Below, in pieces: positions 1 through 64,000 of a stretch of DNA of 64,000 nucleotides; position 1 is the stretch's first letter, and each line of letters starts with the position of its first letter. Origin of the DNA: Kaistia granuli DSM 23481. GTDB lineage: Bacteria > Pseudomonadota > Alphaproteobacteria > Rhizobiales > Kaistiaceae. The translations under genes were made by a program, and so were the position numbers. The stretch is from positions 1 through 64,000 of the forward strand of contig NZ_AQYH01000017.1 of assembly GCF_000380505.1 (NCBI RefSeq). The letters run 5' to 3'. The notes under the pieces were generated by a model. It searched no databases and was not told the origin of the DNA. It saw only the letters and a list, made by a program, of their open reading frames with translations.

Positions 1-24
1 TGTCGAAGCTATGAAGGTTGTTCA
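1..24 (+). repeat. Left terminal inverted repeat of the IS481-family element
   Basis: TGTCG at 1-5 and AGGTTGTTCA at 15-24 are matched in inverted orientation by 1000-1009 and 1019-1023; the nine central bases differ. The TGT...ACA outer ends are usual for this family. Confidence 0.75.
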
Positions 25-86
25 TCCGGGCCGGTGCTGAGAGGCTGGGGTTGCGACGCTCCAACGTCTGGCACCGGAGGCCCCGG

Positions 87-1028
87 ATGAACGTGCACGA
101 GAATGCGCGACTGACGCCTGTTGGTCGAGCCCTGATGGTCGATCGTATCGAACGTGGCGGCTGGTCGATGGCCAAGGCGGCGGAGGCCTTCGGGGTCTCG
201 CGGCGCACGGTCGGCAAGTGGTTGGATCGGCATCGGCAGGGTGGGGCCCGAAGGTTTCACGACCGGAGTTCGGCGCCTCGTCGATGCCCGAGCAAGACCT
301 CGGCGGAGATCGTCGAGCAAATCCAGTTGCTGCGGCGCCGGCGGATGACGGGGCCGGCCATCGCCAGGGCCCTGGACATGGCCCGCTCGACGGTGGGGTT
401 GATCCTGCGCCGGCTGGGCTTGGGCAAACTATCCGCCCTGGATCCGAAGATCCCGGTGGTCCGTTACGAGCGCGGTGCGCCCGGCGAGATGATTCACCTG
501 GACATCAAGAAGCTGGGCCGGTTCCATGTCGAGGGCCATCGCATCACCAACGACCGCCGCCTGGGCCGATCGAGGAAGGCCGGCTGGGACTTCCTGCATG
601 TCTGCGTCGATGACGCCTCGCGCCTGGCCTACACCGAAATCTTGCCGTCGGAAGGCCAGCAGGACACGACCGCCTTTCTTGAACGCGCCGTCGCCTGGCT
701 CCTCCGCCACGGCGTGACGGTCCAGCGGGTGATGACCGACAACGGCTCGGCCTATCGCTCCAAGCTCTTCGCCAAGGCCCTGCTGGCCGCCGGGGCCAGA
801 CACGTCCGCACGCGCCCCTACACGCCGCGCACCAACGGCAAGGCCGAGCGCTTCATCCAGACCAGCCTGCGCGAATGGGCCTACGGCCGCGCCTACACCT
901 GCTCCGAGGAGCGCGCCCGCGCCATCGGCCCATGGACCGACAGCTACAACCGTGAACGACCCCACTCAGCCATCCAAGGTCTCACGCCTTGGCAGCGTGT
1001 GAACAACCTGCTTGGAAACGACACCTAG
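87..1028 (+). CDS. IS481-family DDE transposase
   Basis: The 313-residue protein catalyses transposition of the surrounding element. An N-terminal helix-turn-helix (about residues 18-50, RTVGKWLDRH) is followed by a second small DNA-binding segment and an integrase (rve) core. The catalytic triad is visible as D139 (MIHLD), D218 (VMTDNGS) and E254 (NGKAERF), with the family-typical 35-residue gap between the second Asp and the Glu. I chose the ATG at 87 because family members begin MNVHENA; a longer TTG start at 18 would lie inside the terminal repeat. The TAG stop (1026-1028) lies just outside the IS, in the CTAG of the target site. No frameshift is seen, so the protein looks functional. Confidence 0.9.
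   Translation: MNVHENARLTPVGRALMVDRIERGGWSMAKAAEAFGVSRRTVGKWLDRHRQGGARRFHDRSSAPRRCPSKTSAEIVEQIQLLRRRRMTGPAIARALDMARSTVGLILRRLGLGKLSALDPKIPVVRYERGAPGEMIHLDIKKLGRFHVEGHRITNDRRLGRSRKAGWDFLHVCVDDASRLAYTEILPSEGQQDTTAFLERAVAWLLRHGVTVQRVMTDNGSAYRSKLFAKALLAAGARHVRTRPYTPRTNGKAERFIQTSLREWAYGRAYTCSEERARAIGPWTDSYNRERPHSAIQGLTPWQRVNNLLGNDT
1000..1023 (-). repeat. Right terminal inverted repeat of the IS481-family element
   Basis: This is the inverted match of 1-24. It overlaps the 3' end of the transposase gene, whose last codons read through the repeat and out of the element. Confidence 0.75.
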
Positions 1029-1750
1029 CGCCGCGGCGTGAGTCGGCTCAGGAAGCCGCCGAGATCATCGGTCAGATGGTCGATATGCGCCGCGTTGGCG
1101 GCGGTCTCCCAGGCCTCGACGGGAACCGAATCGGTGCCATGCGGCACGACGAGCACGGTTGCCATGCCCAGAGATTTCGGAACTTCCAGATTGCGCGGCA
1201 GGTCCTCGAACATCACCGCCGTGAGGGGATCGATGTCGTTCTGGCCGAGAAAGCGGCGATAGGTGTCGGGATGCGGCTTGGGCAGGAAGTCGGCGCGGAT
1301 GATGTCGAAGATGTCGTCGAAAGGATCGCCGAAGCCGATCCTCGCCAATATCCGCTCGGCATGGCTGCGCGAACCATTGGTCAGGATGAATCGGCGACCG
1401 GGCAGGCGCTCGATCGCCGTGACCAGGGCGGGATCCGGCTCGAGCGGCGAATGGTCGATATCATGCACGAAATCGAGGAAGGCGTCCGGAACGATGCCAT
1501 GCTCGACGATCAGCCCGCGCAACGTCGTGCCGTGGCGCCGATAGAAATCGGCCCGCACGAGCGAGGCTTCTTCGGCGGATATCGACAGGCAACGCTGCAG
1601 ATAGAGCTGGATGCGGTCGCTGACCTGTCCGAACAGGCCAGTGTGGCTCGAATAGAGCGTGTCGTCGAGGTCGAAGACCCAGGACCGGATGTCGGCGAAC
1701 CGGTCCGGGACCGGCGCCGCCGACAGCGGCTTCGGGATCGCGTCCGGCAT
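1025..1750 (-). CDS. HAD-superfamily pyrimidine 5'-nucleotidase
   Basis: A 241-residue HAD hydrolase of the pyrimidine 5'-nucleotidase (SDT1-like) group, which dephosphorylates pyrimidine nucleotides in the cytosol. Motif I is WVFDLDDTLY (about residues 26-35), with both Asp residues present. Motif II is the ILTNGS segment, motif III the Lys in LPKPHPD, and motif IV FEDLPRN. The start ATG overlaps the argB stop as ATGA, so the two are probably translationally coupled. In Hyphomicrobiales this gene commonly follows argB. Its TAG stop (1027-1025) uses the same CTAG palindrome that supplies the transposase stop on the other strand. The exact substrate is inferred from the family only. Confidence 0.85.
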   Translation of the reverse strand: MPDAIPKPLSAAPVPDRFADIRSWVFDLDDTLYSSHTGLFGQVSDRIQLYLQRCLSISAEEASLVRADFYRRHGTTLRGLIVEHGIVPDAFLDFVHDIDHSPLEPDPALVTAIERLPGRRFILTNGSRSHAERILARIGFGDPFDDIFDIIRADFLPKPHPDTYRRFLGQNDIDPLTAVMFEDLPRNLEVPKSLGMATVLVVPHGTDSVPVEAWETAANAAHIDHLTDDLGGFLSRLTPRR

Positions 1751-2652
1751 CAGCGCTTGATGAGCGTGCCGGCGCCGCGCTCGGTGAAGAGTTCCAGCAG
1801 CACGGCATGCGGCGTCTTGCCGTCGAGGATGACGACACCCTCGACACCGCGATCGAGCGCCTCGATGCAGGTCTCGACCTTCGGGATCATGCCGCCGGAG
1901 ATCGTGCCGTCGGCGATCATGGCGCGGGCCTCGGCGACGGACAGTTCCTTGATCAGCTGCTTGTTGCGGTCGAGCACGCCCGGAACGTCGGTCAGAAACA
2001 GCAGCCGGCTGGCATCGAGCGCGCCGGCGATGGCACCGGCGAAGGTGTCGGCGTTGACGTTGTAGGTCTCGCCATCCTCGCCGGCGCAGACGGGCGCCAG
2101 CACGGGGATGATCTCGGACTTGGCCAGCACTTCCAGAACTTCGGTTCGGACCCGCGTCGGCTCGCCCACGAAGCCGAGGTCGACGACCTTCTCTATGTTC
2201 GAATCGGGGTCGACGACGGTGCGCGTCAGCCGCCGCACCGTGACCATGTTGCCGTCCTTGCCGGTCAGGCCGATGGCGCGGCCGCCCGCCTCGGTGATCG
2301 TCTGCACGATCTCCTTGTTGATCGAGCCGGCGAGCACCATCTCGACGACCTCGACGGTCGCCTTGTCGGTGATCCGCATGCCGGCTGCCCATTCGGACTT
2401 GATGCCGAGGCGGTTCAGCATGGCGTTGATCTGCGGGCCGCCGCCATGCACGACGACGGGATTGATGCCGGCGAGCTTCAGCAGCGTGATGTCTTCGGCG
2501 AAGGCCTTGCCGAGCTCTTCCGAGCCCATAGCATTGCCGCCGAACTTGACCACGACGGTCTTCTCGTCATAGCGCAGCATGTAGGGCAGCGCAGTGGCGA
2601 TCAATCGTGCGGTCAGCACGGGGTCGGTGCTGTCCTCTAGCCGCATATCCAT
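1750..2652 (-). CDS. argB: Acetylglutamate kinase
   Basis: ArgB phosphorylates N-acetylglutamate in the second step of arginine synthesis, in the cytosol. The 300 residues match the usual family length. The N-terminal [11 protein letters not shown] segment (K36) is the ATP-phosphate-binding motif and VVHGGGPQI (about 70-78) the acetylglutamate/phosphate loop. The C-terminal TDVPGVLD and GGMIPKVE segments are typical of amino-acid kinases. I start at 2652 (MDMRLEDS), preceded by a GGAG-type site; an upstream ATG at 2712 would add 20 atypical residues. It lies between engB (103-bp gap) and the nucleotidase, which overlaps its stop by four bases. Confidence 0.95.
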
Positions 2653-2755
2653 CCTCAAATCTCCGCTCCGCTCAAGGCAGCGCTCTATAGCGATTCTGCG
2701 ATGGCGGAACAATGACGGCGATCGGCTCGCCCGGAGCGAGCGCCCGAGAGCGACG

Positions 2756-3397
2756 TCAGGTCGCCAGCTGGGCGATCTCGGCGCGCAGCAGATCCATGCC
2801 CTCGCCGGTCTCCGAAGAGGTGGCGATGACGACCGGATAGGCGGCCGGCCGTCTGGCGATCGCCGCTTCCGTCGCCGCCTTGACGCGGGCGAGCTCGCCG
2901 GTCTTCAGCTTGTCGACCTTGGTGAGGACGATCTGGTACGACACCGCCGTCTCGTCGAGCAGGTCGAGCGTCAGCTTGTCGTTCGCCTTGAGGCCGTGGC
3001 GCGAATCGATCAGCACATAGACGCGGCGCAGGCTGACCCGGCCCCGCAGATAGTCCTTGATCAGCCGGTTCCAGGCATCGACCAGCTTCTTCGGCGCCTC
3101 GGCATAGCCGTAGCCCGGCATGTCGACGATCGACAGGCCGCTATTGGAGGTGAAGAAGTTCAGCTCCTGCGTCCGGCCCGGCGTGTTCGACGTGCGCGCC
3201 AGGCCGATGCGGTTGGTCAGCGCGTTGATCAGCGACGACTTGCCGACATTGGAACGTCCGGAAAACGCGATCTCGGCAACCCCGATCGGCGGCAGGTGCG
3301 CGATCGAGGGGACGCTCATCACGAAGTCCCAGGACTTGGCGAAGAAGAGGCGACCCCGTTCGAGGCGGTCGATCTCTTCCGGATCAATTTCGGGCAT
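2756..3397 (-). CDS. engB: Ribosome biogenesis GTPase EngB (YsxC/YihA)
   Basis: An essential GTPase that assists late assembly of the 50S subunit. The 213 residues carry the full G-motif set: G1 GRSNVGKS (47-54), G2 around TPGRTQ (72-77), G3 DMPGYG (92-97) and G4 TKVD (159-162). NFF at about 80-82 and the GYGYA stretch are EngB hallmarks. The gene lies 21 bp after yidC on the same strand, the standard alphaproteobacterial order, and is presumably cotranscribed from the rpmH promoter. Confidence 0.95.
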
Positions 3398-3418
3398 GGC
3401 TGCGCCTTTTTACGAGCC

Positions 3419-5242
3419 TCAGCTCTTTGCCTTGGTGGGTTCGGACGGCTTGCCGTCGTCCTTCGGCTTCTTCTTGAAGGTCGACATGATGTTGCCGAGC
3501 AGGTTCACGTCGACGCCCTGGCGGCGCATGATCACCCACTGCTGAGCGATCGAGAGCGTGTTGTTCCAGGCCCAGTAGATCACCAGGCCGGCCGGGAACG
3601 TGCCGAGCATGAAGGTGAAGATCACCGGCATCCAGTTGAAGATCACCTGCTGCGCCGGGTCGGCGGGGGCCGGGTTGAGGCGCATCTGTACCCACATCGT
3701 CACGCCCATGATCAGCGGCCAGATGCCGATCATCAGCATGGCCGGCGGCGACCACGGGATCAGGCCGAACAGGTTGAAGATCGAGGTCGGATCCGGCGCC
3801 GAAAGGTCGCGGATCCAGCCGAAGAACGGCGCATGCCGCATCTCGATGGTGACGAAGATGACCTTGTAGAGCGAGAAGAAGACCGGGATCTGGATCAGCA
3901 CCGGCCAGCAGCCGGCGAGCGGATTGATCTTTTCCTTCTTGTAGAGCGCCATCAGCTCCTGCTGCTGCTTCACCTTGTCGTCGGCGAAGCGCTCGCGCAG
4001 GGCCGCCATTTCCGGCTGCACCTTCTTCATCGCGCTCATCGACTTGTACGACTTGTTGGCGAGCGGGAAGAACACGGCCTTGACGACGACAGTGACCAGC
4101 AGGATGGCGACGCCGAAATTACCGAACAGCCGGTAGAACCAGTCCATCAGATAGAACAGCGGCTTGGTGAAGAAATAGAACATGCCCCAGTCGATCAGCA
4201 GGTCGAACCGGTCGATGTTGAGGTTCGTCTGATAGTTCTGGATGACGTTGACCTGCTTGGCGCCGGCGAACATCAGCCCTTCGGCTGTGGCGGTACCTCC
4301 AGGGGCGACCGTGATCGGGGCGCTCTTGAAATCGGTCTGATAGAGCTGATTGAGCGGCGTCGTGCCCGGGACGAAGGCGAACGAGGCGTCGAAGGTCTTG
4401 CCGGTGCGGGGAATGACGGCGGCGGCCCAGTACTTGTCGGTGATGCCGAGCCAGCCGGTCCCGATGCCCTCGAAGGTTGAAGGGCCGTCGTTGCGCAGAG
4501 CCTTGTAGGTGAATTCCTGCAGGCCCTTTTCGCCGAGAACGCCGAGCGGGCCTTCATGCAAGATGTAGTAGCCGGCGACATGTGGCTCGCCCAGGCGCGT
4601 GACGCGGCCATAGGGAGCCAGCGTCACGGCGGTGCCCGTCGCGTTGGCGACCTCGTCCTTAACCGTGAACATGAATTCGCGATCGACCGAGATGGTGCGG
4701 GTGAAGGTGAGACCAGCGCCATTGTCCCAAGTCAGCGTCACCGGAGTCTCGACCGTCAACTTTGCGTCGGCGGGAGCCGTCCACAGCGTGTCGGGGCCGG
4801 GTGCCGAAATGCCGGCAGGCGCCACCCAGCCGAACTCACCGAAGAAGCCGTCCGGCCCGTTCGAGGGGGACAGCAGGATGATGGTCGGGCTGTTCGGGTC
4901 GACCGTCTCGCGGAAGCCGTCGAGATGCAAATCGTCGAGGCGGCCGCCCTTCAGGTTGATCGAGCCCGTGACCGACGGCGTATCGATGGGAACGCGCGGC
5001 GAGGTGAGCAGGGCTTCGGCACGGGTCAGGATGGCACCTGGCGCCGGCTGGGCCGGGGTGCCCGGCGTCACGGTCGCCCCGGGGGCGGCGGCGTCGGCCG
5101 CGGCGTCAGGGCCCGTCTGCTGCTGCGTCTGCGCAACCTGGCGAGTCTGTTCGAGCTTCGGCCCAGCGACGAAATACTGCCATCCGAAGACCACCGCCAC
5201 AGAGAGGACGACGGCTAGGATCAGATTGCGGTTGTCGGTCAT
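3419..5242 (-). CDS. yidC: Membrane protein insertase YidC
   Basis: YidC inserts and folds inner-membrane proteins, alone or with SecYEG. The 607-residue protein has the Gram-negative layout. The N-terminal membrane segment is about residues 7-23 (ILAVVLSVAVVFGWQYF). A Pro/Ala/Gln-rich linker and a large periplasmic domain follow to about residue 350, then the conserved five-helix insertase core with the KMQPEM-like KKVQPEM hairpin, NPLAGCWPVLIQIP and a C-terminal basic tail. Its ATG overlaps the rnpA stop by four bases (ATGA), implying coupling. The Pro/Ala-rich linker (about 35-70) is a usual alphaproteobacterial feature. Confidence 0.97.
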   Translation of the reverse strand: MTDNRNLILAVVLSVAVVFGWQYFVAGPKLEQTRQVAQTQQQTGPDAAADAAAPGATVTPGTPAQPAPGAILTRAEALLTSPRVPIDTPSVTGSINLKGGRLDDLHLDGFRETVDPNSPTIILLSPSNGPDGFFGEFGWVAPAGISAPGPDTLWTAPADAKLTVETPVTLTWDNGAGLTFTRTISVDREFMFTVKDEVANATGTAVTLAPYGRVTRLGEPHVAGYYILHEGPLGVLGEKGLQEFTYKALRNDGPSTFEGIGTGWLGITDKYWAAAVIPRTGKTFDASFAFVPGTTPLNQLYQTDFKSAPITVAPGGTATAEGLMFAGAKQVNVIQNYQTNLNIDRFDLLIDWGMFYFFTKPLFYLMDWFYRLFGNFGVAILLVTVVVKAVFFPLANKSYKSMSAMKKVQPEMAALRERFADDKVKQQQELMALYKKEKINPLAGCWPVLIQIPVFFSLYKVIFVTIEMRHAPFFGWIRDLSAPDPTSIFNLFGLIPWSPPAMLMIGIWPLIMGVTMWVQMRLNPAPADPAQQVIFNWMPVIFTFMLGTFPAGLVIYWAWNNTLSIAQQWVIMRRQGVDVNLLGNIMSTFKKKPKDDGKPSEPTKAKS

Positions 5243-5673
5243 CGTTCACGTCTTTCGGGTGAGGTCGCTTGGCCCGGCTGCCGGGCTGGTTCCTTGCCGC
5301 GTTCATGCTGTCGCGGACCGGATGTAGGGCGCTTCAGCGCGTCGAAGCCGGAGATAAGGTCGGACACGAGAAGATCGAAGGGCTGCGACAGAGCGGCGCG
5401 GCGGCCGATCAGGACATAGTCCGTGCCGGCGACGGCATGCTCGCCGGTTGCGCGGATCGCCTCGCGCAGACGGCGTCGGATCCGGTTGCGCTCGGGCGAG
5501 TTGCCCATCTTCTTCGTAACCGTGTAGCCGATGCGCGCCGCGCGGTCGGGCGACTCGGTGCCCGGATCGCGCTTTTGCAACACAAAACCGCGCCGGGAGG
5601 CGCGAGCCCCTCCGGCGACGGCGAGAAATTCGGCGCGTTTCTTGAGACGATCCATGGTCTTCATCTGATCCAT
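5239..5673 (-). CDS. rnpA: Ribonuclease P protein component
   Basis: The protein subunit of RNase P, which trims tRNA 5' leaders together with the catalytic RNA. The 144-residue protein starts with the RLKKRAEFLAV core that binds pre-tRNA leaders and contains the basic RNR helix (PERNRIRRRLREAIR, about residues 58-72). AAAGG lies 7-11 bases upstream of the ATG at 5673; ATGs at 5664 and 5655 are alternatives. The C-terminal tail after about residue 115 is Arg/Pro-rich and poorly conserved in the family. It lies between rpmH and yidC as in nearly all bacteria. Confidence 0.95.
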   Translation of the reverse strand: MDQMKTMDRLKKRAEFLAVAGGARASRRGFVLQKRDPGTESPDRAARIGYTVTKKMGNSPERNRIRRRLREAIRATGEHAVAGTDYVLIGRRAALSQPFDLLVSDLISGFDALKRPTSGPRQHERGKEPARQPGQATSPERRER

Positions 5674-5715
5674 GGGAAGCCTTTCCGGGCGCCGGCCGGC
5701 TGTCCCTCTGCCGAA

Positions 5716-5850
5716 TTAGGCAGTGAGCTTCTTGCGGCCCTGGGCGCGGCGAGCCGCGATGACCTTGCGGCCGCCGACAGTTGCCATACGGGCGCGGAAG
5801 CCGTGGCGGCGGCTGCGAACGAGCTTGCTAGGTTGATACGTGCGCTTCAT
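5716..5850 (-). CDS. rpmH: 50S ribosomal protein L34
   Basis: A 44-residue ribosomal protein. The translation begins [12 protein letters not shown], continues with [11 protein letters not shown] and [17 protein letters not shown], and ends in TA, matching L34 over its full length. It is the first gene of the rpmH-rnpA-yidC-engB operon, with a strong promoter 136 bp upstream. Confidence 0.98.
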
Positions 5851-5985
5851 GCGTCGTCACCGCGCGGGGCGGCCCCTCGAATTCAATGTTTATCGTTCGG
5901 ATGAGCGAGCCTTCCCGGCGGCGTTAATCCACATGTCCAAGGCCGAGGCCCAGACATGACAGGAAGCGTGCTCTCGTGAGCCCGG

Positions 5986-6014
5986 CTTATACGGACTAGG
6001 TCCACCCAAGTCAA
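5986..6014 (-). promoter_or_regulatory. Sigma70-type promoter of the rpmH-rnpA-yidC operon
   Basis: On the minus strand TTGACT (6014-6009) is separated by 17 bp from TATAAG (5991-5986), a near-consensus housekeeping promoter with a leader of roughly 130 bp before rpmH. Apart from this promoter I see no gene in 5851-6154. A TTAATCCACA run at about 5924 resembles a DnaA box with one inserted base but stands alone. Confidence 0.75.
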
Positions 6015-6154
6015 CGCGAGTCCGGCAGGTCTCTGAACACGGGACTTGGGACCGGTCGGGCATGGAATGCCACCGCGCGTGTCCCGGTGGCTCGAGGCGG
6101 CCTGGCGCCGATCGGCACGGGCCCGTTTGACGGGACGAACGGGCAGGGCGCATC

Positions 6155-7708
6155 ATGCGTTGGTCGTCGGCCATGAGGGAACGCCGATTGAACGATAGCA
6201 ATGTGACGAGTCTCGACGCGAATAGCGGGCAATCCGGCATCATCGAGCAAGCCGCCGTGCCGGATGTCGTGCCCGCGCGCCCGAGCCGCCACGCCTTCGG
6301 CCTATCGCTCAAGCTGATCCTTCTGACGGCCGTCTTCGTCATGGTGAGCGAAGTGGCGGCCTTCATTCCCTCCATTTCCGGATATCGGGTCAGCTTTCTG
6401 GAAGAGCGTCTGGCGACGGCCGAGGCGGCGAGCGTCCTGCTCGGCTCCTCGGCGTGGAGCGACGTGCCGCGCACGGTGCAGGACCAATTGCTCGCCTCCG
6501 TCGGCGCCACGGCGATCGTGCTGAGGACCGGGGATGTGACGCGCCTGCTGGCAACCGTCGAGATGCCGCCAACGGTCGACGAGGTCGCCGACCTGCGCGA
6601 GGCGGACATGATCGGGTCCGCCGCCGCCGCCTTGTCCACCCTGTTCGCCGCAGAGCCACGGACGCTGCGGGTGATCGGGCCGGAAAAGAACGGCCGCAGC
6701 CTCGAGCTGGTGATCAGCGACCGGCCCCTGCGGGAGGCAATGCTGAGTTTCGCCACCACCATGCTGGTGATCTCCGCCGTGATCTCGATCCTCACGGCCC
6801 TGTTCATCTACATCAGTCTGCAGCGCATGCTGATCCGACCAATGCGGCGCCTGGCCCAAGCCATGGTGCGCTATTCGGAAGACCCGGAGGACAAGGAGCG
6901 CATCATCCTGCCAAGCGGCCGGTCGGACGAGATCGGTATCGCCGAGGACAAGCTGGCTGCGATGCAGATTCACCTGACCGAGACGCTGGCGCAGAAGCGC
7001 CATCTCGCCGATCTGGGGCTCGCCGTATCGAAGGTCAACCACGATCTGCGCAACCTGCTGGCCTCGGTGCAGCTTTTTTCCGACCGCATCGCGGCGTTGC
7101 CGGATCCGGCGGTGCAGCGGTTCGCTCCCAAGCTGATCGCCACCATCGGCCGAGCCATCGACTATTGCCAGACGACGCTGGCCTATGGCCGCGCCCGCGA
7201 GCGGGATCCGCAGCGACGGCTGGTTGCCCTGACGCGAATCTCGCACGATGTCGCCGAGGTGCTCGGCCTCGACCAGCATCCGAGCATCCGCTTCGAGAGC
7301 CGCATCGAGCCAGGCTTCGAGGTGGATGCCGATCCGGATCAATTGTTCCGTGTCATTCTCAACCTATGCCGCAACGCTGTGCAGGCGCTGGAGAGCGAGT
7401 CGGATCCATCTGTCGTGCGCCGGCTGTGGATCGAGGCGTTCCGTGAGGGTTCGGTGGTCACGATCCGCATCTGCGACACCGGGCCTGGCGTTTCGGCCAA
7501 GGCGCGCGAGCATCTGTTCCAGGCGTTCCAGGGCGGCGTTCGGTCGGGCGGGACGGGGCTGGGCCTAGCCATCGCAGCCGAGATTATCCGCGCTCATGGC
7601 GGCACGATTCTGCTGGTCGACCATGACGGGCCAGGGGCTGCGTTTGAAATCTCTGTGCCGGATCGGCCGATCGCGTTCGATCTCGCGGCGCGAGCCAGGG
7701 TCGGCTAG
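6155..7708 (+). CDS. Membrane sensor histidine kinase (orphan)
   Basis: A 517-residue two-component sensor kinase. The layout is a cytoplasmic N-terminus, membrane segment about 51-71, a periplasmic sensor domain of about 125 residues, membrane segment about 199-221, and HAMP about 222-275. The dimerisation helix carries the H-box VNHDLRN with phosphorylated H296, and the HATPase domain shows N-box (ILNLCRNAVQA, about 401-411), G1 DTGPG and G2 GGTGLGLAIA. HDLRN places it with kinases of the HDxRN type. No response regulator is adjacent, so the partner is unknown. An in-frame ATG at 6173 is an alternative start. Confidence 0.88.
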   Translation: MRWSSAMRERRLNDSNVTSLDANSGQSGIIEQAAVPDVVPARPSRHAFGLSLKLILLTAVFVMVSEVAAFIPSISGYRVSFLEERLATAEAASVLLGSSAWSDVPRTVQDQLLASVGATAIVLRTGDVTRLLATVEMPPTVDEVADLREADMIGSAAAALSTLFAAEPRTLRVIGPEKNGRSLELVISDRPLREAMLSFATTMLVISAVISILTALFIYISLQRMLIRPMRRLAQAMVRYSEDPEDKERIILPSGRSDEIGIAEDKLAAMQIHLTETLAQKRHLADLGLAVSKVNHDLRNLLASVQLFSDRIAALPDPAVQRFAPKLIATIGRAIDYCQTTLAYGRARERDPQRRLVALTRISHDVAEVLGLDQHPSIRFESRIEPGFEVDADPDQLFRVILNLCRNAVQALESESDPSVVRRLWIEAFREGSVVTIRICDTGPGVSAKAREHLFQAFQGGVRSGGTGLGLAIAAEIIRAHGGTILLVDHDGPGAAFEISVPDRPIAFDLAARARVG

Positions 7709-7848
7709 GAGAAAGAAGCAATGTCCACAGGGACCTCGAAATCGAGGCTTGCAATCGGCAGAATGAGGCTGTAGCAATCCCCTCGTCGACGGCCTCAAGG
7801 GTCGGCGCGGCTCCCCGGGGTTTTGCCCGAGGCAGTCGAAATCGGCAG

Positions 7849-7925
7849 GCGCCCGTAGCTCAGCTGGATAGAGCACCAGACTACGAATCTGGGGGTCAGG
7901 AGTTCGAATCTCTTCGGGCGCGCCA
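7849..7925 (+). tRNA. tRNA-Arg (anticodon ACG)
   Basis: A 77-base cloverleaf including encoded CCA. The acceptor stem is GCGCCCG with CGGGCGC (7915-7921), then discriminator G and CCA (7923-7925). The D-arm is AGCTCAGCTGGATAGAGC, the anticodon stem CCAGA/TCTGG around loop CTACGAA with ACG at 7883-7885, and the T-arm contains GTTCGAATC. Unpaired A34 would be edited to inosine to read CGN codons. tRNA genes are common island integration sites, and decayed and accessory genes begin immediately downstream. Confidence 0.97.
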
Positions 7926-7954
7926 TTTCCTTAAAGAAAATCAACGACTTGCCG

Positions 7955-7978
7955 AAACGCCCTTGCGGGGCGTTTTTT
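7955..7978 (+). terminator. Rho-independent terminator after tRNA-Arg
   Basis: The inverted repeat AAACGCCC-TTGCG-GGGCGTTT is followed by further T residues (six in a row), 30 bp after the tRNA. Confidence 0.85.
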
Positions 7979-8059
7979 GACGTTCTGGCTCAGGGGGCCG
8001 ATATTGCTGAGTGGTAGGGTTGGTGGAATTGCAGGAGGCACCCCGGTGACGGGGCTTAG

Positions 8060-8452
8060 TCGCTAAGCAGAACCTGAGCCATGGCCCCGGCGCCAAGTCC
8101 GTGATCAGCGCTGCCAAACTGTTCGGCGCCACATCGTGACTGATGAACGGCTGCCCTTCTGCGTCAGGCAGTAGGCAGGAGGAGGGTTCATGGTTGAACC
8201 AGCCAGGTCGCAGGATCTTGTAGTCGAGATCGGCTGCCTCGATGACGGCTGCAGAGTCTCGGGAGGGTTCCAGAACGCTCCCCTGGCACCTCGCCGCATA
8301 GCCATGGAGCTGATGAAGATCAACCGTTTGAGGCGAGCTTCCTTCATGGCGTCCAGGATGGCGCGGGCCTACCGTTCCATGTCGCCTGCCAACTTGGCAT
8401 AAACGACATCCTGCCCTGCATGGCGCTGGTGAGGCAGGCTTTCATAGAGCAT
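8060..8452 (-). pseudogene. Decayed NAD(P)-binding SDR/NmrA-like oxidoreductase
   Basis: Three pieces of one protein can be read in two minus-strand frames. The upstream frame gives VVYAKLAGDMER, an in-frame TAG at 8371-8369, then MKEARLKRLIFISSMAM, the central strand of an atypical SDR. The other frame continues with GWFNHEP, EGQPFISHDVAPNSLAALI and TDLA, matching the C-terminal half of the same family. At least one stop and one frameshift (about 8200-8300) break the gene, and the N-terminus with the nucleotide-binding loop is gone. The upstream border coincides with a transposase fragment. Confidence 0.65.
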
Positions 8453-8460
8453 GTCGCTCT

Positions 8461-8690
8461 CGAAACGCCTGTCGAATGGCTGCGAATTTATGGGCTCCCA
8501 AATTATCCATCCCGGTGTCGCCGGGCCGCAGCACTGGGGCGGTTGTTGAAGCCCATAGGCGCGAAGGCACGCGCCGCTGATTTGACCGTCCAGGACGCAA
8601 GGGGTGCGGAGTGGGTCGCGGTGCAACGCGCCCAGGAGGTCCGCGGGGCAAAGCCCCCAGCCTTTGCCCTTCGGACCCCGGCCACCCATC
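8461..8690 (-). pseudogene. IS630-family transposase fragment
   Basis: One minus frame reads TPCVLDGQISGACLRAY and the neighbouring frame continues RPGDTGMDNLGAHKFAAIRQAF. Together these match the middle of the IS630 DDE core, where family members read VLDGPING...AYVE...LRPGD.V.MDNLGSHK. A frameshift separates the two pieces, both ends are missing, and the fragment runs straight into the SDR pseudogene at about 8455. Confidence 0.6.
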
Positions 8691-8731
8691 CACCGTTGTC
8701 GTATGGCCGGCTGGGGTCTGTTCGGCTTCCC

Positions 8732-9181
8732 TCACTGCATCGGGCGTGCGATGGCGCCGGGGCGGGGCTGGATCGACAGATCCTCGTCCTTCAGGTCCGT
8801 CTCGAGACTTTGCAGGATCGGGCAATGGGGGCGGTGATCGCCCAGGCAGGCGTTGACCAGCATGGTGAGCGTGCGGGCCATGTCCTGGAGACCCTTGATC
8901 TTCTTTTCCAGTCCGTCGATGTGGCCCTGCGCCAGGCGCTTGACCTCGGCGCTCTGCCGGGTGTCGTCCCGCCACAGGCCGAGGAGATCGCTGATCTCGG
9001 CGACGGAAAATCCGAAATCGCGCGCGCGGCGGACGAAGCGCAGCATATGGACGTCGGTGTTCGAATAGTCGCGGTAGCCGGAGGACTTGCGGTCGGCAGC
9101 TGGAATGAGCCCGGTCTGCTCGTAGTAGCGGATCATTTTGGCGGACACGCCCGATGCTTTGGATGCCTGTCCAATATTCAT
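8732..9181 (-). CDS. cueR: Copper-responsive MerR-family activator CueR
   Basis: A 149-residue Cu(I)-sensing activator that untwists promoters with an overlong 19-bp spacer. The winged HTH is at the N-terminus (NIGQASKASGVSAKMIRYYEQTGLI), then the dimer helix, then the metal loop CLGDHRPHC. This has the C-x7-C spacing that defines CueR-like monovalent-metal sensors. The start at 9181 (MNIGQ) matches the family. It lies 61 bp behind copA on the same strand, so copper should raise its own expression. Five CueR-type promoters between 11785 and 21556 are its likely targets. Confidence 0.92.
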   Translation of the reverse strand: MNIGQASKASGVSAKMIRYYEQTGLIPAADRKSSGYRDYSNTDVHMLRFVRRARDFGFSVAEISDLLGLWRDDTRQSAEVKRLAQGHIDGLEKKIKGLQDMARTLTMLVNACLGDHRPHCPILQSLETDLKDEDLSIQPRPGAIARPMQ

Positions 9182-9242
9182 CCATGTTCTCCCTGGAATG
9201 ACGCGGCAGCCGGTCCGGATCGGGACCGGCTGCCGCGGTTTG

Positions 9243-11744
9243 TCAGTTCGCCACCTTGAACGCGCGCAACCGCAGCGCATTGCCGAGCACGAAGACGCTC
9301 GACAGCGCCATGGCGCCCGCCGCGAAGACCGGCGACAGCAGGATGCCGTAGGCCGGATAGAGCAGGCCGGCCGCGACCGGGATCAGCGCCGTGTTGTAGG
9401 CAAACGCCCAGAACAGGTTCTGCCGGATGTTGCCGATCGTCGCCTTCGACAGGGCGATCGCGTTCGGAACGCCCTGCAGGCTGCCGGACATCAGGACCAC
9501 GTCCGCCGCCTCGATGGCGATGTCGGTACCGGTGCCGATGGCGAGACCCACATCCGCCTCGGCCAGCGCCGGGGCGTCGTTGATGCCGTCGCCGACGAAG
9601 ACGACCTTGCCGTACTTCGCCCGGAGGCGGCGAACCGCGTCGACCTTGCCATCCGGCAGGACTTCCGCGACGACCTCGTCGATCCCCAGCCGGGCCGCGA
9701 TGGCCTTGGCCGTGCGGGCATTGTCGCCGGTGATCATCGCGACGTTGAGGCCGAGAGCGTGCAGGGCCTTGATGGCCGCGGGCGTCGGGGCCTTGATCGG
9801 GTCGGCCACGGCGATGATTGCCGCGAGCCGGCCGTCGATCGCCGCATAGAGGGGCGACTTGCCCTCATTGCCCAGACGCTCGGCAACTCCAGCGAACGCC
9901 GCCACGTCATGGCCGAGCTCGACCATGTAGCGGTCTGCCCCGACCTCGACGCGCTTGCCGTCGGCCGTGGCCCTGACGCCGAAGCCCGTCACCGATTCGA
10001 AGTCCGACACGGCCGGCAGCGCGGTGCCTTCGGCCACGGCGGCGTCGACGATCGCGCCGGCGATCGGGTGTTCCGACTTGGCCTCGACGGCAGCCACAAG
10101 GCCCAGGACGGTCGACCGCTCGAATCCGGCCGCCAGTTCGAGATCGGTCAGGGTCGGCTTGCCCTCGGTCAGCGTACCGGTCTTGTCGAGCGCCACGACC
10201 TTGGCGTCCTTCAGCAGCTGCAGCGCTTCGCCCTTGCGGAAGAGCACGCCGAGTTCGGCGCCGCGGCCGGTGCCGACCATGATGGAGGTTGGCGTCGCTA
10301 GCCCCATGGCGCACGGGCAGGCGATGATCAGGACGGCGACGGCATTGACCAGCGCGAAGGTGAGCGCCGGCGACGGGCCGAAGGCGAGCCAGGCGGCGAA
10401 GGTCAGCGCCGCGACGACGAACACCGCCGGGACGAACCACATGGTCACGCGGTCGACCAGCGCCTGGATCGGCAGCTTGGAGCCCTGGGCTTCCTCGACC
10501 ATGCGGATGATCTGCGACAGGACCGTATTGCCGCCGACTGCCGTCGCGCGGAACGAGAACGCGCCCTTCTGGTTGACGGTGCCGCCGACGACCTCGCTGC
10601 CGACCGACTTGGAAACCGGGATCGGCTCGCCGGTGATCATCGATTCGTCGACATAGCTTGAGCCGTCGATCACCTCGCCATCGACGGGCAGGCGCTCGCC
10701 GGGGCGAACCTCGACGATGTCGCCGGAGACGACCGAGCCGATCGGCAGATCGACCGTCTTGCCGTCCCGGCGGACGCGCGCCGTCTTGGCCTGCAGGCCG
10801 GCCAGGCGCTTGATCGCTTCCGATGTCCGGCCCTTGGCCCGGGCTTCGAGCAGGCGGCCGAGCAGGATCAGCGTCACGATGACGGCGGCGGCTTCATAAT
10901 AGACGTTGATCGTTCCAGGCGGCAGGAAGCCGGGTGCGAAGGTCGCGACCAGCGAATAGCCATAGGCAGCCAGCGAACCGACGGCCACCAGCGAGTTCAT
11001 GTCGGGGGCGAGACGCCAGAGGGCCGGCAGCCCCTTCCTGTAGAAGCGAATGCCCGGAACGAAGAGCACGAGCGTCGTCAGCGCGAACTGGATGTACCAG
11101 CTCCACTGCATGCCGATCGTCGAATCGATAAGGCCGTGCACGCCCGGAATGAGGTGCGAACCCATCTCGATGAGAAAGATCGGCGTGGTCAGCACGGCCG
11201 CGATGGTGAAGTCGCGGGCCAGTTCGCGGCGTTCCGCTTCCTTCTTCTCGGCGCGCTCGGCGTTCTCGTCCTCGCCGCCTTGGCTGGCCGCCGCGCCGAT
11301 CACCTGCGCCTCGTAGCCGGCCTCGCCGATCGCCGCGATCAGCGCAGCCGCGTCGGCGGTTCCGTGGATCGTGGCGCGCTCCGTCGCCAGATTGACGACC
11401 GCTCCGGTCACGCCGGGAACCGCCTTCAGCGCGCGCTCGACACGGCCGACGCAGGACGCGCAGGTCATGCCCTCGATCGCGATCTCCGCAGGACCGGCCC
11501 CGGTCGTGAGCGCCGGCACGGAATAGCCGGCGTCCTCGATCGTCTGGACCAACTCGGCGCGGGCAACGGCCGCGCTGGTGGTTATGCTCGCACGCTCGGT
11601 CGCCAAATTGACCGATACGGTCTCGACGCCAGGGACGGCCTTCAGGGCTCTTTCGATCCGGCCGACGCAGGACGCGCAGGTCATGCCCTCGATGGGTAGC
11701 GATATCGTGCCGGTCAGGTCTGTTGCTCGAACGGGGGCATTCAT
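9243..11744 (-). CDS. copA: Cu(I)-exporting P1B-type ATPase
   Basis: An 833-residue inner-membrane pump exporting Cu(I) from cytosol to periplasm. Two N-terminal HMA domains each carry MTCASC (about residues 19-24 and 92-97). A membrane domain follows, then the actuator TGE in ITGEP, the transport motif CPC ([13 protein letters not shown]), phosphorylation site DKTGT, HP in EHPIAG, and [11 protein letters not shown] start at 11744 because AAGGAGG lies five bases upstream and the CueR promoter ends at 11785; the longer reading to 11804 would run into the operator. Next to copA are cueR downstream and the copZ1 gene divergent, the classic copper-efflux set. Confidence 0.96.
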
Positions 11745-11784
11745 TGCCGCCTCCTTCATCGTTCCGAAATTCAAGTTCGGACGG

Positions 11785-11815
11785 AAGGTGGGGCTTCCAG
11801 CCATGGGAAGGTCAA
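11785..11815 (-). promoter_or_regulatory. CueR-type promoter/operator of copA-cueR
   Basis: On the minus strand: -35 TTGACC (11815-11810), a 19-bp spacer containing TTCCCATGGCTGGAAGCCC, and -10 CACCTT (11790-11785). The overlong spacer with a TTCCC...GGAA dyad matches the known E. coli copA promoter (TTGACC, TTCCCCTTGCTGGAAGG). The copA ATG follows 41 bp later. Confidence 0.88.
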
Positions 11816-11841
11816 GGGCCGAAAAATGATTTCTGCAGCGC

Positions 11842-11872
11842 TTGACCTTCCCATGGCTGGAAACCCCAGCTT
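11842..11872 (+). promoter_or_regulatory. CueR-type promoter/operator of copZ1
   Basis: TTGACC (11842-11847), 19-bp spacer TTCCCATGGCTGGAAACCC, and -10 CAGCTT (11867-11872). It is a mirror image of the copA element, differing by one base in the spacer, with 26 bp between the two -35 boxes. Confidence 0.87.
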
Positions 11873-11906
11873 GAGCGTCATGAGACCCAGATCAAGGAGA
11901 TTTCTC

Positions 11907-12119
11907 ATGGAACTCAGAATCGAGAACATGACCTGCGGCGGCTGCGCCAAGACCGTCACCAGGGCGATCCAGTCCGTCGATCCCGACGCAGGGATCGAGA
12001 CCAATCCAGCCGCGCGCCTGGTCCGGGTCGAGACAACGGCGACCTCGGCGGCGCTGCAAAGGGCTCTCGCGGAAGCCGGCTATCCGGCAACCGCGATCGG
12101 AACGGGAGCGATGGCATGA
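11907..12119 (+). CDS. CopZ-like heavy-metal-associated copper chaperone (copy 1)
   Basis: A 70-residue HMA-fold protein that would carry Cu(I) in the cytosol, probably delivering it to CopA. The metal loop is MTCGGC (about residues 9-14), with both cysteines. AAGGAGA lies six bases before the ATG, and a CueR-type promoter ends 34 bp upstream. It is divergent from copA. Downstream on the same strand are a TetR-type regulator and the multicopper oxidase, which may be cotranscribed (64-bp gap). It is about 70% identical by eye to the copy at 21585. Confidence 0.9.
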   Translation: MELRIENMTCGGCAKTVTRAIQSVDPDAGIETNPAARLVRVETTATSAALQRALAEAGYPATAIGTGAMA

Positions 12120-12183
12120 GCAAGCCCGTCCCGATTTTCATCACCATCAGACCCGGTCGCGCGATTGCAGGGAGCCGGATGTC

Positions 12184-12984
12184 ATGATGGACGCGATCGC
12201 CAACACGTCCAGGAGCCTGCCGGTCGACCTGAACTCGCCGGCTGGCCGGTCGCTGCCTGCCTCGCGGCACTATCGTCGGGCGCGCCAGGATCGCGGCGTC
12301 GAAACGCGCACGAAACTGCTGCTGGCCGCGCTCGATGTCTTCGGGCGCTATGGCTTCGAGGGCGCGGCGACGCGAGAGATCGCCAAGCGCGCCGGCGCCA
12401 ATCTCGCCGCCATCGTCTATCACTTCGGCAGCAAGGACGTGCTGCACCGGGCTGTCGCCGAACATGTCGTCGAGCAGATGGATGCGCGTATCGGCGGCAG
12501 CCTCGACCAGGCGGCGGAAGCTCTGGCCGGATCGGTCGACCGCCCGACGGCGCGCCGGCTGCTGCAGCGGATCGTCGACGCTCATATCGATGCCATGCTG
12601 GGCGAGGCCGAGGCCGAACTCTGGGGCCGTTTCATCCTGCGCGAGCAGATGGAGCCCTCCGCCTCCTTCGACGTCATCGACGACTTCATGCTGCGGTGTC
12701 AGAGCACGACGACGGAGCTGGTGGCGTTCCTTCGGGACCTCGATCCGCAATCGGACGAGGCGATGCTCCGCTCGTTCGCGATTTCCGGTCAGTTCGCCAT
12801 CTTCTGCGTCTCCCGCCCCATGGTGGAGCAGAAGCTCGGACGCGATTCTCTGCTCGGCGAAGACCACGCAGATATCCGTCGCGTCGTCGCCGAGCACATC
12901 GACCTCCTGGTCGGAGAGACCCTGACAAGCCAGCCACGCGATGCGGACAGGCCATGCGGGCCGGCAAAGCAACTCAAGTCATAG
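12184..12984 (+). CDS. TetR-family regulator with CecR-like C-terminal domain
   Basis: A 266-residue TetR regulator. A long, probably flexible N-terminal tail (about 40 residues) precedes the HTH, with TRTKLLLAALDVF, GFEGAATREIAKRAGAN and the recognition-helix end IVYHFGSKD. The C-terminal part (ELWGRFILREQMEPS... FDVIDDF) resembles the DUF1956/CecR ligand domain. No ligand can be assigned. It lies between copZ1 and the multicopper oxidase on the same strand, so it may adjust copper or efflux genes of this island. I see no clear palindrome near it that would be its own operator. ATG at 12187 is an equal alternative start. Confidence 0.82.
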   Translation: MMDAIANTSRSLPVDLNSPAGRSLPASRHYRRARQDRGVETRTKLLLAALDVFGRYGFEGAATREIAKRAGANLAAIVYHFGSKDVLHRAVAEHVVEQMDARIGGSLDQAAEALAGSVDRPTARRLLQRIVDAHIDAMLGEAEAELWGRFILREQMEPSASFDVIDDFMLRCQSTTTELVAFLRDLDPQSDEAMLRSFAISGQFAIFCVSRPMVEQKLGRDSLLGEDHADIRRVVAEHIDLLVGETLTSQPRDADRPCGPAKQLKS

Positions 12985-13033
12985 TCGACCGGCCCAGCCG
13001 TTCGCAGTCAAACGACCGAGAGGAAGACGATCC

Positions 13034-14578
13034 ATGTATCGGCGCACTTTTCTGGCGGGCCTTTCGGGCCTCGCCGTTGCCGGGCCCGTGGCTGCCCAGA
13101 TGAAGCATGATATGGGCGGGATGAGCGGCGGCCACGGCCAGCACGCCATGCCCGCGACGGACGCCAATCCCGTCCTGCCGGAAGGCCAGCCGCTGAAGGC
13201 GCTGCCGCGCCTGTCCAACCGATCGGCCGTGCCCGGCCTGTTCCAGGCGGAGCTGGTGGCCGAGCCAGGCGTCGTGCGGTTCGCCGAAGGGCTCGACACG
13301 CCAGTGCTTCTCTATAACGGCAGCACGCCCGTGATCGAGGCCAACGAAGGCGACAAGATCGAGATCCGCTTCCGGAACGGGATTCCGGGCGAGCCTACGA
13401 CGATCCATTGGCATGGCATGCCGGTGCCCGCCGACCAGGATGGCAATCCGACCGACCCCGTGGCGTCGGGTAGCGAGCGCCTCTATGCGTTCAATCTGCC
13501 GGAAGGCAGCGCCGCACCTTACTGGTTTCATCCTCATCCGCACGGATTGACTGCCGAGCAGGTCTATCGCGGCCTCGCCGGCATCTTCCTGGTCAAACCG
13601 AAGGACGATCCCATCCCGCCGGAATATGGCGACACGATCCTCCTGCTCAGCGATCTCAGGATCGCCGCGGACGGGACGATGCCGGAAAGCACGATGGCCG
13701 ATCTCATGAACGGCCGCGTGGGCGATCACGTGCTCGTCAACGGCCAGAAGAACCCCGCCATGGCCGTGGGTCTTGGCGAAAAGCGCCGCCTGCGTCTCTT
13801 CAATGCGACGAACGCGCGTTTCCTGAGGCTTCGGTTCGAGAACGCCAGCGTGACCGTCGTCGGAACGGATGGCGGGCTGATTGAAGCGCCCGTCGCCGTC
13901 GACGAGCTCCTGCTCACGCCGGCCGAACGGGTTGAGCTGATTGTTTCCTTCGACAAGCCGGGTGCGGCTAGGCTCACCACGCTCGACTATGAGCGCGGCT
14001 GGATGGGGCCGGACAAGCCGGCCGAGGCCGGAATGGTACTCTTGACGGCGAACGTAGCCGACCAGGCGGTGGCGGCGATTCCGCCCCTGCCGGCAAGGCT
14101 ACGCGCCATCGAAACGCTCGGGAATCCGGTTGTCACGCGCCGGTTCGTGCTGACGGAATCGATGGGCGGCATGGATCATGGCGACATGGCGATGAACGGC
14201 ATGGATCACTCCGGCATGTCCATGTCTTCCAGCGGAATGGACATGAGGTTCCTGATCAATGGCGCCAGCTTCGACATGAACCGCGTCGACGAAGTCTCGA
14301 GGGTCGGACAGGTCGAGCTTTGGGAAATCGTCAACGAGGCGGACATGGACCATCCGTTCCATGTGCATGGGACGCAGTTCCAGATTACCGAGCACGAGAA
14401 GGACGGGAATATCTCCCCGCCCGCCTATCGCGCGTGGAAGGATACCGTGAACGTCGCGGCCGGCGAGACGGTCCGCATCCTGCTGCGCCAGGATCTGCCG
14501 GGACCGCGCATGTATCACTGCCATATCCTCGAGCACGAACAGCTCGGCATGATGGGAACGGTCGACGTTCAGGCCTAG
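13034..14578 (+). CDS. Periplasmic multicopper oxidase (CueO/PcoA-like)
   Basis: A 514-residue blue copper oxidase, expected to oxidise Cu(I) to the less toxic Cu(II) in the periplasm. The N-terminus MYRRTFLAGLSGLAVAGPVAAQ is a Tat-type signal (RR at 3-4). A short Met/His-rich stretch follows (about 23-39). Copper ligands appear in all four expected places: HWHG (125-128), HPHPHG (166-171), HPFHVHG (about 439-445), and HCHILEHEQLGMMG near the C-terminus. A Met-rich insert (about 377-398, repeats of MxxMDHxxM) before the last cupredoxin domain parallels the CueO methionine-rich segment and may bind Cu(I). A strong terminator follows. The lack of a CueR site directly in front suggests cotranscription with copZ1. 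Confidence 0.92.
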   Translation: MYRRTFLAGLSGLAVAGPVAAQMKHDMGGMSGGHGQHAMPATDANPVLPEGQPLKALPRLSNRSAVPGLFQAELVAEPGVVRFAEGLDTPVLLYNGSTPVIEANEGDKIEIRFRNGIPGEPTTIHWHGMPVPADQDGNPTDPVASGSERLYAFNLPEGSAAPYWFHPHPHGLTAEQVYRGLAGIFLVKPKDDPIPPEYGDTILLLSDLRIAADGTMPESTMADLMNGRVGDHVLVNGQKNPAMAVGLGEKRRLRLFNATNARFLRLRFENASVTVVGTDGGLIEAPVAVDELLLTPAERVELIVSFDKPGAARLTTLDYERGWMGPDKPAEAGMVLLTANVADQAVAAIPPLPARLRAIETLGNPVVTRRFVLTESMGGMDHGDMAMNGMDHSGMSMSSSGMDMRFLINGASFDMNRVDEVSRVGQVELWEIVNEADMDHPFHVHGTQFQITEHEKDGNISPPAYRAWKDTVNVAAGETVRILLRQDLPGPRMYHCHILEHEQLGMMGTVDVQA

Positions 14579-14593
14579 AGTCGGTCCATGAAT

Positions 14594-14633
14594 GAAAAAG
14601 CCCGCCGCGAAGAGTTCGCGGCGGGCTTTTCAT
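14594..14633. terminator. Bidirectional terminator between the multicopper oxidase and reductase genes
   Basis: AAAAAGCCCGCCGCGAA and TTCGCGGCGGGCTTTT form a long GC-rich stem. There are A residues on the left and T residues on the right, so it can stop transcripts from both converging genes. Confidence 0.9.
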
Positions 14634-14673
14634 TGGAGCGGGGAGCGGCAGGGTCCTCTCGTCGATGACGGCA

Positions 14674-15702
14674 TCATGCGACCGCAACCGGCGTCGGCAG
14701 TTCCTCGGGAGTGAAGAACACGTCGGCGTGCAGGTCCTCCTGGCGCAGGCCCAGCGCGAGCGCCATCGCCATGGCTGCGTCCACCATCGGCGGCGGGCCG
14801 GCGACATAGGCCTTCCATCCGTCGAGGTCGGAAAGATCCTCCGCCACGGCTTGGGTGACGAAGCCGCTCCGATACCGCGCGGACTGCGCCGCGGACAGCA
14901 CGGGCACGAAGGCGAGATTGGGGTGCTGCCTGCCGAGGGCCTGGAAATGCTCGACGAGATAGAGATCGCGCTCGCTCCGGGCGCCGAAATAGACATGGAT
15001 CGGCTGCTTCATGCCGAGGGCGAGAGCCGTTTCCACGATGGACTGGATCGGCGCCAGCCCTGAGCCGCCGGCGATGCACAGGATCGGGCCGGCATGATGC
15101 TGGCGCAGCGAGGAAGAGCCGAGGGGGAATTCGAGCGTAACCCTGTCACCGAACTTCAACGTGCCGTGCACCTGTTCCGAGGTGAGCCCTCCCGGGACAC
15201 GGCGGATGTGGAATTCGAGGCCGTCATCGCCGGATCGGTTGGCCATCGAATAGCTGCGGGCGGGAACTCCCTGGAAGCCGACCTGCGCATATTGCCCGGC
15301 GGCGAACAGCAACGGAGCCCCGTCCTCGGGCGTGATCCGAACCAATTTGATGTCGTGGGTGAGATCACCAAGGTAGGTCACTCTGCCGTCGAGACGTCGT
15401 GGAGGCTGGACCTCCTCGTCGTCGCTGCCGAGCCAAGCGACGGCCGCGTCCGTCTGGGGAAGGGCCCGGCACGCCAGGATCAGGCCGCCGGCCTTTTCCT
15501 GGTCGGTGAGGGCGAAGCGCGAATGCGGGAGCAGATTGACCTCGCCCTCGATCAGCCGGGACTTGCAGGAACCGCAACGTCCGGACCGGCAACCATGCGG
15601 GTAGGGAATGCCGGCCGCGAGGGCAGCATCCAGAATGGTCTGTCCGCTTTGGACTGCAAGGCTGGTCCGGGCCTGCCGGATATCGACAAATGTGGCGGTC
15701 AT
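14674..15702 (-). CDS. 2Fe-2S/FAD/NAD(P) oxidoreductase (ferredoxin reductase type)
   Basis: A 342-residue three-domain electron-transfer flavoprotein like the reductase parts of phenol hydroxylase or methane monooxygenase. The N-terminal plant-type ferredoxin domain has CRSGRCGSC plus a later Cys (ILACRA), giving C-x4-C-x2-C...C. The FAD domain carries RSYSMAN and the NAD(P) domain GGSGLAPIQS and AGPPPMVDA. The gene starts 12 bp after the glutaredoxin-like gene and must share its CueR-type promoter. No oxygenase partner is encoded nearby. A role in copper-stress redox chemistry is inferred from this context only. The enzyme family is clear; its electron acceptor is unknown. Confidence 0.85.
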   Translation of the reverse strand: MTATFVDIRQARTSLAVQSGQTILDAALAAGIPYPHGCRSGRCGSCKSRLIEGEVNLLPHSRFALTDQEKAGGLILACRALPQTDAAVAWLGSDDEEVQPPRRLDGRVTYLGDLTHDIKLVRITPEDGAPLLFAAGQYAQVGFQGVPARSYSMANRSGDDGLEFHIRRVPGGLTSEQVHGTLKFGDRVTLEFPLGSSSLRQHHAGPILCIAGGSGLAPIQSIVETALALGMKQPIHVYFGARSERDLYLVEHFQALGRQHPNLAFVPVLSAAQSARYRSGFVTQAVAEDLSDLDGWKAYVAGPPPMVDAAMAMALALGLRQEDLHADVFFTPEELPTPVAVA

Positions 15703-15714
15703 GCTGCCGGTTCC

Positions 15715-15981
15715 TTACCGGTCCTGCGCCAGCCGGAGCACCTGGATCAGGCCCGGCTTCTGGCTCTGGAATGTTCCGTAGAAGACTTCGGAACCGACCA
15801 GGGTGATGGGCGCCACCCTCACACCCGTGCGCGCCTTGGCCTCCTCGGCGATCCGCGGGTCGGTGAGATCGCGTTCCTCGTAGGCGACACCCAACTGGTC
15901 GAGCCAACGCTTGAGCGCATGGCAATCCGGGCAGGTCGGGGTCGTGTACAGGAGAATTTGCGGTGCGCTGGCATCCGTCAT
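15715..15981 (-). CDS. Glutaredoxin/thioredoxin-like small redox protein (CPDC)
   Basis: An 88-residue thioredoxin-fold protein with active site CPDC (LYTTPTCPDCHALK, Cys at about 19 and 22) and the cis-Pro region VRVAPITLVG. Short family members such as this reduce disulfides or handle metal in the cytosol; no signal peptide is seen. I start at 15981 (MTDASAP) because AAAGG lies about nine bases upstream; 16008 would add nine residues. A CueR-type promoter ends at 16064, and the 2Fe-2S reductase follows after 12 bp. The pair therefore looks copper-inducible. Confidence 0.82.
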   Translation of the reverse strand: MTDASAPQILLYTTPTCPDCHALKRWLDQLGVAYEERDLTDPRIAEEAKARTGVRVAPITLVGSEVFYGTFQSQKPGLIQVLRLAQDR

Positions 15982-16063
15982 GGTGTTGCCTTTCGGTGAG
16001 TTCGACATGGTTTCGCTCGCGTCGATCGGCCTGAGAGCGGCCGGCTAGCGGAACCTTGTCGTC

Positions 16064-16094
16064 ACGGTGCGGCTTCCAGCGCTTGCAAGGTCAA
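16064..16094 (-). promoter_or_regulatory. CueR-type promoter/operator of the glutaredoxin-reductase pair
   Basis: Minus strand: TTGACC (16094-16089), 19-bp spacer TTGCAAGCGCTGGAAGCCG, and -10 CACCGT (16069-16064). It shares the -35, the spacer length and the GGAAGCC half with the copA element. Confidence 0.8.
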
Positions 16095-16284
16095 GTGCCG
16101 TCGTCGCACGGCAGAGGACTTGTGGAGGTGCGACGCAGCCTCGGGGAAATGCGCGCTAGCCGCGACCGGCTTGCGCATTGTGATCCCTCGCTCTTCCGCT
16201 AGATTGGGCCCGATAAATCCATATGGACTGCGCCTCGTCCCGAACGCCGACGAGCTTCGTTCCCAGCACAGGTAGTTCGGGCAG

Positions 16285-16680
16285 ATGACGTCTCGCAAAC
16301 CGACGGCCAAGGTCGAGAAACAAAATGAAGGCGCAGGGCCGGCGCGTGCCGCGGCGCCCGACGCGCTCTTGAGCCATGCCTCGCTGTCGCAGAACGAGAT
16401 CACGATCTTGGCGGAAACGTTCCGCCTACTCGGTGATCCGTCCCGGCTGCGGATTCTGCTGAGCTGCGTGGCGGGGCCGATATCGGTCGGCGATATTGCC
16501 GAGAGGCTGGAGCTGTCGCCGTCCCTCGTCAGCCATCATCTGCGGCTGTTGCGGGGAGCGCGTCTCGTCAGCGGCGTGCGCCAGGCCAAGCAGATCTTCT
16601 ACGAAATCGCCGACCAGCACGTCAGCCAGGTGCTGCAGGACATGGCGATGCACATCGCGGAAGATCACGCGGACGAGTGA
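16285..16680 (+). CDS. ArsR/SmtB-family metal-sensing repressor (alpha-5 site)
   Basis: A 131-residue winged-helix repressor. The HTH is in VGDIAERLELSPSLVSHHLRLLRGARLV. The last helix reads DQHVSQVLQDMAMHIAED, giving D-x-H-x10-H-x2-E, the alpha-5 zinc site described for SmtB (Asp, His, His, Glu). The alpha-3 Cys box (ELCVCDL) of ArsR/CadC is absent (PISVGDI). This predicts a Zn(II)/Co(II)-type sensor rather than an arsenic or copper sensor. Its likely target is the SmtB-like operator of the CDF exporter at 21946. A small palindrome, TCCATATGGA (16218-16227), upstream of the gene is of unknown value. It is separated by 160 bp from the RND operon, which has its own CueR-type promoter. Confidence 0.87.
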   Translation: MTSRKPTAKVEKQNEGAGPARAAAPDALLSHASLSQNEITILAETFRLLGDPSRLRILLSCVAGPISVGDIAERLELSPSLVSHHLRLLRGARLVSGVRQAKQIFYEIADQHVSQVLQDMAMHIAEDHADE

Positions 16681-16840
16681 GCCGGCTCGTTTGGCGCGCT
16701 TCTTGAGTGAAATTCACCACGTATCCAAAGACGAATTTCCTCGCCTCGAAACAACGGCATTGAAGTAAAGCCGGCGGTTGGTCGCCGCATAGCAAGATGA
16801 CCGCGCAAAAGACCGCCTTCGACAGAGTTTCGGAGGGGCC

Positions 16841-16871
16841 TTGACCCTTCCATCGTTGGAAACCCCACCTT
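16841..16871 (+). promoter_or_regulatory. CueR-type promoter/operator of the HlyD-RND operon
   Basis: TTGACC (16841-16846), 19-bp spacer CTTCCATCGTTGGAAACCC and -10 CACCTT (16866-16871), followed 66 bp later by the HlyD-type gene. The spacer contains a TTCCAtcgtTGGAA dyad. Confidence 0.85.
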
Positions 16872-16936
16872 CGCGAAAGAATCGACTGTCGCCGCAGGCC
16901 ACGGGCCTGGAAGGTTTCCCAACGAAGGTAAAAGAG

Positions 16937-18196
16937 ATGAGTAGAAAAGCCGCCACCCTGCTTCTAGCCGGCGTGGCCGTTGCCGGGGGCACGTTTGCCT
17001 TCGTCAAAAGCGACGAGGCAGGTTCCTATGCCAGCCGCCTGCTGGCGTTCGTATCGTTGACGGTCGCGCCCGAAGCGGCTGCGCAGTCGAGTGAAATGCC
17101 CCTGCCACAGGTTCCGGTCGCCGAGGTCGTCACGCGCGCCGTTGCGCGCTCGGTGGAGTTCACAGGCCATCTCGAGGCGACCAAGGTCATCGAGCTTCGA
17201 CCGCGTGTTGGCGGCGCCATCGATGCCGTCAGCGTTCCCGAAGGCGGTCTCGTGCGCCCCGGCCAGCTCCTGTTCCAGATCGACCCCAGGCCATTCGAGG
17301 TCGCGCTGGATGCCGCCAAGGCCCAGTTGCAGCAGGCGGTGGTTCTCTTCGATCAGGCCGAGATCGATTTCGGGCGTATCGAGACGCTGGCTCCGAATGG
17401 CACGGTGTCGCGCAAGACCTATGACGATGCGCGGACCGCGCATCGTCAGCGGCAGGCGCAGATCGAAATCGCGAAGGCGGCCCTGGCCGCCGCCGAGCTT
17501 GATCTCTCCTTCACGCGCGTCACCGCGCCGATCGGCGGGCGGGTCGACCGGGTTCTGGTCTCGGAAGGCAATCTGGTCGCCGGCGGCAATGCCGGAGCCG
17601 CGACCCTTCTCACCACCATCGTCACGACCGACCCCCTCTATGCCTATTTCGATATCGACGAGGCCACCTATCTCGACTTCGTCGCGCGGGCTCGGGCGGG
17701 CGAAAGCGGCAAGGATGCCGGCAGGCTGCCGGTGCAGGTGGGGCTGATGACCGATGCCGGCTTCCCGCATGCCGGCGAATTCGATTTCCTCAGCAACCGC
17801 GTCGACCGGAGCACGGGAACGATCCGCGCCCGGGCCATCGTGAGCAACTCGGATGGTCGGCTGGCGCCCGGCCTGTTTGCGCGGGCGAACCTCGTCACCG
17901 CCGAGCCGGCCCAGACCGTGCTCATCGACGACCAGGCGATCGGCACCGATCAGGGGCGCCGCTACGTGCTGGTGCTCGGGGCCGGGGACAAGGCCGAATA
18001 CCGTCCGGTCGAGCTCGGACCGATGGTCGACGGTCTGAGAGTGGTCACGGCCGGCCTCGCTCCGGGTGAGAAGATCATCGTGAAGGGGCTGGTGCGTCCG
18101 GGCATGCAGGTGTCTCCACAGCTGATTTCGATGCTTCCGGGCCATTCCGCCGATGGCGGTCGGTCCGCGGCGGCAGCTCAGGAGGCGCGGCGATGA
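16937..18196 (+). CDS. RND efflux periplasmic adaptor (HlyD/MFP family)
   Basis: A 419-residue membrane fusion protein that links an inner-membrane RND pump to an outer-membrane channel. An N-terminal membrane anchor or signal (ATLLLAGVAVAGGTF) is followed by a strand segment beginning VEFTGHLEATKVIELRPRVGG, the split lipoyl half, an alpha-hairpin with DQAEIDFGRIETL and KTYDDARTAHRQR, the second lipoyl half (LDLSFTRVTAPIGGRV), and beta-barrel and membrane-proximal domains. The start at 16937 follows an AAGG-containing leader. Its stop overlaps the pump start (ATGA). It resembles MexE/AcrA-type adaptors for organic substrates more than CusB. Confidence 0.9.
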   Translation: MSRKAATLLLAGVAVAGGTFAFVKSDEAGSYASRLLAFVSLTVAPEAAAQSSEMPLPQVPVAEVVTRAVARSVEFTGHLEATKVIELRPRVGGAIDAVSVPEGGLVRPGQLLFQIDPRPFEVALDAAKAQLQQAVVLFDQAEIDFGRIETLAPNGTVSRKTYDDARTAHRQRQAQIEIAKAALAAAELDLSFTRVTAPIGGRVDRVLVSEGNLVAGGNAGAATLLTTIVTTDPLYAYFDIDEATYLDFVARARAGESGKDAGRLPVQVGLMTDAGFPHAGEFDFLSNRVDRSTGTIRARAIVSNSDGRLAPGLFARANLVTAEPAQTVLIDDQAIGTDQGRRYVLVLGAGDKAEYRPVELGPMVDGLRVVTAGLAPGEKIIVKGLVRPGMQVSPQLISMLPGHSADGGRSAAAAQEARR

Positions 18197-21100
18197 ATAT
18201 TCCGCGCTTCTTCGTCGACCGCCCGATCTTCGCGGTCGTTCTTTCCGTCCTGATGCTGATCGCCGGCGGTCTCACGCTTCTGAAACTGCCGTTGAGCGAG
18301 TATCCGCAGGTCACCCCGCCGACCGTTCAGGTAACCGCAAGCTATCCCGGCGCCAATCCCGAGGTGATCGCCGAAACGGTTGCCGCGCCGCTCGAGCAGG
18401 CGATCAACGGCGTCGAGAACATGCTCTATATGAGCTCGCAGGCGGCGACCGACGGGCGCATGACGCTGACGGTCGCTTTCCAGCAGGGCACCGATCCGGA
18501 CATGGCGCAGATCCAGGTGCAGAACCGCGTCTCGCGGGTGCTCCCGCGTCTGCCGCAGGAAGTGCAGCGCATCGGCGTCGTGACGCAGAAGACCTCGCCC
18601 GACATCCTGATGGTTGTGCATCTGGTCTCGCCCGATGATCGCTATGATCCCCTCTATCTCTCGAACTTCGCCCTCCTGCAGGTGCGCGACCAGCTGGCGC
18701 GTCTGCCCGGCGTCGGAGACGTGCTGGTCTGGGGAGCCGGCGAATATTCGATGCGGATCTGGCTCGATCCGGCCAAGGTGGCGGCGCGCGGCCTGACCGC
18801 CTCCGACGTGGTGGCGGCCATTCAGGAGCAGAACGTCCAGGTGGCGGCCGGCTCGGTCGGCCAGCAGCCGGAAGCCTCGGCGGCGCTCCAGGTCACGGTC
18901 AACACGCTCGGCCGGCTTTCGAACGAGGAGCAGTTCGGCGAAATCGTCGTCAAGACGGGCGCCGACGGCCAGGTCACCCGTCTGCGGGATGTCGCCCGCA
19001 TCGAACTCGGTGCTGATTCCTATGCGCTGCGCAGCCTGCTCGACGGCAAGCCGGCGCTGGCGATCCAGATCATCCAGAGCCCCGGCGCCAACGCGCTAGA
19101 CGTTTCGAGCGCCATTCGCGGCGCCATGGAGGAACTGAAGCAGGGTTTCCCGGAGGGCATCGAATATCGCATCGCCTACGACCCGACCGTCTTCGTCAAG
19201 GCTTCCCTGGCGGCCGTGGTGGTCACGCTGCTCGAAGCCATCGCGCTGGTCGTCCTCGTGGTGGTGATCTTCCTTCAGACCTGGCGCGCTTCGATCATCC
19301 CGCTGGTCGCGGTGCCGGTCTCGTTGGTCGGCACGTTCGCCCTCATGTACCTGTTCGGCTTTTCGCTGAACACGCTGTCGCTGTTCGGGCTCGTGCTTTC
19401 GATCGGCATCGTGGTCGATGACGCCATCGTCGTCGTCGAGAACGTCGAGCGTCACATCGCGCTCGGCGAGACGCCGAAGGAGGCGGCGCGCAAGGCCATG
19501 GACGAGGTGACCGGGCCGATCATCGCCATCACCTCGGTCCTGTCGGCGGTGTTCATTCCCTCGGCCTTCCTGTCCGGCCTGCAGGGCGAGTTCTACCGGC
19601 AGTTCGCCCTCACGATCGCCATCTCGACCATCCTCTCGGCGATCAATTCGCTTACGCTTTCTCCCGCGCTCGCCGCCGTGCTCCTGAAGCCGCACCATGA
19701 CAATGTGAAGCGCGACCGGCTGACGATCGTCATCGACACCCTGTTCGGCTGGTTCTTCCGGCGGTTCAACCGCTTCTTCGACAGCGCCTCGAATGCCTAT
19801 GTCTGGACGGTGCGGCGCGCCGTCCGTTTCAGCGCGATCGTCCTACTCGGCTATGCCGGTCTGGTCGGCATGACATGGATGGGGTTCCAGATGGTGCCCA
19901 CCGGGTTCGTGCCGGCCCAGGACAAGTATTATCTCGTCGGCATTGCCCAGCTGCCGACCGGCGCGTCGCTGGATCGCACCGAGGCGGTCGTCAAGACGAT
20001 GTCGGAGATCGCGCTCGCTGAACCGGGCGTGGAAAGCGTCGTTGCCTTTCCGGGCCTTTCGGTCAACGGCATGGTCAATATCCCCAACGCCGCCGTGATG
20101 TTCACGATGCTCAAGCCCTTTGACGAGCGCAAGGATCCTTCCCTGTCCGCCTTCGCCATCGCCGGTCGCCTGATGGGCAAATTCAGCCAGATCCCCGATG
20201 GCTTCGCCGGCATCTTTCCGCCGCCGCCTGTTCCGGGCCTCGGCTCGACCGGCGGCTTCAAGATCCAGATCGAGGATCGGGCGGGGCTTGGCTTCGAGGC
20301 GCTCGCTGAGGCGCAGGGCGCCATCCTGGCCAAGGCGATGCAGACGCCGGAACTGGCGGGCATGCTCGCGAGCTTCCAGGTGAACGCGCCGCAGGTGCAG
20401 GTGGATATCGACCGGGTCAAGGCCAAGTCGCAGGGCGTGCCGCTCAACACGATCTTCGAGACGCTGCAGGTCAATCTCGGCTCGCTCTACGCCAACGACT
20501 TCAATCGGTTCGGCCGTACCTACCGCGTGATGGTCCAGGCGGATGCGCCGTTCCGCATGCAGCCGGAGGACATCGGCCGGCTGAAGGTGCGCAACGCGGC
20601 GGGGGAAATGATCCCGCTGTCGGCCTTGCTGACCATCGAGAACAGCTCGGGGCCGGATCGCGTCATGCACTATAACGGCTTCCCGTCAGCCGATATCAGC
20701 GGTAGCCCGGCGGCCGGGTACTCGTTCGGGCAAGCGACCGCGGCGATCGAGCGGATCGCGTCGGAAACCCTGCCGCCCGGCATGGCCTTCGAGTGGACGG
20801 AGCTCGCCTATCAGGAGAAGCAAGCCGGCAACACGGCGCTGTACGTCTTCCCGCTGTCGGTACTGCTCGCGTTTCTCATTCTCGCGGCGCAGTACAACAG
20901 TTGGTCCCTGCCGTTCGCCGTGTTGCTGATTGCTCCGATGGCGTTGCTTTCGGCGATCGCGGGCGTCTGGTTTACCGGGGGCGACAACAACATCTTCACG
21001 CAGATCGGCTTCGTCGTGCTTGTCGGGCTCGCCGCCAAGAATGCGATCCTGATCGTCGAGTTCGCCCGAGCGAAGGAAGAGGAAGGCATCGACCCCCTGA

Positions 21101-21369
21101 ACGCCGTGCTGGAAGCAGCCCGGCTCCGCCTGCGGCCGATCCTGATGACCTCGCTCGCCTTCATCGCCGGCGTCGTCCCGCTTGTGTTGGCGACCGGGGC
21201 CGGCGCCGAGATGCGGCATGTCATGGGGATTGCCGTGTTCGCCGGCATGCTCGGCGTCACGCTGTTCGGCCTCGTGCTGACGCCGGTGTTCTACGTCCTG
21301 GTGCGCCGCAGGGCGGTCGCCCGTCAGACGCGGCGAGACAGCGCCGCGGCGCTGGAATCGCGCGTTTAG
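18193..21369 (+). CDS. RND efflux pump, HAE1 (AcrB/MexF) type
   Basis: A 1058-residue inner-membrane proton-drug antiporter that would extrude substrates with the adaptor just upstream. The N-terminus NIPRFFVDRPIFAVV is the usual RND start. Twelve membrane segments flank two large periplasmic loops. TM4 carries the proton-relay pair in GIVVDDAIVVVEN (Asp near 408-409), and the C-terminal half has GLAAKNAILIVEFA. Periplasmic loop sequences look like hydrophobe/amphiphile exporters. The heavy-metal (CusA/CzcA) subclass signature is not evident, although the promoter is copper-type. No outer-membrane channel gene is in the window, so it probably borrows one. Confidence 0.92.
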   Translation: MNIPRFFVDRPIFAVVLSVLMLIAGGLTLLKLPLSEYPQVTPPTVQVTASYPGANPEVIAETVAAPLEQAINGVENMLYMSSQAATDGRMTLTVAFQQGTDPDMAQIQVQNRVSRVLPRLPQEVQRIGVVTQKTSPDILMVVHLVSPDDRYDPLYLSNFALLQVRDQLARLPGVGDVLVWGAGEYSMRIWLDPAKVAARGLTASDVVAAIQEQNVQVAAGSVGQQPEASAALQVTVNTLGRLSNEEQFGEIVVKTGADGQVTRLRDVARIELGADSYALRSLLDGKPALAIQIIQSPGANALDVSSAIRGAMEELKQGFPEGIEYRIAYDPTVFVKASLAAVVVTLLEAIALVVLVVVIFLQTWRASIIPLVAVPVSLVGTFALMYLFGFSLNTLSLFGLVLSIGIVVDDAIVVVENVERHIALGETPKEAARKAMDEVTGPIIAITSVLSAVFIPSAFLSGLQGEFYRQFALTIAISTILSAINSLTLSPALAAVLLKPHHDNVKRDRLTIVIDTLFGWFFRRFNRFFDSASNAYVWTVRRAVRFSAIVLLGYAGLVGMTWMGFQMVPTGFVPAQDKYYLVGIAQLPTGASLDRTEAVVKTMSEIALAEPGVESVVAFPGLSVNGMVNIPNAAVMFTMLKPFDERKDPSLSAFAIAGRLMGKFSQIPDGFAGIFPPPPVPGLGSTGGFKIQIEDRAGLGFEALAEAQGAILAKAMQTPELAGMLASFQVNAPQVQVDIDRVKAKSQGVPLNTIFETLQVNLGSLYANDFNRFGRTYRVMVQADAPFRMQPEDIGRLKVRNAAGEMIPLSALLTIENSSGPDRVMHYNGFPSADISGSPAAGYSFGQATAAIERIASETLPPGMAFEWTELAYQEKQAGNTALYVFPLSVLLAFLILAAQYNSWSLPFAVLLIAPMALLSAIAGVWFTGGDNNIFTQIGFVVLVGLAAKNAILIVEFARAKEEEGIDPLNAVLEAARLRLRPILMTSLAFIAGVVPLVLATGAGAEMRHVMGIAVFAGMLGVTLFGLVLTPVFYVLVRRRAVARQTRRDSAAALESRV

Positions 21370-21383
21370 GCCGGGGCTGAAAG

Positions 21384-21424
21384 CGGGTGCAGTCGGGACG
21401 ATCCGCCCGACCCGACTGCACCCG
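21384..21424. terminator. Perfect 14-bp inverted repeat after the RND operon
   Basis: CGGGTGCAGTCGGG (21384-21397) and CCCGACTGCACCCG (21411-21424) form a perfect stem with a 13-base loop, 15 bp after the pump stop. There is no T-run, so it may be a transcript-stabilising or Rho-type 3' end. Confidence 0.5.
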
Positions 21425-21525
21425 GATATGGAACATGGCGCAGAGATTTCCAGTTCGTCCCACCCGTGAGGTTTCGGTGCGGCGCTTCCAACTAGATCCA
21501 TCCTCGGTTTCTGTATTTCCGGGAC

Positions 21526-21556
21526 TTGACCTTGCAACGATAGGAAACCCCATCTG
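21526..21556 (+). promoter_or_regulatory. CueR-type promoter/operator of copZ2
   Basis: TTGACC (21526-21531), 19-bp spacer TTGCAACGATAGGAAACCC and -10 CATCTG (21551-21556), 28 bp before the chaperone ATG. Confidence 0.82.
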
Positions 21557-21584
21557 TCTTGGAGGCAAACAGAAGGAGGCCTCC

Positions 21585-21794
21585 ATGTTTTTCTTCACGG
21601 TTCCCAACATGACCTGCGGCGGTTGCGCCAAATCGGTCACCCGGGCGCTGCAGAGCGTCGATGCCGACGCAAGGATCGAGACCGATCCGCCGACGCGTGA
21701 AGTCCGCGTCCAGACTTCGGCGAACGAAGCGGCGCTCCGCGCGGTTCTGTCCGAAGCCGGCTATCCGGTCGAGGACAAGACGGCTGCCGCCTGA
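21585..21794 (+). CDS. CopZ-like copper chaperone (copy 2)
   Basis: A 69-residue HMA-domain protein with metal loop MTCGGC (about residues 9-14) and the same following helix (KSVTRALQSVDADARIETDP) as the copy at 11907, so the two are clear paralogs. AAGGAGG lies upstream of the ATG. It has its own CueR-type promoter and its own terminator, and is therefore a single-gene copper-inducible unit. Whether it serves CopA, the multicopper oxidase system or only buffers Cu(I) is not visible. Confidence 0.88.
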   Translation: MFFFTVPNMTCGGCAKSVTRALQSVDADARIETDPPTREVRVQTSANEAALRAVLSEAGYPVEDKTAAA

Positions 21795-21870
21795 GGCATT
21801 TCGTTCCTGCCAACGCAAGCTGCGCGGTGATGCAGGCGGTGGCAGCGACGGTGCCGCTGGCGATCCAGGC

Positions 21871-21906
21871 AAACAGGGCAGCCCCCTCCGGCTGCCCTGT
21901 TTGTTT
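21871..21906 (+). terminator. Rho-independent terminator after copZ2
   Basis: AAACAGGGCAGCC (21871-21883) pairs perfectly with GGCTGCCCTGTTT (21890-21902), followed by GTTTAT. Confidence 0.85.
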
Positions 21907-21935
21907 ATGCCGGCCATTCGGGTCGTCATGATGAA

Positions 21936-21971
21936 TTGACAAATAAACATATGAACAGATATTCAATTGTT
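21936..21971 (+). promoter_or_regulatory. CDF promoter with SmtB-type operator
   Basis: TTGACA (21936-21941), 17 bp, ATATTC (21959-21964) form a sigma70 promoter. Across it lies AACATATGAACAG-ATATTCAATTGTT (21946-21971), a 12-2-12-like imperfect dyad. It is very close to the known SmtB/ZiaR operator pattern (ATGAACAG.TATTCA). Binding here would block RNA polymerase, as expected for an ArsR/SmtB repressor. Confidence 0.8.
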
Positions 21972-21994
21972 AGAAACAAACGATTGGATCCACC

Positions 21995-22990
21995 ATGGCG
22001 ACCCGCCCGCACTCCCACAGCGACCATCATGGTCACGATCACGCCGAGGGGCACGATCATGACCACTCCCACGTTCCGGTGGTCACCAAGGACAATGAGC
22101 GCAAGATCCTCATTTCCTTCCTGATCATCTTCTCGTTCATGTTCGTCGAAGCCGTCGGCGGATATGTCTCCGGCTCGCTCGCCCTGCTTGCCGATGCTGG
22201 GCACATGCTGACCGACGCGATTGCGCTCGGCCTCGCCTATGTCGCCTTCCGCATTGGAAGGTGGGCTGCGGACGAGCGACGCAGCTTTGGCTATGCCCGT
22301 TTCGAAGTGATCGCGGGGCTCGTCAACGCGCTCACCCTGTTCGGCATCGTCGGGTGGATCTTCTACGAAGCGGTCGGACGGTTCCGCGATCCGCAACCGG
22401 TCCTGGCCGGATCGATGTTCGTGGTCGCCCTCATCGGCATGCTCGTGAACCTCTTCGTCCTCTGGTTCCTGACCCGCGGCGATTCCGAACATGTGAACGT
22501 CAAGGGAGCGGTGCTGCATGTGATGGGCGATCTGCTCGGCTCGGTCGGCGCGATCGTCGCCGCGGTCGGGATCTGGTACACGGGCTGGACCCCGATCGAT
22601 CCAATCCTCTCGGTGTTCGTGTCGCTGCTGATCCTGCGCAGCGCCTGGAGCCTTCTCAAGAACGCGCTGCACATCCTGCTGGAAGGCGCTCCCGCCAAGG
22701 CCGGTAGTTCCGAGATCTCCGAATATCTTCGGAAGGCCGTTCCGGGCGTCCGGAGCGTCAGCCACGTCCACGTCTGGTCGCTGACTTCCGGCCGCGTGCT
22801 AGCAACGCTGCAGGTGCGTCCGATGGACGGGGCCGATGTGCGCCATGTCATCAAGCCGGTCGAGCACGAACTGAAAACGACGTTCGGCATCGAGCACCCG
22901 ACGATCGGCATCGACTGGGAAGGCGACGCCCGTTGCAGCCTGGAGGAGCCTGGCAATGCAACAGCATCCCACGCAGGTCACTCGCATTGA
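21995..22990 (+). CDS. Cation diffusion facilitator (Zn/Co/Cd exporter, CzcD/ZitB type)
   Basis: A 331-residue inner-membrane metal-proton antiporter. The N-terminus is a His/Asp-rich tail (about 26 residues, many HxH and HDH) and the C-terminus ends HAGHSH; both could bind zinc. Six membrane segments are predicted. TM2 has LADAGHMLTDA (HxxxD) and TM5 HVMGDLLGS (HxxxD), which form the transport site of the zinc-type CDFs. A cytoplasmic ferredoxin-like domain with SHVHVWSL follows. Expression should be released by metal through the SmtB-type operator upstream. The gene is monocistronic and is the last intact gene of the metal island. Confidence 0.93.
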   Translation: MATRPHSHSDHHGHDHAEGHDHDHSHVPVVTKDNERKILISFLIIFSFMFVEAVGGYVSGSLALLADAGHMLTDAIALGLAYVAFRIGRWAADERRSFGYARFEVIAGLVNALTLFGIVGWIFYEAVGRFRDPQPVLAGSMFVVALIGMLVNLFVLWFLTRGDSEHVNVKGAVLHVMGDLLGSVGAIVAAVGIWYTGWTPIDPILSVFVSLLILRSAWSLLKNALHILLEGAPAKAGSSEISEYLRKAVPGVRSVSHVHVWSLTSGRVLATLQVRPMDGADVRHVIKPVEHELKTTFGIEHPTIGIDWEGDARCSLEEPGNATASHAGHSH

Positions 22991-23735
22991 CTGACTGCGA
23001 TTCGGAAATTCAGAAAAGGTGCAAATCTGAGCGAGATATTGCGACTGTTGACCCAAGACGGTCCGAGGCTCGCGTCTGATATTCCGAGACACGGGAGCTG
23101 TCACGATCGCTTATGAACCACCATCCGCGCGGCGATGACTATCGGATCGCCCCGCTTCCATGTCGGACCGCAACTATGTCAGTGAGGTCCTCGCTGGAGC
23201 CGTCGTAGGACTGCTGGCGGGGACTTTATCGTGCGACGGACGTTCAGGGGAAGAACGTAGACTCTCGTGCTAGCGCCGGCGGTTGTGCGTGACGAGGGCC
23301 TCGGTCTGGCCCTCAAGGTCGCTGGCCAGGAAGTAGATTTCAAAAGGGGAGCGTTTCTTAAGGGGGCTGGTGCCAGCGCTCGATCTTGCTGTGGACCTGG
23401 ATACGGTTCGCGAGTTCGCCTTCAGTGTCGCTGGAACCAATGCGTTAAGGTCACCGAATTCAAGTACTACGATCGCCCGCGCGACCTGTCTCTCGGGCTG
23501 CCGCACTGATTTGACAGCCAAGATTGCCAGCCCGAAACAGCGTTCGGAGTCGGATTTTTGACGGCTTCTGGCTCAGACATTGGGAGATCTGAAGTCGAAG
23601 TATCACGATGCCTATCCTGCGGCGCACGAGCGGCGCATTCTGGCTGACCAGTCTATCGCGGCCTCCTGCTGTCTAGGTGGCTCTCGTCCGGATTTCGGAG
23701 CATCCGTTTTCTGCCGAAGCTGGGATCAGCTACGG
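22991..23735. other. Gene-free stretch with transposase debris
   Basis: No intact gene is supported in this 745-bp stretch between the CDF exporter and the GntR regulator. Part of it (about 23225-23420) is a decayed IS3-type transposase. The rest shows only short overlapping reading frames without recognisable motifs. Confidence 0.6.
23225..23420 (-). pseudogene. IS3-family integrase-core (OrfB) fragment
   Basis: The minus strand reads HSKIERWHQPLKKRSPFEIY, then FLASDLEGQTEALVTHNRR and, after a stop, HESL. This matches the end of the IS3 OrfB rve core, where members have GKIERWHQTLKNR...YFLPGDLE.QI..FV.HYN.RRYHESL. The catalytic Glu (KIE) is present but the preceding core and the C-terminus are lost, and the Tyr of RRYHES is a stop codon. 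Confidence 0.65.
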
Positions 23736-24437
23736 TCAGGCTGAAAATGACAGCCGGATCAGCTGGCTGTTCATCACGGCCTGCTGCCATTCAACGGCTC
23801 TGCCGCCGGATAGACGCCCCAGCGCGGAAACGTCGAGCAACGGTGCGTTGTGAGGACACGCGAGCAAGGCGGCCTCGTCATCCCTGGGCATGCGCGCGCC
23901 GACCGTGGTCGAGACGCGATGGAGATCACCCAACCCCTCTTCACGCAGCAGGGGGGTGAAGGCCCCTTTGCGCGACAGACGGTTTTCGAAGTCGGGAATG
24001 AGATCGAATGGAAAATAGCGCGTGGTGAGGATGAAGGGCACCTCGCCTCCGAGGATCACGGTCGTATGCCGAAGCACGAGGGTGCCTTCCGGCAATTCCA
24101 GCTTTTCTGCGACCTCCGCGACGGCGGCCTCGACGAGGCTCTCGATCACGCGCGATGAGCTGTCCACGCCGAGGCGGTCGAGCACGTCGCGGAACCGCGA
24201 CACGGCATCGATCTCGTAGACGATGCCGTTCTCCATGACATAGCTGCCGCGTCCATTGACGATGCGGATGAGGCCGTCCTGCGACAGGGCCAGATAGGCG
24301 CGCCGTACCGTGTTGCGGCTGACGCCGTTGCTGGCCGAAAGCTCATGCTCCGTCGGCAGCCGTTGTCCCGGCGCGTATCGGCGGCTGCGAATGCCGTCCC
24401 TGAGCTCGACGTAGAGCGCCTCCCATTGCGACTTCAT
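23736..24437 (-). CDS. GntR/HutC-family regulator (PhnF-like)
   Basis: A 233-residue repressor. The N-terminal winged HTH reads PGQRLPTEHELSASNGVSRNTVRRAYLALSQDG, followed by a UTRA ligand domain (HTTVILGGEVPFILTTRYFPFDLIPDFE). HutC-type regulators of this kind often control phosphonate uptake and use. It is divergent from a transporter operon that ends in a phosphonate-family hexapeptide transferase, which supports a PhnF-like role. A perfect palindrome in the shared intergenic region is the likely operator for both directions. The ligand is inferred from context only. Confidence 0.85.
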   Translation of the reverse strand: MKSQWEALYVELRDGIRSRRYAPGQRLPTEHELSASNGVSRNTVRRAYLALSQDGLIRIVNGRGSYVMENGIVYEIDAVSRFRDVLDRLGVDSSSRVIESLVEAAVAEVAEKLELPEGTLVLRHTTVILGGEVPFILTTRYFPFDLIPDFENRLSRKGAFTPLLREEGLGDLHRVSTTVGARMPRDDEAALLACPHNAPLLDVSALGRLSGGRAVEWQQAVMNSQLIRLSFSA

Positions 24438-24495
24438 GCGTGTCCCTGTCCGTTGCTGACGCGCTCGAGGACTAGGGCCGCGGAGCGCAACACTC

Positions 24496-24517
24496 GACAG
24501 CTGTACCTACAGCTGTC
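24496..24517. promoter_or_regulatory. 22-bp palindromic operator between the GntR gene and the ABC operon
   Basis: GACAGCTGTA-CC-TACAGCTGTC is a perfect inverted repeat with a 2-bp centre. It lies 58 bp before the regulator ATG and 224 bp before the binding-protein ATG. GntR regulators commonly bind such short-centred dyads. Nothing else is recognisable in 24438-24741. Confidence 0.7.
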
Positions 24518-24741
24518 ATGCGCCTTACACAATCCGGCCCTATCCAGAAGGGGCAACGGAAAAACGGATCGCGGTCCGCACAGCGTCGACAACAACGGCA
24601 TACCGATTGAACATTCTGTAGCAATCACGCATTCGCCGGGGCCACCCGCCGCCCCGCGAAACCCGCATCACAAATTCAGGCAACGGATCGAAACCGGCAA
24701 ATCGCGGCCGGTGAGCGACGGCTGCCGCCCCCAAACCGGAG

Positions 24742-25884
24742 ATGAACATGAACCGCAGAAATCTCTTCCGCTCCACCATCGCCGCGGCGGCGCTGCTGGC
24801 CATGCCGGCCGCCGCCATGGCCGACGTCAACCGGATCGACGTCTACATCACCGGTGATTCCAACATCATCAATTTCTGGAACAACATCATCAAGCCGGCC
24901 TATGAGAAGGCCAATCCGCAATACACGCTCAACGTGGTCAGCGCGCGCAACAACATCGCGCCGATCGTCGACCGCGCCCTTGCCGCGCTCGGCAGCGACG
25001 TCGATCCCCAGGTCGACATCTTCGACGAGAACGATCCGAACCTGCCGAAGGGCGCCATCGAGAAGGGCCTCTGGGTCGACTTCACCAAGGCCGGCCTCGC
25101 CAATTACGGCAAGCTCAACCCGGTCACGCTCGAAACCGACTATGGCCTGCCGTATCGCGGCACGCAGGTCGTCCTCGCCTACGACACCACCAAGCTGAAG
25201 CCGGAAGACGCGCCGAAGACCTGGGCCGAGCTAGTCGCATGGATGAAGGCCAATCCGGGCCAGTTCACCCACAACCGTCCCGACACGGGCGGTTCGGGCG
25301 GCAATTTCGTCCGCCGCGCGATCCACGAGGCCAACGGCCGCGATCCGTCGCTCTTCCGCATCGACAACTATGTCGCCGGCGAGAGCGACGAACGGCTCGC
25401 CAAGGGCTTCGAACTCCTGAAGGAGATCGCGCCCTATACCTATGGCCCCGGCTCCTACTCCGGCGACAACATGCAGTCGATCCAGCTGCTCGCGCAGGGC
25501 GTGGTCACGATGGTGCCGGTCTGGTCCGACATGGCGCTGGACGCCGTCAACAAGGGCGTCCTGCCCGAGACCACCGGCTTCACGCAGCTGACCGATCTCG
25601 CCTTCGCCGGCGGCTTCGCCGACATGACCGTTCCGACCAATGCCGGCAACCTCGAGGCGACGATGAAGCTCGCCGACATCGTTCTGTCGCCGGAAGTCCA
25701 GACCAAGGTCGTCACCGAGATCGGCGCTTTCCCGGCGATCTCGTGGGAACACCTGCCGCAGGATCTCGCCGCGAAATACGCCGCGATGCAGCCTGCCTCG
25801 ATCCCGACCTTCCCGGGCGGCCCCTGGGTTTCGGCGATCAGCGACGGCTGGTTCCGCACAGTCGCGCCCCATGTCACGCGCTGA
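24742..25884 (+). CDS. ABC transporter periplasmic binding protein (putative phosphonate uptake)
   Basis: A 380-residue class-II binding protein. The N-terminus MNMNRRNLFRSTIAAAALLAMPAAAMA is a Tat-like signal peptide (RRNLFR), with cleavage after AMA. The body has the two-lobe pattern seen in iron, polyamine and phosphonate binding proteins (VLAYDTTKLKPEDAPKTWAEL; GVVTMVPVWSD). It is the first gene of a binding-protein, permease, permease, ATPase and transferase operon divergent from a PhnF-like regulator. The ligand is probably a phosphonate such as 2-aminoethylphosphonate, by context; the sequence alone does not settle it. ATG at 24748 is an alternative start with better spacing to GGAG. 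Confidence 0.8.
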   Translation: MNMNRRNLFRSTIAAAALLAMPAAAMADVNRIDVYITGDSNIINFWNNIIKPAYEKANPQYTLNVVSARNNIAPIVDRALAALGSDVDPQVDIFDENDPNLPKGAIEKGLWVDFTKAGLANYGKLNPVTLETDYGLPYRGTQVVLAYDTTKLKPEDAPKTWAELVAWMKANPGQFTHNRPDTGGSGGNFVRRAIHEANGRDPSLFRIDNYVAGESDERLAKGFELLKEIAPYTYGPGSYSGDNMQSIQLLAQGVVTMVPVWSDMALDAVNKGVLPETTGFTQLTDLAFAGGFADMTVPTNAGNLEATMKLADIVLSPEVQTKVVTEIGAFPAISWEHLPQDLAAKYAAMQPASIPTFPGGPWVSAISDGWFRTVAPHVTR

Positions 25885-26746
25885 GGCAACAAGACAGGAC
25901 ACGAAGGGGAGGAGGCCGATCGGCCTCCTCCTCGTCGCCGTGCCCGTATTCCTGGTGCTGTCGCTGATCGTCTGGCCGGTGGCGCTGTCGGTGTTCGACA
26001 CGCTCACCGTCGAGACGCCGTCCGGCGTCACGCTGAGCCTCGATGCCTATCGCTTCTTCTTTTCCGACAGCTTCAGCCTGCGCAATCTCTGGATGACCGT
26101 CCAGGTGGCCGCGATCTGCACCGCGCTGCTGCTCGCGATCAGCCTGCCCATCGCCCTCTACCTGCGCTTTTCCACGTCCAGGCTGACCGGATACATCCAG
26201 GCGCTGGCGCTGTTCCCGCTGTTCGTGCCTTCGATCCTGCTCGCCTACGCGCTGATCCGCACGCTCGGGCCGAACGGAACCGTCGACATCCTGCTCAGCG
26301 CCGTCGGCCTGCCGAAACTGGCGTCTCCCTATCTGACGATCTGGGGTCCGATCATCGGGCTCGTCTGGGACAATCTCCCCCTGACTTTGCTGATCGTGCT
26401 GGCCGGTCTCGGCAACGTGTCGCGCGCCTCGATCGACGCCGCGCGCGATGTCGGCGCCAACCGCGTCCAGTTGCTCCGGTACATCATCCTGCCGCGCATC
26501 CGCAGTACGCTGCTCGTCGCCGCGTCCTTCGTCATTCTCGGCCTCTTCTCCGCGTTCACGCTGCCCTACCTGCTGGGCCCGGCGGTTCCGGAGATGATGG
26601 GACCGTTCATGCGCCGCACGATCATCGATGTCGACGATCCGCTGCAGGCCCGCACGCAGGCCGTCGTCACCTTCCTGATCTGCGCGGCCTTCGCCTATTT
26701 CTACGTGCGCTCGATCGCGCGCACCCGCCGGGAGCAATCGTCATGA
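25871..26746 (+). CDS. ABC transporter permease (putative phosphonate uptake, subunit 1)
   Basis: A 291-residue inner-membrane protein with six predicted helices and the EAA loop near ASIDAARDVGANRVQLLRYIILPRI, where the ATPase docks. Its ATG overlaps the binding-protein stop by 14 bp and its own stop overlaps the next permease (ATGA), so the operon is tightly coupled. It is the PotB/PhnU-like partner. Confidence 0.85.
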   Translation: MSRAEATRQDTKGRRPIGLLLVAVPVFLVLSLIVWPVALSVFDTLTVETPSGVTLSLDAYRFFFSDSFSLRNLWMTVQVAAICTALLLAISLPIALYLRFSTSRLTGYIQALALFPLFVPSILLAYALIRTLGPNGTVDILLSAVGLPKLASPYLTIWGPIIGLVWDNLPLTLLIVLAGLGNVSRASIDAARDVGANRVQLLRYIILPRIRSTLLVAASFVILGLFSAFTLPYLLGPAVPEMMGPFMRRTIIDVDDPLQARTQAVVTFLICAAFAYFYVRSIARTRREQSS

Positions 26747-27597
26747 GCATGCCCGCACTTCGCAGGGCGGGCCCGGCCAGCCTCGGCCTCTCCCGCCTCC
26801 GCGCCAACGGGGCCGGGATCACCATTGCCGCCCTGCTTTCGCTCTTCATCCTCACGCCGCTCGTCAACGTCGCGATCTGGGCCTTCACCGAGATATGGCG
26901 CTACCCCGCGGTCATTCCGCAGAAGTTCGGCTTCCGCTTCTGGGGCGATGTGCTCTCGCGCGGCGACGTGCACCTGGCGATGACGACCTCGCTGTCTTTG
27001 GCGGCGATCGTGACGGCTCTGTCGGCGCTGATCTGCCTGCCCGCCTCCTACGCTTTCGCGCGCATGGACTTTCCCGGTCGCAACCTCTTCTTCATGTCGT
27101 TCCTGACCGTCTACGCCTTTCCAAAGTTCGGCCTCTACATCACCATCGCCACGATCTTCCTGGGTCTTGGCCTGATCGGCAATTTCTGGGGCGTGGTGCT
27201 GATCCAGCTCGTCTCGACGCTGATGTTCATGGTGTGGATCCCCGTCTCCGCGTTCCAGAACGTCGACCGGCGGCAGGAGGAGGCCGCGCGTGACGCCGGG
27301 GCTTCGCCGCTGCGCGTGTTCTGGTCGATCACGCTGCCCCAGGTGCTTCCCGCCATCTCGGCGGCCGTGCTGCTCACCTTCGTCAACACCTTCTACGAGA
27401 CCGAGGTTGCCTGGCTGATCGGCGCGCCCGAAGTGCGCACCGTGCCGCTGCTGATGGTCCGCTTCATCAACTCCGAGCTGGTGGTCCAGTACGGCGCGGT
27501 GCTGTCGCTACTACTGTGGGTGCCGTCCTTCGTCCTGCTCATGCTGGTCCGCCGCTTCCTGGGCGCGCAGGCGCTCGGCCGCGCGCTCGGAGCCTAA
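26743..27597 (+). CDS. ABC transporter permease (putative phosphonate uptake, subunit 2)
   Basis: A 284-residue inner-membrane permease. The EAA loop is EEAARDAGASPLRVFWSITLPQVLP. The first about 25 residues (MSMPALRRAGPASLGLSRLRANG) are cytoplasmic and basic, then six helices follow. It overlaps the preceding gene by four bases and ends 19 bp before the ATPase gene. It is the PotC/PhnV-like partner. Confidence 0.85.
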   Translation: MSMPALRRAGPASLGLSRLRANGAGITIAALLSLFILTPLVNVAIWAFTEIWRYPAVIPQKFGFRFWGDVLSRGDVHLAMTTSLSLAAIVTALSALICLPASYAFARMDFPGRNLFFMSFLTVYAFPKFGLYITIATIFLGLGLIGNFWGVVLIQLVSTLMFMVWIPVSAFQNVDRRQEEAARDAGASPLRVFWSITLPQVLPAISAAVLLTFVNTFYETEVAWLIGAPEVRTVPLLMVRFINSELVVQYGAVLSLLLWVPSFVLLMLVRRFLGAQALGRALGA

Positions 27598-27616
27598 AAT
27601 TCGAGGAGCCTGTTAA

Positions 27617-28684
27617 ATGGCCACACTGGAAATCAAGAATCTGAGCCGGCTCTTCGGCAACACTTGCGCGGTGGACGACCTGTCCCTGACGATCGGCGAT
27701 GGCGAACTCGTCTGCCTGCTCGGACCGTCGGGTTCCGGCAAATCGACGGTGCTGCGGATGATCGGCGGCTTCGAGGAACCGACCGCGGGGGCGATCCTGA
27801 TCGACGGACAGGACGTGACGCGCGTGCCGCCGGAGCGGCGGCCGACCGGAATGGTGTTTCAGAGCCATGCGCTGTGGACACATATGAACGTCTTCGCCAA
27901 CGTCGCCTTCGGCCTGAAGCTGCGTCGTCTCCCGAAGGACGAGATCCGCAGGCGGGTGAACGGGTCCCTCGCGACGGTGGGCCTGGAAGGTTACGGCGAA
28001 AGGAAGACGAGCCAGCTGTCGGGCGGGCAGCAGCAGCGCGTGGCGCTGGCGCGCTCGTTGGTTCTGGAACCGAAAATTCTGCTGCTGGATGAGCCGTTCG
28101 CCAGCCTTGACCAGCATCTGCGGGAGCGGCTGCGCGAGGAAGTGCGCGAAATCCAGCGTCGGGTCGGGATCACCATGATCTTCGTCACGCACGGGCAGGA
28201 CGAGGCGCTCGCCATCGCCGACCGGATCGCCGTGATGCGCGACGGCAGACTGGAGCAGCTGAGCCGGCCCGACAGGCTCTACCGCCAGCCGCAGACCGAA
28301 TTCGTCGCCGGCTTCGTCGGCCAGATGAACTTGCTGCAGGGCGCAATTCGCTCGAATGTGATGTCCGTCGCCGGGATCGACCTGCCGGTCGCGCTCGCCG
28401 ACGGCCCGGCGACGCTGGCGCTACGGCCGGAGGACATCGCTCTCGAAAAGCGAGGCGACGATGGCGGCGCCGACGTGATGCGCGTCACCGATTTCGGCAC
28501 GCATCTGTCGATCGAGGTCCGCACCCGGTGCCGGCAGAGGCTCAAGATCATGGCGCCGCCCGGGACAGGCTGGTCCGCCGGCATGCGCGCCACGCTCAGC
28601 GCGCGCAAGTTCTCGGTCTACCGCGACGGGAAGCTCTGCTTCATGCCGCAGCCCTGCGACGTGCGGCCCGCCGCCGCTGCCTGA
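27617..28684 (+). CDS. ABC transporter ATP-binding protein (PhnT/PotA-like)
   Basis: A 355-residue ATPase that powers the uptake system. Walker A is GPSGSGKST (about 37-45), the Q-loop follows at MVFQSHALW, the signature is LSGGQQQR, Walker B LLLDEPFAS and the H-loop VTHGQ. The C-terminal about 120 residues form a TOBE-type regulatory domain (LALRPEDIAL). AGGAG lies before the ATG. Similarity is to CUT1/PotA/PhnT importers; the operon context favours PhnT. Confidence 0.9.
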   Translation: MATLEIKNLSRLFGNTCAVDDLSLTIGDGELVCLLGPSGSGKSTVLRMIGGFEEPTAGAILIDGQDVTRVPPERRPTGMVFQSHALWTHMNVFANVAFGLKLRRLPKDEIRRRVNGSLATVGLEGYGERKTSQLSGGQQQRVALARSLVLEPKILLLDEPFASLDQHLRERLREEVREIQRRVGITMIFVTHGQDEALAIADRIAVMRDGRLEQLSRPDRLYRQPQTEFVAGFVGQMNLLQGAIRSNVMSVAGIDLPVALADGPATLALRPEDIALEKRGDDGGADVMRVTDFGTHLSIEVRTRCRQRLKIMAPPGTGWSAGMRATLSARKFSVYRDGKLCFMPQPCDVRPAAAA

Positions 28685-28797
28685 CGACAAGACCTTTGCG
28701 TCGCCGGCTTGCCGGCGATCCGCCCCCGACCATCTGAATGTCGACCCCTCCCAGGGCATCGCCCCTTTCGCGGCCCATACCGATCGGACTTTCCGCA

Positions 28798-29427
28798 ATG
28801 CCTCTTCTTTCCGCCACCGAGCCGACACTGCATCCGGGCGCGATCTCGCACAATTCGACCTATGGCGCCTATTGCGAGATCGGACAGGGCTCGCGCATCC
28901 TCAACTCGGATTTCGGCGCCTACGCCTATTGCGACCAGTACGCCGACATCGCCAACACCACCGTCGGGAAATTCGCCAACATCGCCGCCATGACGCGGAT
29001 CGGCCCGACGGACCACCCGTTCACCCATGCGGCCCAGCACCATTTCCTCTACCGCTCCGCCAGCTATTGGGAGGACGTCGCGGACGATGCCGATTTCTTC
29101 GCCGCCCGCGCCGCCCGCCGCACGGTGCTGGGGCCGGACTGCTGGATCGGGCATGGTGCGATCATCAAGCCGGACGTGGCGGTCGGCGCGGGGGCGATCG
29201 TCGCGGCGGGCGCGGTCGTCACCAAGGACGTTGCCCCGTTCGCGATCGTGGGCGGCGTCAGCGCGACGCTGATCCGATATCGATTCGAACCGGATGTGAT
29301 CGATCGATTGCTGGCGCTTTGCTGGTGGGACTGGAGCCACGACAAGCTGCGTGAGGTGCTGCCAGACTTCCGAGCCATGCCGGTTGAGACGTTTCTCGAC
29401 AAATACCATTCCGTAGCGACAAGCTGA
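28798..29427 (+). CDS. Hexapeptide-repeat transferase of the phosphonate-associated family
   Basis: A 209-residue left-handed beta-helix acyltransferase-like protein. Hexapeptide runs are visible (TLHPGAISHNSTYGAYCEIGQGSRI; GPDCWIGHGAIIKPDVAVGAGAIVAAGAVVTKDV). The middle segment IGKFANIAAMTRIGP with HPF..A..HHF.YR and the C-terminal LCWWDWSHDKLREVLPDF...ETFLDKY match the transferase family tied to phosphonate gene clusters (TIGR03308 pattern, from memory). The substrate in that family is not firmly established. The start at 28798 (MPLLSATEP) matches homologs; an upstream ATG at 28738 is possible. It closes the operon. Confidence 0.82.
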   Translation: MPLLSATEPTLHPGAISHNSTYGAYCEIGQGSRILNSDFGAYAYCDQYADIANTTVGKFANIAAMTRIGPTDHPFTHAAQHHFLYRSASYWEDVADDADFFAARAARRTVLGPDCWIGHGAIIKPDVAVGAGAIVAAGAVVTKDVAPFAIVGGVSATLIRYRFEPDVIDRLLALCWWDWSHDKLREVLPDFRAMPVETFLDKYHSVATS

Positions 29428-29559
29428 CATCGTATCGGGGGCCTGCACCTTGCAGATCGCATGAGTCCGAGGACGAATAGACGGCACTTCGTGGCTGACG
29501 CTGCCAGCGGATCCAGGTGGACACGCTCGGAAAGCGGAATGGTGGGTCTGGCCGCCGCT

Positions 29560-29740
29560 GGACCGCGGTTCCCTCGGTCCGATCTTCAGATCCTCAACCT
29601 TCGCCCGCTTCCGCCATTTCGAAACCGTCTTCGGATTGATGCCATGCTTCCGGCTCGGCTGCGCGAGTGAAGCTTGCGATCGCTGTATTGCTGCCCTGAC
29701 GGCGTGCGTGGTTGTGGCGCTGCCGTGACGAACTTGTCCG
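29560..29740 (-). pseudogene. 5' fragment of an IS481-like transposase
   Basis: The minus strand reads IGQVRHGSATTTHAVRAAIQ, RSQASLAQPSRKHGINPKTV and SKWRKRAKVEDLKIGPREPR. This is the HTH start of a transposase group different from the IS at position 1. Similarity ends abruptly at about 29560, no rve core follows, and no start codon remains at the expected place. The rest of 29428-29887 shows nothing else. Confidence 0.65.
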
Positions 29741-29887
29741 ATAGCGCCTCCTTCCAATCCTTCGAGTGGGCGGTCTGCTTGATGGTTTTCTGGGAGCTCG
29801 TGCCGCTGGGTGGTATATCGAACGCGGCGCAGACCTTTCGGTAGCCGCATGCAGCACCTTCCGAGCCGTCTCGCTGGCCGCCTCAGA

Positions 29888-32935
<3,048 letters not shown>

Positions 32936-33382
32936 TGGATTAAGTCCCTTCGGAATCGATAGGTCACCCTCGCCCACAACGTGACGTTGCGCAAGCAACA
33001 TTCTAGCGTTGCGGTGGTGAAGGGAAGAAGAGGTCTGGCGGTTCCAGTTCGCCCAGCAGGAGATCGCCAAACTGGCCCAGACGGCGTGGGAGTTCCCGCC
33101 GATGCAGAAGGGCGCCCACGCTGGCACCCTTGTTCCTTGCCACTCCGCGGCGCGGGCAGGAGCCCAAATCGCGCCTGGTCAGCCGACTTTGTGGGTCCGG
33201 CGGTGCCGCGCCGGTCGGTCCGGCCCTGAGCGTCGCCCGGGGCCCGCGACCCGGGATCGCACTTCACCGGGCGATTTCGGCGGATTTCCTGCGGGATGGA
33301 GCGTTCAGACGCTTGCGGCCGCCTTCAGGCTTCTGTCCTATTGGGCGCGACATCCGCCCATTCAAGGCGGAGTGGGGGAATC
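32936..33382. other. Non-coding stretch upstream of the autotransporter and DoxX genes
   Basis: This divergent intergenic region of about 447 bp must hold both promoters. Reading frames here are short and lack recognisable motifs. A plus-strand stretch near 33030-33100 (FQFAQQEIAKLAQTAWEFPP) could be gene debris but I cannot assign it. Confidence 0.4.
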
Positions 33383-33754
33383 ATGACACTTGCAGCGACA
33401 CTGATCCTGGTTGGCCGCGTCATTCTCGGCCTGTTTTTTGTCATCGCCGGCATTCGCAACTTTATGAATTTCGCCAAGGCGAGCGCATCCGAGACCAATT
33501 ACGGCTTCAAGCTGCCGGTGTCGGTAGCCGCCTTCGGCTTCGTCTCGCAGCTGGTCGGCGGCCTCTCCGTCGCGCTCGGCATCTGGCCGGCCTGGGGCGC
33601 GGCCCTGCTGATCCTCTTCCTGATCGGCGCCACGACGCTCTTCCATAATTTCCTGCTGTTCCAGGGCGAGGCGCGCAAGCCGCACCTCTATTTCACCCTC
33701 GTGAACTGCGCACTGGCCGGCTACTGCCTGATGGTGATCGGGCTTTCCCTCTGA
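33383..33754 (+). CDS. DoxX-family membrane protein
   Basis: A 123-residue protein with four predicted helices. It begins TLILVGRVILGLFFVIAGIRNF, the usual DoxX start, and has LGIWPAWGAALLILFLIGATT in the third helix. DoxX proteins are linked to redox or quinone-related stress functions, but no precise activity can be given. GGGGGAA precedes the ATG at 33383. It stands alone, converging with the SMR gene. Confidence 0.8.
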   Translation: MTLAATLILVGRVILGLFFVIAGIRNFMNFAKASASETNYGFKLPVSVAAFGFVSQLVGGLSVALGIWPAWGAALLILFLIGATTLFHNFLLFQGEARKPHLYFTLVNCALAGYCLMVIGLSL

Positions 33755-33824
33755 GACGCGCGCTCCTGCGTTCGCCGCGGCGCTTGCCGACCGCATCCAT
33801 GCCCTGAATGTCGGCGTCTCCAGC

Positions 33825-34169
33825 TCAGTGGGAAACGGAGCTGGAGAAGACGTTGACGATGATGACGCCGGTGATGATGAAGCCGAGGCCGATCAGGGCG
33901 GCCGTGTCCAGCGTCTGGCGAAACAGGAAATATCCGATCGCCGAGATCAGCACGATGCCGAGGCCGCTCCAGATCGCATAGGCGATGCCAACTGGCATGG
34001 TGCGCAGCGCGATGGTCAGGCAATAGAAGGCCGCCGCGTAGCAAAGCGCCATGCCGATCGTCGGCAGCGGTCGGGTGAACTGCTGCGATTGCTGCAGCAG
34101 CGTGGTGCCAACGACCTCGAGCCCGATGGCGATGCCGAGGGAGGCGTAGGTTGCAAGGGCCGGGTTCAT
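33825..34169 (-). CDS. Small multidrug resistance (SMR) efflux protein
   Basis: A 114-residue four-helix exporter that swaps protons for cationic compounds. The essential membrane Glu lies in TM1 (AIGLEVVGTTLL, E18), later than usual because of a slightly longer N-terminus. AYAIWSGLG in TM3 is the family motif. Its start overlaps the TetR stop (ATGA), so it is cotranscribed with and probably repressed by that TetR. The pair could confer tolerance to quaternary ammonium compounds. Confidence 0.88.
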   Translation of the reverse strand: MNPALATYASLGIAIGLEVVGTTLLQQSQQFTRPLPTIGMALCYAAAFYCLTIALRTMPVGIAYAIWSGLGIVLISAIGYFLFRQTLDTAALIGLGFIITGVIIVNVFSSSVSH

Positions 34170-34738
34170 GGCCTGTCACTCTTCACGGTCATGTCGATCA
34201 GGGTTTGGCGCAGCGCGTGGCGGTCCATGCGCAGCGTCGCGTCGACTTCGGTCAGGTCGGCCAGCCAGACACCGTCGGCCGCATAGCGGACAATCTCCAG
34301 CGCCGGATCCGAATCGGTGTCGGCATGCCGCAGCAGGCGATTGCGCAACCATTCCGACCAGAGCTTGCGGAGATTGGCGTCCGTCATCATTGAAATCGAC
34401 AGCGCGCCCCAGGGGCTCGGGGTTTTCGAGCCGATCAGCCGGAGCGCCGATTCGACATAGGCCCGGGTGAAGCGGCCATGCGCGACGGAATCGTCGGCGA
34501 GCAGCGCGTCGATCTCGCTGTCGAGCGCGTCGAGAAGGTCGACGAAGACCCCTTCGATCAGGATCTCCTTGCTCGGAAAGTGGTGGAACAATCCACCCTT
34601 CGTGACATTGGCCGCATCGGCGACGGCCTGGATCGTCAAGGCGGACAGGCCCATCTCGACGGCGAGACCGGCCGCGCAGTCCAGGAGGGTCCGGCGTACC
34701 TGTTCGGGCTGCTTCTTGCGGGCGTAGGCATTGGTCAT
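34166..34738 (-). CDS. TetR-family repressor of the SMR gene
   Basis: A 190-residue TetR regulator. The HTH is TIQAVADAANVTKGGLFHHFPSKE and the C-terminal ligand domain is AcrR/YsiA-like. It is the first gene of a two-gene operon with the SMR exporter. A dyad with 9-bp arms begins 6 bp upstream of its start codon, which predicts autorepression. The ligand is probably an SMR substrate (inference). Confidence 0.85.
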   Translation of the reverse strand: MTNAYARKKQPEQVRRTLLDCAAGLAVEMGLSALTIQAVADAANVTKGGLFHHFPSKEILIEGVFVDLLDALDSEIDALLADDSVAHGRFTRAYVESALRLIGSKTPSPWGALSISMMTDANLRKLWSEWLRNRLLRHADTDSDPALEIVRYAADGVWLADLTEVDATLRMDRHALRQTLIDMTVKSDRP

Positions 34739-34743
34739 TTCGT

Positions 34744-34769
34744 AAAGATACCAAATGGTCGGTATCTTT
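34744..34769. promoter_or_regulatory. Inverted-repeat operator of the TetR-SMR operon
   Basis: AAAGATACC (34744-34752), eight bases, GGTATCTTT (34761-34769). The inner ACCnnnnnnnnGGT pattern is typical of TetR sites in front of QacE/EmrE-type exporters. Confidence 0.75.
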
Positions 34770-34833
34770 GGAAGTCGTCTGGTTCTGATTGTTTGCCGGC
34801 CGCCGTGGCAAGACGGTCGGCGCTGCGCGAGCG

Positions 34834-34872
34834 AAAAAAAAGACCCCGGCCAGGGTGAGCTGGCCGGGGTCT
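34834..34872 (-). terminator. Terminator of the DUF2165 gene
   Basis: AGACCCCGGCCA (34841-34852) pairs with TGGCCGGGGTCT (34861-34872). On the minus strand a run of seven T (A at 34834-34840) follows the stem. Confidence 0.85.
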
Positions 34873-34913
34873 GTCGGTCACGGCGCTGGAAGGCGCCAGG
34901 CGGCCCGCATGGG

Positions 34914-35414
34914 CTAGTCGTTCAGTTCCGTGTCCGGCATCGAGACGAAGATCAGCACGGCGATGATGGTGATGAAGAAGCGGAACGCCGATTCGATGCC
35001 GTTCCAGGTCTGCGACATCCACATGCCGAACCACTCGCCGCCGACCGACAGGAATGCCACCTGCCAGACGAGGAAACCGAAGGCCAAGCCGCCGATCGCC
35101 CACTTCTTCGAGCGGTTGAAGGCGCGGGCATCGGCGCCGAGGCGGCCGAGCATGGCGAAAGTGCCGATCCAGCACAGGATGGCGGTCAGTGTCTCGGCTG
35201 CGATGATCGCGATATAGAAGACGTGGTGCAGCGTCGGGTTGCTGATTGCGCGGTAATGGATCGTCGCGTTCGGGAAGATGGTGTCCATCAACAGCACGTG
35301 CTGCACGAACTCGAAATTGGAGCCGTAGTCCGTGATGTTGCCGAATGCCACCAAGGTGGCAAAGAAGGCGATGGAAGCGACGAGCGCTGTTTTGCTGAGG
35401 CGGGTGATTTGCAT
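34914..35414 (-). CDS. DUF2165-family small membrane protein
   Basis: A 166-residue protein with four predicted helices. An N-terminal helix (TALVASIAFFATLVAFGNI) is followed by the DYGSNFEFVQHVLLMDT segment, typical of DUF2165, a conserved Trp-rich helix 3 (LVWQVAFLSVGGEWFGMW) and a final helix. The function of the family is unknown. AGAGGA precedes the ATG. It is a single gene with its own terminator. Confidence 0.75.
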   Translation of the reverse strand: MQITRLSKTALVASIAFFATLVAFGNITDYGSNFEFVQHVLLMDTIFPNATIHYRAISNPTLHHVFYIAIIAAETLTAILCWIGTFAMLGRLGADARAFNRSKKWAIGGLAFGFLVWQVAFLSVGGEWFGMWMSQTWNGIESAFRFFITIIAVLIFVSMPDTELND

Positions 35415-35552
35415 CGGGAATAATCCTCTTGATAGCCAGCCACCAGAAAAGCACGAAATCTTCTACGGACAAGTAAATGCCGTTCCGTCAAGCCTTGTTA
35501 GGCCATGACGTCGTCGTTCGGCGCAGGCGTTGCCTCGGCGCTTGGGGAAGCG

Positions 35553-36461
35553 CTACCGGTATCCGGTCGCATCGGCGGGCTTGCCCGTTTCCTCGACCTC
35601 GACCAGGTAGCGGTAGGCATCCGGCTGGGAGCCGTCGAGGTCGGTGAAGCCATAGACCTCCGCCAAACCGCCGCTGGAGAGCGACTGGCCGTTCCAGCGG
35701 GCACGGTCGGGATCGGCGGCGAGGGCGGCGACAGCGCGGCCGACGAAGCGCGGCGTTTCCGAGATGACGAAATGCGGCACATTCGCGATGGCCTCGCGCC
35801 AATTGTCCTCGCGCACGCCGAAATGTTCCAGCATCATCTCCGAGCGCAGCCAGCCGGGTGTCAGCGATAGGGCCGTCGCTTGGTGCGGGGCGAGATCCTT
35901 GGCATGCGCCCAGGCCATGCGGTTCACGGCGGTCTTGGCAAGATCGTAGAAGGGCGACAGGCGATAATGCGTGGCGTTGTAGTCCGCCGTGCCGTCCGTC
36001 ACCTCGACCAACAGTCCGCCGGGATTCTCGATCAGCAGCGGCAGGGCGAAATGCGCGGTGATCAGATGGGTGTCGATGCCGAGGCGAAGCAGGCGCAGGC
36101 CGTTGGCGAGATCGTGCTCCCAGACCGGCTTGTTCCATTCGAACAGCTTCTCGCCGCCCCAGATGTCGTTGACCAGGATGTCGAGCCGCCCTGCGTCGCG
36201 GCGAATCCGTTCGACCAGGGCGCGGACCTCGTCCGGAACGAGATGGTCCGTCGGTACGGCGATGCCCGCGCCGCCGAGTGATGTCACCAGCTCCGCCGTT
36301 TCCTCGATCGTCTCGGGGCGCTGGTATTCGGAGGGCCGCTCCCGCGTCGACCGGCCGGTGACATAGACGGTGGCGCCCGCCGCGCCGAGTTCCGCCGCGA
36401 TGCCGCGTCCGGCGCCCCGCGTCGCCCCGGCGACAAGAGCCACTTTTCCGTGCAGCGTCAT
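35553..36461 (-). CDS. Short-chain dehydrogenase/reductase (WGG variant)
   Basis: A 302-residue SDR oxidoreductase. The cofactor loop is GATRGAGRG (about residues 12-20), and TGRST after strand 2 suggests NADP(H). The catalytic YxxxK is YDLAK (SPFYDLAKTAVNR). The usual NNAG is replaced by NDIWGG, a known subgroup feature. The start at 36461 has GGGAGA upstream. It is divergent from a TetR regulator, with an A/T-rich dyad between them, and is probably repressed by it. The substrate is unknown. Confidence 0.85.
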   Translation of the reverse strand: MTLHGKVALVAGATRGAGRGIAAELGAAGATVYVTGRSTRERPSEYQRPETIEETAELVTSLGGAGIAVPTDHLVPDEVRALVERIRRDAGRLDILVNDIWGGEKLFEWNKPVWEHDLANGLRLLRLGIDTHLITAHFALPLLIENPGGLLVEVTDGTADYNATHYRLSPFYDLAKTAVNRMAWAHAKDLAPHQATALSLTPGWLRSEMMLEHFGVREDNWREAIANVPHFVISETPRFVGRAVAALAADPDRARWNGQSLSSGGLAEVYGFTDLDGSQPDAYRYLVEVEETGKPADATGYR

Positions 36462-36515
36462 GGCATTCTCCCGGTCTTGCCAGCCCATTCGGTCTGGCAA
36501 ATCTGAGTTCAGTAA

Positions 36516-36541
36516 TTTATAAATGATCATTCGTTTATAAA
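36516..36541. promoter_or_regulatory. A/T-rich dyad between the SDR and TetR genes
   Basis: TTTATAAA (36516-36523), ten bases containing ATGATCAT, then TTTATAAA (36534-36541). It lies 11 bp before the TetR ATG and is the obvious TetR binding site for both divergent genes. Confidence 0.65.
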
Positions 36542-36552
36542 AGAGAGTCAAG

Positions 36553-37125
36553 ATGGCCCGTCGCAAGACCCTTCCGGACGAGGCGGTACTTGAAGCCGCG
36601 CTGGCGCTGATCCACGAGCGCGGTCCCGAGGCGCTGACCTTCGAGAACCTGTCCCGTGCCTGCGGGCTCTCCGGCTCGACGCTGGTCCAGCGCTTCGGCA
36701 GCAAGGCGGCGCTGAAGCAGGCGGCGCTGCTGCAGGCATGGGACGGTCTCGACGCGAGAACGGCCGGCCTCGCCGCCGCCGTGCCGAAATCGCCGGCCGG
36801 GGCGATCGCCCTGCTGGTCGGACTGTCCGACTATGGCGACATCGAAGCCTATGCCGAGGGGCTGCTGGTGCTGCGGGAGGATCTGCGCGATCCGCTGCTG
36901 CGGGCCCGTGGGGCGCGCTGGAAGCTAGCGATTGCCGAGGCGCTCGACGCCTGCTTCGCCGATACGCCGCACGCGCCGAAGGACATCGGCCTGCTGCTGG
37001 CCTCGCATTGGCAAGGTTCGCTGGTCTGGTGGAGCTTTGATCCACAGGGCGCGGTGGCGGATCACGTCCGGCATGGCCTGGTTGGCCTGGTGGCGGTTCT
37101 GCTGGCGAAGGAGCCCTCTGCCTGA
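36553..37125 (+). CDS. TetR-family regulator
   Basis: A 190-residue TetR protein. The HTH is TFENLSRACGLSGSTLVQRFGSKAAL; the usual YxHF at the helix end is LVQRFGSK. The C-terminal domain is unclassified (HWQGSLVWWSFDP). It is divergent from the WGG-type SDR and shares an A/T-rich dyad with it. It may also influence the following SDR (168 bp downstream). The ligand is unknown. Confidence 0.83.
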   Translation: MARRKTLPDEAVLEAALALIHERGPEALTFENLSRACGLSGSTLVQRFGSKAALKQAALLQAWDGLDARTAGLAAAVPKSPAGAIALLVGLSDYGDIEAYAEGLLVLREDLRDPLLRARGARWKLAIAEALDACFADTPHAPKDIGLLLASHWQGSLVWWSFDPQGAVADHVRHGLVGLVAVLLAKEPSA

Positions 37126-37293
37126 CCGAAAGTCCTGCGCGAAATCGTGGCGCGTCGAGCGCGGCGATGGCAGGGTGGCGACCGCGAAGCGCTGCCGCGA
37201 TTCCGGTCGTCGTCGGCGAATGGGAACGGTGGGGGCAGGCGACCTGAATTCGGCCGCCCGCCCGCCGATAGACGAGTACAGGGAGCGAGACGA

Positions 37294-38088
37294 ATGGCGG
37301 AATTGGCGGGCAAGGTGGCGATCGTCACCGGCGGGGCGACGGGCATCGGCTTCGGCGGCGCGCAGGCGCTGGCGGCGGACGGCGCGACGATCGTGCTGTT
37401 CGGCCTCGACAGGGGCGCGCTGGACAAGGCTGTCGCGACGCTGGCGGCGTCGGGCACGACCGCGCATGGCGTCGTCGGCGACGTCTCGAGCGACGCGTCG
37501 GTTTCCGCGCTGGTGGCGGAGACGGTGGCGAAGTTCGGCCGCATCGACATCATCGTCAACAGCGCCGCGATCCAGCCCTACGGCACGGTCGAGACGATGT
37601 CGGAGGCCGATTGGGATCGCGTGCTCGCTGTCAATCTGAAGGGCACCTATCTGACCGCCCACCACGCCATTCCGGTGATGCGGAAGAACGGCGGTGGCGC
37701 GATCGTCAACATCGCGTCGGTGCAGGGCATCGCCTGCCAGACCAATGTCGCCGCCTATGTCGCCTCGAAGGGCGGCCTGCTGGCGCTGACCCGCGCCATG
37801 GCGCTCGACCATGCCAAGGACGGCATCCGCGTCAATGCCGTCTGCCCCGGCTCGATCGATACGCCGATGCTGCGTTTCGCGGCGAGCGAGAATCTCGACG
37901 GCAAGACCGAGGACGAAGTGATCGCCTCCTGGGGCGCGGCGCATCCGATTGGCCGCGTCGGCCGGATCGAGGATGTCGGGGCGATGATCGCCTTCCTCGC
38001 CGGCCCGCGCGCCGCCTTCTGCACGGGCGGCGAATACAAGGTCGATGGCGGTCTGCTGGCCAAGATCGGCGTCGTCCTTCCGGATTGA
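37294..38088 (+). CDS. Short-chain dehydrogenase/reductase
   Basis: A classical SDR of 264 residues. TGGATGIG (about 13-20) is the cofactor loop, NSAA replaces NNAG, the active site is S (NIASVQ) and YVASK, and NAVCPGSIDTPM follows. LFGLD after strand 2 suggests NAD(H). GGGAG lies nine bases before the ATG at 37294. A strong terminator follows. Family members oxidise sugars, polyols or hydroxy acids; the substrate is not visible. Confidence 0.87.
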   Translation: MAELAGKVAIVTGGATGIGFGGAQALAADGATIVLFGLDRGALDKAVATLAASGTTAHGVVGDVSSDASVSALVAETVAKFGRIDIIVNSAAIQPYGTVETMSEADWDRVLAVNLKGTYLTAHHAIPVMRKNGGGAIVNIASVQGIACQTNVAAYVASKGGLLALTRAMALDHAKDGIRVNAVCPGSIDTPMLRFAASENLDGKTEDEVIASWGAAHPIGRVGRIEDVGAMIAFLAGPRAAFCTGGEYKVDGGLLAKIGVVLPD

Positions 38089-38108
38089 AGCTGGACCATT
38101 CAGCCAAG

Positions 38109-38144
38109 GAAAAGGCCCCGGCGAAGATCGCCGGGGCCTTTTTT
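38109..38144. terminator. Bidirectional terminator
   Basis: AAAAGGCCCCGGCG and CGCCGGGGCCTTTT surround a 5-base loop, followed by more T. It serves the SDR on the plus strand and the 64-residue protein gene on the minus strand. Confidence 0.9.
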
Positions 38145-38168
38145 GCTTCCGCCGGGTGGGTCCGTCGC

Positions 38169-38363
38169 CTATTCGGCGTCGGCGCGCAGCAGGCTCATGC
38201 CCTCATCCGTCAGCACATAGCCGGCGACGCGCGTCTTGACGAGGCCGAGCTCGATCAGCTTCTGCACGGCCTTGCCGTTGAGGCCGACATAGGGGCCGGG
38301 ACGCGAGACGCGGGCGAGCGTCTTCAGCTCGATTTGGGAAAGGTCGGTCTTGGAAACGGCCAT
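38169..38363 (-). CDS. Small conserved hypothetical protein (64 aa)
   Basis: A 64-residue protein without signal peptide or membrane segment. Its pattern resembles a compact winged-helix: SQIELKTLARVSR, GLNGKAVQKLIELGLVKTRVAGYVLTDEGMSLL, where the GLVKTRVAGYVLTDEG part looks like a wing. AAAGGA lies ahead of the ATG. A stand-alone gene; no function assigned. It could be a small DNA- or RNA-binding protein. Confidence 0.6.
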   Translation of the reverse strand: MAVSKTDLSQIELKTLARVSRPGPYVGLNGKAVQKLIELGLVKTRVAGYVLTDEGMSLLRADAE

Positions 38364-38503
38364 GGCGCTGATCCTTTTGATGTTTGGCCGCGGACAATAG
38401 CGATAATTCCGGTCAAGGCCAGCGCCGCGCGCGTGTACGGTCCAATGAAACGGCAGATTGCCCGCTCCCGCAAGCGGGAGGGGCCGAAAGGTCCGGCGGC
38501 GGA

Positions 38504-40552
38504 TTACTCCGCCGCTTCGAGCAGGCCGCGCTTCTTCAAAAGCGCGGAGGGTTCCGGGTCGCGGCCGCGGAAGGCGCGATAGGCCTCGTCCGGCTTGCGG
38601 CGGTTGCCGGCGGCATAGACGAAATCCCGCAGCTTGGCGGCGACGGCGGGCGCGAAGATGTCGCCCGCCTCCTCGAAGGCGCCGAAGCCGTCGGCGTCGA
38701 GCACTTCAGACCAGAGATAGGAATAATAGGCCGAGGAATAGCCGTCGCCCGCGAAGACATGCTGGAAGTGCGGCGGCCGGTGCCGCATCACCATCGCTTC
38801 CGGCATGCCGATCTCGCCGAGGATCTTCGTCTCGAAGGCGTTGGCGTCGAGGCCCTCGGTCGAGGTCAGCAGGTGGAATTCAAGGTCCACGAGCGCCGAC
38901 GAGACATATTCTACGGTGGCGAAGCCTTGGTTGAAGGTCCGGCTCGCCATCAGCCGGTCGAGCAGCGCCTTCGGCATCGGTTCGCCGGTCTTGTAGTGCA
39001 GCGCGAAGCGTTCCAGCACGTCCGTTTGCTCGAACCAGTGCTCGTAGAGCTGCGACGGGAACTCGACGAAGTCGCGCGCCACATTGGTGCCGGCGAGCAG
39101 CGGGTAGGTGACGTCGGACAGCAGGCCGTGCAGGCCGTGGCCGAACTCGTGGAACAGCGTCCGCGCGTCGTCATAAGAGAGCAGCGTCGGCTGGCCGTCG
39201 GCCGCCTTGGCGAAGTTCATCACATTGACGATGACGGGGCGGATATCGCCATTGAGCCGCTCCTGGCCGCGATATTCGCTCATCCACGCGCCGGAGCGCT
39301 TCGAGGACCGGGCGAAATAATCGCCGAGGAACAGGCCGACCGGTTTGCCTTCCCGGTCCTTCACTTCGAAGACGCGGACATCCGGATGGTAGACCGGTAC
39401 GTCAAAGCGCTCGACGAAGGTGACGCCGAACAGCCTTGTTGCCGTGTCGAAGGCGGCCTCGATGATCTTGTCGAGCTGCAGATACGGCTTCAGCTGGCTT
39501 TCATCGAGATCGAACTCGGCCTTGCGGCGCTTCTCGGAATAGAAGCGCCAGTCCCAGGCGGCAATGTCGAAATTGCCGCCCTCGCTGCGAGCTAGTTCCT
39601 GCAACGCGTCGCGCTCGGCCAGCGCCTGGGCGCGAGCCGGCGTCCAGACGGAACGCAGCAGCTCCATCGCCGCCTCGGGCGTCTTCGCCATCGAATCGTC
39701 GAGGCGATAATGCGCGAAAGTCTCGAAGCCGAGCAACTTCGCCCGTTCGGCGCGCAACGCCACGGTCTCGGCAATGATGGCGCGGTTGTCGGTCTTGCCG
39801 GCCTCGCCGCGCGCGATCCAGGCGGCGAACGCCTTCTCGCGCAGGTCGCGCCGGGCCGAGAACTGCAGGAACGGCTCGATCGACGAACGCGACAGCGTGA
39901 TCACGTGCTTGCCGTCGAGACCACGATCCCTGGCCGCCTGGGCCGCCGCGTCGCGCAAGAAGTCCGGCAGGCCGGCGAGATCGTCCTCGCCTTCCAGCGT
40001 CAGGCTCCAGCTCTTCTCGTCGGCGAGCACGTTCTGGCCGAAATTGGTGCCGAGTGTCGCGAGCCGCTCGGCAATGGCGCCGATCCGGGTCTTCGCTTCC
40101 GGCGACAGGCCGGCGCCGGCGCGGACGAAGGCGGTGTGATAGCGATCGAGCACCCGGGCCTGTTCGGCGTCGAGGCCGGAATCGCCCACCTTGACCAGCG
40201 TGTCGATGCGCTCGAACAGCTTGGCGTTCTGGTAGATCGCATTGCTGTGGCGGGCCAGCACCGGGGCGAGATCGAGCTCGATCGTCTCCAGCTCGTCATT
40301 GGTATGGGCGCCGGTCAGGTTGAAGAAGACGCTGGCGACGCGGTCGAGCAGACGACCGGCCCGCTCCATGGCGGCGATCGTGTTGTCGAAGCTGGGCGCT
40401 TCTGGATTGTCGGCGATTTCAGCGATCTCGGCATTGTGCGCGGAGATCGCCGCCTCGAAGGCGGGGCTGTAATGCGCGGGTTCGATCGATGCGAAGGGCG
40501 GGACGGCGAAAGGGGTGTTCCAGGGCGCGAGAAGCGGATTGTCGGCAGTCAT
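38504..40552 (-). CDS. M3-family zinc oligopeptidase (OpdA/Dcp-like)
   Basis: A 682-residue cytosolic metallopeptidase that degrades short peptides. The zinc site is HEFGHGLHGLL (around residue 468), with the third ligand Glu in the following helix. The N-terminal lid domain starts NPLLAPWNTPFAVPPFASI, as in oligopeptidase A/Dcp, and the C-terminal YSYLWSEVLDADGF is a family signature. Full family length. It is divergent from the PfkB gene. Confidence 0.93.
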   Translation of the reverse strand: MTADNPLLAPWNTPFAVPPFASIEPAHYSPAFEAAISAHNAEIAEIADNPEAPSFDNTIAAMERAGRLLDRVASVFFNLTGAHTNDELETIELDLAPVLARHSNAIYQNAKLFERIDTLVKVGDSGLDAEQARVLDRYHTAFVRAGAGLSPEAKTRIGAIAERLATLGTNFGQNVLADEKSWSLTLEGEDDLAGLPDFLRDAAAQAARDRGLDGKHVITLSRSSIEPFLQFSARRDLREKAFAAWIARGEAGKTDNRAIIAETVALRAERAKLLGFETFAHYRLDDSMAKTPEAAMELLRSVWTPARAQALAERDALQELARSEGGNFDIAAWDWRFYSEKRRKAEFDLDESQLKPYLQLDKIIEAAFDTATRLFGVTFVERFDVPVYHPDVRVFEVKDREGKPVGLFLGDYFARSSKRSGAWMSEYRGQERLNGDIRPVIVNVMNFAKAADGQPTLLSYDDARTLFHEFGHGLHGLLSDVTYPLLAGTNVARDFVEFPSQLYEHWFEQTDVLERFALHYKTGEPMPKALLDRLMASRTFNQGFATVEYVSSALVDLEFHLLTSTEGLDANAFETKILGEIGMPEAMVMRHRPPHFQHVFAGDGYSSAYYSYLWSEVLDADGFGAFEEAGDIFAPAVAAKLRDFVYAAGNRRKPDEAYRAFRGRDPEPSALLKKRGLLEAAE

Positions 40553-40677
40553 GCGGGCCTCTGTGAGAATGAGCTGACGCCAGACATGGAGGGTTTGGCG
40601 ACGCGGTTCAAGCTTAATGCCGGCCGCATTCCTCTCTATAGGAGAGAGACCAACCCCTGTCCGATTCGAGTTTCGCC

Positions 40678-41613
40678 ATGTCCGCCTCCCTCCCGCCCCG
40701 TCCCCGCATGCTCGTCATTGGCGACGTGATGACCGATGTCATCGTGCGGCCGGACGGCCCGCTGGTGGTCGGCTCCGACCGGCGCGCCAAGATCGGCCTC
40801 TATCCGGGCGGTTCCGGCTGCAACCAGGCGGCCTGGCTGGCGCATCTCGGCATTCCCGTGGCCTTCGCCGGTCGCGTCGGACGCCGCGATCTCGGCGAGC
40901 AGGAGCAGGCCTTGCGCGACGCCGGCGTCGTGCCGGTTCTTGCCGCCGACGATACGCGCGCGACCGGCATGCTGATCGTCCTGCTCTCCGAGGGCGGCGA
41001 GCGCAGCTTCCTGACCGATCGCGGCGCCAATGACGGCCTCTGCGACCATGATCTGCCGTTCTCTATGCTGAACCAGCTCGATCTCGTGCATGTCTCCGGC
41101 TATGCGCTGTTCACGCCGGGCCCGCGCGCCGCGGTGATGTCGCTGATGGCGGTGGCGCGGGCGCGCGGCATCACGGTGACGGTCGATCCCGCTTCGGTCG
41201 GGTTCCTGGAGGAGGTCGGCCCGTCGAATTTCCTCGGCTGGACCAGCGATGCGTCGATCATCTTCCCGAATGCCGAGGAGGCCGCCTGCCTGACCGGCAC
41301 GCGCAACGAGGCCGAGCAGATCCGTTTCCTGACCGCGCGCTACGACCTCGCGGTCATCAAGCGCGGCGCGGCTGGCGCAGAGGCGGCCAACCAGTCGATC
41401 CGGCTGAAGGCACCGGCTCCGCAGGTGAAGGTCGTCGACACGACCGGCGCCGGCGATGCCTTTCTCGCCGGCTTCCTGGCCGCGCGGCTGGCCGGCAAGC
41501 CGCTCGACATCTGCCTCAACCGCGGCGTCGCGGCGGGGGCGGCGGCGACCACGGTGCTTGGCGGGCGTCCGACCGAGAGCCTGCCGCTGCCGCTTGCCTG
41601 GGGCGATCTCTAG
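40678..41613 (+). CDS. PfkB-family carbohydrate kinase (ribokinase-like)
   Basis: A 311-residue sugar kinase. GGSGCNQAAWLAHLG (about 43-57) is the PfkB N-terminal signature and DTTGAGDAF (253-261), with catalytic D259, the second. SFLTDRGAND is the ribokinase-like sugar loop. Substrates of this subgroup include ribose, 2-deoxyribose and fructose-type sugars. The deoC and aldehyde dehydrogenase genes 2 kb away would suit a deoxyribokinase, but it is on the opposite strand and has no shared operator. It converges with the lactonase-like gene, 2 bp apart. Confidence 0.83.
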   Translation: MSASLPPRPRMLVIGDVMTDVIVRPDGPLVVGSDRRAKIGLYPGGSGCNQAAWLAHLGIPVAFAGRVGRRDLGEQEQALRDAGVVPVLAADDTRATGMLIVLLSEGGERSFLTDRGANDGLCDHDLPFSMLNQLDLVHVSGYALFTPGPRAAVMSLMAVARARGITVTVDPASVGFLEEVGPSNFLGWTSDASIIFPNAEEAACLTGTRNEAEQIRFLTARYDLAVIKRGAAGAEAANQSIRLKAPAPQVKVVDTTGAGDAFLAGFLAARLAGKPLDICLNRGVAAGAAATTVLGGRPTESLPLPLAWGDL

Positions 41614-41615
41614 TC

Positions 41616-42497
41616 TCAGCCTCGCACGCGGCTCGTCGCGCCGTCGGCGAGCGCGACCTCGATGACGCTGAGGCCGCGCTCGGTGAGCCTTGACGGAAAC
41701 ATCTCCGGCAGGCGCGCTTCATGAGGCGGCACAACCCGGCCAGGATCGTCGCCGGCCGCCTTCACGATGGCATCCAGCGCGAACACCATGTTGGTCTGGC
41801 TGCCGATGCCCATGCCGACCGGCCGGTAGAACGGATCCGCCGGCTCGCCTCCATTGAGATTTTCCATCCGGTAGACGAGGTCGCCGGTGATGACGAAGCT
41901 GTCTTCGCTTGTGCGCTGGCCGTCATTGCGGATGACGACGAATTGCGAACCGGGCGTATGCGTATCGGCGGCGAGGCGCAGGTCAATGCCGGGAAACACA
42001 TCCTCCATGTCGCCATTCACGGCGACGAGACGGCCGTCGCGCGCCAGCTCGACGCAGCGGATGATGTCGGCCGGGTCGGTCGTACGCATCAGCCAGCGGA
42101 AGCGCCGGTCGAGCGACATCGCCCAGATCCAGCGCGAAAGCTCGGCCTCCTGGATGTAGAATTTCGCATTGAGGAACAGCGCGAGGCCACCCATGTGGTC
42201 GAAATGGGCGTGGGTGATGATGACGTGGTCGATGTCCCCAGGCGTCATCCCGATTTCGGCCAGCACGTCGCGTGGCGCGGCGAAATTCACGACGCCGGAG
42301 CGATCGGCGAGAAACTTGCCATGGGCGGCGTCGTCATGGCCGCAATCGATCAGGATGGTGTGCTCGTCGCTCTTCAGCAGCGTGTAGGCATAGGGAAGCT
42401 TGCAGGTTCCCTTGTTGTGCTCGCCATAGACCAGCGCGCTCAGCGGCATTTCGGGGATGTAGGCGTATTCCAGCACCCAGATCGAATAGATGGACAT
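41616..42497 (-). CDS. Metallo-beta-lactamase-fold hydrolase (AHL-lactonase-like)
   Basis: A 293-residue hydrolase. The zinc motif is HAHFDHMGG, with further ligands in DTHTPGSQ and GDLVYRMEN; VPPHEARLP is the C-terminal His. The length and the strand pattern resemble N-acyl-homoserine lactonases (AiiA/AttM group), but related enzymes act on other lactones. No quorum-sensing gene is in the window. The gene before it, 19 bp upstream on the same strand, encodes an unknown protein; the pair is probably an operon. GGGAGG precedes the ATG at 42497. Confidence 0.8.
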   Translation of the reverse strand: MSIYSIWVLEYAYIPEMPLSALVYGEHNKGTCKLPYAYTLLKSDEHTILIDCGHDDAAHGKFLADRSGVVNFAAPRDVLAEIGMTPGDIDHVIITHAHFDHMGGLALFLNAKFYIQEAELSRWIWAMSLDRRFRWLMRTTDPADIIRCVELARDGRLVAVNGDMEDVFPGIDLRLAADTHTPGSQFVVIRNDGQRTSEDSFVITGDLVYRMENLNGGEPADPFYRPVGMGIGSQTNMVFALDAIVKAAGDDPGRVVPPHEARLPEMFPSRLTERGLSVIEVALADGATSRVRG

Positions 42498-42516
42498 GGG
42501 CCCTCCCGGCCGCGCT

Positions 42517-43008
42517 TCAGGTTGTGACGAGGCGTGGTGTATGCAGCGCGCAGCAGGCTCCGGTGAGATCGATCCGATCGAAGCCGGGGAGCGCGCGGGA
42601 CGCGGCGCCGAGTTCTGCCCAGGCGGCGGCGACCAGCCGTGTTGGATCTGTGACGCCATCGCGACCGAGGGGCGCGGCGCGGATCCTCGCCAGCGCGTCC
42701 GTCAGCCGCGCGGCCGCGGCCAGGAGATGCTCGTGATGATGGCGTGTCCGGGATGAGTGCGGCGCGAGGCGCAGCGTGGCGTCGCGGGCGCTATCGAGCA
42801 GGTCCGCCGCGACGGCGAGCATTGGATGATGGGGGCCGGCCGAGCGCGCGCCGCTGGCGGAAAGCAGAAGCAGGCCGGCGAGTTGCGCCGTGACGGCGCG
42901 CAGATCCTCGAAGCAGGGACCCGCCGCCTCGATATAGGCGCGCGTGGCGTCGTCCGGCCCTGCGGGCGCATCGCATTGCGGTTGGTGCGGAGTGGCGACG
43001 GAGCGCAT
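42517..43008 (-). CDS. Hypothetical protein upstream of the lactonase-like gene
   Basis: I do not recognise this 163-residue protein. It is rich in Ala, Arg and His, and helical by pattern, with RTRHHHEHLLAAAARLTDALARI in the middle and two Cys near the end (GACCALHTP). No signal peptide or membrane segment is seen. The start at 43008 (MRSVATP) is chosen over 43065, which would add an Arg-rich stretch. It is 19 bp before the metallo-hydrolase gene and probably cotranscribed. Confidence 0.5.
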   Translation of the reverse strand: MRSVATPHQPQCDAPAGPDDATRAYIEAAGPCFEDLRAVTAQLAGLLLLSASGARSAGPHHPMLAVAADLLDSARDATLRLAPHSSRTRHHHEHLLAAAARLTDALARIRAAPLGRDGVTDPTRLVAAAWAELGAASRALPGFDRIDLTGACCALHTPRLVTT

Positions 43009-43149
43009 GCCCTTTCCCCTGGGGCCAGCGCCCGCGTCTACTCGGCGTCGGCAGCGTAGCTTCACCCGAACGCAGGGGCAGGCTCAAGCGGAGATCCGCG
43101 CCGCTCCACCGCTTCCTTTATGGAAAGCGGTGAGCGGACGCAGCGGGTA

Positions 43150-45543
43150 TCATTCGCCGTAGGGGACCCAGATGTTCTTGACCTGGGTGGCGCGGCGCAG
43201 GAATTCGCGGCCCTGCGCCGAGGGTTCGGGCCAGCGGCGCGGGATGCCCTGGTTGGCCCAGACCGGCTTCAGATTGCCGGACGAGGCCTTCTCCACCATG
43301 GCGCTGCCGGCCTTCGAGCCGAAATACCAGAGCGCCGCGACGTCGTCGTGCTCGGCCAGAGTCTTGGCCAGCACGTCGCGTTCGCCGGTGACGATGTTGA
43401 CCACGCCGGCCGGAACATCCGACGTATCAAGGACTTGATAGAAATCCGTCACCACCAGCGGATGGCTGGAGGAGGGGACGACGACGACCCGGTTGCCCAT
43501 TGATATCGCCGGCATCACCAGCGACACGAAACCCAACAGCGGCGCCTCGTCCGGGCAGAGAATGCCCATGGTTCCAAAGGGTTCGTTCATGGCGAGGGTG
43601 ACGTGGCGCGACTTGGTCGCATGCACGGCGCCGTCGTACTTGTCGGCCTGCGCCGCGTACCAGAAGGTCCGCCGGATCGAAACCGCCACCTCTTCCGCCG
43701 CCGCCTTGGCCGATACGCCGGTCATCGCGACGATCCGCGCCTCGAACTCCTTGGCGCGGGAGGAGAGATTTTCCGCAACGTAATAAAGCACTTGCGCGCG
43801 GTTATGCGCCGTCGCGCCGCCCCAGCTTCCGGCCTTGCCGGCCGCCTCGACGGCGTTGCGGATGTCCTTGCGGTTGCCGAGCCCGGCCTGGCCGACGGGA
43901 CGGCCCTTCGGGTCGAGCACCGAATAGGAATAGCCGGAATCCGGCCGCGCCTGCTTGCCGCCGACATAGAGTTTTGCCGTCCGGTCGATCGACGGCAGGC
44001 CCGAGATTTCCTCGTCGGCGACCGGCAGCGCCGACAGCTTGGCGGCGACTTTCTCGTCTGCCTTCAACGGCTTGTCGGAGACCGGCTTCAGATATTCGGC
44101 CATGCCCTCGCGCCCGCCCTCGCGGCCAAAGCCACTTTCACGATAGCCGCCGAAGCCGGCGGCAGCGTCGAACATGTTGGTGCCGTTGATCCACACCACG
44201 CCGGCCTTCAGCTTGGCGGCGACGTCGAGCGACAGGTTGATGTTCTCCGACCAGACCGAGGCCGCGAGGCCGTAGCGGCTGTTGTTGGCGAGCGCCACCG
44301 CCTCGTCCGGCGTGCGGAAGGTCATGCCGGCGAGCACCGGTCCGAAGATCTCGACCTCGGCGATGGTGGAGGCCGGGGCGACATTGGTGAACAGCGACGG
44401 CGGGAAGAAACAGCCCTTCTTTGGTAACCCCTCGTTAACCTGGAAGAGCGTCGCGCCCTCCGCCTCGCCCTTGGCCACAAGCTCGCGGATGCGCTTCAGC
44501 TGGACCGGGTCGACGATGGCGCCCATGTCGACCGATTTGTCGAGCGGATCGCCGACGCGAAGGTTGGCCATCCGGGCGCGGAGCTTGGCGTAGACCTGTT
44601 CGGCGACGCCCTCCTGCACGAGCAGCCGGGAGCCGGCGCAGCAGACCTGGCCCTGGTTGAACCAGATCGCATCAACCACGCCCTCGACCGCGCCGTCGAT
44701 GTCGGCGTCCTCGAAGACGATGAAGGGCGACTTGCCGCCGAGCTCGAGCGACAGCTTCTTGCCCGTGCCGGCCGTCTTCTCGCGGATGATGCGGCCGACC
44801 TCGGTCGAGCCGGTGAAGGCGATCTTGTCGACATCAGCATGCTCGACGATGGCGTTGCCGGTGATGCCGTCGCCGGTGACGATGTTGACGACGCCGGCCG
44901 GCAGGCCGACCTCGCGGCAGATCTCCGCGAAGGCGAGGGCGGTGAGCGGCGTGTACTCAGCCGGCTTCAGCACGACCGTGTTGCCGGCGGCGAGCGCCGG
45001 GGCGATCTTCCAGGCGAGCATCAGCAGCGGGAAGTTCCACGGGATGATCTGGCCGCAGACGCCGACGGGGCCTTCGCCGGGGAACTCGCTCTCGATCAGT
45101 TCGGCCCAGCCGGCGTGATGGTAGAAGTGCCTGGCGACGAGGGGAATGTCGATGTCGCGCGTCTCGCGGATCGGCTTGCCATTGTCCATCGTCTCCAGCA
45201 CGGAGAGGAAGCGCTCGCGCTTCTGGATGTGGCGGGCGATGGCGTAGAGGTAGACGGCGCGGTCATGGCCGGAGAGGGCCGACCACGACTTGAACGCCTT
45301 GCGCGCCGCCTTGACGGCCTTGTCGACGTCGGCGGCGCTGCCCTGGGCGACCTGCGCGAGCTCGGTCTCATAGGCCGGGTTGAACACGGCGAAGCGCTGG
45401 CCTTCCGAGGGCGCGACGAACTTGCCGTCGATGAAATGGTCGAAGCCGTTCTTGTGCTGGTCCAGCCAGCCGACGACGTGCTCGTTCACTTCGGGGGCGG
45501 GGCCGTAATCCATGCTGACGAGAATGTCCTTGACGAGTGCCAT
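43150..45543 (-). CDS. Tandem-domain aldehyde dehydrogenase
   Basis: A 797-residue protein made of two ALDH-fold halves. The first half is complete: NFPLLMLAWKIAPALAAGNTV, LELGGKSPF (general base Glu near 268), and FNQGQVCCAGSR with the catalytic Cys near 300. The second half (about 520-797) keeps the NAD-domain pattern (FGTMGILCPDEAPLLGFVSL, GNRVVVVPS) but lacks the Cys motif and looks non-catalytic. It lies 11 bp downstream of deoC, so the likely substrate is acetaldehyde from deoxyribose-5-phosphate cleavage (inference). Full-length homologs of this double architecture are known in alphaproteobacteria. Confidence 0.88.
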   Translation of the reverse strand: MALVKDILVSMDYGPAPEVNEHVVGWLDQHKNGFDHFIDGKFVAPSEGQRFAVFNPAYETELAQVAQGSAADVDKAVKAARKAFKSWSALSGHDRAVYLYAIARHIQKRERFLSVLETMDNGKPIRETRDIDIPLVARHFYHHAGWAELIESEFPGEGPVGVCGQIIPWNFPLLMLAWKIAPALAAGNTVVLKPAEYTPLTALAFAEICREVGLPAGVVNIVTGDGITGNAIVEHADVDKIAFTGSTEVGRIIREKTAGTGKKLSLELGGKSPFIVFEDADIDGAVEGVVDAIWFNQGQVCCAGSRLLVQEGVAEQVYAKLRARMANLRVGDPLDKSVDMGAIVDPVQLKRIRELVAKGEAEGATLFQVNEGLPKKGCFFPPSLFTNVAPASTIAEVEIFGPVLAGMTFRTPDEAVALANNSRYGLAASVWSENINLSLDVAAKLKAGVVWINGTNMFDAAAGFGGYRESGFGREGGREGMAEYLKPVSDKPLKADEKVAAKLSALPVADEEISGLPSIDRTAKLYVGGKQARPDSGYSYSVLDPKGRPVGQAGLGNRKDIRNAVEAAGKAGSWGGATAHNRAQVLYYVAENLSSRAKEFEARIVAMTGVSAKAAAEEVAVSIRRTFWYAAQADKYDGAVHATKSRHVTLAMNEPFGTMGILCPDEAPLLGFVSLVMPAISMGNRVVVVPSSSHPLVVTDFYQVLDTSDVPAGVVNIVTGERDVLAKTLAEHDDVAALWYFGSKAGSAMVEKASSGNLKPVWANQGIPRRWPEPSAQGREFLRRATQVKNIWVPYGE

Positions 45544-45554
45544 GATCGATCTCC

Positions 45555-46553
45555 TCAGGCGAGGGCGTGACGGATGGTGGACGAATAGCGGCCGGTGACG
45601 AAGTGCTCGATCTGCCGTTCGATGTCGGCGAGCAGGGAACTGGCGCCGATGCGGAACAGGTCGGGCTCAAGCCAGCGGTTGCCGAGCTCTTCCTTCATGA
45701 GGATCAGCCACGACATCGCATCCTTGGCGGTCCTGAGGCCGCCGGCCGGCTTGAAACCGATCTTGAAGCCGGTCGCCGCCTCGTAGTCGCGGATGGCGCG
45801 GCACATCACGAGGCTGACCGGCAGCGTCGCGTTGACGTCTTCCTTGCCGGTCGAGGTCTTGATGAAGTCGGCGCCGGCCTGCATGGCGACCATCGAGGCC
45901 TTGTAGACATTGCGCAGCGTCTTCAGGTCGCCGGTGGCGAGGATCGCCTTCAGATGCGCCTCGCCGCAGGCTTCCCGCATGGCGGCGACCTCGTCATAGA
46001 GAGCCTGCCAGTCGGCATTCAGCACATGGGCGCGGGTGATGACGATGTCGATCTCGTGCGCGCCCTCGCCGACGGCGTAGTGGATCTCCTCCAGCCGCTG
46101 CTTCAGCGGCGTCAGGCCTGCCGGGAAGCCGGTGGCGACCGAGGCGACGGGAATGCCGGAGCCTTCGAGCGCCTTGACCGCCGGGGCGACCATGGTCGGG
46201 TAGACGCAGACGGCGCCGACAACAGGCGGGTTGTCCGAAAGGCCGAGCGCCTCGACCAGATCCTCGCGGAACGGCCGGCGCGCCTTCATGCAGAGCCGGT
46301 GCACGCGGCCCGGCGTATCGTCGCCGGCCAGCGTCGTCAGGTCCATCAGCGTCACGGCCTTCACCAGCCAGGCTGCCTGGTATTCCTTCTTCACCGTCCG
46401 CCTTGTCGGAAGCGTCGCGGCGCGACGCTCGGCGGCGGAGGTATTGACCTGCGCGCCCTCGAACCAATCGGTCCTGAGCGGCGTGCCGTCATTGCGCGTG
46501 AGGGCATTGGAGAGCTTCGGAGCCTTGCGCTCCGTGGAGCCGTCAGCCGGCAT
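45555..46553 (-). CDS. deoC: Deoxyribose-phosphate aldolase
   Basis: DeoC splits 2-deoxyribose 5-phosphate into acetaldehyde and glyceraldehyde 3-phosphate in the cytosol. The 332-residue protein belongs to the longer class. EIDIVITRAHVL carries the Asp, and KAILATGDL and ADFIKTSTGK the Schiff-base Lys; GFKPAGGLRT is the phosphate loop. I start at 46553, which overlaps the SorC regulator end by 11 bp; 46637 would extend deep into that gene. It is the second gene of the SorC-deoC-ALDH operon. Confidence 0.93.
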   Translation of the reverse strand: MPADGSTERKAPKLSNALTRNDGTPLRTDWFEGAQVNTSAAERRAATLPTRRTVKKEYQAAWLVKAVTLMDLTTLAGDDTPGRVHRLCMKARRPFREDLVEALGLSDNPPVVGAVCVYPTMVAPAVKALEGSGIPVASVATGFPAGLTPLKQRLEEIHYAVGEGAHEIDIVITRAHVLNADWQALYDEVAAMREACGEAHLKAILATGDLKTLRNVYKASMVAMQAGADFIKTSTGKEDVNATLPVSLVMCRAIRDYEAATGFKIGFKPAGGLRTAKDAMSWLILMKEELGNRWLEPDLFRIGASSLLADIERQIEHFVTGRYSSTIRHALA

Positions 46554-47550
46554 GGGTTTTCTCCCGGGCTTCGGAAAGGGCGTGTTCGGAAAGGGCATGA
46601 AGTGCGGTCGCCTCGTCGGTGACGAGGACGTTGACATAGCGGGCGTTCAGGGCGGCGAGGACGACGGCGTGCTTGGACTTGCCGGCAGCGACGCCGATTG
46701 CATGGGTCTTGTCGCGCAGCTTCTCGGGCGCGAGGCCGATCGTGCGGGCGTCGAGTGCCGGATCGGCGATGGCGCCGTCGGCGTTGATGAAGCGGCCGAG
46801 CAGGTCGCCGACGGCGTGCTTCTCGGCGAGGCCGTCGACGTCGCGGTCGGTCAGATAGCCGGATTCGATGTGGACGGAGCCGGCCATGCCGCCGAGCCCG
46901 AAGCAGGCGACGGGCGCTTCCTCCGCGAGCGCCAGCACATCTGCGATGACCGGGTCAGCCTCGAGCACGCTGCGCGTCTCGGCGCGGCCGACGATCGCCG
47001 GCACCGGCAAGAGCGTCGCCGTGCCGTTGCCGCTCTCGGCGAAGCGCTCGGCGACGGTGTTGGTCGCGAGCCGCGCCGATCGTGAATTGGTCGCGCCGTT
47101 CATCAGGACGATCCGCACGCCGTCGTTCCAGCCCGGCGGCAGCCAATGCGCGACGGCCGCCATGGTTCGGCCCCAGGATACGCCGATCAGGCCGGGCCGG
47201 GGGCTGAGCGAGGCGAGATATTGCCCGGCTGCCTGGGCGACGGCGTCCTGCGCCAGCGCGCCGTCGCCGAGCGCCGGCACGACGATGGCCTCGCGCAGGC
47301 CATAGGACTTCTGGAGCTGGGCTTCGAGGGAGGGCAGGCGCTGGGCGCGGGGAACGATGGCAATGCGGACGATCCCGCTGTCGCGAGCGTCGCGCAACAG
47401 CCTCGCGACCTGCCAGCGCGTCAGGCCGACCTCCGAGGCGATCTCGCTCTGGGTCCGTTCCAGGTCGTAGTAGAGCTTCGCGACCTGCACCATCAGGTGC
47501 TCGCGTTGCTCGTCGCTGGCCGGGCGGACTGGATTGGCGGCGATTGGCAT
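46543..47550 (-). CDS. SorC/DeoR-type sugar-binding transcriptional regulator
   Basis: A 335-residue regulator. The N-terminal HTH reads LYYDLERTQSEIASEVGLTRWQVARLLRDARDSG, and the remainder is the SorC phospho-sugar-binding domain (GVSWGRTMAAVAHWLP; GLGGMAGS). Bacillus DeoR is a member of this family and responds to deoxyribose 5-phosphate, which fits the downstream deoC. I prefer the ATG at 47550 to the GTG at 47577, because two 12-bp palindromes occupy 47555-47585. First gene of the operon, likely autoregulated. Confidence 0.87.
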   Translation of the reverse strand: MPIAANPVRPASDEQREHLMVQVAKLYYDLERTQSEIASEVGLTRWQVARLLRDARDSGIVRIAIVPRAQRLPSLEAQLQKSYGLREAIVVPALGDGALAQDAVAQAAGQYLASLSPRPGLIGVSWGRTMAAVAHWLPPGWNDGVRIVLMNGATNSRSARLATNTVAERFAESGNGTATLLPVPAIVGRAETRSVLEADPVIADVLALAEEAPVACFGLGGMAGSVHIESGYLTDRDVDGLAEKHAVGDLLGRFINADGAIADPALDARTIGLAPEKLRDKTHAIGVAAGKSKHAVVLAALNARYVNVLVTDEATALHALSEHALSEAREKTHAG

Positions 47551-47554
47551 GATT

Positions 47555-47585
47555 TCACATATGTGAGGATCAATCACTTATGTGA
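47555..47585. promoter_or_regulatory. Twin palindromic operator of the SorC-deoC operon
   Basis: TCACATATGTGA (47555-47566, perfect) and TCACTTATGTGA (47574-47585, one mismatch) are spaced 19 bp apart, nearly two helical turns, just upstream of the regulator ATG. This arrangement fits cooperative binding of a SorC-type tetramer. Confidence 0.75.
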
Positions 47586-47638
47586 AGACGTAGGCCGGCG
47601 GCCCGCCAATGTCAATGCGGTCGCCGCCGGCCGTCCTC

Positions 47639-48706
47639 TCAAGCGCCGCGCGAAACCGCTGGCCCTGTTCGCTGCCGATAGATCCGCTTGATGGCCTTCG
47701 CTGGTCCCAGTCGGAGCAGGTGCCAGAGACAGGTGGCGCGGATCGAGGCCGGGAGGCCCGCGTGAAGGAGGTGATAGGCCAGCACGTCCTGCAATTGGGC
47801 GCGATCGCGTCGGGTGAACAGCCGCGTCGCGGCGGCCAGGTCCGCGAAAGCGGCCGGCCATTCGCTCGCCGTCACGCTCTTGCCGGATTGCAGGCGGTCC
47901 AGGGCGCGGTAGCGGAGGATTTCGGCCCGGAACGGGCCTCGTTCCGCCTCTTCCTGATGCCAGTCCAGCCGGCCGACCAGGGATGCGGCGGGGTCGAGCC
48001 CGGTCGCCCGTCGCATCGCTGCGGATCGGCGTGCGAGGTCCGCCGCGAAATTCTGGTGGAGCGCCCGGGTGTGCGAGACCGAGCCCGGCCAGACCCGATA
48101 GGAGATCAGCGCCTGCGGCAGGTTGGCGACCTGCCCCACCTCGGCGAGCCGCAGCCACAGATCGTAATCCTCCGCCGCATCGAACGCGTCTCGAAAGCCG
48201 CCGACGCGATAGAATGCCGAGCGGCGGAACATCATGGCCGAGGCGATGAAGGGGTTCTCGCGAGCCAGGCGCTTGACCAGGATGTCATGCTGCTGCGGCC
48301 GATTCATGGGCTCGATCGGATTTCCGTCGGGATCGATGGCCATGCCGTTGCTGCCGAGCAGCACGAGATCCGGCTCTGCCTCGAAGCGCTGGAATTGCAG
48401 GGCGAGCCGGTCCGGGTGGGCGATGTCGTCGGCGTCGAGGCAGGCGACCAGCGGCTGCTGCGAGGTGGCAATGCCATTCTGGCGCGCCGGGACAATGCCG
48501 AGCGGCGCCTGCCGCAGGACCCGGATGGTCGGGTTGCGGGCGGCCGCCTCGGCCAGAATTTCGGGTGTGGCGTCGGTCGAGCCGTCATCGACCACGATGA
48601 TCTCGGCCGCCTTTGCCGTCTGGGCCTCCAGGCTTGCCAGCGCCTCCGTGATGTAGGGAACGCCGTTGCGGACCGGCATGATGATGGAAATGGGGAGGGT
48701 CTGCAT
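47639..48706 (-). CDS. Family 2 glycosyltransferase
   Basis: A 355-residue GT-A-fold transferase. The N-terminus reads PISIIMPVRNGVPYITEAL, with VVDDGSTD (about 39-46) and the DxD-like CLDADD (about 89-94) for nucleotide-sugar and metal binding. EDYDLWLRLAEVG is the ED(Y)DLW motif of inverting GT2 enzymes. The C-terminal about 130 residues are helical without a clear match. It is probably involved in cell-surface polysaccharide assembly. No other glycan gene is nearby. Confidence 0.85.
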   Translation of the reverse strand: MQTLPISIIMPVRNGVPYITEALASLEAQTAKAAEIIVVDDGSTDATPEILAEAAARNPTIRVLRQAPLGIVPARQNGIATSQQPLVACLDADDIAHPDRLALQFQRFEAEPDLVLLGSNGMAIDPDGNPIEPMNRPQQHDILVKRLARENPFIASAMMFRRSAFYRVGGFRDAFDAAEDYDLWLRLAEVGQVANLPQALISYRVWPGSVSHTRALHQNFAADLARRSAAMRRATGLDPAASLVGRLDWHQEEAERGPFRAEILRYRALDRLQSGKSVTASEWPAAFADLAAATRLFTRRDRAQLQDVLAYHLLHAGLPASIRATCLWHLLRLGPAKAIKRIYRQRTGPAVSRGA

Positions 48707-48796
48707 GCAGCGCCTGCTGAGGATGGGTACGTCACGTCCGGCCCCGGTGGATGAGCGGGGGCCGTGCAGGGGCCCGAAGGCCCCTGCGTTCGAGGC

Positions 48797-49792
48797 TCAG
48801 GCGCGGGCGGCTGCGCCCTCGACGATCGTGCGGAAGTAGAGGTCGAGGAAGCGCTCGGTGTCGACGGCAGTGCAGATCGTGTGATCGGGTAGGCCATCCC
48901 ACGGCGTCGGCGGGAAGCTGCGCGTCGTCGGCTTCTGGATCGTCTGGCCGATCGCGATGCCTTCGGTCACCACCTTGATCGGGCCGGTGCGGGTCTCGAA
49001 CAGGCTCGGATCGAGCAGATAGGCGACGGCGGAGGAATCGTGCACGAAGATGCCGTCGATCCCGGTCGCCTTGCGGTAGAAGTCCTCGTAGAAGCGCGAG
49101 ATGTCCCAGAAGAACTGGCCGGCCTTGCCCGCCTTTTCGCGCAACTCCTGCATGTAGGCCGTCGTCATCACGCATTCCTGGGTGACGTCGAGGCCGACGA
49201 CGACGATCGGCCACTGGGCGGCGAACATCTCGTCGGCGGCGTGCGGGTCGCCGATGATGTTGGCCTCGGCGACCGGCGTCACATTGCCGGAATGGCCGGA
49301 ATAGCCGAAGGCCCCGCCCATGATGACGACCTGCTTGACCAGGGCCGCGATGCCGGGGTCCTCGCGCAGCGCCAGCGCCAGATTGGTCATGCGGCCGACG
49401 GCGACGAGGGTGATTTCGCCCGGATGCTTGCGGACCATCTCGATGATGAAGCGGTGCGCCGGCAGTTCGTGCTCGGCGGCGGTGATCGTGTCGGGGATGG
49501 GTACGTCGCCGAGGCCGTTATGGCCGTGGACGTAGTGCGGTTCCTCGGTCAGCGGCAGGACGAGCGGCTTGGCAGCGCCGCGGGCGACCGGGGCCTCAAT
49601 CTCGAAAAGCTCTTTCAGATACAGCGCATTGCGGGTGGTCGTGTCGATCGAGGCATTGCCGAGCACGGTGGTGATGCCGACCAGGTCGACCGACGGCGCA
49701 TATTCGAGAAACAGCAGCGCCATGGCGTCGTCGATGCCGGGATCGGTGTCGTAGATGACCTTCATGGGGGCGGGGGCGGCTGGGCTGGGCAT
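48797..49792 (-). CDS. Inosine/uridine-preferring nucleoside hydrolase
   Basis: A 331-residue enzyme cleaving the N-glycosidic bond of nucleosides, giving base and ribose. The calcium site is DTDPGIDDAM (15-24), with the C-terminal Asp in FVHDSSAV; VVIMGGAFGYSGH and NVTPVAEANIIGDPHAA are family motifs. CAGGA lies upstream of the ATG at 49792; an internal ATG at 49765 is possible. It is divergent from the DeoR-type chimeric regulator at 50031, which may control it. It complements the deoC operon in nucleoside use. Confidence 0.9.
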   Translation of the reverse strand: MPSPAAPAPMKVIYDTDPGIDDAMALLFLEYAPSVDLVGITTVLGNASIDTTTRNALYLKELFEIEAPVARGAAKPLVLPLTEEPHYVHGHNGLGDVPIPDTITAAEHELPAHRFIIEMVRKHPGEITLVAVGRMTNLALALREDPGIAALVKQVVIMGGAFGYSGHSGNVTPVAEANIIGDPHAADEMFAAQWPIVVVGLDVTQECVMTTAYMQELREKAGKAGQFFWDISRFYEDFYRKATGIDGIFVHDSSAVAYLLDPSLFETRTGPIKVVTEGIAIGQTIQKPTTRSFPPTPWDGLPDHTICTAVDTERFLDLYFRTIVEGAAARA

Positions 49793-49940
49793 TCTAGGGT
49801 CCTGATGATTCCGGTCTGAACTTCGTCTGGCGGCAGGATCGACCATATCGCCATGGCCGAACAGGGGCGACGACGGTTCCTGGCGCGAATTCGTCCATAT
49901 CCTCCGGCGTTTCTCATGTCCGCCATCGTCCATTCGAACG

Positions 49941-49954
49941 ATATGATCAAGTCG
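49941..49954 (+). repeat. 14-bp direct repeat, copy 1 (regulator promoter region)
   Basis: ATATGATCAAGTCG occurs here and again at 50038-50051. The surrounding sequence has further GATCAA half-sites (TGATC-AAGTC-GATCA). The spacing of 97 bp suggests a pair of operator sites for looping. Apart from this, the 238-bp divergent gap 49793-50030 shows no gene. Confidence 0.55.
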
Positions 49955-50030
49955 ATCAATGCTGCCGGAACGGAATTGGCAGCTTGAATGGTCAATCCGG
50001 TTGTCGATAATGGCGGGAACCTCAGGAAAA

Positions 50031-51797
50031 ATGATCAATATGATCAAGTCGCAGCGTGAAAACCGGATCCTCGAGATCCTTGCCCAGGCGGGCGAGGAGG
50101 TCTCCGTGCTGGAAATCGCGCAGCGCATCGGCCGCGTCTCCGGCGTGACGATACGTCGGGACATCGTCCGGCTGGCGGAGGAGGGGCGGCTCGAGCGCAC
50201 GCATGGCGGCGCGCTGCTGCCGGCGGCCTCCGCGGCAGCCGAGACACCGCTGCCGCGTGAAAACGCGCTGCAGGACGAGGTCGAGGGGGTCGACGCGATC
50301 GTGCTGCCGCCGATCGGCGGGCGCGGCGCCGATACGCTGCGCATGCTGGCGAAGCGCCGGCGCATCCCGTTCCTGGCCGAATCCTCGCCGCAGGAAGGCG
50401 GCGTCTATCTCGGTCCCGACAATTTCACTGCCGGCCGTGAGCTCGGCCGGGCGGCGGGCAAGATGCTCTCCGGCGCGATGGCCGAGGCGCGCGTGCTGCT
50501 GGTCTCGCTCGAGACGCTGCCGAACACGCGGGCCCGCTGCGACGGCTTCGTCAAGGGGTTCGGCGAGACGTTCCGCGGCACGGTCCGGCCCTGGCGCGTC
50601 GACGGTCAGGGCAGCTTCCGCATCGCGCTCAGGGCCAGCCTCGACGCCTTCGCCGCCTATCCCGACATCAACGTCATCTTCGGCGTCAACGATCATTCCG
50701 TGCTGGCGGCGATCGAGGCTTCCGACCGGGCCGGGGTCGCCGATGTCAGCGCGTTTTCGGTCGGCGGCGAGGGCGGCGCGCTGTTCGATGCGCTGGCCGC
50801 CCGCGGCAAGCTGAAGGCGACCGCTGCGCTGTTTCCGGAGATCGTTGGCATCCGCGCCGTCGAGACGCTGGCGGGCGCGCTGCATGGCAGCGCGATGCCG
50901 GACGAGATCCGCACGCCGCATGTCGTCGTCACGCCGGAGTCGCTCGACCGCTATTATCGCAAGGCCGGCAATGGCTGGGTGCTGGCGCCGGAAGCCGAGG
51001 CGTCGATCCTCGGCGCCACCGAGCGGCCGGCCTTCGTCCGCTCCGTCGGGCCGCGCCGCGCCATCGGCTTCGTGCCGCATTATCCGGCGCATGACTGGTA
51101 TCGCAACATGGCGCGCGCCATGCGGGAGCGGGCCGAGGCGCTCGGCTTCGAGCTGAAGGTCGCGGCGCCGCAATCCGGCATCGCCCGCGAGATCGCCGCC
51201 ATCCGCCGGCTGATCGCCAGGAGCGCCGCCCGCCTGGTGCGGCCGGGCGACACCATCCTGATCAACAGCGGCGTGCTGTCGACGCTGCTCGCCGACGAAC
51301 TGATGAGCCGCGACGGGATCACCGTCGTCACCAACGCCGTCGACGTGATGGAGCGGCTGTCCGGCCGGCCGGGCCTGAAGCTGATCATGACCAGCGGCGA
51401 ATACCAGGCTCGAGATCGCTGCCTGGTCGGGCCGAGCCTCGGCGCGCTGTTCGAGACGATGCGGGTCGACCGCGCCTTTCTCTCGGTCGACGGCATCTCG
51501 CCACATTTCGGCCCGTCGGCCACGGACGAGCGGCTGGCGCTCGCCGCCAAGCGCTTCGTCGACGCCTCGCGCGAGGTGGTGGTGATGGCCGACCATTCGC
51601 TGGTCGGCGTCGAGGCCAGCCACCGCATCGCCGGCCTCGGCGCCGTCGACGATCTGATCACGGATTCCGCCTCGCTGCCAGCGGATCGGCTCGCATTCGC
51701 CTCGCTCGGCATGCGCATCACGCTCGCCGACGAAGAGCCCGAGGAGATGGCGGCGCCCCGGTCCGATCGGCCGGCCGGGGACAGGAAGACGGCCTAG
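50031..51797 (+). CDS. Chimeric DeoR regulator with an inserted periplasmic-binding-protein-like domain
   Basis: A 588-residue regulator, about 2.3 times the DeoR length. Residues 6-60 are a DeoR HTH (RENRILEILAQAG; SGVTIRRDIVRLAEEGRLERTHGGALL). Residues about 82-330 look like a LacI/RbsB-type sugar-binding domain that begins at its second strand (GVDAIVLPP; FTAGRELGRAAGKML; NVIFGVNDHSVLAAIEA). Residues 343-378 (AIGFVPHYPAHDWYRNMARA onward) look like the missing first strand and helix. Residues about 385-565 are the DeoR C-terminal sensor (LVRPGDTILINSG; MTSGEY; SVDGISPHFG; VVMADHSLVG). It could sense both a free sugar and a phosphorylated intermediate (inference). It is divergent from the nucleoside hydrolase and heads the sugar-CoA gene cluster. 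Confidence 0.85.
   Translation: MINMIKSQRENRILEILAQAGEEVSVLEIAQRIGRVSGVTIRRDIVRLAEEGRLERTHGGALLPAASAAAETPLPRENALQDEVEGVDAIVLPPIGGRGADTLRMLAKRRRIPFLAESSPQEGGVYLGPDNFTAGRELGRAAGKMLSGAMAEARVLLVSLETLPNTRARCDGFVKGFGETFRGTVRPWRVDGQGSFRIALRASLDAFAAYPDINVIFGVNDHSVLAAIEASDRAGVADVSAFSVGGEGGALFDALAARGKLKATAALFPEIVGIRAVETLAGALHGSAMPDEIRTPHVVVTPESLDRYYRKAGNGWVLAPEAEASILGATERPAFVRSVGPRRAIGFVPHYPAHDWYRNMARAMRERAEALGFELKVAAPQSGIAREIAAIRRLIARSAARLVRPGDTILINSGVLSTLLADELMSRDGITVVTNAVDVMERLSGRPGLKLIMTSGEYQARDRCLVGPSLGALFETMRVDRAFLSVDGISPHFGPSATDERLALAAKRFVDASREVVVMADHSLVGVEASHRIAGLGAVDDLITDSASLPADRLAFASLGMRITLADEEPEEMAAPRSDRPAGDRKTA
50038..50051 (+). repeat. 14-bp direct repeat, copy 2 (spanning the regulator start codon region)
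   Basis: An identical copy of 49941-49954. It covers codons 3-7 of the DeoR-type regulator and an alternative ATG at 50040. A site here could mediate autorepression. Confidence 0.55.
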
Positions 51798-51848
51798 CCA
51801 GCCGGACGGACTGCATAAGCAATTTTGAAAAGTGACTGGGAGGATACC

Positions 51849-53066
51849 ATGAAGAAACTGCTTCTCGCCGCGACGATGCTCGCGGGACTGACGCCTGCGG
51901 CCTCTGCGCAGGAGACGATCACGCTGAAGTTCTGGGACAACCAGCAGACCGAATCCGGTCTGAGCCAGTACCAGCAGGAGGCGGTCAAGCGCTTCGAGGC
52001 CGAGAATCCCGGCATCAAGATCGAAGTCACGACCATCCCCTATCCGGAGTTCCAGCAGCGCCTGTTGACGGCCGTGCAGGGCGGCAACGCGCCTGATGTC
52101 TCGACCGTCGACCAGATCTGGCAGGCCGCCTTCGCCGAGGCCGGCGCGATCGCCGAGCTCGATGCGCAGGCCAAGGCCGCCGGCGTCTCGCCCGACGCCT
52201 TCTTCAAGGGCGCCTGGGATTCGGCCAACTACAACGGCAAGCTCTACGGCATCCCGTTCAATGTCGACGTCTGGCAGTTCTCCTTCCTGAACAACGCGCT
52301 GTTCAAGGAAGCCGGCATCGACCCCGCCTCGATCACCACCTGGGAAGGCCTGAAGGCCGCCGCCGAGAAGCTGACCGACCCTGCCAAGGGCAAGTATGGC
52401 GTCGGCCTGTTCGGCCATAAGGGCGAAGACACCGTCGTCGTCATGGACAGCTTCATCTTCTCGAATGGCGGCAAGGTGCTGGACGAAAACGGCAAGTGCG
52501 CGCTGACCGGCAAGGAATCGGTCGAGGCGCTCGAATATCTGCAGTCGCTGGTGCCGTTCGCGCCGAAGGGCATCCTGAACGCCTCGTCGGGCGACATGCG
52601 CGAACTGTTCCTGAACGGCTCGCTCGGCGTCGAGTTCTGGCCGGCGCTGGAGCAGCCGACCCTGCAGAAGTCGAAGATCGATTGGGACTTCGAGAACGGC
52701 ACCGCGCCGGCGGGCAAGACCCCGGTCGGCGCCTATGGCGGCTGGAACCTCGTCGTCTACAAGTCGTCGCCGCATCAGGAAGCCGCCTGGAAGTTCATCC
52801 AGTTCCTGACCAAGGAAGACGTCAACGGCGCGGTCGTCGATCTCGTCCCGGCCAACGTGAAGGCGGCCAAGACCTTCCTCGAGGCGAACCGCAAGGGCGC
52901 CGACAAGATCATGACGCATCTCGGCAACGCCCAGCCGCGTCCGCTCTCGGCCCGCTACCTCGAAGTCTCCGACATCCAGGTGACGCTGGCGCAGGACGTC
53001 TATTCCGGCGCCAACCCGGCCGAGGCCGCTGCCAAGGCCTGCGCCGCCATTGACGGCCTGAACTGA
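51849..53066 (+). CDS. CUT1 ABC transporter sugar-binding protein (plus-strand cluster)
   Basis: A 405-residue MalE-type periplasmic binding protein. The signal peptide MKKLLLAATMLAGLTPAASA is cleaved before QET. Family segments include ITLKFWDNQQ, VKRFEAENPGIKIEV, DVSTVDQIWQAAFAEAGAIAEL and GIPFNVDVWQF. GGGAGG is upstream of the ATG. First gene of a transporter-catabolism run after the chimeric regulator. The ligand is unknown; the following genes suggest a monosaccharide, polyol or sugar acid. Confidence 0.9.
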   Translation: MKKLLLAATMLAGLTPAASAQETITLKFWDNQQTESGLSQYQQEAVKRFEAENPGIKIEVTTIPYPEFQQRLLTAVQGGNAPDVSTVDQIWQAAFAEAGAIAELDAQAKAAGVSPDAFFKGAWDSANYNGKLYGIPFNVDVWQFSFLNNALFKEAGIDPASITTWEGLKAAAEKLTDPAKGKYGVGLFGHKGEDTVVVMDSFIFSNGGKVLDENGKCALTGKESVEALEYLQSLVPFAPKGILNASSGDMRELFLNGSLGVEFWPALEQPTLQKSKIDWDFENGTAPAGKTPVGAYGGWNLVVYKSSPHQEAAWKFIQFLTKEDVNGAVVDLVPANVKAAKTFLEANRKGADKIMTHLGNAQPRPLSARYLEVSDIQVTLAQDVYSGANPAEAAAKACAAIDGLN

Positions 53067-53109
53067 GGCAATGCCTTGCCGGGCGGACATCGCGTCCGTC
53101 CGGTTCTCC

Positions 53110-53200
53110 GCTTCGTCATCCCCGCGAAAGCGGGGATTCATCAAGGCCAGAGACAACTCAGGCTGCATGGATCCCGGGTAAAGCCCGGGATGACGCCATA
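53110..53200. repeat. REP-like palindromic element between binding-protein and permease genes
   Basis: Two hairpins, ATCCCCGC-GAAA-GCGGGGAT (53118-53137) and ATCCCGGG-TAAAG-CCCGGGAT (53171-53191), lie between outer CGTCAT and ATGACG, so the whole unit is also an inverted repeat. Such CGTCATCCC...GGGATGACG elements are common dispersed intergenic repeats in alphaproteobacteria. It fills most of the 173-bp gap. Confidence 0.8.
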
Positions 53201-53239
53201 CCGGCGCCCGCCACGCCCATACCGAAAAGAACCAAATTC

Positions 53240-54121
53240 ATGTTGAAACGCGATCGCTGGCTCACCTGGATCTTCGTGACGCCGGCCGTCCTGCTGGTCG
53301 CGGTGCTGATGTACTATCCGATGATCGGAACGGTCATCGAGAGCCTCTACTCGACCTCCTTCATCAATCCGACGCCGAAATTCGTCGGCCTCGCCGTCTA
53401 CCAGAAGATCTTCGGCAGCGCCGATTTCGCCCAGATCGTCTGGAATTCCTGCGTCTGGACGCTGGCCGTCGTGGTGCTGCAGAACGGCTTCGGCTTTCTC
53501 TGCGCGCTGCTCCTGAACCAGAAGCTGCCCGGTCAGGGGCTGATGCGGTCGCTGATCCTCTTGCCCTGGGTGCTGCCCGGCGTTGTCGCCGCCATCCTGT
53601 GGCGTTTCATGTACGACCCGCAGCTCGGCCTCATCAATTCCTTCCTGATCTCAGCCGGCTTCGGCGATCAGGGCCTCGCCTGGCTCGCCGATAGCTCGAC
53701 CGCCATGGCGGCCGTCGTCGTCGCCGCCGTCTGGAAGGGCTTTCCGTTCTCGACCGTCGTCTTCCTCGCCGCCCTGCAGAATGTCGAGGCCGAGCAGATG
53801 GAGGCGGCGAAGATGGACGGCGCCGGCTCGCTCCGTCGCCTGTGGCACATCGTGCTGCCGTCGATGAAGGAAGTGATCGCCATCAACTTCGTGCTGACCA
53901 CCATCCTGACCTTCAATTATTTCGACATGATCTGGGTGCTGACGCGCGGCGGGCCCCAGAACTCCACGCATATCTTCCCGACCAAGATCTACGAGCTCGG
54001 CTTCGGCCAGTTCCGCTTCGGCGAGGCGGCCGGCTACGGCGTCGTTTCGATCGTCGTGCTGGCGCTGCTGATCACGCTCTATTTCCTGGTCCAGCGTACC
54101 GGCCGAAAGGCTCAAGCATGA
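53240..54121 (+). CDS. CUT1 ABC transporter permease (MalF-like, plus-strand cluster)
   Basis: A 293-residue inner-membrane permease with six helices. The EAA loop reads EQMEAAKMDGAGSLRRLWHIVLPSMK. The N-terminus (WLTWIFVTPAVLLVAVLMYYPM) and NNFDMIWVLTRGGP-like NYFDMIWVLTRGGPQNST are MalF hallmarks. Its stop overlaps the next start (ATGA). Confidence 0.92.
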   Translation: MLKRDRWLTWIFVTPAVLLVAVLMYYPMIGTVIESLYSTSFINPTPKFVGLAVYQKIFGSADFAQIVWNSCVWTLAVVVLQNGFGFLCALLLNQKLPGQGLMRSLILLPWVLPGVVAAILWRFMYDPQLGLINSFLISAGFGDQGLAWLADSSTAMAAVVVAAVWKGFPFSTVVFLAALQNVEAEQMEAAKMDGAGSLRRLWHIVLPSMKEVIAINFVLTTILTFNYFDMIWVLTRGGPQNSTHIFPTKIYELGFGQFRFGEAAGYGVVSIVVLALLITLYFLVQRTGRKAQA

Positions 54122-54945
54122 CCCCGTCCAAATCCTCTCGCTTCCTCCTGATGGCACTGCAGCTCGGCCTCTGCGTCATCATCCTGCTGCCCTTCTTCTG
54201 GATGGTGTCGGTGTCGCTGAAGCCGGCCGCCGAGCCCTTCGCCATTCCGGCCCGGCTCTGGCCGGAGAACCCGACCTTCGAGAACTACCTGACGGCGTTC
54301 CGCCCGGAATTCCGCACCTATTTCCTGAACTCGGTCGTCGTCTCGCTCTCGACCGTCGTGATCACCGTGACGCTGGCGCTGTTCGCCGCCTATTCGTTCA
54401 CGCGGACGCAGATGCGGCTGCTGTCGCTCCTGATGGTGCTCGTCATCGTGGCGCAGATGTTCCCGGCCAGCGCCATCATCATCCCGATCTACAAGATGAT
54501 GAAGGCGGCCGACCTCCTGAACACCTACACCTCGCTGATCCTTGCCTATGTGACGGTGACGCTGCCGGTGGCGATCTGGATGCTGCGCGGCTTCCTGGCG
54601 CGGTTGCCGGTGGCGTTGGAGGAGGCGGCCGCGATCGACGGCGCTGGTCCGTTCAAGATCTTTTTCCTGATCATCCTGCCGCTCTGCAAGCCAGGCATCG
54701 TCGCCACCGCCGTCTTCGTTCTGATCGTCACCTGGCAGGAGTTCCTGTTCGCGCTCTCCTTCACCTCGACCAAGGAGATGCGGACCCTTCCCGTTGGCAT
54801 GAACGACTTCATCGGCCAGTACGGCATCCGCTACGGCGAGCTGATGGCGAGTTCGGTGCTGATCTCGGTTCCCGTCATCGCCGTCTTCTTCCTCCTGCAA
54901 CGCCAGTTCGTGGCCGGCCTCACCGCCGGCGCCGTGAAAGGCTGA
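54118..54945 (+). CDS. CUT1 ABC transporter permease (MalG-like, plus-strand cluster)
   Basis: A 275-residue permease with six helices. The EAA loop is LEEAAAIDGAGPFKIFFLIILPLCKP and the C-terminus QRQFVAGLTAGAVKG is the MalG-type end. It overlaps the upstream permease by four bases, and the enoyl-CoA hydratase-like gene starts 4 bp later, so transport and catabolism are in one operon. No ATPase gene follows; a shared MsmK/UgpC-type ATPase from elsewhere is expected. Confidence 0.92.
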   Translation: MTPSKSSRFLLMALQLGLCVIILLPFFWMVSVSLKPAAEPFAIPARLWPENPTFENYLTAFRPEFRTYFLNSVVVSLSTVVITVTLALFAAYSFTRTQMRLLSLLMVLVIVAQMFPASAIIIPIYKMMKAADLLNTYTSLILAYVTVTLPVAIWMLRGFLARLPVALEEAAAIDGAGPFKIFFLIILPLCKPGIVATAVFVLIVTWQEFLFALSFTSTKEMRTLPVGMNDFIGQYGIRYGELMASSVLISVPVIAVFFLLQRQFVAGLTAGAVKG

Positions 54946-54948
54946 TCG

Positions 54949-55734
54949 ATGTCCGAACCGCTCGTTCTCCGCGACGACCTCGAACCCGGCATTGTCCGGC
55001 TCACCTTCAACCGGCCCGACAAGCTGAACGCGCTGTCGACGCCATTGATGCAGGAATTCGAGGCGCATCTGGACGCCATCGCCGCCGATCCGGCCGTGCG
55101 GGTGGTCATCCTCGCAGGCGCCGGCGAGAAGGCCTTCGTCGCCGGCGCCGACATCGCCGAATATCGCGGCAACCGGCGGGCCGAGTTCATCGCCTACCAG
55201 CTCGAGAGCCGACGCGTGTTCGACAAGCTCGAAGCGCTTGCCAAGCCGACGATCGCGGCGATCCGCGGCTATGCGCTCGGCGGCGGCTTCGAGATCGCGC
55301 TCTGCTGCGACGTGATCGTCTGCGCGACCAGCGCGCGCCTCGGCCTGCCCGAGGGCCTGCTTGGCCTGTCGCCGGGCGGCGGCGGCACGCAGCGCCTGAC
55401 CCGCGCCGTCGGCCGAATCGTCGCCTCCGACATGATGCTCGCCGCGCGCCGCATCACCGGCGAGCGCGCCCACCAGCTCGGCCTCGCCGTCGAATGCGTC
55501 GCCGACGACGCACTGATGGAAATGGCGGAAAGCCGCGCCCGCGCCATGCTGAAGGTAGCGCCGCTGGCGCAGGCCGAGATGAAGCGGCTGATCCGCCAGG
55601 GCCCCGACGCGGCGCTGCCGGTGGCGCAGGGCTTCGAGCAGGAAGTGCTGTTCCGCCTCTACGGCACGGCGGACGGCCAGGAGGGCATCGACGCCTTCCT
55701 CGACAAACGTGATCCGGTCTTCAAGGGAATATGA
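54949..55734 (+). CDS. Enoyl-CoA hydratase/isomerase-family protein (crotonase fold)
   Basis: A 261-residue crotonase. The oxyanion-hole regions are FVAGADIAEY (about 63-72) and ALGGGFEIALCCDV, and both classic catalytic Glu positions are filled: E in GGGFE (near 110) and E in LPEGLLGL (near 130). It should hydrate or dehydrate a CoA thioester. Its position, 4 bp after a sugar permease and 4-bp overlapping an SDR, is unusual, since crotonases normally sit with fatty-acid or aromatic genes. A role in dehydrating a sugar-derived acyl-CoA is inferred. Classification as hydratase rather than isomerase rests on the two Glu residues. Confidence 0.85.
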   Translation: MSEPLVLRDDLEPGIVRLTFNRPDKLNALSTPLMQEFEAHLDAIAADPAVRVVILAGAGEKAFVAGADIAEYRGNRRAEFIAYQLESRRVFDKLEALAKPTIAAIRGYALGGGFEIALCCDVIVCATSARLGLPEGLLGLSPGGGGTQRLTRAVGRIVASDMMLAARRITGERAHQLGLAVECVADDALMEMAESRARAMLKVAPLAQAEMKRLIRQGPDAALPVAQGFEQEVLFRLYGTADGQEGIDAFLDKRDPVFKGI

Positions 55735-56513
55735 CGATGCGTGGAACCGAACTTTTGGGACGGGTGGCCGTCGTCACCGGCGGCGCCATGGGCATCGGCC
55801 GCGCTTCCGCCGAGGCGCTGGCGCGGGAAAGCGCCGCCGTGGTGGTGGCCGACATCGACGAGGAGGCGGGCGCCGCGACGGCGGCGGGCCTCCGGGCCTC
55901 CGGCGCGGAGGCGATCTTCGTGCGCACCGACGTCGCGGTGATGGCCGACATGCAGGCGATGGCGGCCAGGGCGGTCGAGGCCTTCGGCGGCATCGACATC
56001 CTCGTCAACAATGCGGCCCGCGCCATCGGCGGCGTCGTCGACGAGATCGACGAGGAGAGCTGGAATACCGTCATCACCACCAATCTCTCCAGTGTCTGGC
56101 GTGGCATGCGCGTTTGCGTTCCCGAGATGCGCAAGCGCGGCAAGGGCGCCGTCGTCAACATGTCGTCGGTGCAGTCGCTCGCCGGCTTCAAGGGCTGGGC
56201 TGCCTATGCCGCGGCGAAGGGCGGCATCAACGCGCTGACGCAGCAGGCTGCGATCGACCTCGCGCCGCACGGCATCCGCGTCAACGCGGTGGCGCCCGGC
56301 ACGATCATGACGCCCTTGAACGAGAAGATTTTCGCCACCCATCCCGATCCGCAGGGGCTGATCGCCAGCTGGAACAATGCCCATCCGCTCGGCCGCTTTG
56401 GAGAAGCACCGGAAGTTGGCGAAGCGGTCTTGTTCCTGGCCAGCGATCGGGCTTCCTTCATCACGGGAGAAATCCTGCGCGTCGATGGCGGCCTCGTCGT
56501 CCGGGGCGAATGA
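55731..56513 (+). CDS. Short-chain dehydrogenase/reductase of the sugar-CoA cluster
   Basis: A 260-residue classical SDR. TGGAMGIG (about 15-22) binds the cofactor, VADIDEEAG with an acidic residue after strand 2 points to NAD(H), and NNAA, NMSSVQS and YAAAK give the active site. RVNAVAPGTIMTP and FITGEILRVDGG are usual C-terminal features. It starts in ATGA overlap with the crotonase gene. It probably oxidises the imported sugar or a hydroxyl of a CoA intermediate. ATG at 55737 is an alternative. Confidence 0.88.
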   Translation: MTMRGTELLGRVAVVTGGAMGIGRASAEALARESAAVVVADIDEEAGAATAAGLRASGAEAIFVRTDVAVMADMQAMAARAVEAFGGIDILVNNAARAIGGVVDEIDEESWNTVITTNLSSVWRGMRVCVPEMRKRGKGAVVNMSSVQSLAGFKGWAAYAAAKGGINALTQQAAIDLAPHGIRVNAVAPGTIMTPLNEKIFATHPDPQGLIASWNNAHPLGRFGEAPEVGEAVLFLASDRASFITGEILRVDGGLVVRGE

Positions 56514-56544
56514 CGCGCGGCAATCATCACGGGAAGGAAGCGGA

Positions 56545-57660
56545 ATGAGCGACAGCGATTTTCATACGATCGAGGCCAAGGGCGTCAAGGCGACCCTCGA
56601 CCTCCGGGGCGGCCATGTCCGCGTCTTCGCGACGGAGCAGGGCGGCCGCACGATCGAGCCCCTGCACTCGGCCCCTTGGTTGAACGACAAGACGATCGTC
56701 GACGATGAGACGATCGATGCCAATCTGCGCTTACTCTCCGGCGACTTCTTCTGCGCGCCGTTCTCGACCAATGACATCGACCCGGTGACGCTGCATGGCT
56801 GGCCGGCCAATTCGCCCTGGACGCTGTTGGGCGTCGAGGCGCATCCAGAAGGCGGCCAGACGGCGCGCTACGAGCTGGTCAAGCGCGTGCAGGGTGCGAC
56901 GCTCGTCAAGGAGCTGACCGTCCGCGACGGCCATCCCTTCCTCTATGAGCGCCACATCTTCTCCGGTGGCGAGGGTGATCTGCCGGTCGCCAATCACGCC
57001 ATGACCCGCTTCGACGGCGGCGGCCGGCTCTCCTTCTCGCCGAAGCTGTTTGGCACGACGCCGGAAACCGCGATCGAATCCGATCCGGCCAAGGGCCGCT
57101 CGCTGCTCGCCTATCCCGCCCGTTTCACCGATCTGACCAAGGCGCCGCGCGCCGATGGCGGCACCGCCGATCTCACCACCTATCCGTTCGGCTCGAAGCA
57201 CGAGGACTTCCTGTCGCTGGTCGAGGATCCGGCCAATCCATTCGGCTGGGCGGCCGCTGTCCGACCGGACAAGCGCGACATCTTCCTGACGCTGAAGAAC
57301 CCGGCCGATTTCCCCATCACCATGATGTGGTTCTCGAATGGCGGCCGCGACTATACGCCGTGGAACGGCCGCCATATCGGCGTGCTCGGCCTCGAGGAAG
57401 GCCGCACCTATGCCGGCTACGGCCACAAGGCGTCGATCGCCCCGAACCCGTGGTCGGAGCAGGGCATTCCGACCTCGCTCCACCTCGATCCGTCCGGTGA
57501 TGTCGAGGTCCGCAATGTCATCGGCGGCGTCGCGCTGCCCGAGGGCTGGACCCGCGTTGCCTCCGTCGAGGCGGGGGCTGGGGAACTCGTTCTCGTCGAC
57601 GAGGCCGGCGGCAGCGTCACGGTTCCCTATGACGCGAAATTCCTGACGCGGGGCGCATGA
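56545..57660 (+). CDS. Galactose-mutarotase-fold protein (aldose 1-epimerase-like)
   Basis: A 371-residue beta-sandwich protein with the strand pattern of galactose-mutarotase-like enzymes: LRLLSGDFFCAPFS, DPVTLHGWPANSPW (His), YERHIFSGGEGDLPVANHAM (His) and ITMMWFSNGGRDYTPWNGRHIGVLGLE. The conserved His positions and a late Glu are present, but the subgroup is poorly characterised. It may interconvert sugar anomers so that the dehydrogenase and lactonase can act. GGAAGG precedes the ATG at 56545. Its stop overlaps the SMP-30 gene. Confidence 0.7.
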   Translation: MSDSDFHTIEAKGVKATLDLRGGHVRVFATEQGGRTIEPLHSAPWLNDKTIVDDETIDANLRLLSGDFFCAPFSTNDIDPVTLHGWPANSPWTLLGVEAHPEGGQTARYELVKRVQGATLVKELTVRDGHPFLYERHIFSGGEGDLPVANHAMTRFDGGGRLSFSPKLFGTTPETAIESDPAKGRSLLAYPARFTDLTKAPRADGGTADLTTYPFGSKHEDFLSLVEDPANPFGWAAAVRPDKRDIFLTLKNPADFPITMMWFSNGGRDYTPWNGRHIGVLGLEEGRTYAGYGHKASIAPNPWSEQGIPTSLHLDPSGDVEVRNVIGGVALPEGWTRVASVEAGAGELVLVDEAGGSVTVPYDAKFLTRGA

Positions 57661-58571
57661 TGACTGGCGCGGCGATGCATCACGGCTTCACCACCGGCGG
57701 ACCGACGGTCCTGCCGGCGGAGCGGGCGACCGTCCTGTTCGACGGTATCTTCTCGTCGCCGCGCCTGCAGCATCCCGAAGGTGTCGCGGTCGGTCCGGAC
57801 GGCTGGGTCTGGGCCGGCAGCGAGAACGGTCAGATTCTGCGCATCGCGCCGGACGGGTCCGAGATCGAGGAGGTCGCCTCGACGGGTGGCTTCCTGCTCG
57901 GGCTCGCCTTTGACGGCGACCGGGCGCTCTTTGCCTGCGATTCCCGCTATCACGCGGTGTTTCGCCTCGATCTCGCCGACCGGTCGCTGGCGCGCTTCAC
58001 CGCGCCCGGCATCCAGGTGCCGAACTACGCCGTCGTCGATCGCGCGCGCGGCCGGCTCTATGTCTCCGATACGCGGGCGCCGACCGATCCCGGCCCGTCG
58101 ATCTGGTCGTATGATCTTGCAAGCGGCGCCGGCGCCGTCTGGCATGGCGGGCCATTCGACCATGCCAACGGCATGGCGCTTTCTCCGGAGGGTGACGCGC
58201 TGTTCCTGTGCGAAACCTTTGCACGGCGCGTCACGCGGATCGCGATCGAGGCGGATGGTTCGGCCGGCGCGGCGACGACATGGTGCGGCGATCTGCCGGG
58301 CCTTCCGGACGGGCTCGCCTTCGACGACAAGGGCGCGCTGTTCGTGAGCTGCTACGAGCCGTCGCGCGTGCTCCGGATTCCGGCCGGCGGCGGCGCTGCG
58401 GAAATCTATATCGAGGACGCAACCGCGCATGTCCTCGCCCATCCGACCAACATCGCCTTCGACGGCGCCACGCTCTACACGGCCAATCTCGGCCGCTGGC
58501 ACGTCACGAAGATCGAGACCGACACCACCGGAACGCCGCTCTGGCGGCAGACCCGGGGCGAATCCGACTAA
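57657..58571 (+). CDS. SMP-30/gluconolactonase-family lactonase
   Basis: A 304-residue six-bladed beta-propeller. LQHPEGVAVGPDGWVWAGSENG gives the metal Glu (PEG), PNYAVVDRARGRLYVSDT the Asn, and HANGMALSPEGDALFLCET and DGLAFDDKGALFVSCYEPSR the later blade ligands (N and D). Family enzymes hydrolyse sugar lactones to aldonic acids. Start overlaps the mutarotase-like stop (ATGATG). No signal peptide, so a cytosolic enzyme. It fits after the SDR in a non-phosphorylating sugar oxidation route. Confidence 0.85.
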   Translation: MMTGAAMHHGFTTGGPTVLPAERATVLFDGIFSSPRLQHPEGVAVGPDGWVWAGSENGQILRIAPDGSEIEEVASTGGFLLGLAFDGDRALFACDSRYHAVFRLDLADRSLARFTAPGIQVPNYAVVDRARGRLYVSDTRAPTDPGPSIWSYDLASGAGAVWHGGPFDHANGMALSPEGDALFLCETFARRVTRIAIEADGSAGAATTWCGDLPGLPDGLAFDDKGALFVSCYEPSRVLRIPAGGGAAEIYIEDATAHVLAHPTNIAFDGATLYTANLGRWHVTKIETDTTGTPLWRQTRGESD

Positions 58572-58628
58572 CCAACCAAGGCCAGCCGCCGACGCGGCCG
58601 GCCAAACGACGAGTGTGAGGAACCGACC

Positions 58629-59834
58629 ATGACCGCCGCCAAGGCCCTCCAGGACGTCACCGTCCTGGATCTGAGCCATCTCCTGCAGGGCCCCTTCGCC
58701 ACCCAGCTGCTCGCCGACATGGGTGCGAATGTCATCAAGGTCGAGCGGCCGGGGCAGGGCGACCTGTTCCGCACGCTGACCTTCAACAACCGCTGGGTCG
58801 GCGGCACCGAGAGCCCGAATTTCCTCGCCTGGAACCGCAACAAGCGTTCGCTGGCGCTCGATCTGAAGGCGCCCGAGGCGAAGGAGATCCTCTACAAGAT
58901 CGCCGAGACGGCCGATGTCGTGGTGCAGAATTTCCGCCCCGGCGTGCTGGAGCGGCTCGGCTTCGGCTATGCCGATTTCGCCAAAATTAATCCGCGCATC
59001 ATCTATTGCTCCGGGTCCGGCTATGGCGACAGCGGCCCGTACCTGTCCCGCCCCGGCCAGGACATGCTGATCCAGGGCCTGACCGGCATCGCCGCCGCCA
59101 CCGGCCGTGGCGACGGCCCGCCGGTGCCGGTCGGCTCGGGCTTCTCCGACCAGGTCGGCGCCATGAACATGGTCTATGGCATCCTGTCGGCGCTCTACTG
59201 GCGCGAGCGCTCTGGCGAGGGCCAGGAGATCAAGGTCGACCTGCTCTCGGCCATGCTCGCGCATCAGGGCCAGGAAATGCTGATGGCGATGAACTTCCAG
59301 CAGGATTTCGTGCGGCCGAATTCCGGCATCGGCCATCCCGGCATGGACGCGCCCTTTGGTGTCTATCCGACCTCGGACGGCTGGGTGACGGTGGCGATGA
59401 GCCCGTTCAAGCGCTTCGTCGGTGTGCTCGGCGACGACAGCCTGCTCGTCTACGACAATCCGAAGGACCTGTTCGACAAGCGCGACGAGATCTGGGAGAA
59501 GCTCGCGGCGCTCACCAAGGGCTGGACGACGGCCGACCTGATGCAGGCTTTGCTCGCCGTCGACATCTGGTGCGGCGAGGTGAAGACGCATCTGCAAGCC
59601 GAGCAGGACCCGCAGGTAAAGCATATCGGCGCGATCACCAGCTACGAGCACCCGACCGCCGGCACCGTCAAGGTGGTGGCGCCGGCCGTGAAGATGTCGA
59701 AGACGCCGTCCGAGATCGAGCGCCCGGCGCCGCGCATCGGCGAACATTCGCGCGAGATCCTGAAGGAATTCGGTTTTGACGCGGCAACGGTGGATGGTTT
59801 CATCGCCAAGGGCTCCGTCGCCGAAGTGAAATAG
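58629..59834 (+). CDS. CaiB/BaiF-type (class III) CoA-transferase
   Basis: A 401-residue formyl-CoA-transferase-like enzyme that moves CoA between carboxylic acids. The N-terminus VLDLSHLLQGPFATQLLADMGANVIKVERPG is the family start. The catalytic Asp is D174 (GSGFSDQVGAMN), and GFGYADFAKINPRIIYCSGSGYG is the conserved core. It lies 57 bp after the lactonase gene and ends the plus-strand run at a terminator. It would activate an acid produced by the upstream oxidation steps and feed the crotonase (inference). The donor and acceptor cannot be read from sequence. Confidence 0.9.
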   Translation: MTAAKALQDVTVLDLSHLLQGPFATQLLADMGANVIKVERPGQGDLFRTLTFNNRWVGGTESPNFLAWNRNKRSLALDLKAPEAKEILYKIAETADVVVQNFRPGVLERLGFGYADFAKINPRIIYCSGSGYGDSGPYLSRPGQDMLIQGLTGIAAATGRGDGPPVPVGSGFSDQVGAMNMVYGILSALYWRERSGEGQEIKVDLLSAMLAHQGQEMLMAMNFQQDFVRPNSGIGHPGMDAPFGVYPTSDGWVTVAMSPFKRFVGVLGDDSLLVYDNPKDLFDKRDEIWEKLAALTKGWTTADLMQALLAVDIWCGEVKTHLQAEQDPQVKHIGAITSYEHPTAGTVKVVAPAVKMSKTPSEIERPAPRIGEHSREILKEFGFDAATVDGFIAKGSVAEVK

Positions 59835-59856
59835 GCCGGCCACCCGTCCAAACAGG

Positions 59857-59889
59857 AAAGCCCCGCGGCCGGCTGGCCGCGGGGCTTTT
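59857..59889. terminator. Terminator between the two converging sugar loci
   Basis: AAAGCCCCGCGGCC (59857-59870) and GGCCGCGGGGCTTT (59875-59888) form a 14-bp stem with T/A runs on the two sides. It can stop both converging operons. Confidence 0.88.
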
Positions 59890-59916
59890 GGTTGTCCAGG
59901 CCGCCGGGAGGCGGCG

Positions 59917-60729
59917 CTACTTCAGCGCGCCGGCGGTCAGGCCACTGACGATCTTGCGCTGCAAGAGCATGAACACGATGACGATCGGCGTCACATAGAT
60001 CACGGCATAGGTCATGATGCCGTTCCAGTCGGTGGTGTTCGGGCCCATGAAGTTCATCAGGCCGACAGTCGCCGTCTGCAGGTCCTCCTGCGAGATCATC
60101 GTGCGCGAATAGACATATTCGCCGAACGACTGCAGGAAGATCAGCACCGAGGTGACGAGGATGCCGTTGCGCGCCAGCGGCACGATGATGCGGAGGAAGG
60201 CGGTCAGGCGCGACGCGCCGTCGACCCGCGCCGCTTCCTCGAGCTCCTTCGGGATCTGCAGGAACGAGGTCCGGCAAAGCACGATGTAGAGCGGCAGCAC
60301 CTTGGCCGTCTGGGCCAGGATGACGGCGAAGCGCGGCGTCGCGATCAGGCCGATCTGGTTGAACAGCACGAAGATCGGCGTCGCCATCAGCGACGGCGGC
60401 AGCACCTGCATCATCAGGATCAGGAACAGCACGACATCCATCCAGACGCCGCGCACGCGGGCCAGCGCATAGGCGCAGCCCGTGCCGATCAGCGCGGCGA
60501 TCACCGTGGTGCCCGCCGCCACCACCAGCGAGTTCCACAGATAGACGTCCATCTTCTTGTCGACGAACACCTGGATGAAGTTGAACTGCGGATCGGTCGG
60601 CCAGAAGGTCGGTGGGTAGGTGAAGGTCTCCGACGACGGCTTGAAGGCGGTCAGATACATCCAGTAGAGCGGGAACAGGTAGATCGCCAGGAAGCCGAGC
60701 GCGATGGCGAAGAGAACGTAGCGTTTCAT
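59917..60729 (-). CDS. CUT1 ABC transporter permease (MalG-like, minus-strand operon)
   Basis: A 270-residue six-helix permease. The EAA loop is KELEEAARVDGASRLTAFLRIIVPLAR and the C-terminus LQRKIVSGLTAGALK is MalG-type. The start at 60729 (MKRYVLFAIALGF) has GGAGAA upstream and lies 10 bp after the MalF-like gene. Last gene of the binding protein-permease-permease set on this strand. Confidence 0.92.
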   Translation of the reverse strand: MKRYVLFAIALGFLAIYLFPLYWMYLTAFKPSSETFTYPPTFWPTDPQFNFIQVFVDKKMDVYLWNSLVVAAGTTVIAALIGTGCAYALARVRGVWMDVVLFLILMMQVLPPSLMATPIFVLFNQIGLIATPRFAVILAQTAKVLPLYIVLCRTSFLQIPKELEEAARVDGASRLTAFLRIIVPLARNGILVTSVLIFLQSFGEYVYSRTMISQEDLQTATVGLMNFMGPNTTDWNGIMTYAVIYVTPIVIVFMLLQRKIVSGLTAGALK

Positions 60730-60739
60730 GGGGTTCTCC

Positions 60740-61642
60740 TCAGGCCCGGTATTCTTGACGCGTCGAGCGCACATAGAGGAAGGCGACGACGATGACGAAG
60801 CCGAGCATCAGCACCGAGACGGCGCTGCCGGTGGCGATGTCGTAGTTCTGGAACGAGAGCTGCCAGGACCAGTATTGCGCGACATTCGACGAATTGGCCG
60901 GACCGCCCTGGGTCAGCGAGGCGAACAGGTCGAACTGCTGCAGCGTGAAGATAATGCCGAGGCAGACGACGGCGCCGATGGTCGAGCGCATCATCGGCAG
61001 CGTCATGTGCCAGAAGCGGCCCCACGGGCCGGCGCCATCAAGGGCCGCCGCCTCGTACATGTCCTTCGGAATGCCGGCGAGGCCGACCGAAAGCAGAATC
61101 ATGTTGAACGGGATGCCGAGCCAGACATTGGCGATGATGACGGAATAGAGCGAGATCGCCGGCGTCGACAGCCAGAAGATCTTGTCGTCGATCAGGCCGG
61201 AGGAGATCAGCAGGTAGTTGAGCACGCCGAAGTCACCGGCAAACACCCACTTCCAGATCGCGCCGGCGACCAGCGCCGGGATGATCCAGGCCGCCAGGAA
61301 CAGGCCGCGCAGATAGCTCGCGCCGAAGAAGTCCTGCTGGAAGAACAGCGCCAGCCCGAAGCCGATGGCGAGCTGGAAGACGATGCACAGGATCACGAAG
61401 ATCGCCGTATTGGCCATGATCGACCAGAATTCCGGCGCCGCGAACAGGGTGCGGTAGTTGGCCAGCCCGACAAAGGGCCGGATCAGGTCGCCGAGCGAGA
61501 ACATGTCCACTTCCTGGAAGGACATGGCGATGTTGTAGATCAGCGGAAACGCCGAGAAGACGAAGAGATAGGCCAGAGCGAGGCTGGCCAGCGCGGCGTC
61601 GAAGCCGCGTCCGTCGCGGAGGCTGCGCAGAAGCGCCGACAT
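60740..61642 (-). CDS. CUT1 ABC transporter permease (MalF-like, minus-strand operon)
   Basis: A 300-residue permease with six helices (N-terminal LASLALAYLFVFSAFPLIYNIAMSF). The EAA loop is KDMYEAAALDGAGPWGRFWHMTLPMMR and QQFDLFASLTQGGPANSS is MalF-like. GGAGA precedes the ATG. A REP-like palindrome lies between it and the binding-protein gene. Confidence 0.92.
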   Translation of the reverse strand: MSALLRSLRDGRGFDAALASLALAYLFVFSAFPLIYNIAMSFQEVDMFSLGDLIRPFVGLANYRTLFAAPEFWSIMANTAIFVILCIVFQLAIGFGLALFFQQDFFGASYLRGLFLAAWIIPALVAGAIWKWVFAGDFGVLNYLLISSGLIDDKIFWLSTPAISLYSVIIANVWLGIPFNMILLSVGLAGIPKDMYEAAALDGAGPWGRFWHMTLPMMRSTIGAVVCLGIIFTLQQFDLFASLTQGGPANSSNVAQYWSWQLSFQNYDIATGSAVSVLMLGFVIVVAFLYVRSTRQEYRA

Positions 61643-61686
61643 GGGCGGTCTCCTTAGTGGGCTTTGGGGTTCGCCGCTGAAAATCA

Positions 61687-61720
61687 GCCGTCATCCCGGG
61701 CCGGAGCCGGGGATGACGGC
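61687..61720. repeat. REP-like palindrome between binding-protein and permease genes
   Basis: GCCGTCATCCC (61687-61697) and GGGATGACGGC (61710-61720) form an 11-bp stem with a GC-rich loop (the centre is itself imperfectly palindromic). It is the same CGTCATCCC/GGGATGACG type as the element at 53110-53200. Confidence 0.8.
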
Positions 61721-61738
61721 ATTGGCTGGCGCGAACGC

Positions 61739-62959
61739 CTACTTCTTGACGATGCCGTCGATCGTCGACTGCGCGGTGGTCAGCGCGGTCTTGGCGTCTG
61801 CCTGGTGCGTCAGCGCCTGCTGGATGGCGGTCGAGATCGCCTTGGAGATCTTGGCCCAATCCGGCGACGGACCGCGGGCGCGGGCATACTTCATCGATTC
61901 CGCGAACACGGCGTACTGCGCCGGCCACTTCGGATCCTTGGCCTCGACCGGATAGGAGGGCACGAAGCCGAACTCGTTCCAGACGCGCGGCATCTGCGAG
62001 TACATGTATTCGAGATACATGAACGCCTCTTTCGGATGCTGCGACTTGGCGAAGATCACATTGTTGCCTTCGCCGAGCGCCGAGGCGCGGGTATCGCCCT
62101 GCTTCTCGATCGGCAGCAGTGCGACGCGGTAGTCGAACTTGGCGTCCTTCGACATGCGGGGCAGCTCCCACGGGCCGGAAATGCCCATGGCGGCGTTCTG
62201 CGCGTTGAAGGTGGCCATCGAATCGTACTGGCCGCGGATCAGCGTGTCGGGCGAAGCGAGCTTCTCGTCGATGATCTTCTGCCAGACTTCCAGCGCGCGC
62301 ACGGCGCCGTCATCGGCGATGTGGTCGAAATCGGCGCCGGTCGACTGCGCCCAGGGCAGGAACTGGAAGGTGCCTTCCTCGTTCGAATTGGCCGAGAAGG
62401 CCAGGCCGTAGACGTTCTTCGCCGGGTCGGTCAGCTTCTTCGCCGTCTCGTAGAGCTCCTGCCAGGTCTGCGGCGGCTTGTCCGGATCCAGGCCGGCGGC
62501 CTTGAACATGTCGGCGTTGTAGTAGAGCGCGATGGTGTTGGAACCGCGCGGCAGGCCGTAGATCTTGCCGTCCCAGGTGACGGTCGAGAGCGGGCCCGGG
62601 AAGATCTTCGAGGTATCGACGATCTCTGATTCGGCAATGTAGGGCGTCAGGTCGAGCAGCGCGCCCTTGGCCGACAGGAACGGCGTGTTGGGATTGTCGA
62701 CATAGGCGACGTCGGGAGTCGTGCCGGTGGCGACGGCGCGCATCACGTCATTGGCCCAGTCGGCGAACTCGACGCGCTTGATGTTGATCTTGATGTCGGG
62801 GTGGAGCTTCATGAACTCGTCCGCCATCACGTAGTTGTAGCCGGGGTCGGCCTGGCGATCGATGGTCCAGACATTGAGCTCGACCGGCTCCGCCGATGCG
62901 GCGGCCGTCAGCGCCAGAACGCCCGCGGCGCCCAGCCAGTATTTCGCAAAATTCGCCAT
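61739..62959 (-). CDS. CUT1 ABC transporter sugar-binding protein (minus-strand operon)
   Basis: A 406-residue MalE/UgpB-type binding protein. The signal peptide is FAKYWLGAAGVLALTAAASA, cleaved before EPVELNVWT. Family segments include ADEFMKLHPDIKINIKRVEFADW, DVAYVDNPNTPFLSAKGALLDL and YGLPRGSNTIALYYNADMFKAAGLDPDKPPQTWQEL. GGAGGAAAAC precedes the ATG. First of the three transport genes; the TIM-barrel isomerase gene lies 116 bp upstream on the same strand. Ligand unknown. Confidence 0.9.
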   Translation of the reverse strand: MANFAKYWLGAAGVLALTAAASAEPVELNVWTIDRQADPGYNYVMADEFMKLHPDIKINIKRVEFADWANDVMRAVATGTTPDVAYVDNPNTPFLSAKGALLDLTPYIAESEIVDTSKIFPGPLSTVTWDGKIYGLPRGSNTIALYYNADMFKAAGLDPDKPPQTWQELYETAKKLTDPAKNVYGLAFSANSNEEGTFQFLPWAQSTGADFDHIADDGAVRALEVWQKIIDEKLASPDTLIRGQYDSMATFNAQNAAMGISGPWELPRMSKDAKFDYRVALLPIEKQGDTRASALGEGNNVIFAKSQHPKEAFMYLEYMYSQMPRVWNEFGFVPSYPVEAKDPKWPAQYAVFAESMKYARARGPSPDWAKISKAISTAIQQALTHQADAKTALTTAQSTIDGIVKK

Positions 62960-63075
62960 CGTTTTCCTCCATGGTGGCGAGCAATCGAACCCACGCTCCT
63001 CCCGCGTGGCGGGGCAATCGCCCCGGCGGTCCCCGCCGGAACCCGGCGGGGTAGTCTCGTCCGGTCAGTGAGGGA

Positions 63076-63984
63076 TCAGGCCGGATTGGGGATGAAGGCC
63101 ATGCCGCCGCGAGCTTCCTTCAGGAAGTTGAGCGACTTGACCTGGCCAGTCATCTCGAGCGCGTTGCGGTAGACCGGATCATGCCAGCCCTCGATGTCGA
63201 TCGTGCCGGTATAGCCGGAGAGGCGAAGCTCGCTGATGATCCGCGTCCAGTCGCTGTCGCCGAAGCCAGGCGAGCGCATCTGCACGAAGGGATGCTTGCC
63301 GAAGATGCCGCTCTCGCGGATGACGTCCCAGCGGATCGTCGCGTCCTTGCCGTGCACGTGGAAGATCTTCGGCGCCCATTTTCGGATCTGCGGGATCGGG
63401 TCGATCAGATAGACCATCTGATGGCACGGCTCCCATTCGAGGCCGATATTGTCGTCCGGCGTCTCGTTGAAGATCAGCTCCCAGGCGTCGGGATTGTGGG
63501 CGATGTTCCAGTCACCGGTCGCCCAGTTGCCGTCCATGGCGCAATTCTCGAAGGCGAGACGCACACCCTTGTCGCTCGCGCGCTTGGCGAGCTCGCTCCA
63601 CACTTCCTTGTAGCGCGGCAGGCTCTCCTCGATCGACTTGCCGCGAATGCGGCCGGTGAAGCCGGCGATCGTCTTGGCGCCGAACAGGTGGGCGTTGTCG
63701 ATCAGCGTCTTCCAGCCTTCGAGCGTCTCGCGGTCGATGTCGGTGGTCTCGAGCGGGTTGCCGAACATGCCGAGCGTATCGATTTTCACGTCGGCGTCGC
63801 CGATCGCTTCCTTCAACTCGGCCGCCAGCTTCGGAATATCCTTGCCGCCGAGGGTCTGCCAGAAGAACGGCTCGATGGATTCGAAGCCGAGCGGCAGGAT
63901 CTGCTTCACGTAGGCGGCCGGATCGGGGAGGTTCCCCTTGATCATCGTGCCGATGCGGATGTCGAGGACGGGATTGGTGGTCAC
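63076..63984 (-). CDS. Xylose-isomerase-like TIM-barrel sugar isomerase/epimerase
   Basis: A 302-residue TIM-barrel protein of the AP-endonuclease-2/sugar-phosphate isomerase superfamily. Metal-ligand segments are visible: LAFENCAMDG (Glu), IGLEWEPCHQMVY (Glu and His), IFHVHGKDATI (HVHGKD) and TIDIEGWHDP (Glu). It starts at a GTG (63984), with GGAAAG upstream. It lies ahead of the minus-strand CUT1 transporter, so it probably isomerises or epimerises the imported sugar or its keto form. The exact reaction is unknown, as this superfamily is very diverse. Confidence 0.82.
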   Translation of the reverse strand: MTTNPVLDIRIGTMIKGNLPDPAAYVKQILPLGFESIEPFFWQTLGGKDIPKLAAELKEAIGDADVKIDTLGMFGNPLETTDIDRETLEGWKTLIDNAHLFGAKTIAGFTGRIRGKSIEESLPRYKEVWSELAKRASDKGVRLAFENCAMDGNWATGDWNIAHNPDAWELIFNETPDDNIGLEWEPCHQMVYLIDPIPQIRKWAPKIFHVHGKDATIRWDVIRESGIFGKHPFVQMRSPGFGDSDWTRIISELRLSGYTGTIDIEGWHDPVYRNALEMTGQVKSLNFLKEARGGMAFIPNPA

Positions 63985-64000
63985 GGCGTCTTTCCTTCAG

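Follow-up and report, generated by a model that had tools for sequence, protein, structure and literature searches.

Why would genes for importing and oxidising a sugar be packed together with genes for CoA-thioester chemistry? This question arises from the window, the whole 64,000-nucleotide stretch of Kaistia granuli DSM 23481 DNA that we analyzed (contig NZ_AQYH01000017.1, positions 1 to 64,000). Conservation of the set in many bacteria suggests a so far undescribed mode of sugar use. Our main reading, to which we give slightly below even odds (about 0.48), is that the unit is an operon for breaking down one sugar by a non-phosphorylating route, with CoA thioester chemistry in the place of the usual aldonate dehydratase.

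The proposed sugar-acid/CoA unit of the Kaistia granuli window

Nine intact genes, all on the plus strand, make up the unit between 49959 and 59834. The first-pass annotation had described importer parts, a crotonase, a short-chain dehydrogenase/reductase (SDR), a mutarotase fold, an SMP-30 protein and a CoA-transferase at 51849-59834, and all of these proved real; it overlooked the upstream gene at 49959..51797. The product of that gene carries a DeoR-type helix-turn-helix, a periplasmic-binding domain and a DeoR C-terminal sensor domain, in that order (HTH_DeoR 33-87, Peripla_BP_4 109-310 and DeoRC 416-570 in Pfam), and is probably a sugar-responsive regulator of the unit.

The importer is represented by a CUT1-type sugar-binding protein of 405 amino acids (51849..53066; SBP_bac_1, 1.1e-46) and two permeases (53240..54121, BPD_transp_1, 1.7e-20; 54118..54945, BPD_transp_1, 2.6e-15) whose genes overlap at ATGA. 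No MalK-type ATPase lies between 49959 and 59834, so a full importer is ruled out, and the CUT1 importer proposed earlier stands for its binding protein and permeases but not for its ATPase. The importer ATPase of relatives found its sole window match at 27617 (44% identical), and a census of ABC ATPases in the Kaistia granuli genome (150 of 303 candidates scored) did not single out the importer's partner. The binding protein has 5ci5 as its best solved relative, and the other listed relatives are mostly sugar-binding proteins that point to no particular sugar. Between the binding-protein and permease genes, a 173-base spacer (53067..53239, assigned to no strand) shows strong predicted RNA secondary structure (minimum free energy -78.8 kcal/mol, z -4.85 against 200 shuffles).

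The permeases are followed by an enoyl-CoA hydratase (ECH, crotonase; 54949..55734; ECH_1, 1.2e-59), the SDR (55731..56513; adh_short_C2, 1.5e-64), the mutarotase-fold protein (56545..57660), an SMP-30/gluconolactonase-family protein (57657..58571; SGL, 5.8e-19) and a class III CoA-transferase (CoAT; 58629..59834; CoA_transf_3, PF02515, 1.4e-105). Beyond the last gene, an 11-bp G+C-rich stem followed by TTTT, found by inspection of the plus strand at 59860..59889, is probably the intrinsic terminator that closes the unit; the stretch 59850-59900 folds into a terminator hairpin (-34.4 kcal/mol, z -3.84), which was not among the entries of a consensus terminator scan.

The SDR and SGL matches place both a sugar dehydrogenase family and a lactonase family in the unit. 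We propose that the SDR is a sugar 1-dehydrogenase; its nearest solved structures are diverse, include glucose 1-dehydrogenases and are too varied to fix a substrate. The SMP-30 protein, a putative aldonolactonase, matched mainly designed propellers among solved structures, which are uninformative on function. The 56545..57660 product has the mutarotase (aldose 1-epimerase) fold, and three of its residues, H84, H151 and E284, do not vary among 30 sequences and occur in the same order as H96, H170 and E304, positions altered in GalM mutants, to which they were matched by order alone; we propose that it is an aldose 1-epimerase.

The catalytic positions of the CoA pair are intact. ECH is of the hydratase type by its family match and by two glutamates at catalytic positions, E115 and E135, which are invariant in 11 sequences and align with glutamates in its best solved relative, the 3-hydroxypropionyl-CoA dehydratase 5zai (1.2e-58). 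We take these residues to be the counterparts of E144 and E164 of the rat enzyme. Rat E144 is named in the accessible part of PMC9007349. CoAT belongs to class III by its CoA_transf_3 match and by an aspartate, D145, that is invariant in 11 sequences and aligns with an aspartate of 9br6; its best solved relative is a succinate--hydroxymethylglutarate CoA-transferase (3.1e-60). Class III CoA-transferases work through an aspartyl-CoA intermediate (accessible part of PMC3720670), and D145 would be the catalytic aspartate that carries CoA. We propose that ECH acts as an aldonyl-CoA dehydratase and CoAT as an aldonate CoA-transferase. Neither reaches the cut-off of the corresponding carnitine-pathway model (CoAT, 110.8 bits against 413 for carnitine CoA-transferase; ECH, 142 bits against 500 for crotonobetainyl-CoA hydratase).

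Recurrence of the set in other bacteria

With CoAT as query, we retrieved 83 loci (80 of 121 relatives kept by a named scan, plus three plasmid records), a sample in which the CoAT count is full by construction, many loci are from Mesorhizobium and hence not independent, and several are repeat entries of the same genomes. Gene presence was scored over the whole retrieved stretch with identity thresholds that we set, on gene calls from simple in-house open reading frame scoring. The CUT1 version accounts for 44 of the 83 loci and a CUT2 version, a parallel set with another sugar importer, for 33; these types are defined by permease 1 and by the CUT2 SDR, respectively, at more than 55% identity, so that both of those gene counts are full by definition. 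Among the 44 CUT1 loci, the SDR is present in all, the binding protein in 43, ECH in 42, the regulator in 41 and the SMP-30 lactonase in 40. A search that started from ECH instead found the same set in seven of seven loci, with ECH and CoAT in every one. The clusters occur in Mesorhizobium, Sinorhizobium, Shinella, Kaistia, Roseobacter-type bacteria and Vibrio.

The first-pass annotation had joined import, oxidation, lactonase and CoA chemistry into one set, and this neighborhood comparison bears it out: crotonase and CoA-transferase are conserved with the transporter, where their loss would have spoken against the idea. A search with the binding protein across the class matched one of 385 drawn genomes, the window's own, and is no independent test. 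Conservation in the CUT1 loci and the ECH-first search rule out a chance neighborhood. Many fatty and aromatic acyl-CoAs are substrates of enzymes of the ECH and class III CoA-transferase kinds, which favors seeing the pair as ordinary acyl-CoA genes that happen to lie next to a sugar importer. The set is, however, found repeatedly in many families and with two importer types that are unrelated to each other, and we hold this explanation to be very improbable.

ECH is missing from two CUT1 loci (L074 and L077) and from 6 of the 33 CUT2 loci, so that either a different enzyme can take over its role or the pathway differs there. Conventional sugar-acid dehydratases lie near some CUT2 loci (UxuA at 16 and an enolase-superfamily enzyme at 6, with one representative of each scanned). 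We considered whether the enolase-superfamily enzymes stand in for the missing ECH: L108 and L121, which have one without ECH, fit, and at L110, L111, L126 and L138 the two occur together. A family I CoA-transferase (28 of 33 CUT2 loci) and RraA-like proteins (6 of 33) lend weight to another explanation, in which an unusual or branched sugar acid forms a CoA ester, ECH yields no 2-keto-3-deoxy acid, and the product passes to an RraA-like aldolase or to the second, family I CoA-transferase. An RraA-like protein also adjoins CoAT in one CUT1 locus (L065), but both proteins are absent from the window unit, the family I enzyme was not seen in CUT1 loci, and the loci with acid-type transporters hold just ECH, the CoA-transferase and a protein that we call SBP2. 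We consider this explanation unlikely.

Ten genes 3' of CoAT were scanned in relatives, yielding three PfkB kinases (L083, L099 and L102), the RraA-like protein of L065, a regulator, two zinc alcohol dehydrogenases, a methyltransferase, a HAD phosphatase and one matchless protein; L054 is a fourth relative with a PfkB-family kinase adjoining CoAT. The best family for the L099 kinase is 2-dehydro-3-deoxygluconokinase (256.4 bits, below the cut-off of 400), and the other three look closer to ribokinase. The kinases and the RraA-like protein speak for the sugar-acid route proposed below, the resemblance to ribokinase and the six remaining genes against it. The earlier statement that kinase and aldolase are lacking holds for the window but not for some relatives (PfkB kinase, n = 4; RraA-like, n = 1).

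Four loci (L068, L069, L073 and L105) carry ECH, CoAT and SBP2 next to acid-type transporters, which are of the MFS kind in L068 and L069, TRAP in L073 and TctC in L105, and the sugar importer, SDR and lactonase are all absent from these stretches. In a CoAT tree built by a quick method, with the placement of long rows such as L105 unsure, L068, L069 and L073 fall within the CUT1 group. The ECH proteins of L073 and L105 are only 37-49% identical to either ECH type, a point against the CoA route proposed below. The MFS proteins of L068 and L069 have the D-galactonate transporter subfamily as their top match (334.5 and 312.4 bits, short of the cut-off of 395), and the best solved relative of the former is the D-galactonate transporter 6e9n, which points to an aldonate-type acid as the CoAT substrate. 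Together with the CUT2 version, these loci support a sugar-acid substrate.

A proposed CoA cycle for sugar-acid dehydration

The imported sugar is probably an aldose. It would enter through the CUT1 transporter, driven by an ATPase encoded elsewhere; the mutarotase-fold protein would exchange its anomers, the SDR would oxidise C1 to a lactone in an NAD-linked reaction, and the SMP-30 protein would open the lactone to an aldonate. The class III CoA-transferase would then move CoA onto the aldonate, and the crotonase would syn-eliminate the 3-hydroxyl of the aldonyl-CoA, with the enol becoming 2-keto-3-deoxy-acyl-CoA. The same CoA-transferase would pass CoA to the next aldonate, recycling it in the manner of carnitine dehydration by CaiB/CaiD, and the free 2-keto-3-deoxy acid would be phosphorylated and/or aldol-cleaved elsewhere. 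In favor of this scheme, the Kaistia granuli genome has three KDPG-aldolase-family matches over the cut-off outside the unit. We infer every reaction in this scheme, as well as NAD use and CoA recycling; in the pathway first suggested for this locus, the linkage of import, oxidation, lactonase and CoA chemistry stood, and the reaction order and the sugar are likewise only inferred.

Several observations count against the CoA route, among them the loci without ECH and the conventional dehydratases near some CUT2 loci. Outside the unit, the Kaistia granuli genome has six ILVD_EDD matches, which make classical dehydration available. Ready lactonisation is to be expected of aldonyl thioesters whose 4- or 5-hydroxyl is free, and a mutarotase-like gene is also found in Kaistia genomes without the unit. 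There is no CoA ligase among the nine genes, so priming of the CoA cycle is unaccounted for by the unit.

In Weimberg-, Dahms- and Entner-Doudoroff-type routes, an importer, a sugar dehydrogenase and a lactonase lead to an aldonate, and an IlvD/EDD or enolase-superfamily enzyme dehydrates the free acid. In contrast, the nine genes include no dehydratase of either kind and do include a CoA-transferase and a crotonase. A precedent for CoA cycling between two such enzymes is the CaiB/CaiD system of enterobacteria (accessible part of PMC2131755), in which a class III CoA-transferase is encoded in one unit with a crotonase that dehydrates a 3-hydroxyacyl-CoA, and CoA is swapped between product and substrate. 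As described there, that system differs in its carnitine substrate, CaiC ligase, CaiA reductase and CaiT transporter, and it has no sugar importer, SDR or lactonase. Neither a CaiC-type ligase nor a CaiT-type transporter is among the nine genes.

For classical ECH chemistry, a 3-hydroxyacyl-CoA that lacks a 2-hydroxyl is a better fit than an aldonyl-CoA. This favors a beta-oxidation-like route for a deoxy-sugar acid, in which CoAT would make 2-deoxyaldonyl-CoA, the SDR would oxidise its 3-hydroxyl, ECH would epimerise it by removing water and adding it back, and acetyl-CoA would be freed by a thiolase encoded elsewhere. Deoxyribonyl-CoA and 3-ketodeoxyribonyl-CoA have indeed been proposed in Klebsiella michiganensis (Price et al. 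2019; accessible part of PMC6365646), so the earlier claim that known routes use no CoA esters was too strong. That oxidative catabolism of deoxyribose and deoxyribonate likewise runs from sugar through lactone to acid, but it uses a CoA synthetase, a beta-hydroxyacyl-CoA dehydrogenase and a thiolase, or beta-keto acid cleavage, and the accessible main text of that paper nowhere uses the term 'enoyl-CoA hydratase'. Among the nine genes there is neither a thiolase nor a CoA synthetase, the DgoT-like transporters suggest a hydroxylated aldonate, and the absence of an SDR from the retrieved stretches of the four acid-type-transporter loci makes its action after CoA activation unlikely; we did not adopt the SDR as a hydroxyacyl-CoA dehydrogenase and regard the beta-oxidation-like route as rather unlikely.

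The literature that we searched, mostly without subscription papers, held no description of the unit or of SBP2. If dehydration by a CoA cycle is correct, bacteria have another general solution to the difficult step in using sugar acids, the removal of water next to a carboxylate, with thioester activation borrowed from fatty-acid and carnitine metabolism. Orphan clusters in all the bacteria named above would gain functions, and pathway engineering would gain a route free of iron-sulphur dehydratases. Because the clusters are small, the idea is directly testable.

SBP2, an additional protein of the relatives

From the window alone, the first-pass annotation could not see SBP2, a protein with a solute-binding-protein fold that most relatives keep beside CoAT. 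SBP2 has no recognisable signal peptide, a result repeated evenly on all 70 matches longer than 250 residues and judged by inspection and hydrophobicity rather than by a trained predictor; for 67 copies picked by a W-D/Q-H motif and given the nearest preceding start, the comparison with importer binding proteins is uneven.

Solute-binding proteins have turned into dehydratases before, as in cyclohexadienyl dehydratase, and this and other solute-binding-fold enzymes offer a precedent for SBP2 as a possible enzyme (accessible part of PMC7683729). Of 22 loci found in a search that started from SBP2, 19 have a class III CoA-transferase adjoining it, and in 17 of those the 4-kb stretch contains no ECH. 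Both points favor SBP2 having evolved from a sugar-binding protein into an enzyme and being the true partner of CoAT, with the ECH step secondary. However, the window unit and 10 of the 44 CUT1 loci lack SBP2, which may also bind without catalysing, and we think this arrangement quite improbable.

Returning to the CoA cycle of CoA-transferase and crotonase, we extend it with considerable doubt to a widespread pathway class, in which sugar acids would be dehydrated as CoA thioesters rather than by a dedicated aldonate dehydratase. Mostly, a cytoplasmic SBP2 would bind, guard or convert the acid or its CoA ester, and SBP2 with a class III CoA-transferase would form a general multi-substrate module, a case of a solute-binding-protein fold working inside the cell beside CoA-transferases. 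Long stretches were obtained for 15 of 36 distinct SBP2 matches (15 + 22, one shared), and all 15 contain a class III CoA-transferase.

A conserved gene set with two importer architectures

The nine plus-strand genes at 49959-59834 likely form a catabolic unit for sugar acids handled as CoA esters. Through the class III CoA-transferase, we gathered 83 related loci (80 retained from the 121 relatives on named genome contigs, plus three plasmid records), which our own thresholds assigned to a CUT1 type (44), a CUT2 type (33) and others (6). The CUT1 loci hold the permeases in all 44 cases (full by definition for permease 1) and the short-chain dehydrogenase/reductase (SDR) also in 44, followed by the binding protein (43), enoyl-CoA hydratase (ECH; 42), regulator (41), lactonase (40), ATPase (38), mutarotase-like protein (37) and SBP2, an extra protein of solute-binding-protein fold encoded beside the CoA-transferase (34). 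In the CUT2 loci, whose importer components, such as the binding protein at L049:1766-2800, resemble ribose and arabinose systems, we found the SDR in 33 (full by definition), the lactonase in 29, a family I CoA-transferase in 28, ECH and SBP2 in 27 each and the mutarotase-like protein in 24. All 36 CUT2 rows form a single group (support 99) in a class III CoA-transferase tree of 114 sequences, and Vibrio sp. S9_S30 carries both types (L093 and L107).

Query bias was controlled for with an ECH search (E <= 1e-100), which matched 7 of 297 genomes, the window's included; in all seven the importer proteins, SDR and CoA-transferase adjoin it. Together with the CUT1 counts, this bears out the gene set described in the first-pass annotation and shows ECH and the CoA-transferase to be conserved with the transporter. 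One alphaproteobacterial-type unit (L103) comes from a record titled Exiguobacterium profundum, a name that is probably wrong; its CoA-transferase clusters with Jannaschia and Histidinibacterium rows.

Within the genus, 11 of 14 searched Kaistia genomes hold one copy each of a close CoA-transferase. The window's CoA-transferase shares 98% identity with its counterparts in K. adipata, K. terrae and K. defluvii. Six of the 11 have the window's arrangement (one, G021, visible on a short contig only) and four the CUT2 arrangement. Genome G023 retains the regulator, ECH, SDR, ATPase, SBP2 and CoA-transferase and lacks the binding protein and permeases.

Loci with an acid-type transporter nearby

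In four of the six other-type loci, an ECH, the CoA-transferase and SBP2 sit beside transporters of acid-carrying classes: MFS in Phyllobacterium myrsinacearum DSM 5892 (L068) and a Bradyrhizobium MAG (L069), TRAP in Bosea (L073) and TctC in Variovorax (L105). No sugar importer, SDR or lactonase was found within the stretch examined at these four. L061 and L104, the last two of the six, sit on short contigs. The ECH of L068 and L069 is 66-71% identical to the window's, and that of L073 and L105 only 37-49% identical to the ECH of either type. In the tree, L068 and L073 nest in well-supported CUT1-group sets (96 each), and L069 falls within the same set of 24 rows (98). The placement of L105, on a long branch, is unsure, and a second CoA-transferase of L073 lies outside. 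The D-galactonate transporter subfamily scores highest for both MFS proteins (334.5 bits for L068 and 312.4 for L069, short of the cut-off of 395), and the closest solved structure to that of L068 is a D-galactonate transporter, 6e9n.

Read most simply, these strains would take up the acid that full units derive from sugar. Acid import would place the SDR and lactonase before the free sugar acid and the CoA-transferase and ECH after it; these loci are the best evidence for the order of events first proposed, in which both the order and the reactions are still inferred.

Proposed dehydration on CoA and its competitors

Both ECH glutamates at catalytic positions, E115 and E135, are kept and invariant in 11 sequences, and its top solved relative is a 3-hydroxypropionyl-CoA dehydratase (5zai). 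ECH could remove the 3-hydroxyl of an aldonyl-CoA to give the enol of a 2-keto-3-deoxy-acyl-CoA, which would be the CoA ester of the aldonate-dehydratase product, and the class III CoA-transferase would then shift the CoA onto the next acid. CaiB and CaiD cycle CoA in this way (PMC2131755). The earlier statement that known routes of this kind do without CoA esters was too strong: for Klebsiella michiganensis, Price et al. 2019 proposed the intermediates deoxyribonyl-CoA and 3-ketodeoxyribonyl-CoA (PMC6365646).

Several observations count against dehydration on CoA. ECH was not found in CUT1 loci L074 and L077, nor in 6 of the 33 CUT2 loci. A mannonate-dehydratase (UxuA) gene, its family assigned from one representative, lies near 16 CUT2 loci, upstream of SBP2 (L112:1099-2331 and relatives), and L064, a CUT1 locus, carries a related gene; an enolase-superfamily dehydratase, likewise assigned from one representative, lies near six CUT2 loci. 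The window genome has six ILVD_EDD matches, aldonyl-CoA would be prone to lactonise, and none of the unit's genes would prime the cycle. The earlier interpretation stands in part. A catabolic unit for sugar acids that uses CoA is likely, and CoA-cycle dehydration is our best explanation, to which we give about even odds.

Family scans covered 10 genes that follow the CoA-transferase on its own strand in relatives; many other CUT1 loci have an opposite-strand gene in the next position. The 10 comprise three PfkB kinases (L083, L099, L102), one RraA-like gene (L065), two zinc alcohol dehydrogenases (L066, L067), an ArsR-type regulator, a methyltransferase, a HAD phosphatase and one matching nothing; L054 has a further PfkB kinase beyond those scanned. 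The L099 kinase scores highest as 2-dehydro-3-deoxygluconokinase (256.4 bits; cut-off 400), and those of L054, L083 and L102 are nearer ribokinase. These kinases are compatible with a 2-keto-3-deoxy product without proving one. Elsewhere, the window genome has one relative of the L099 kinase (34% identical) and three KDPG-aldolase-family matches.

Neighbouring genes, regulator and spacer

Genes for another binding protein and permease pair lie on the minus strand (59917-62959) and converge on the unit; they are 27-33% identical to the unit's importer, and no ATPase relative was found beside them within the window. In G023 (L032 8471-9580; L176), which lacks the full unit, a mutarotase-like gene, 84% identical, adjoins this second importer, and ECH, SDR, SBP2 and CoA-transferase lie at a separate place, without binding protein or permeases. 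On the minus strand at 43150-50365, aldehyde dehydrogenase-like, DeoC-like aldolase, SorC-type regulator and nucleoside hydrolase-like genes, their translations read by eye, are perhaps a deoxynucleoside catabolic locus adjoining the unit.

SBP2 (L051:5196-6356 and other copies), which has no gene in the window unit, has a solute-binding-protein fold and no recognisable signal peptide, and we found no published description of it in the literature searched. Copies occur in Shinella and Sinorhizobium, for instance, and its conserved W-D-H-x-R and D-H-P residues may line a pocket for a sugar acid. It adjoins class III CoA-transferases in many contexts, including two other proteobacterial genomes (L163, L165) where two differing class III CoA-transferases and an ECH follow it.

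The regulator (49959-51797) has an unusual domain order, with a periplasmic sugar-binding domain inserted between a DeoR helix-turn-helix and a DeoR C-terminal sensor domain, and shares about 30% identity with the binding protein of the CUT2 type. The spacer between the binding-protein and permease genes (53067-53239) is far more stably folded than its shuffles (z -4.85) and is a possible mRNA-stability or repeat element; one of its palindromic parts, 26 bases long, occurs once in the window.
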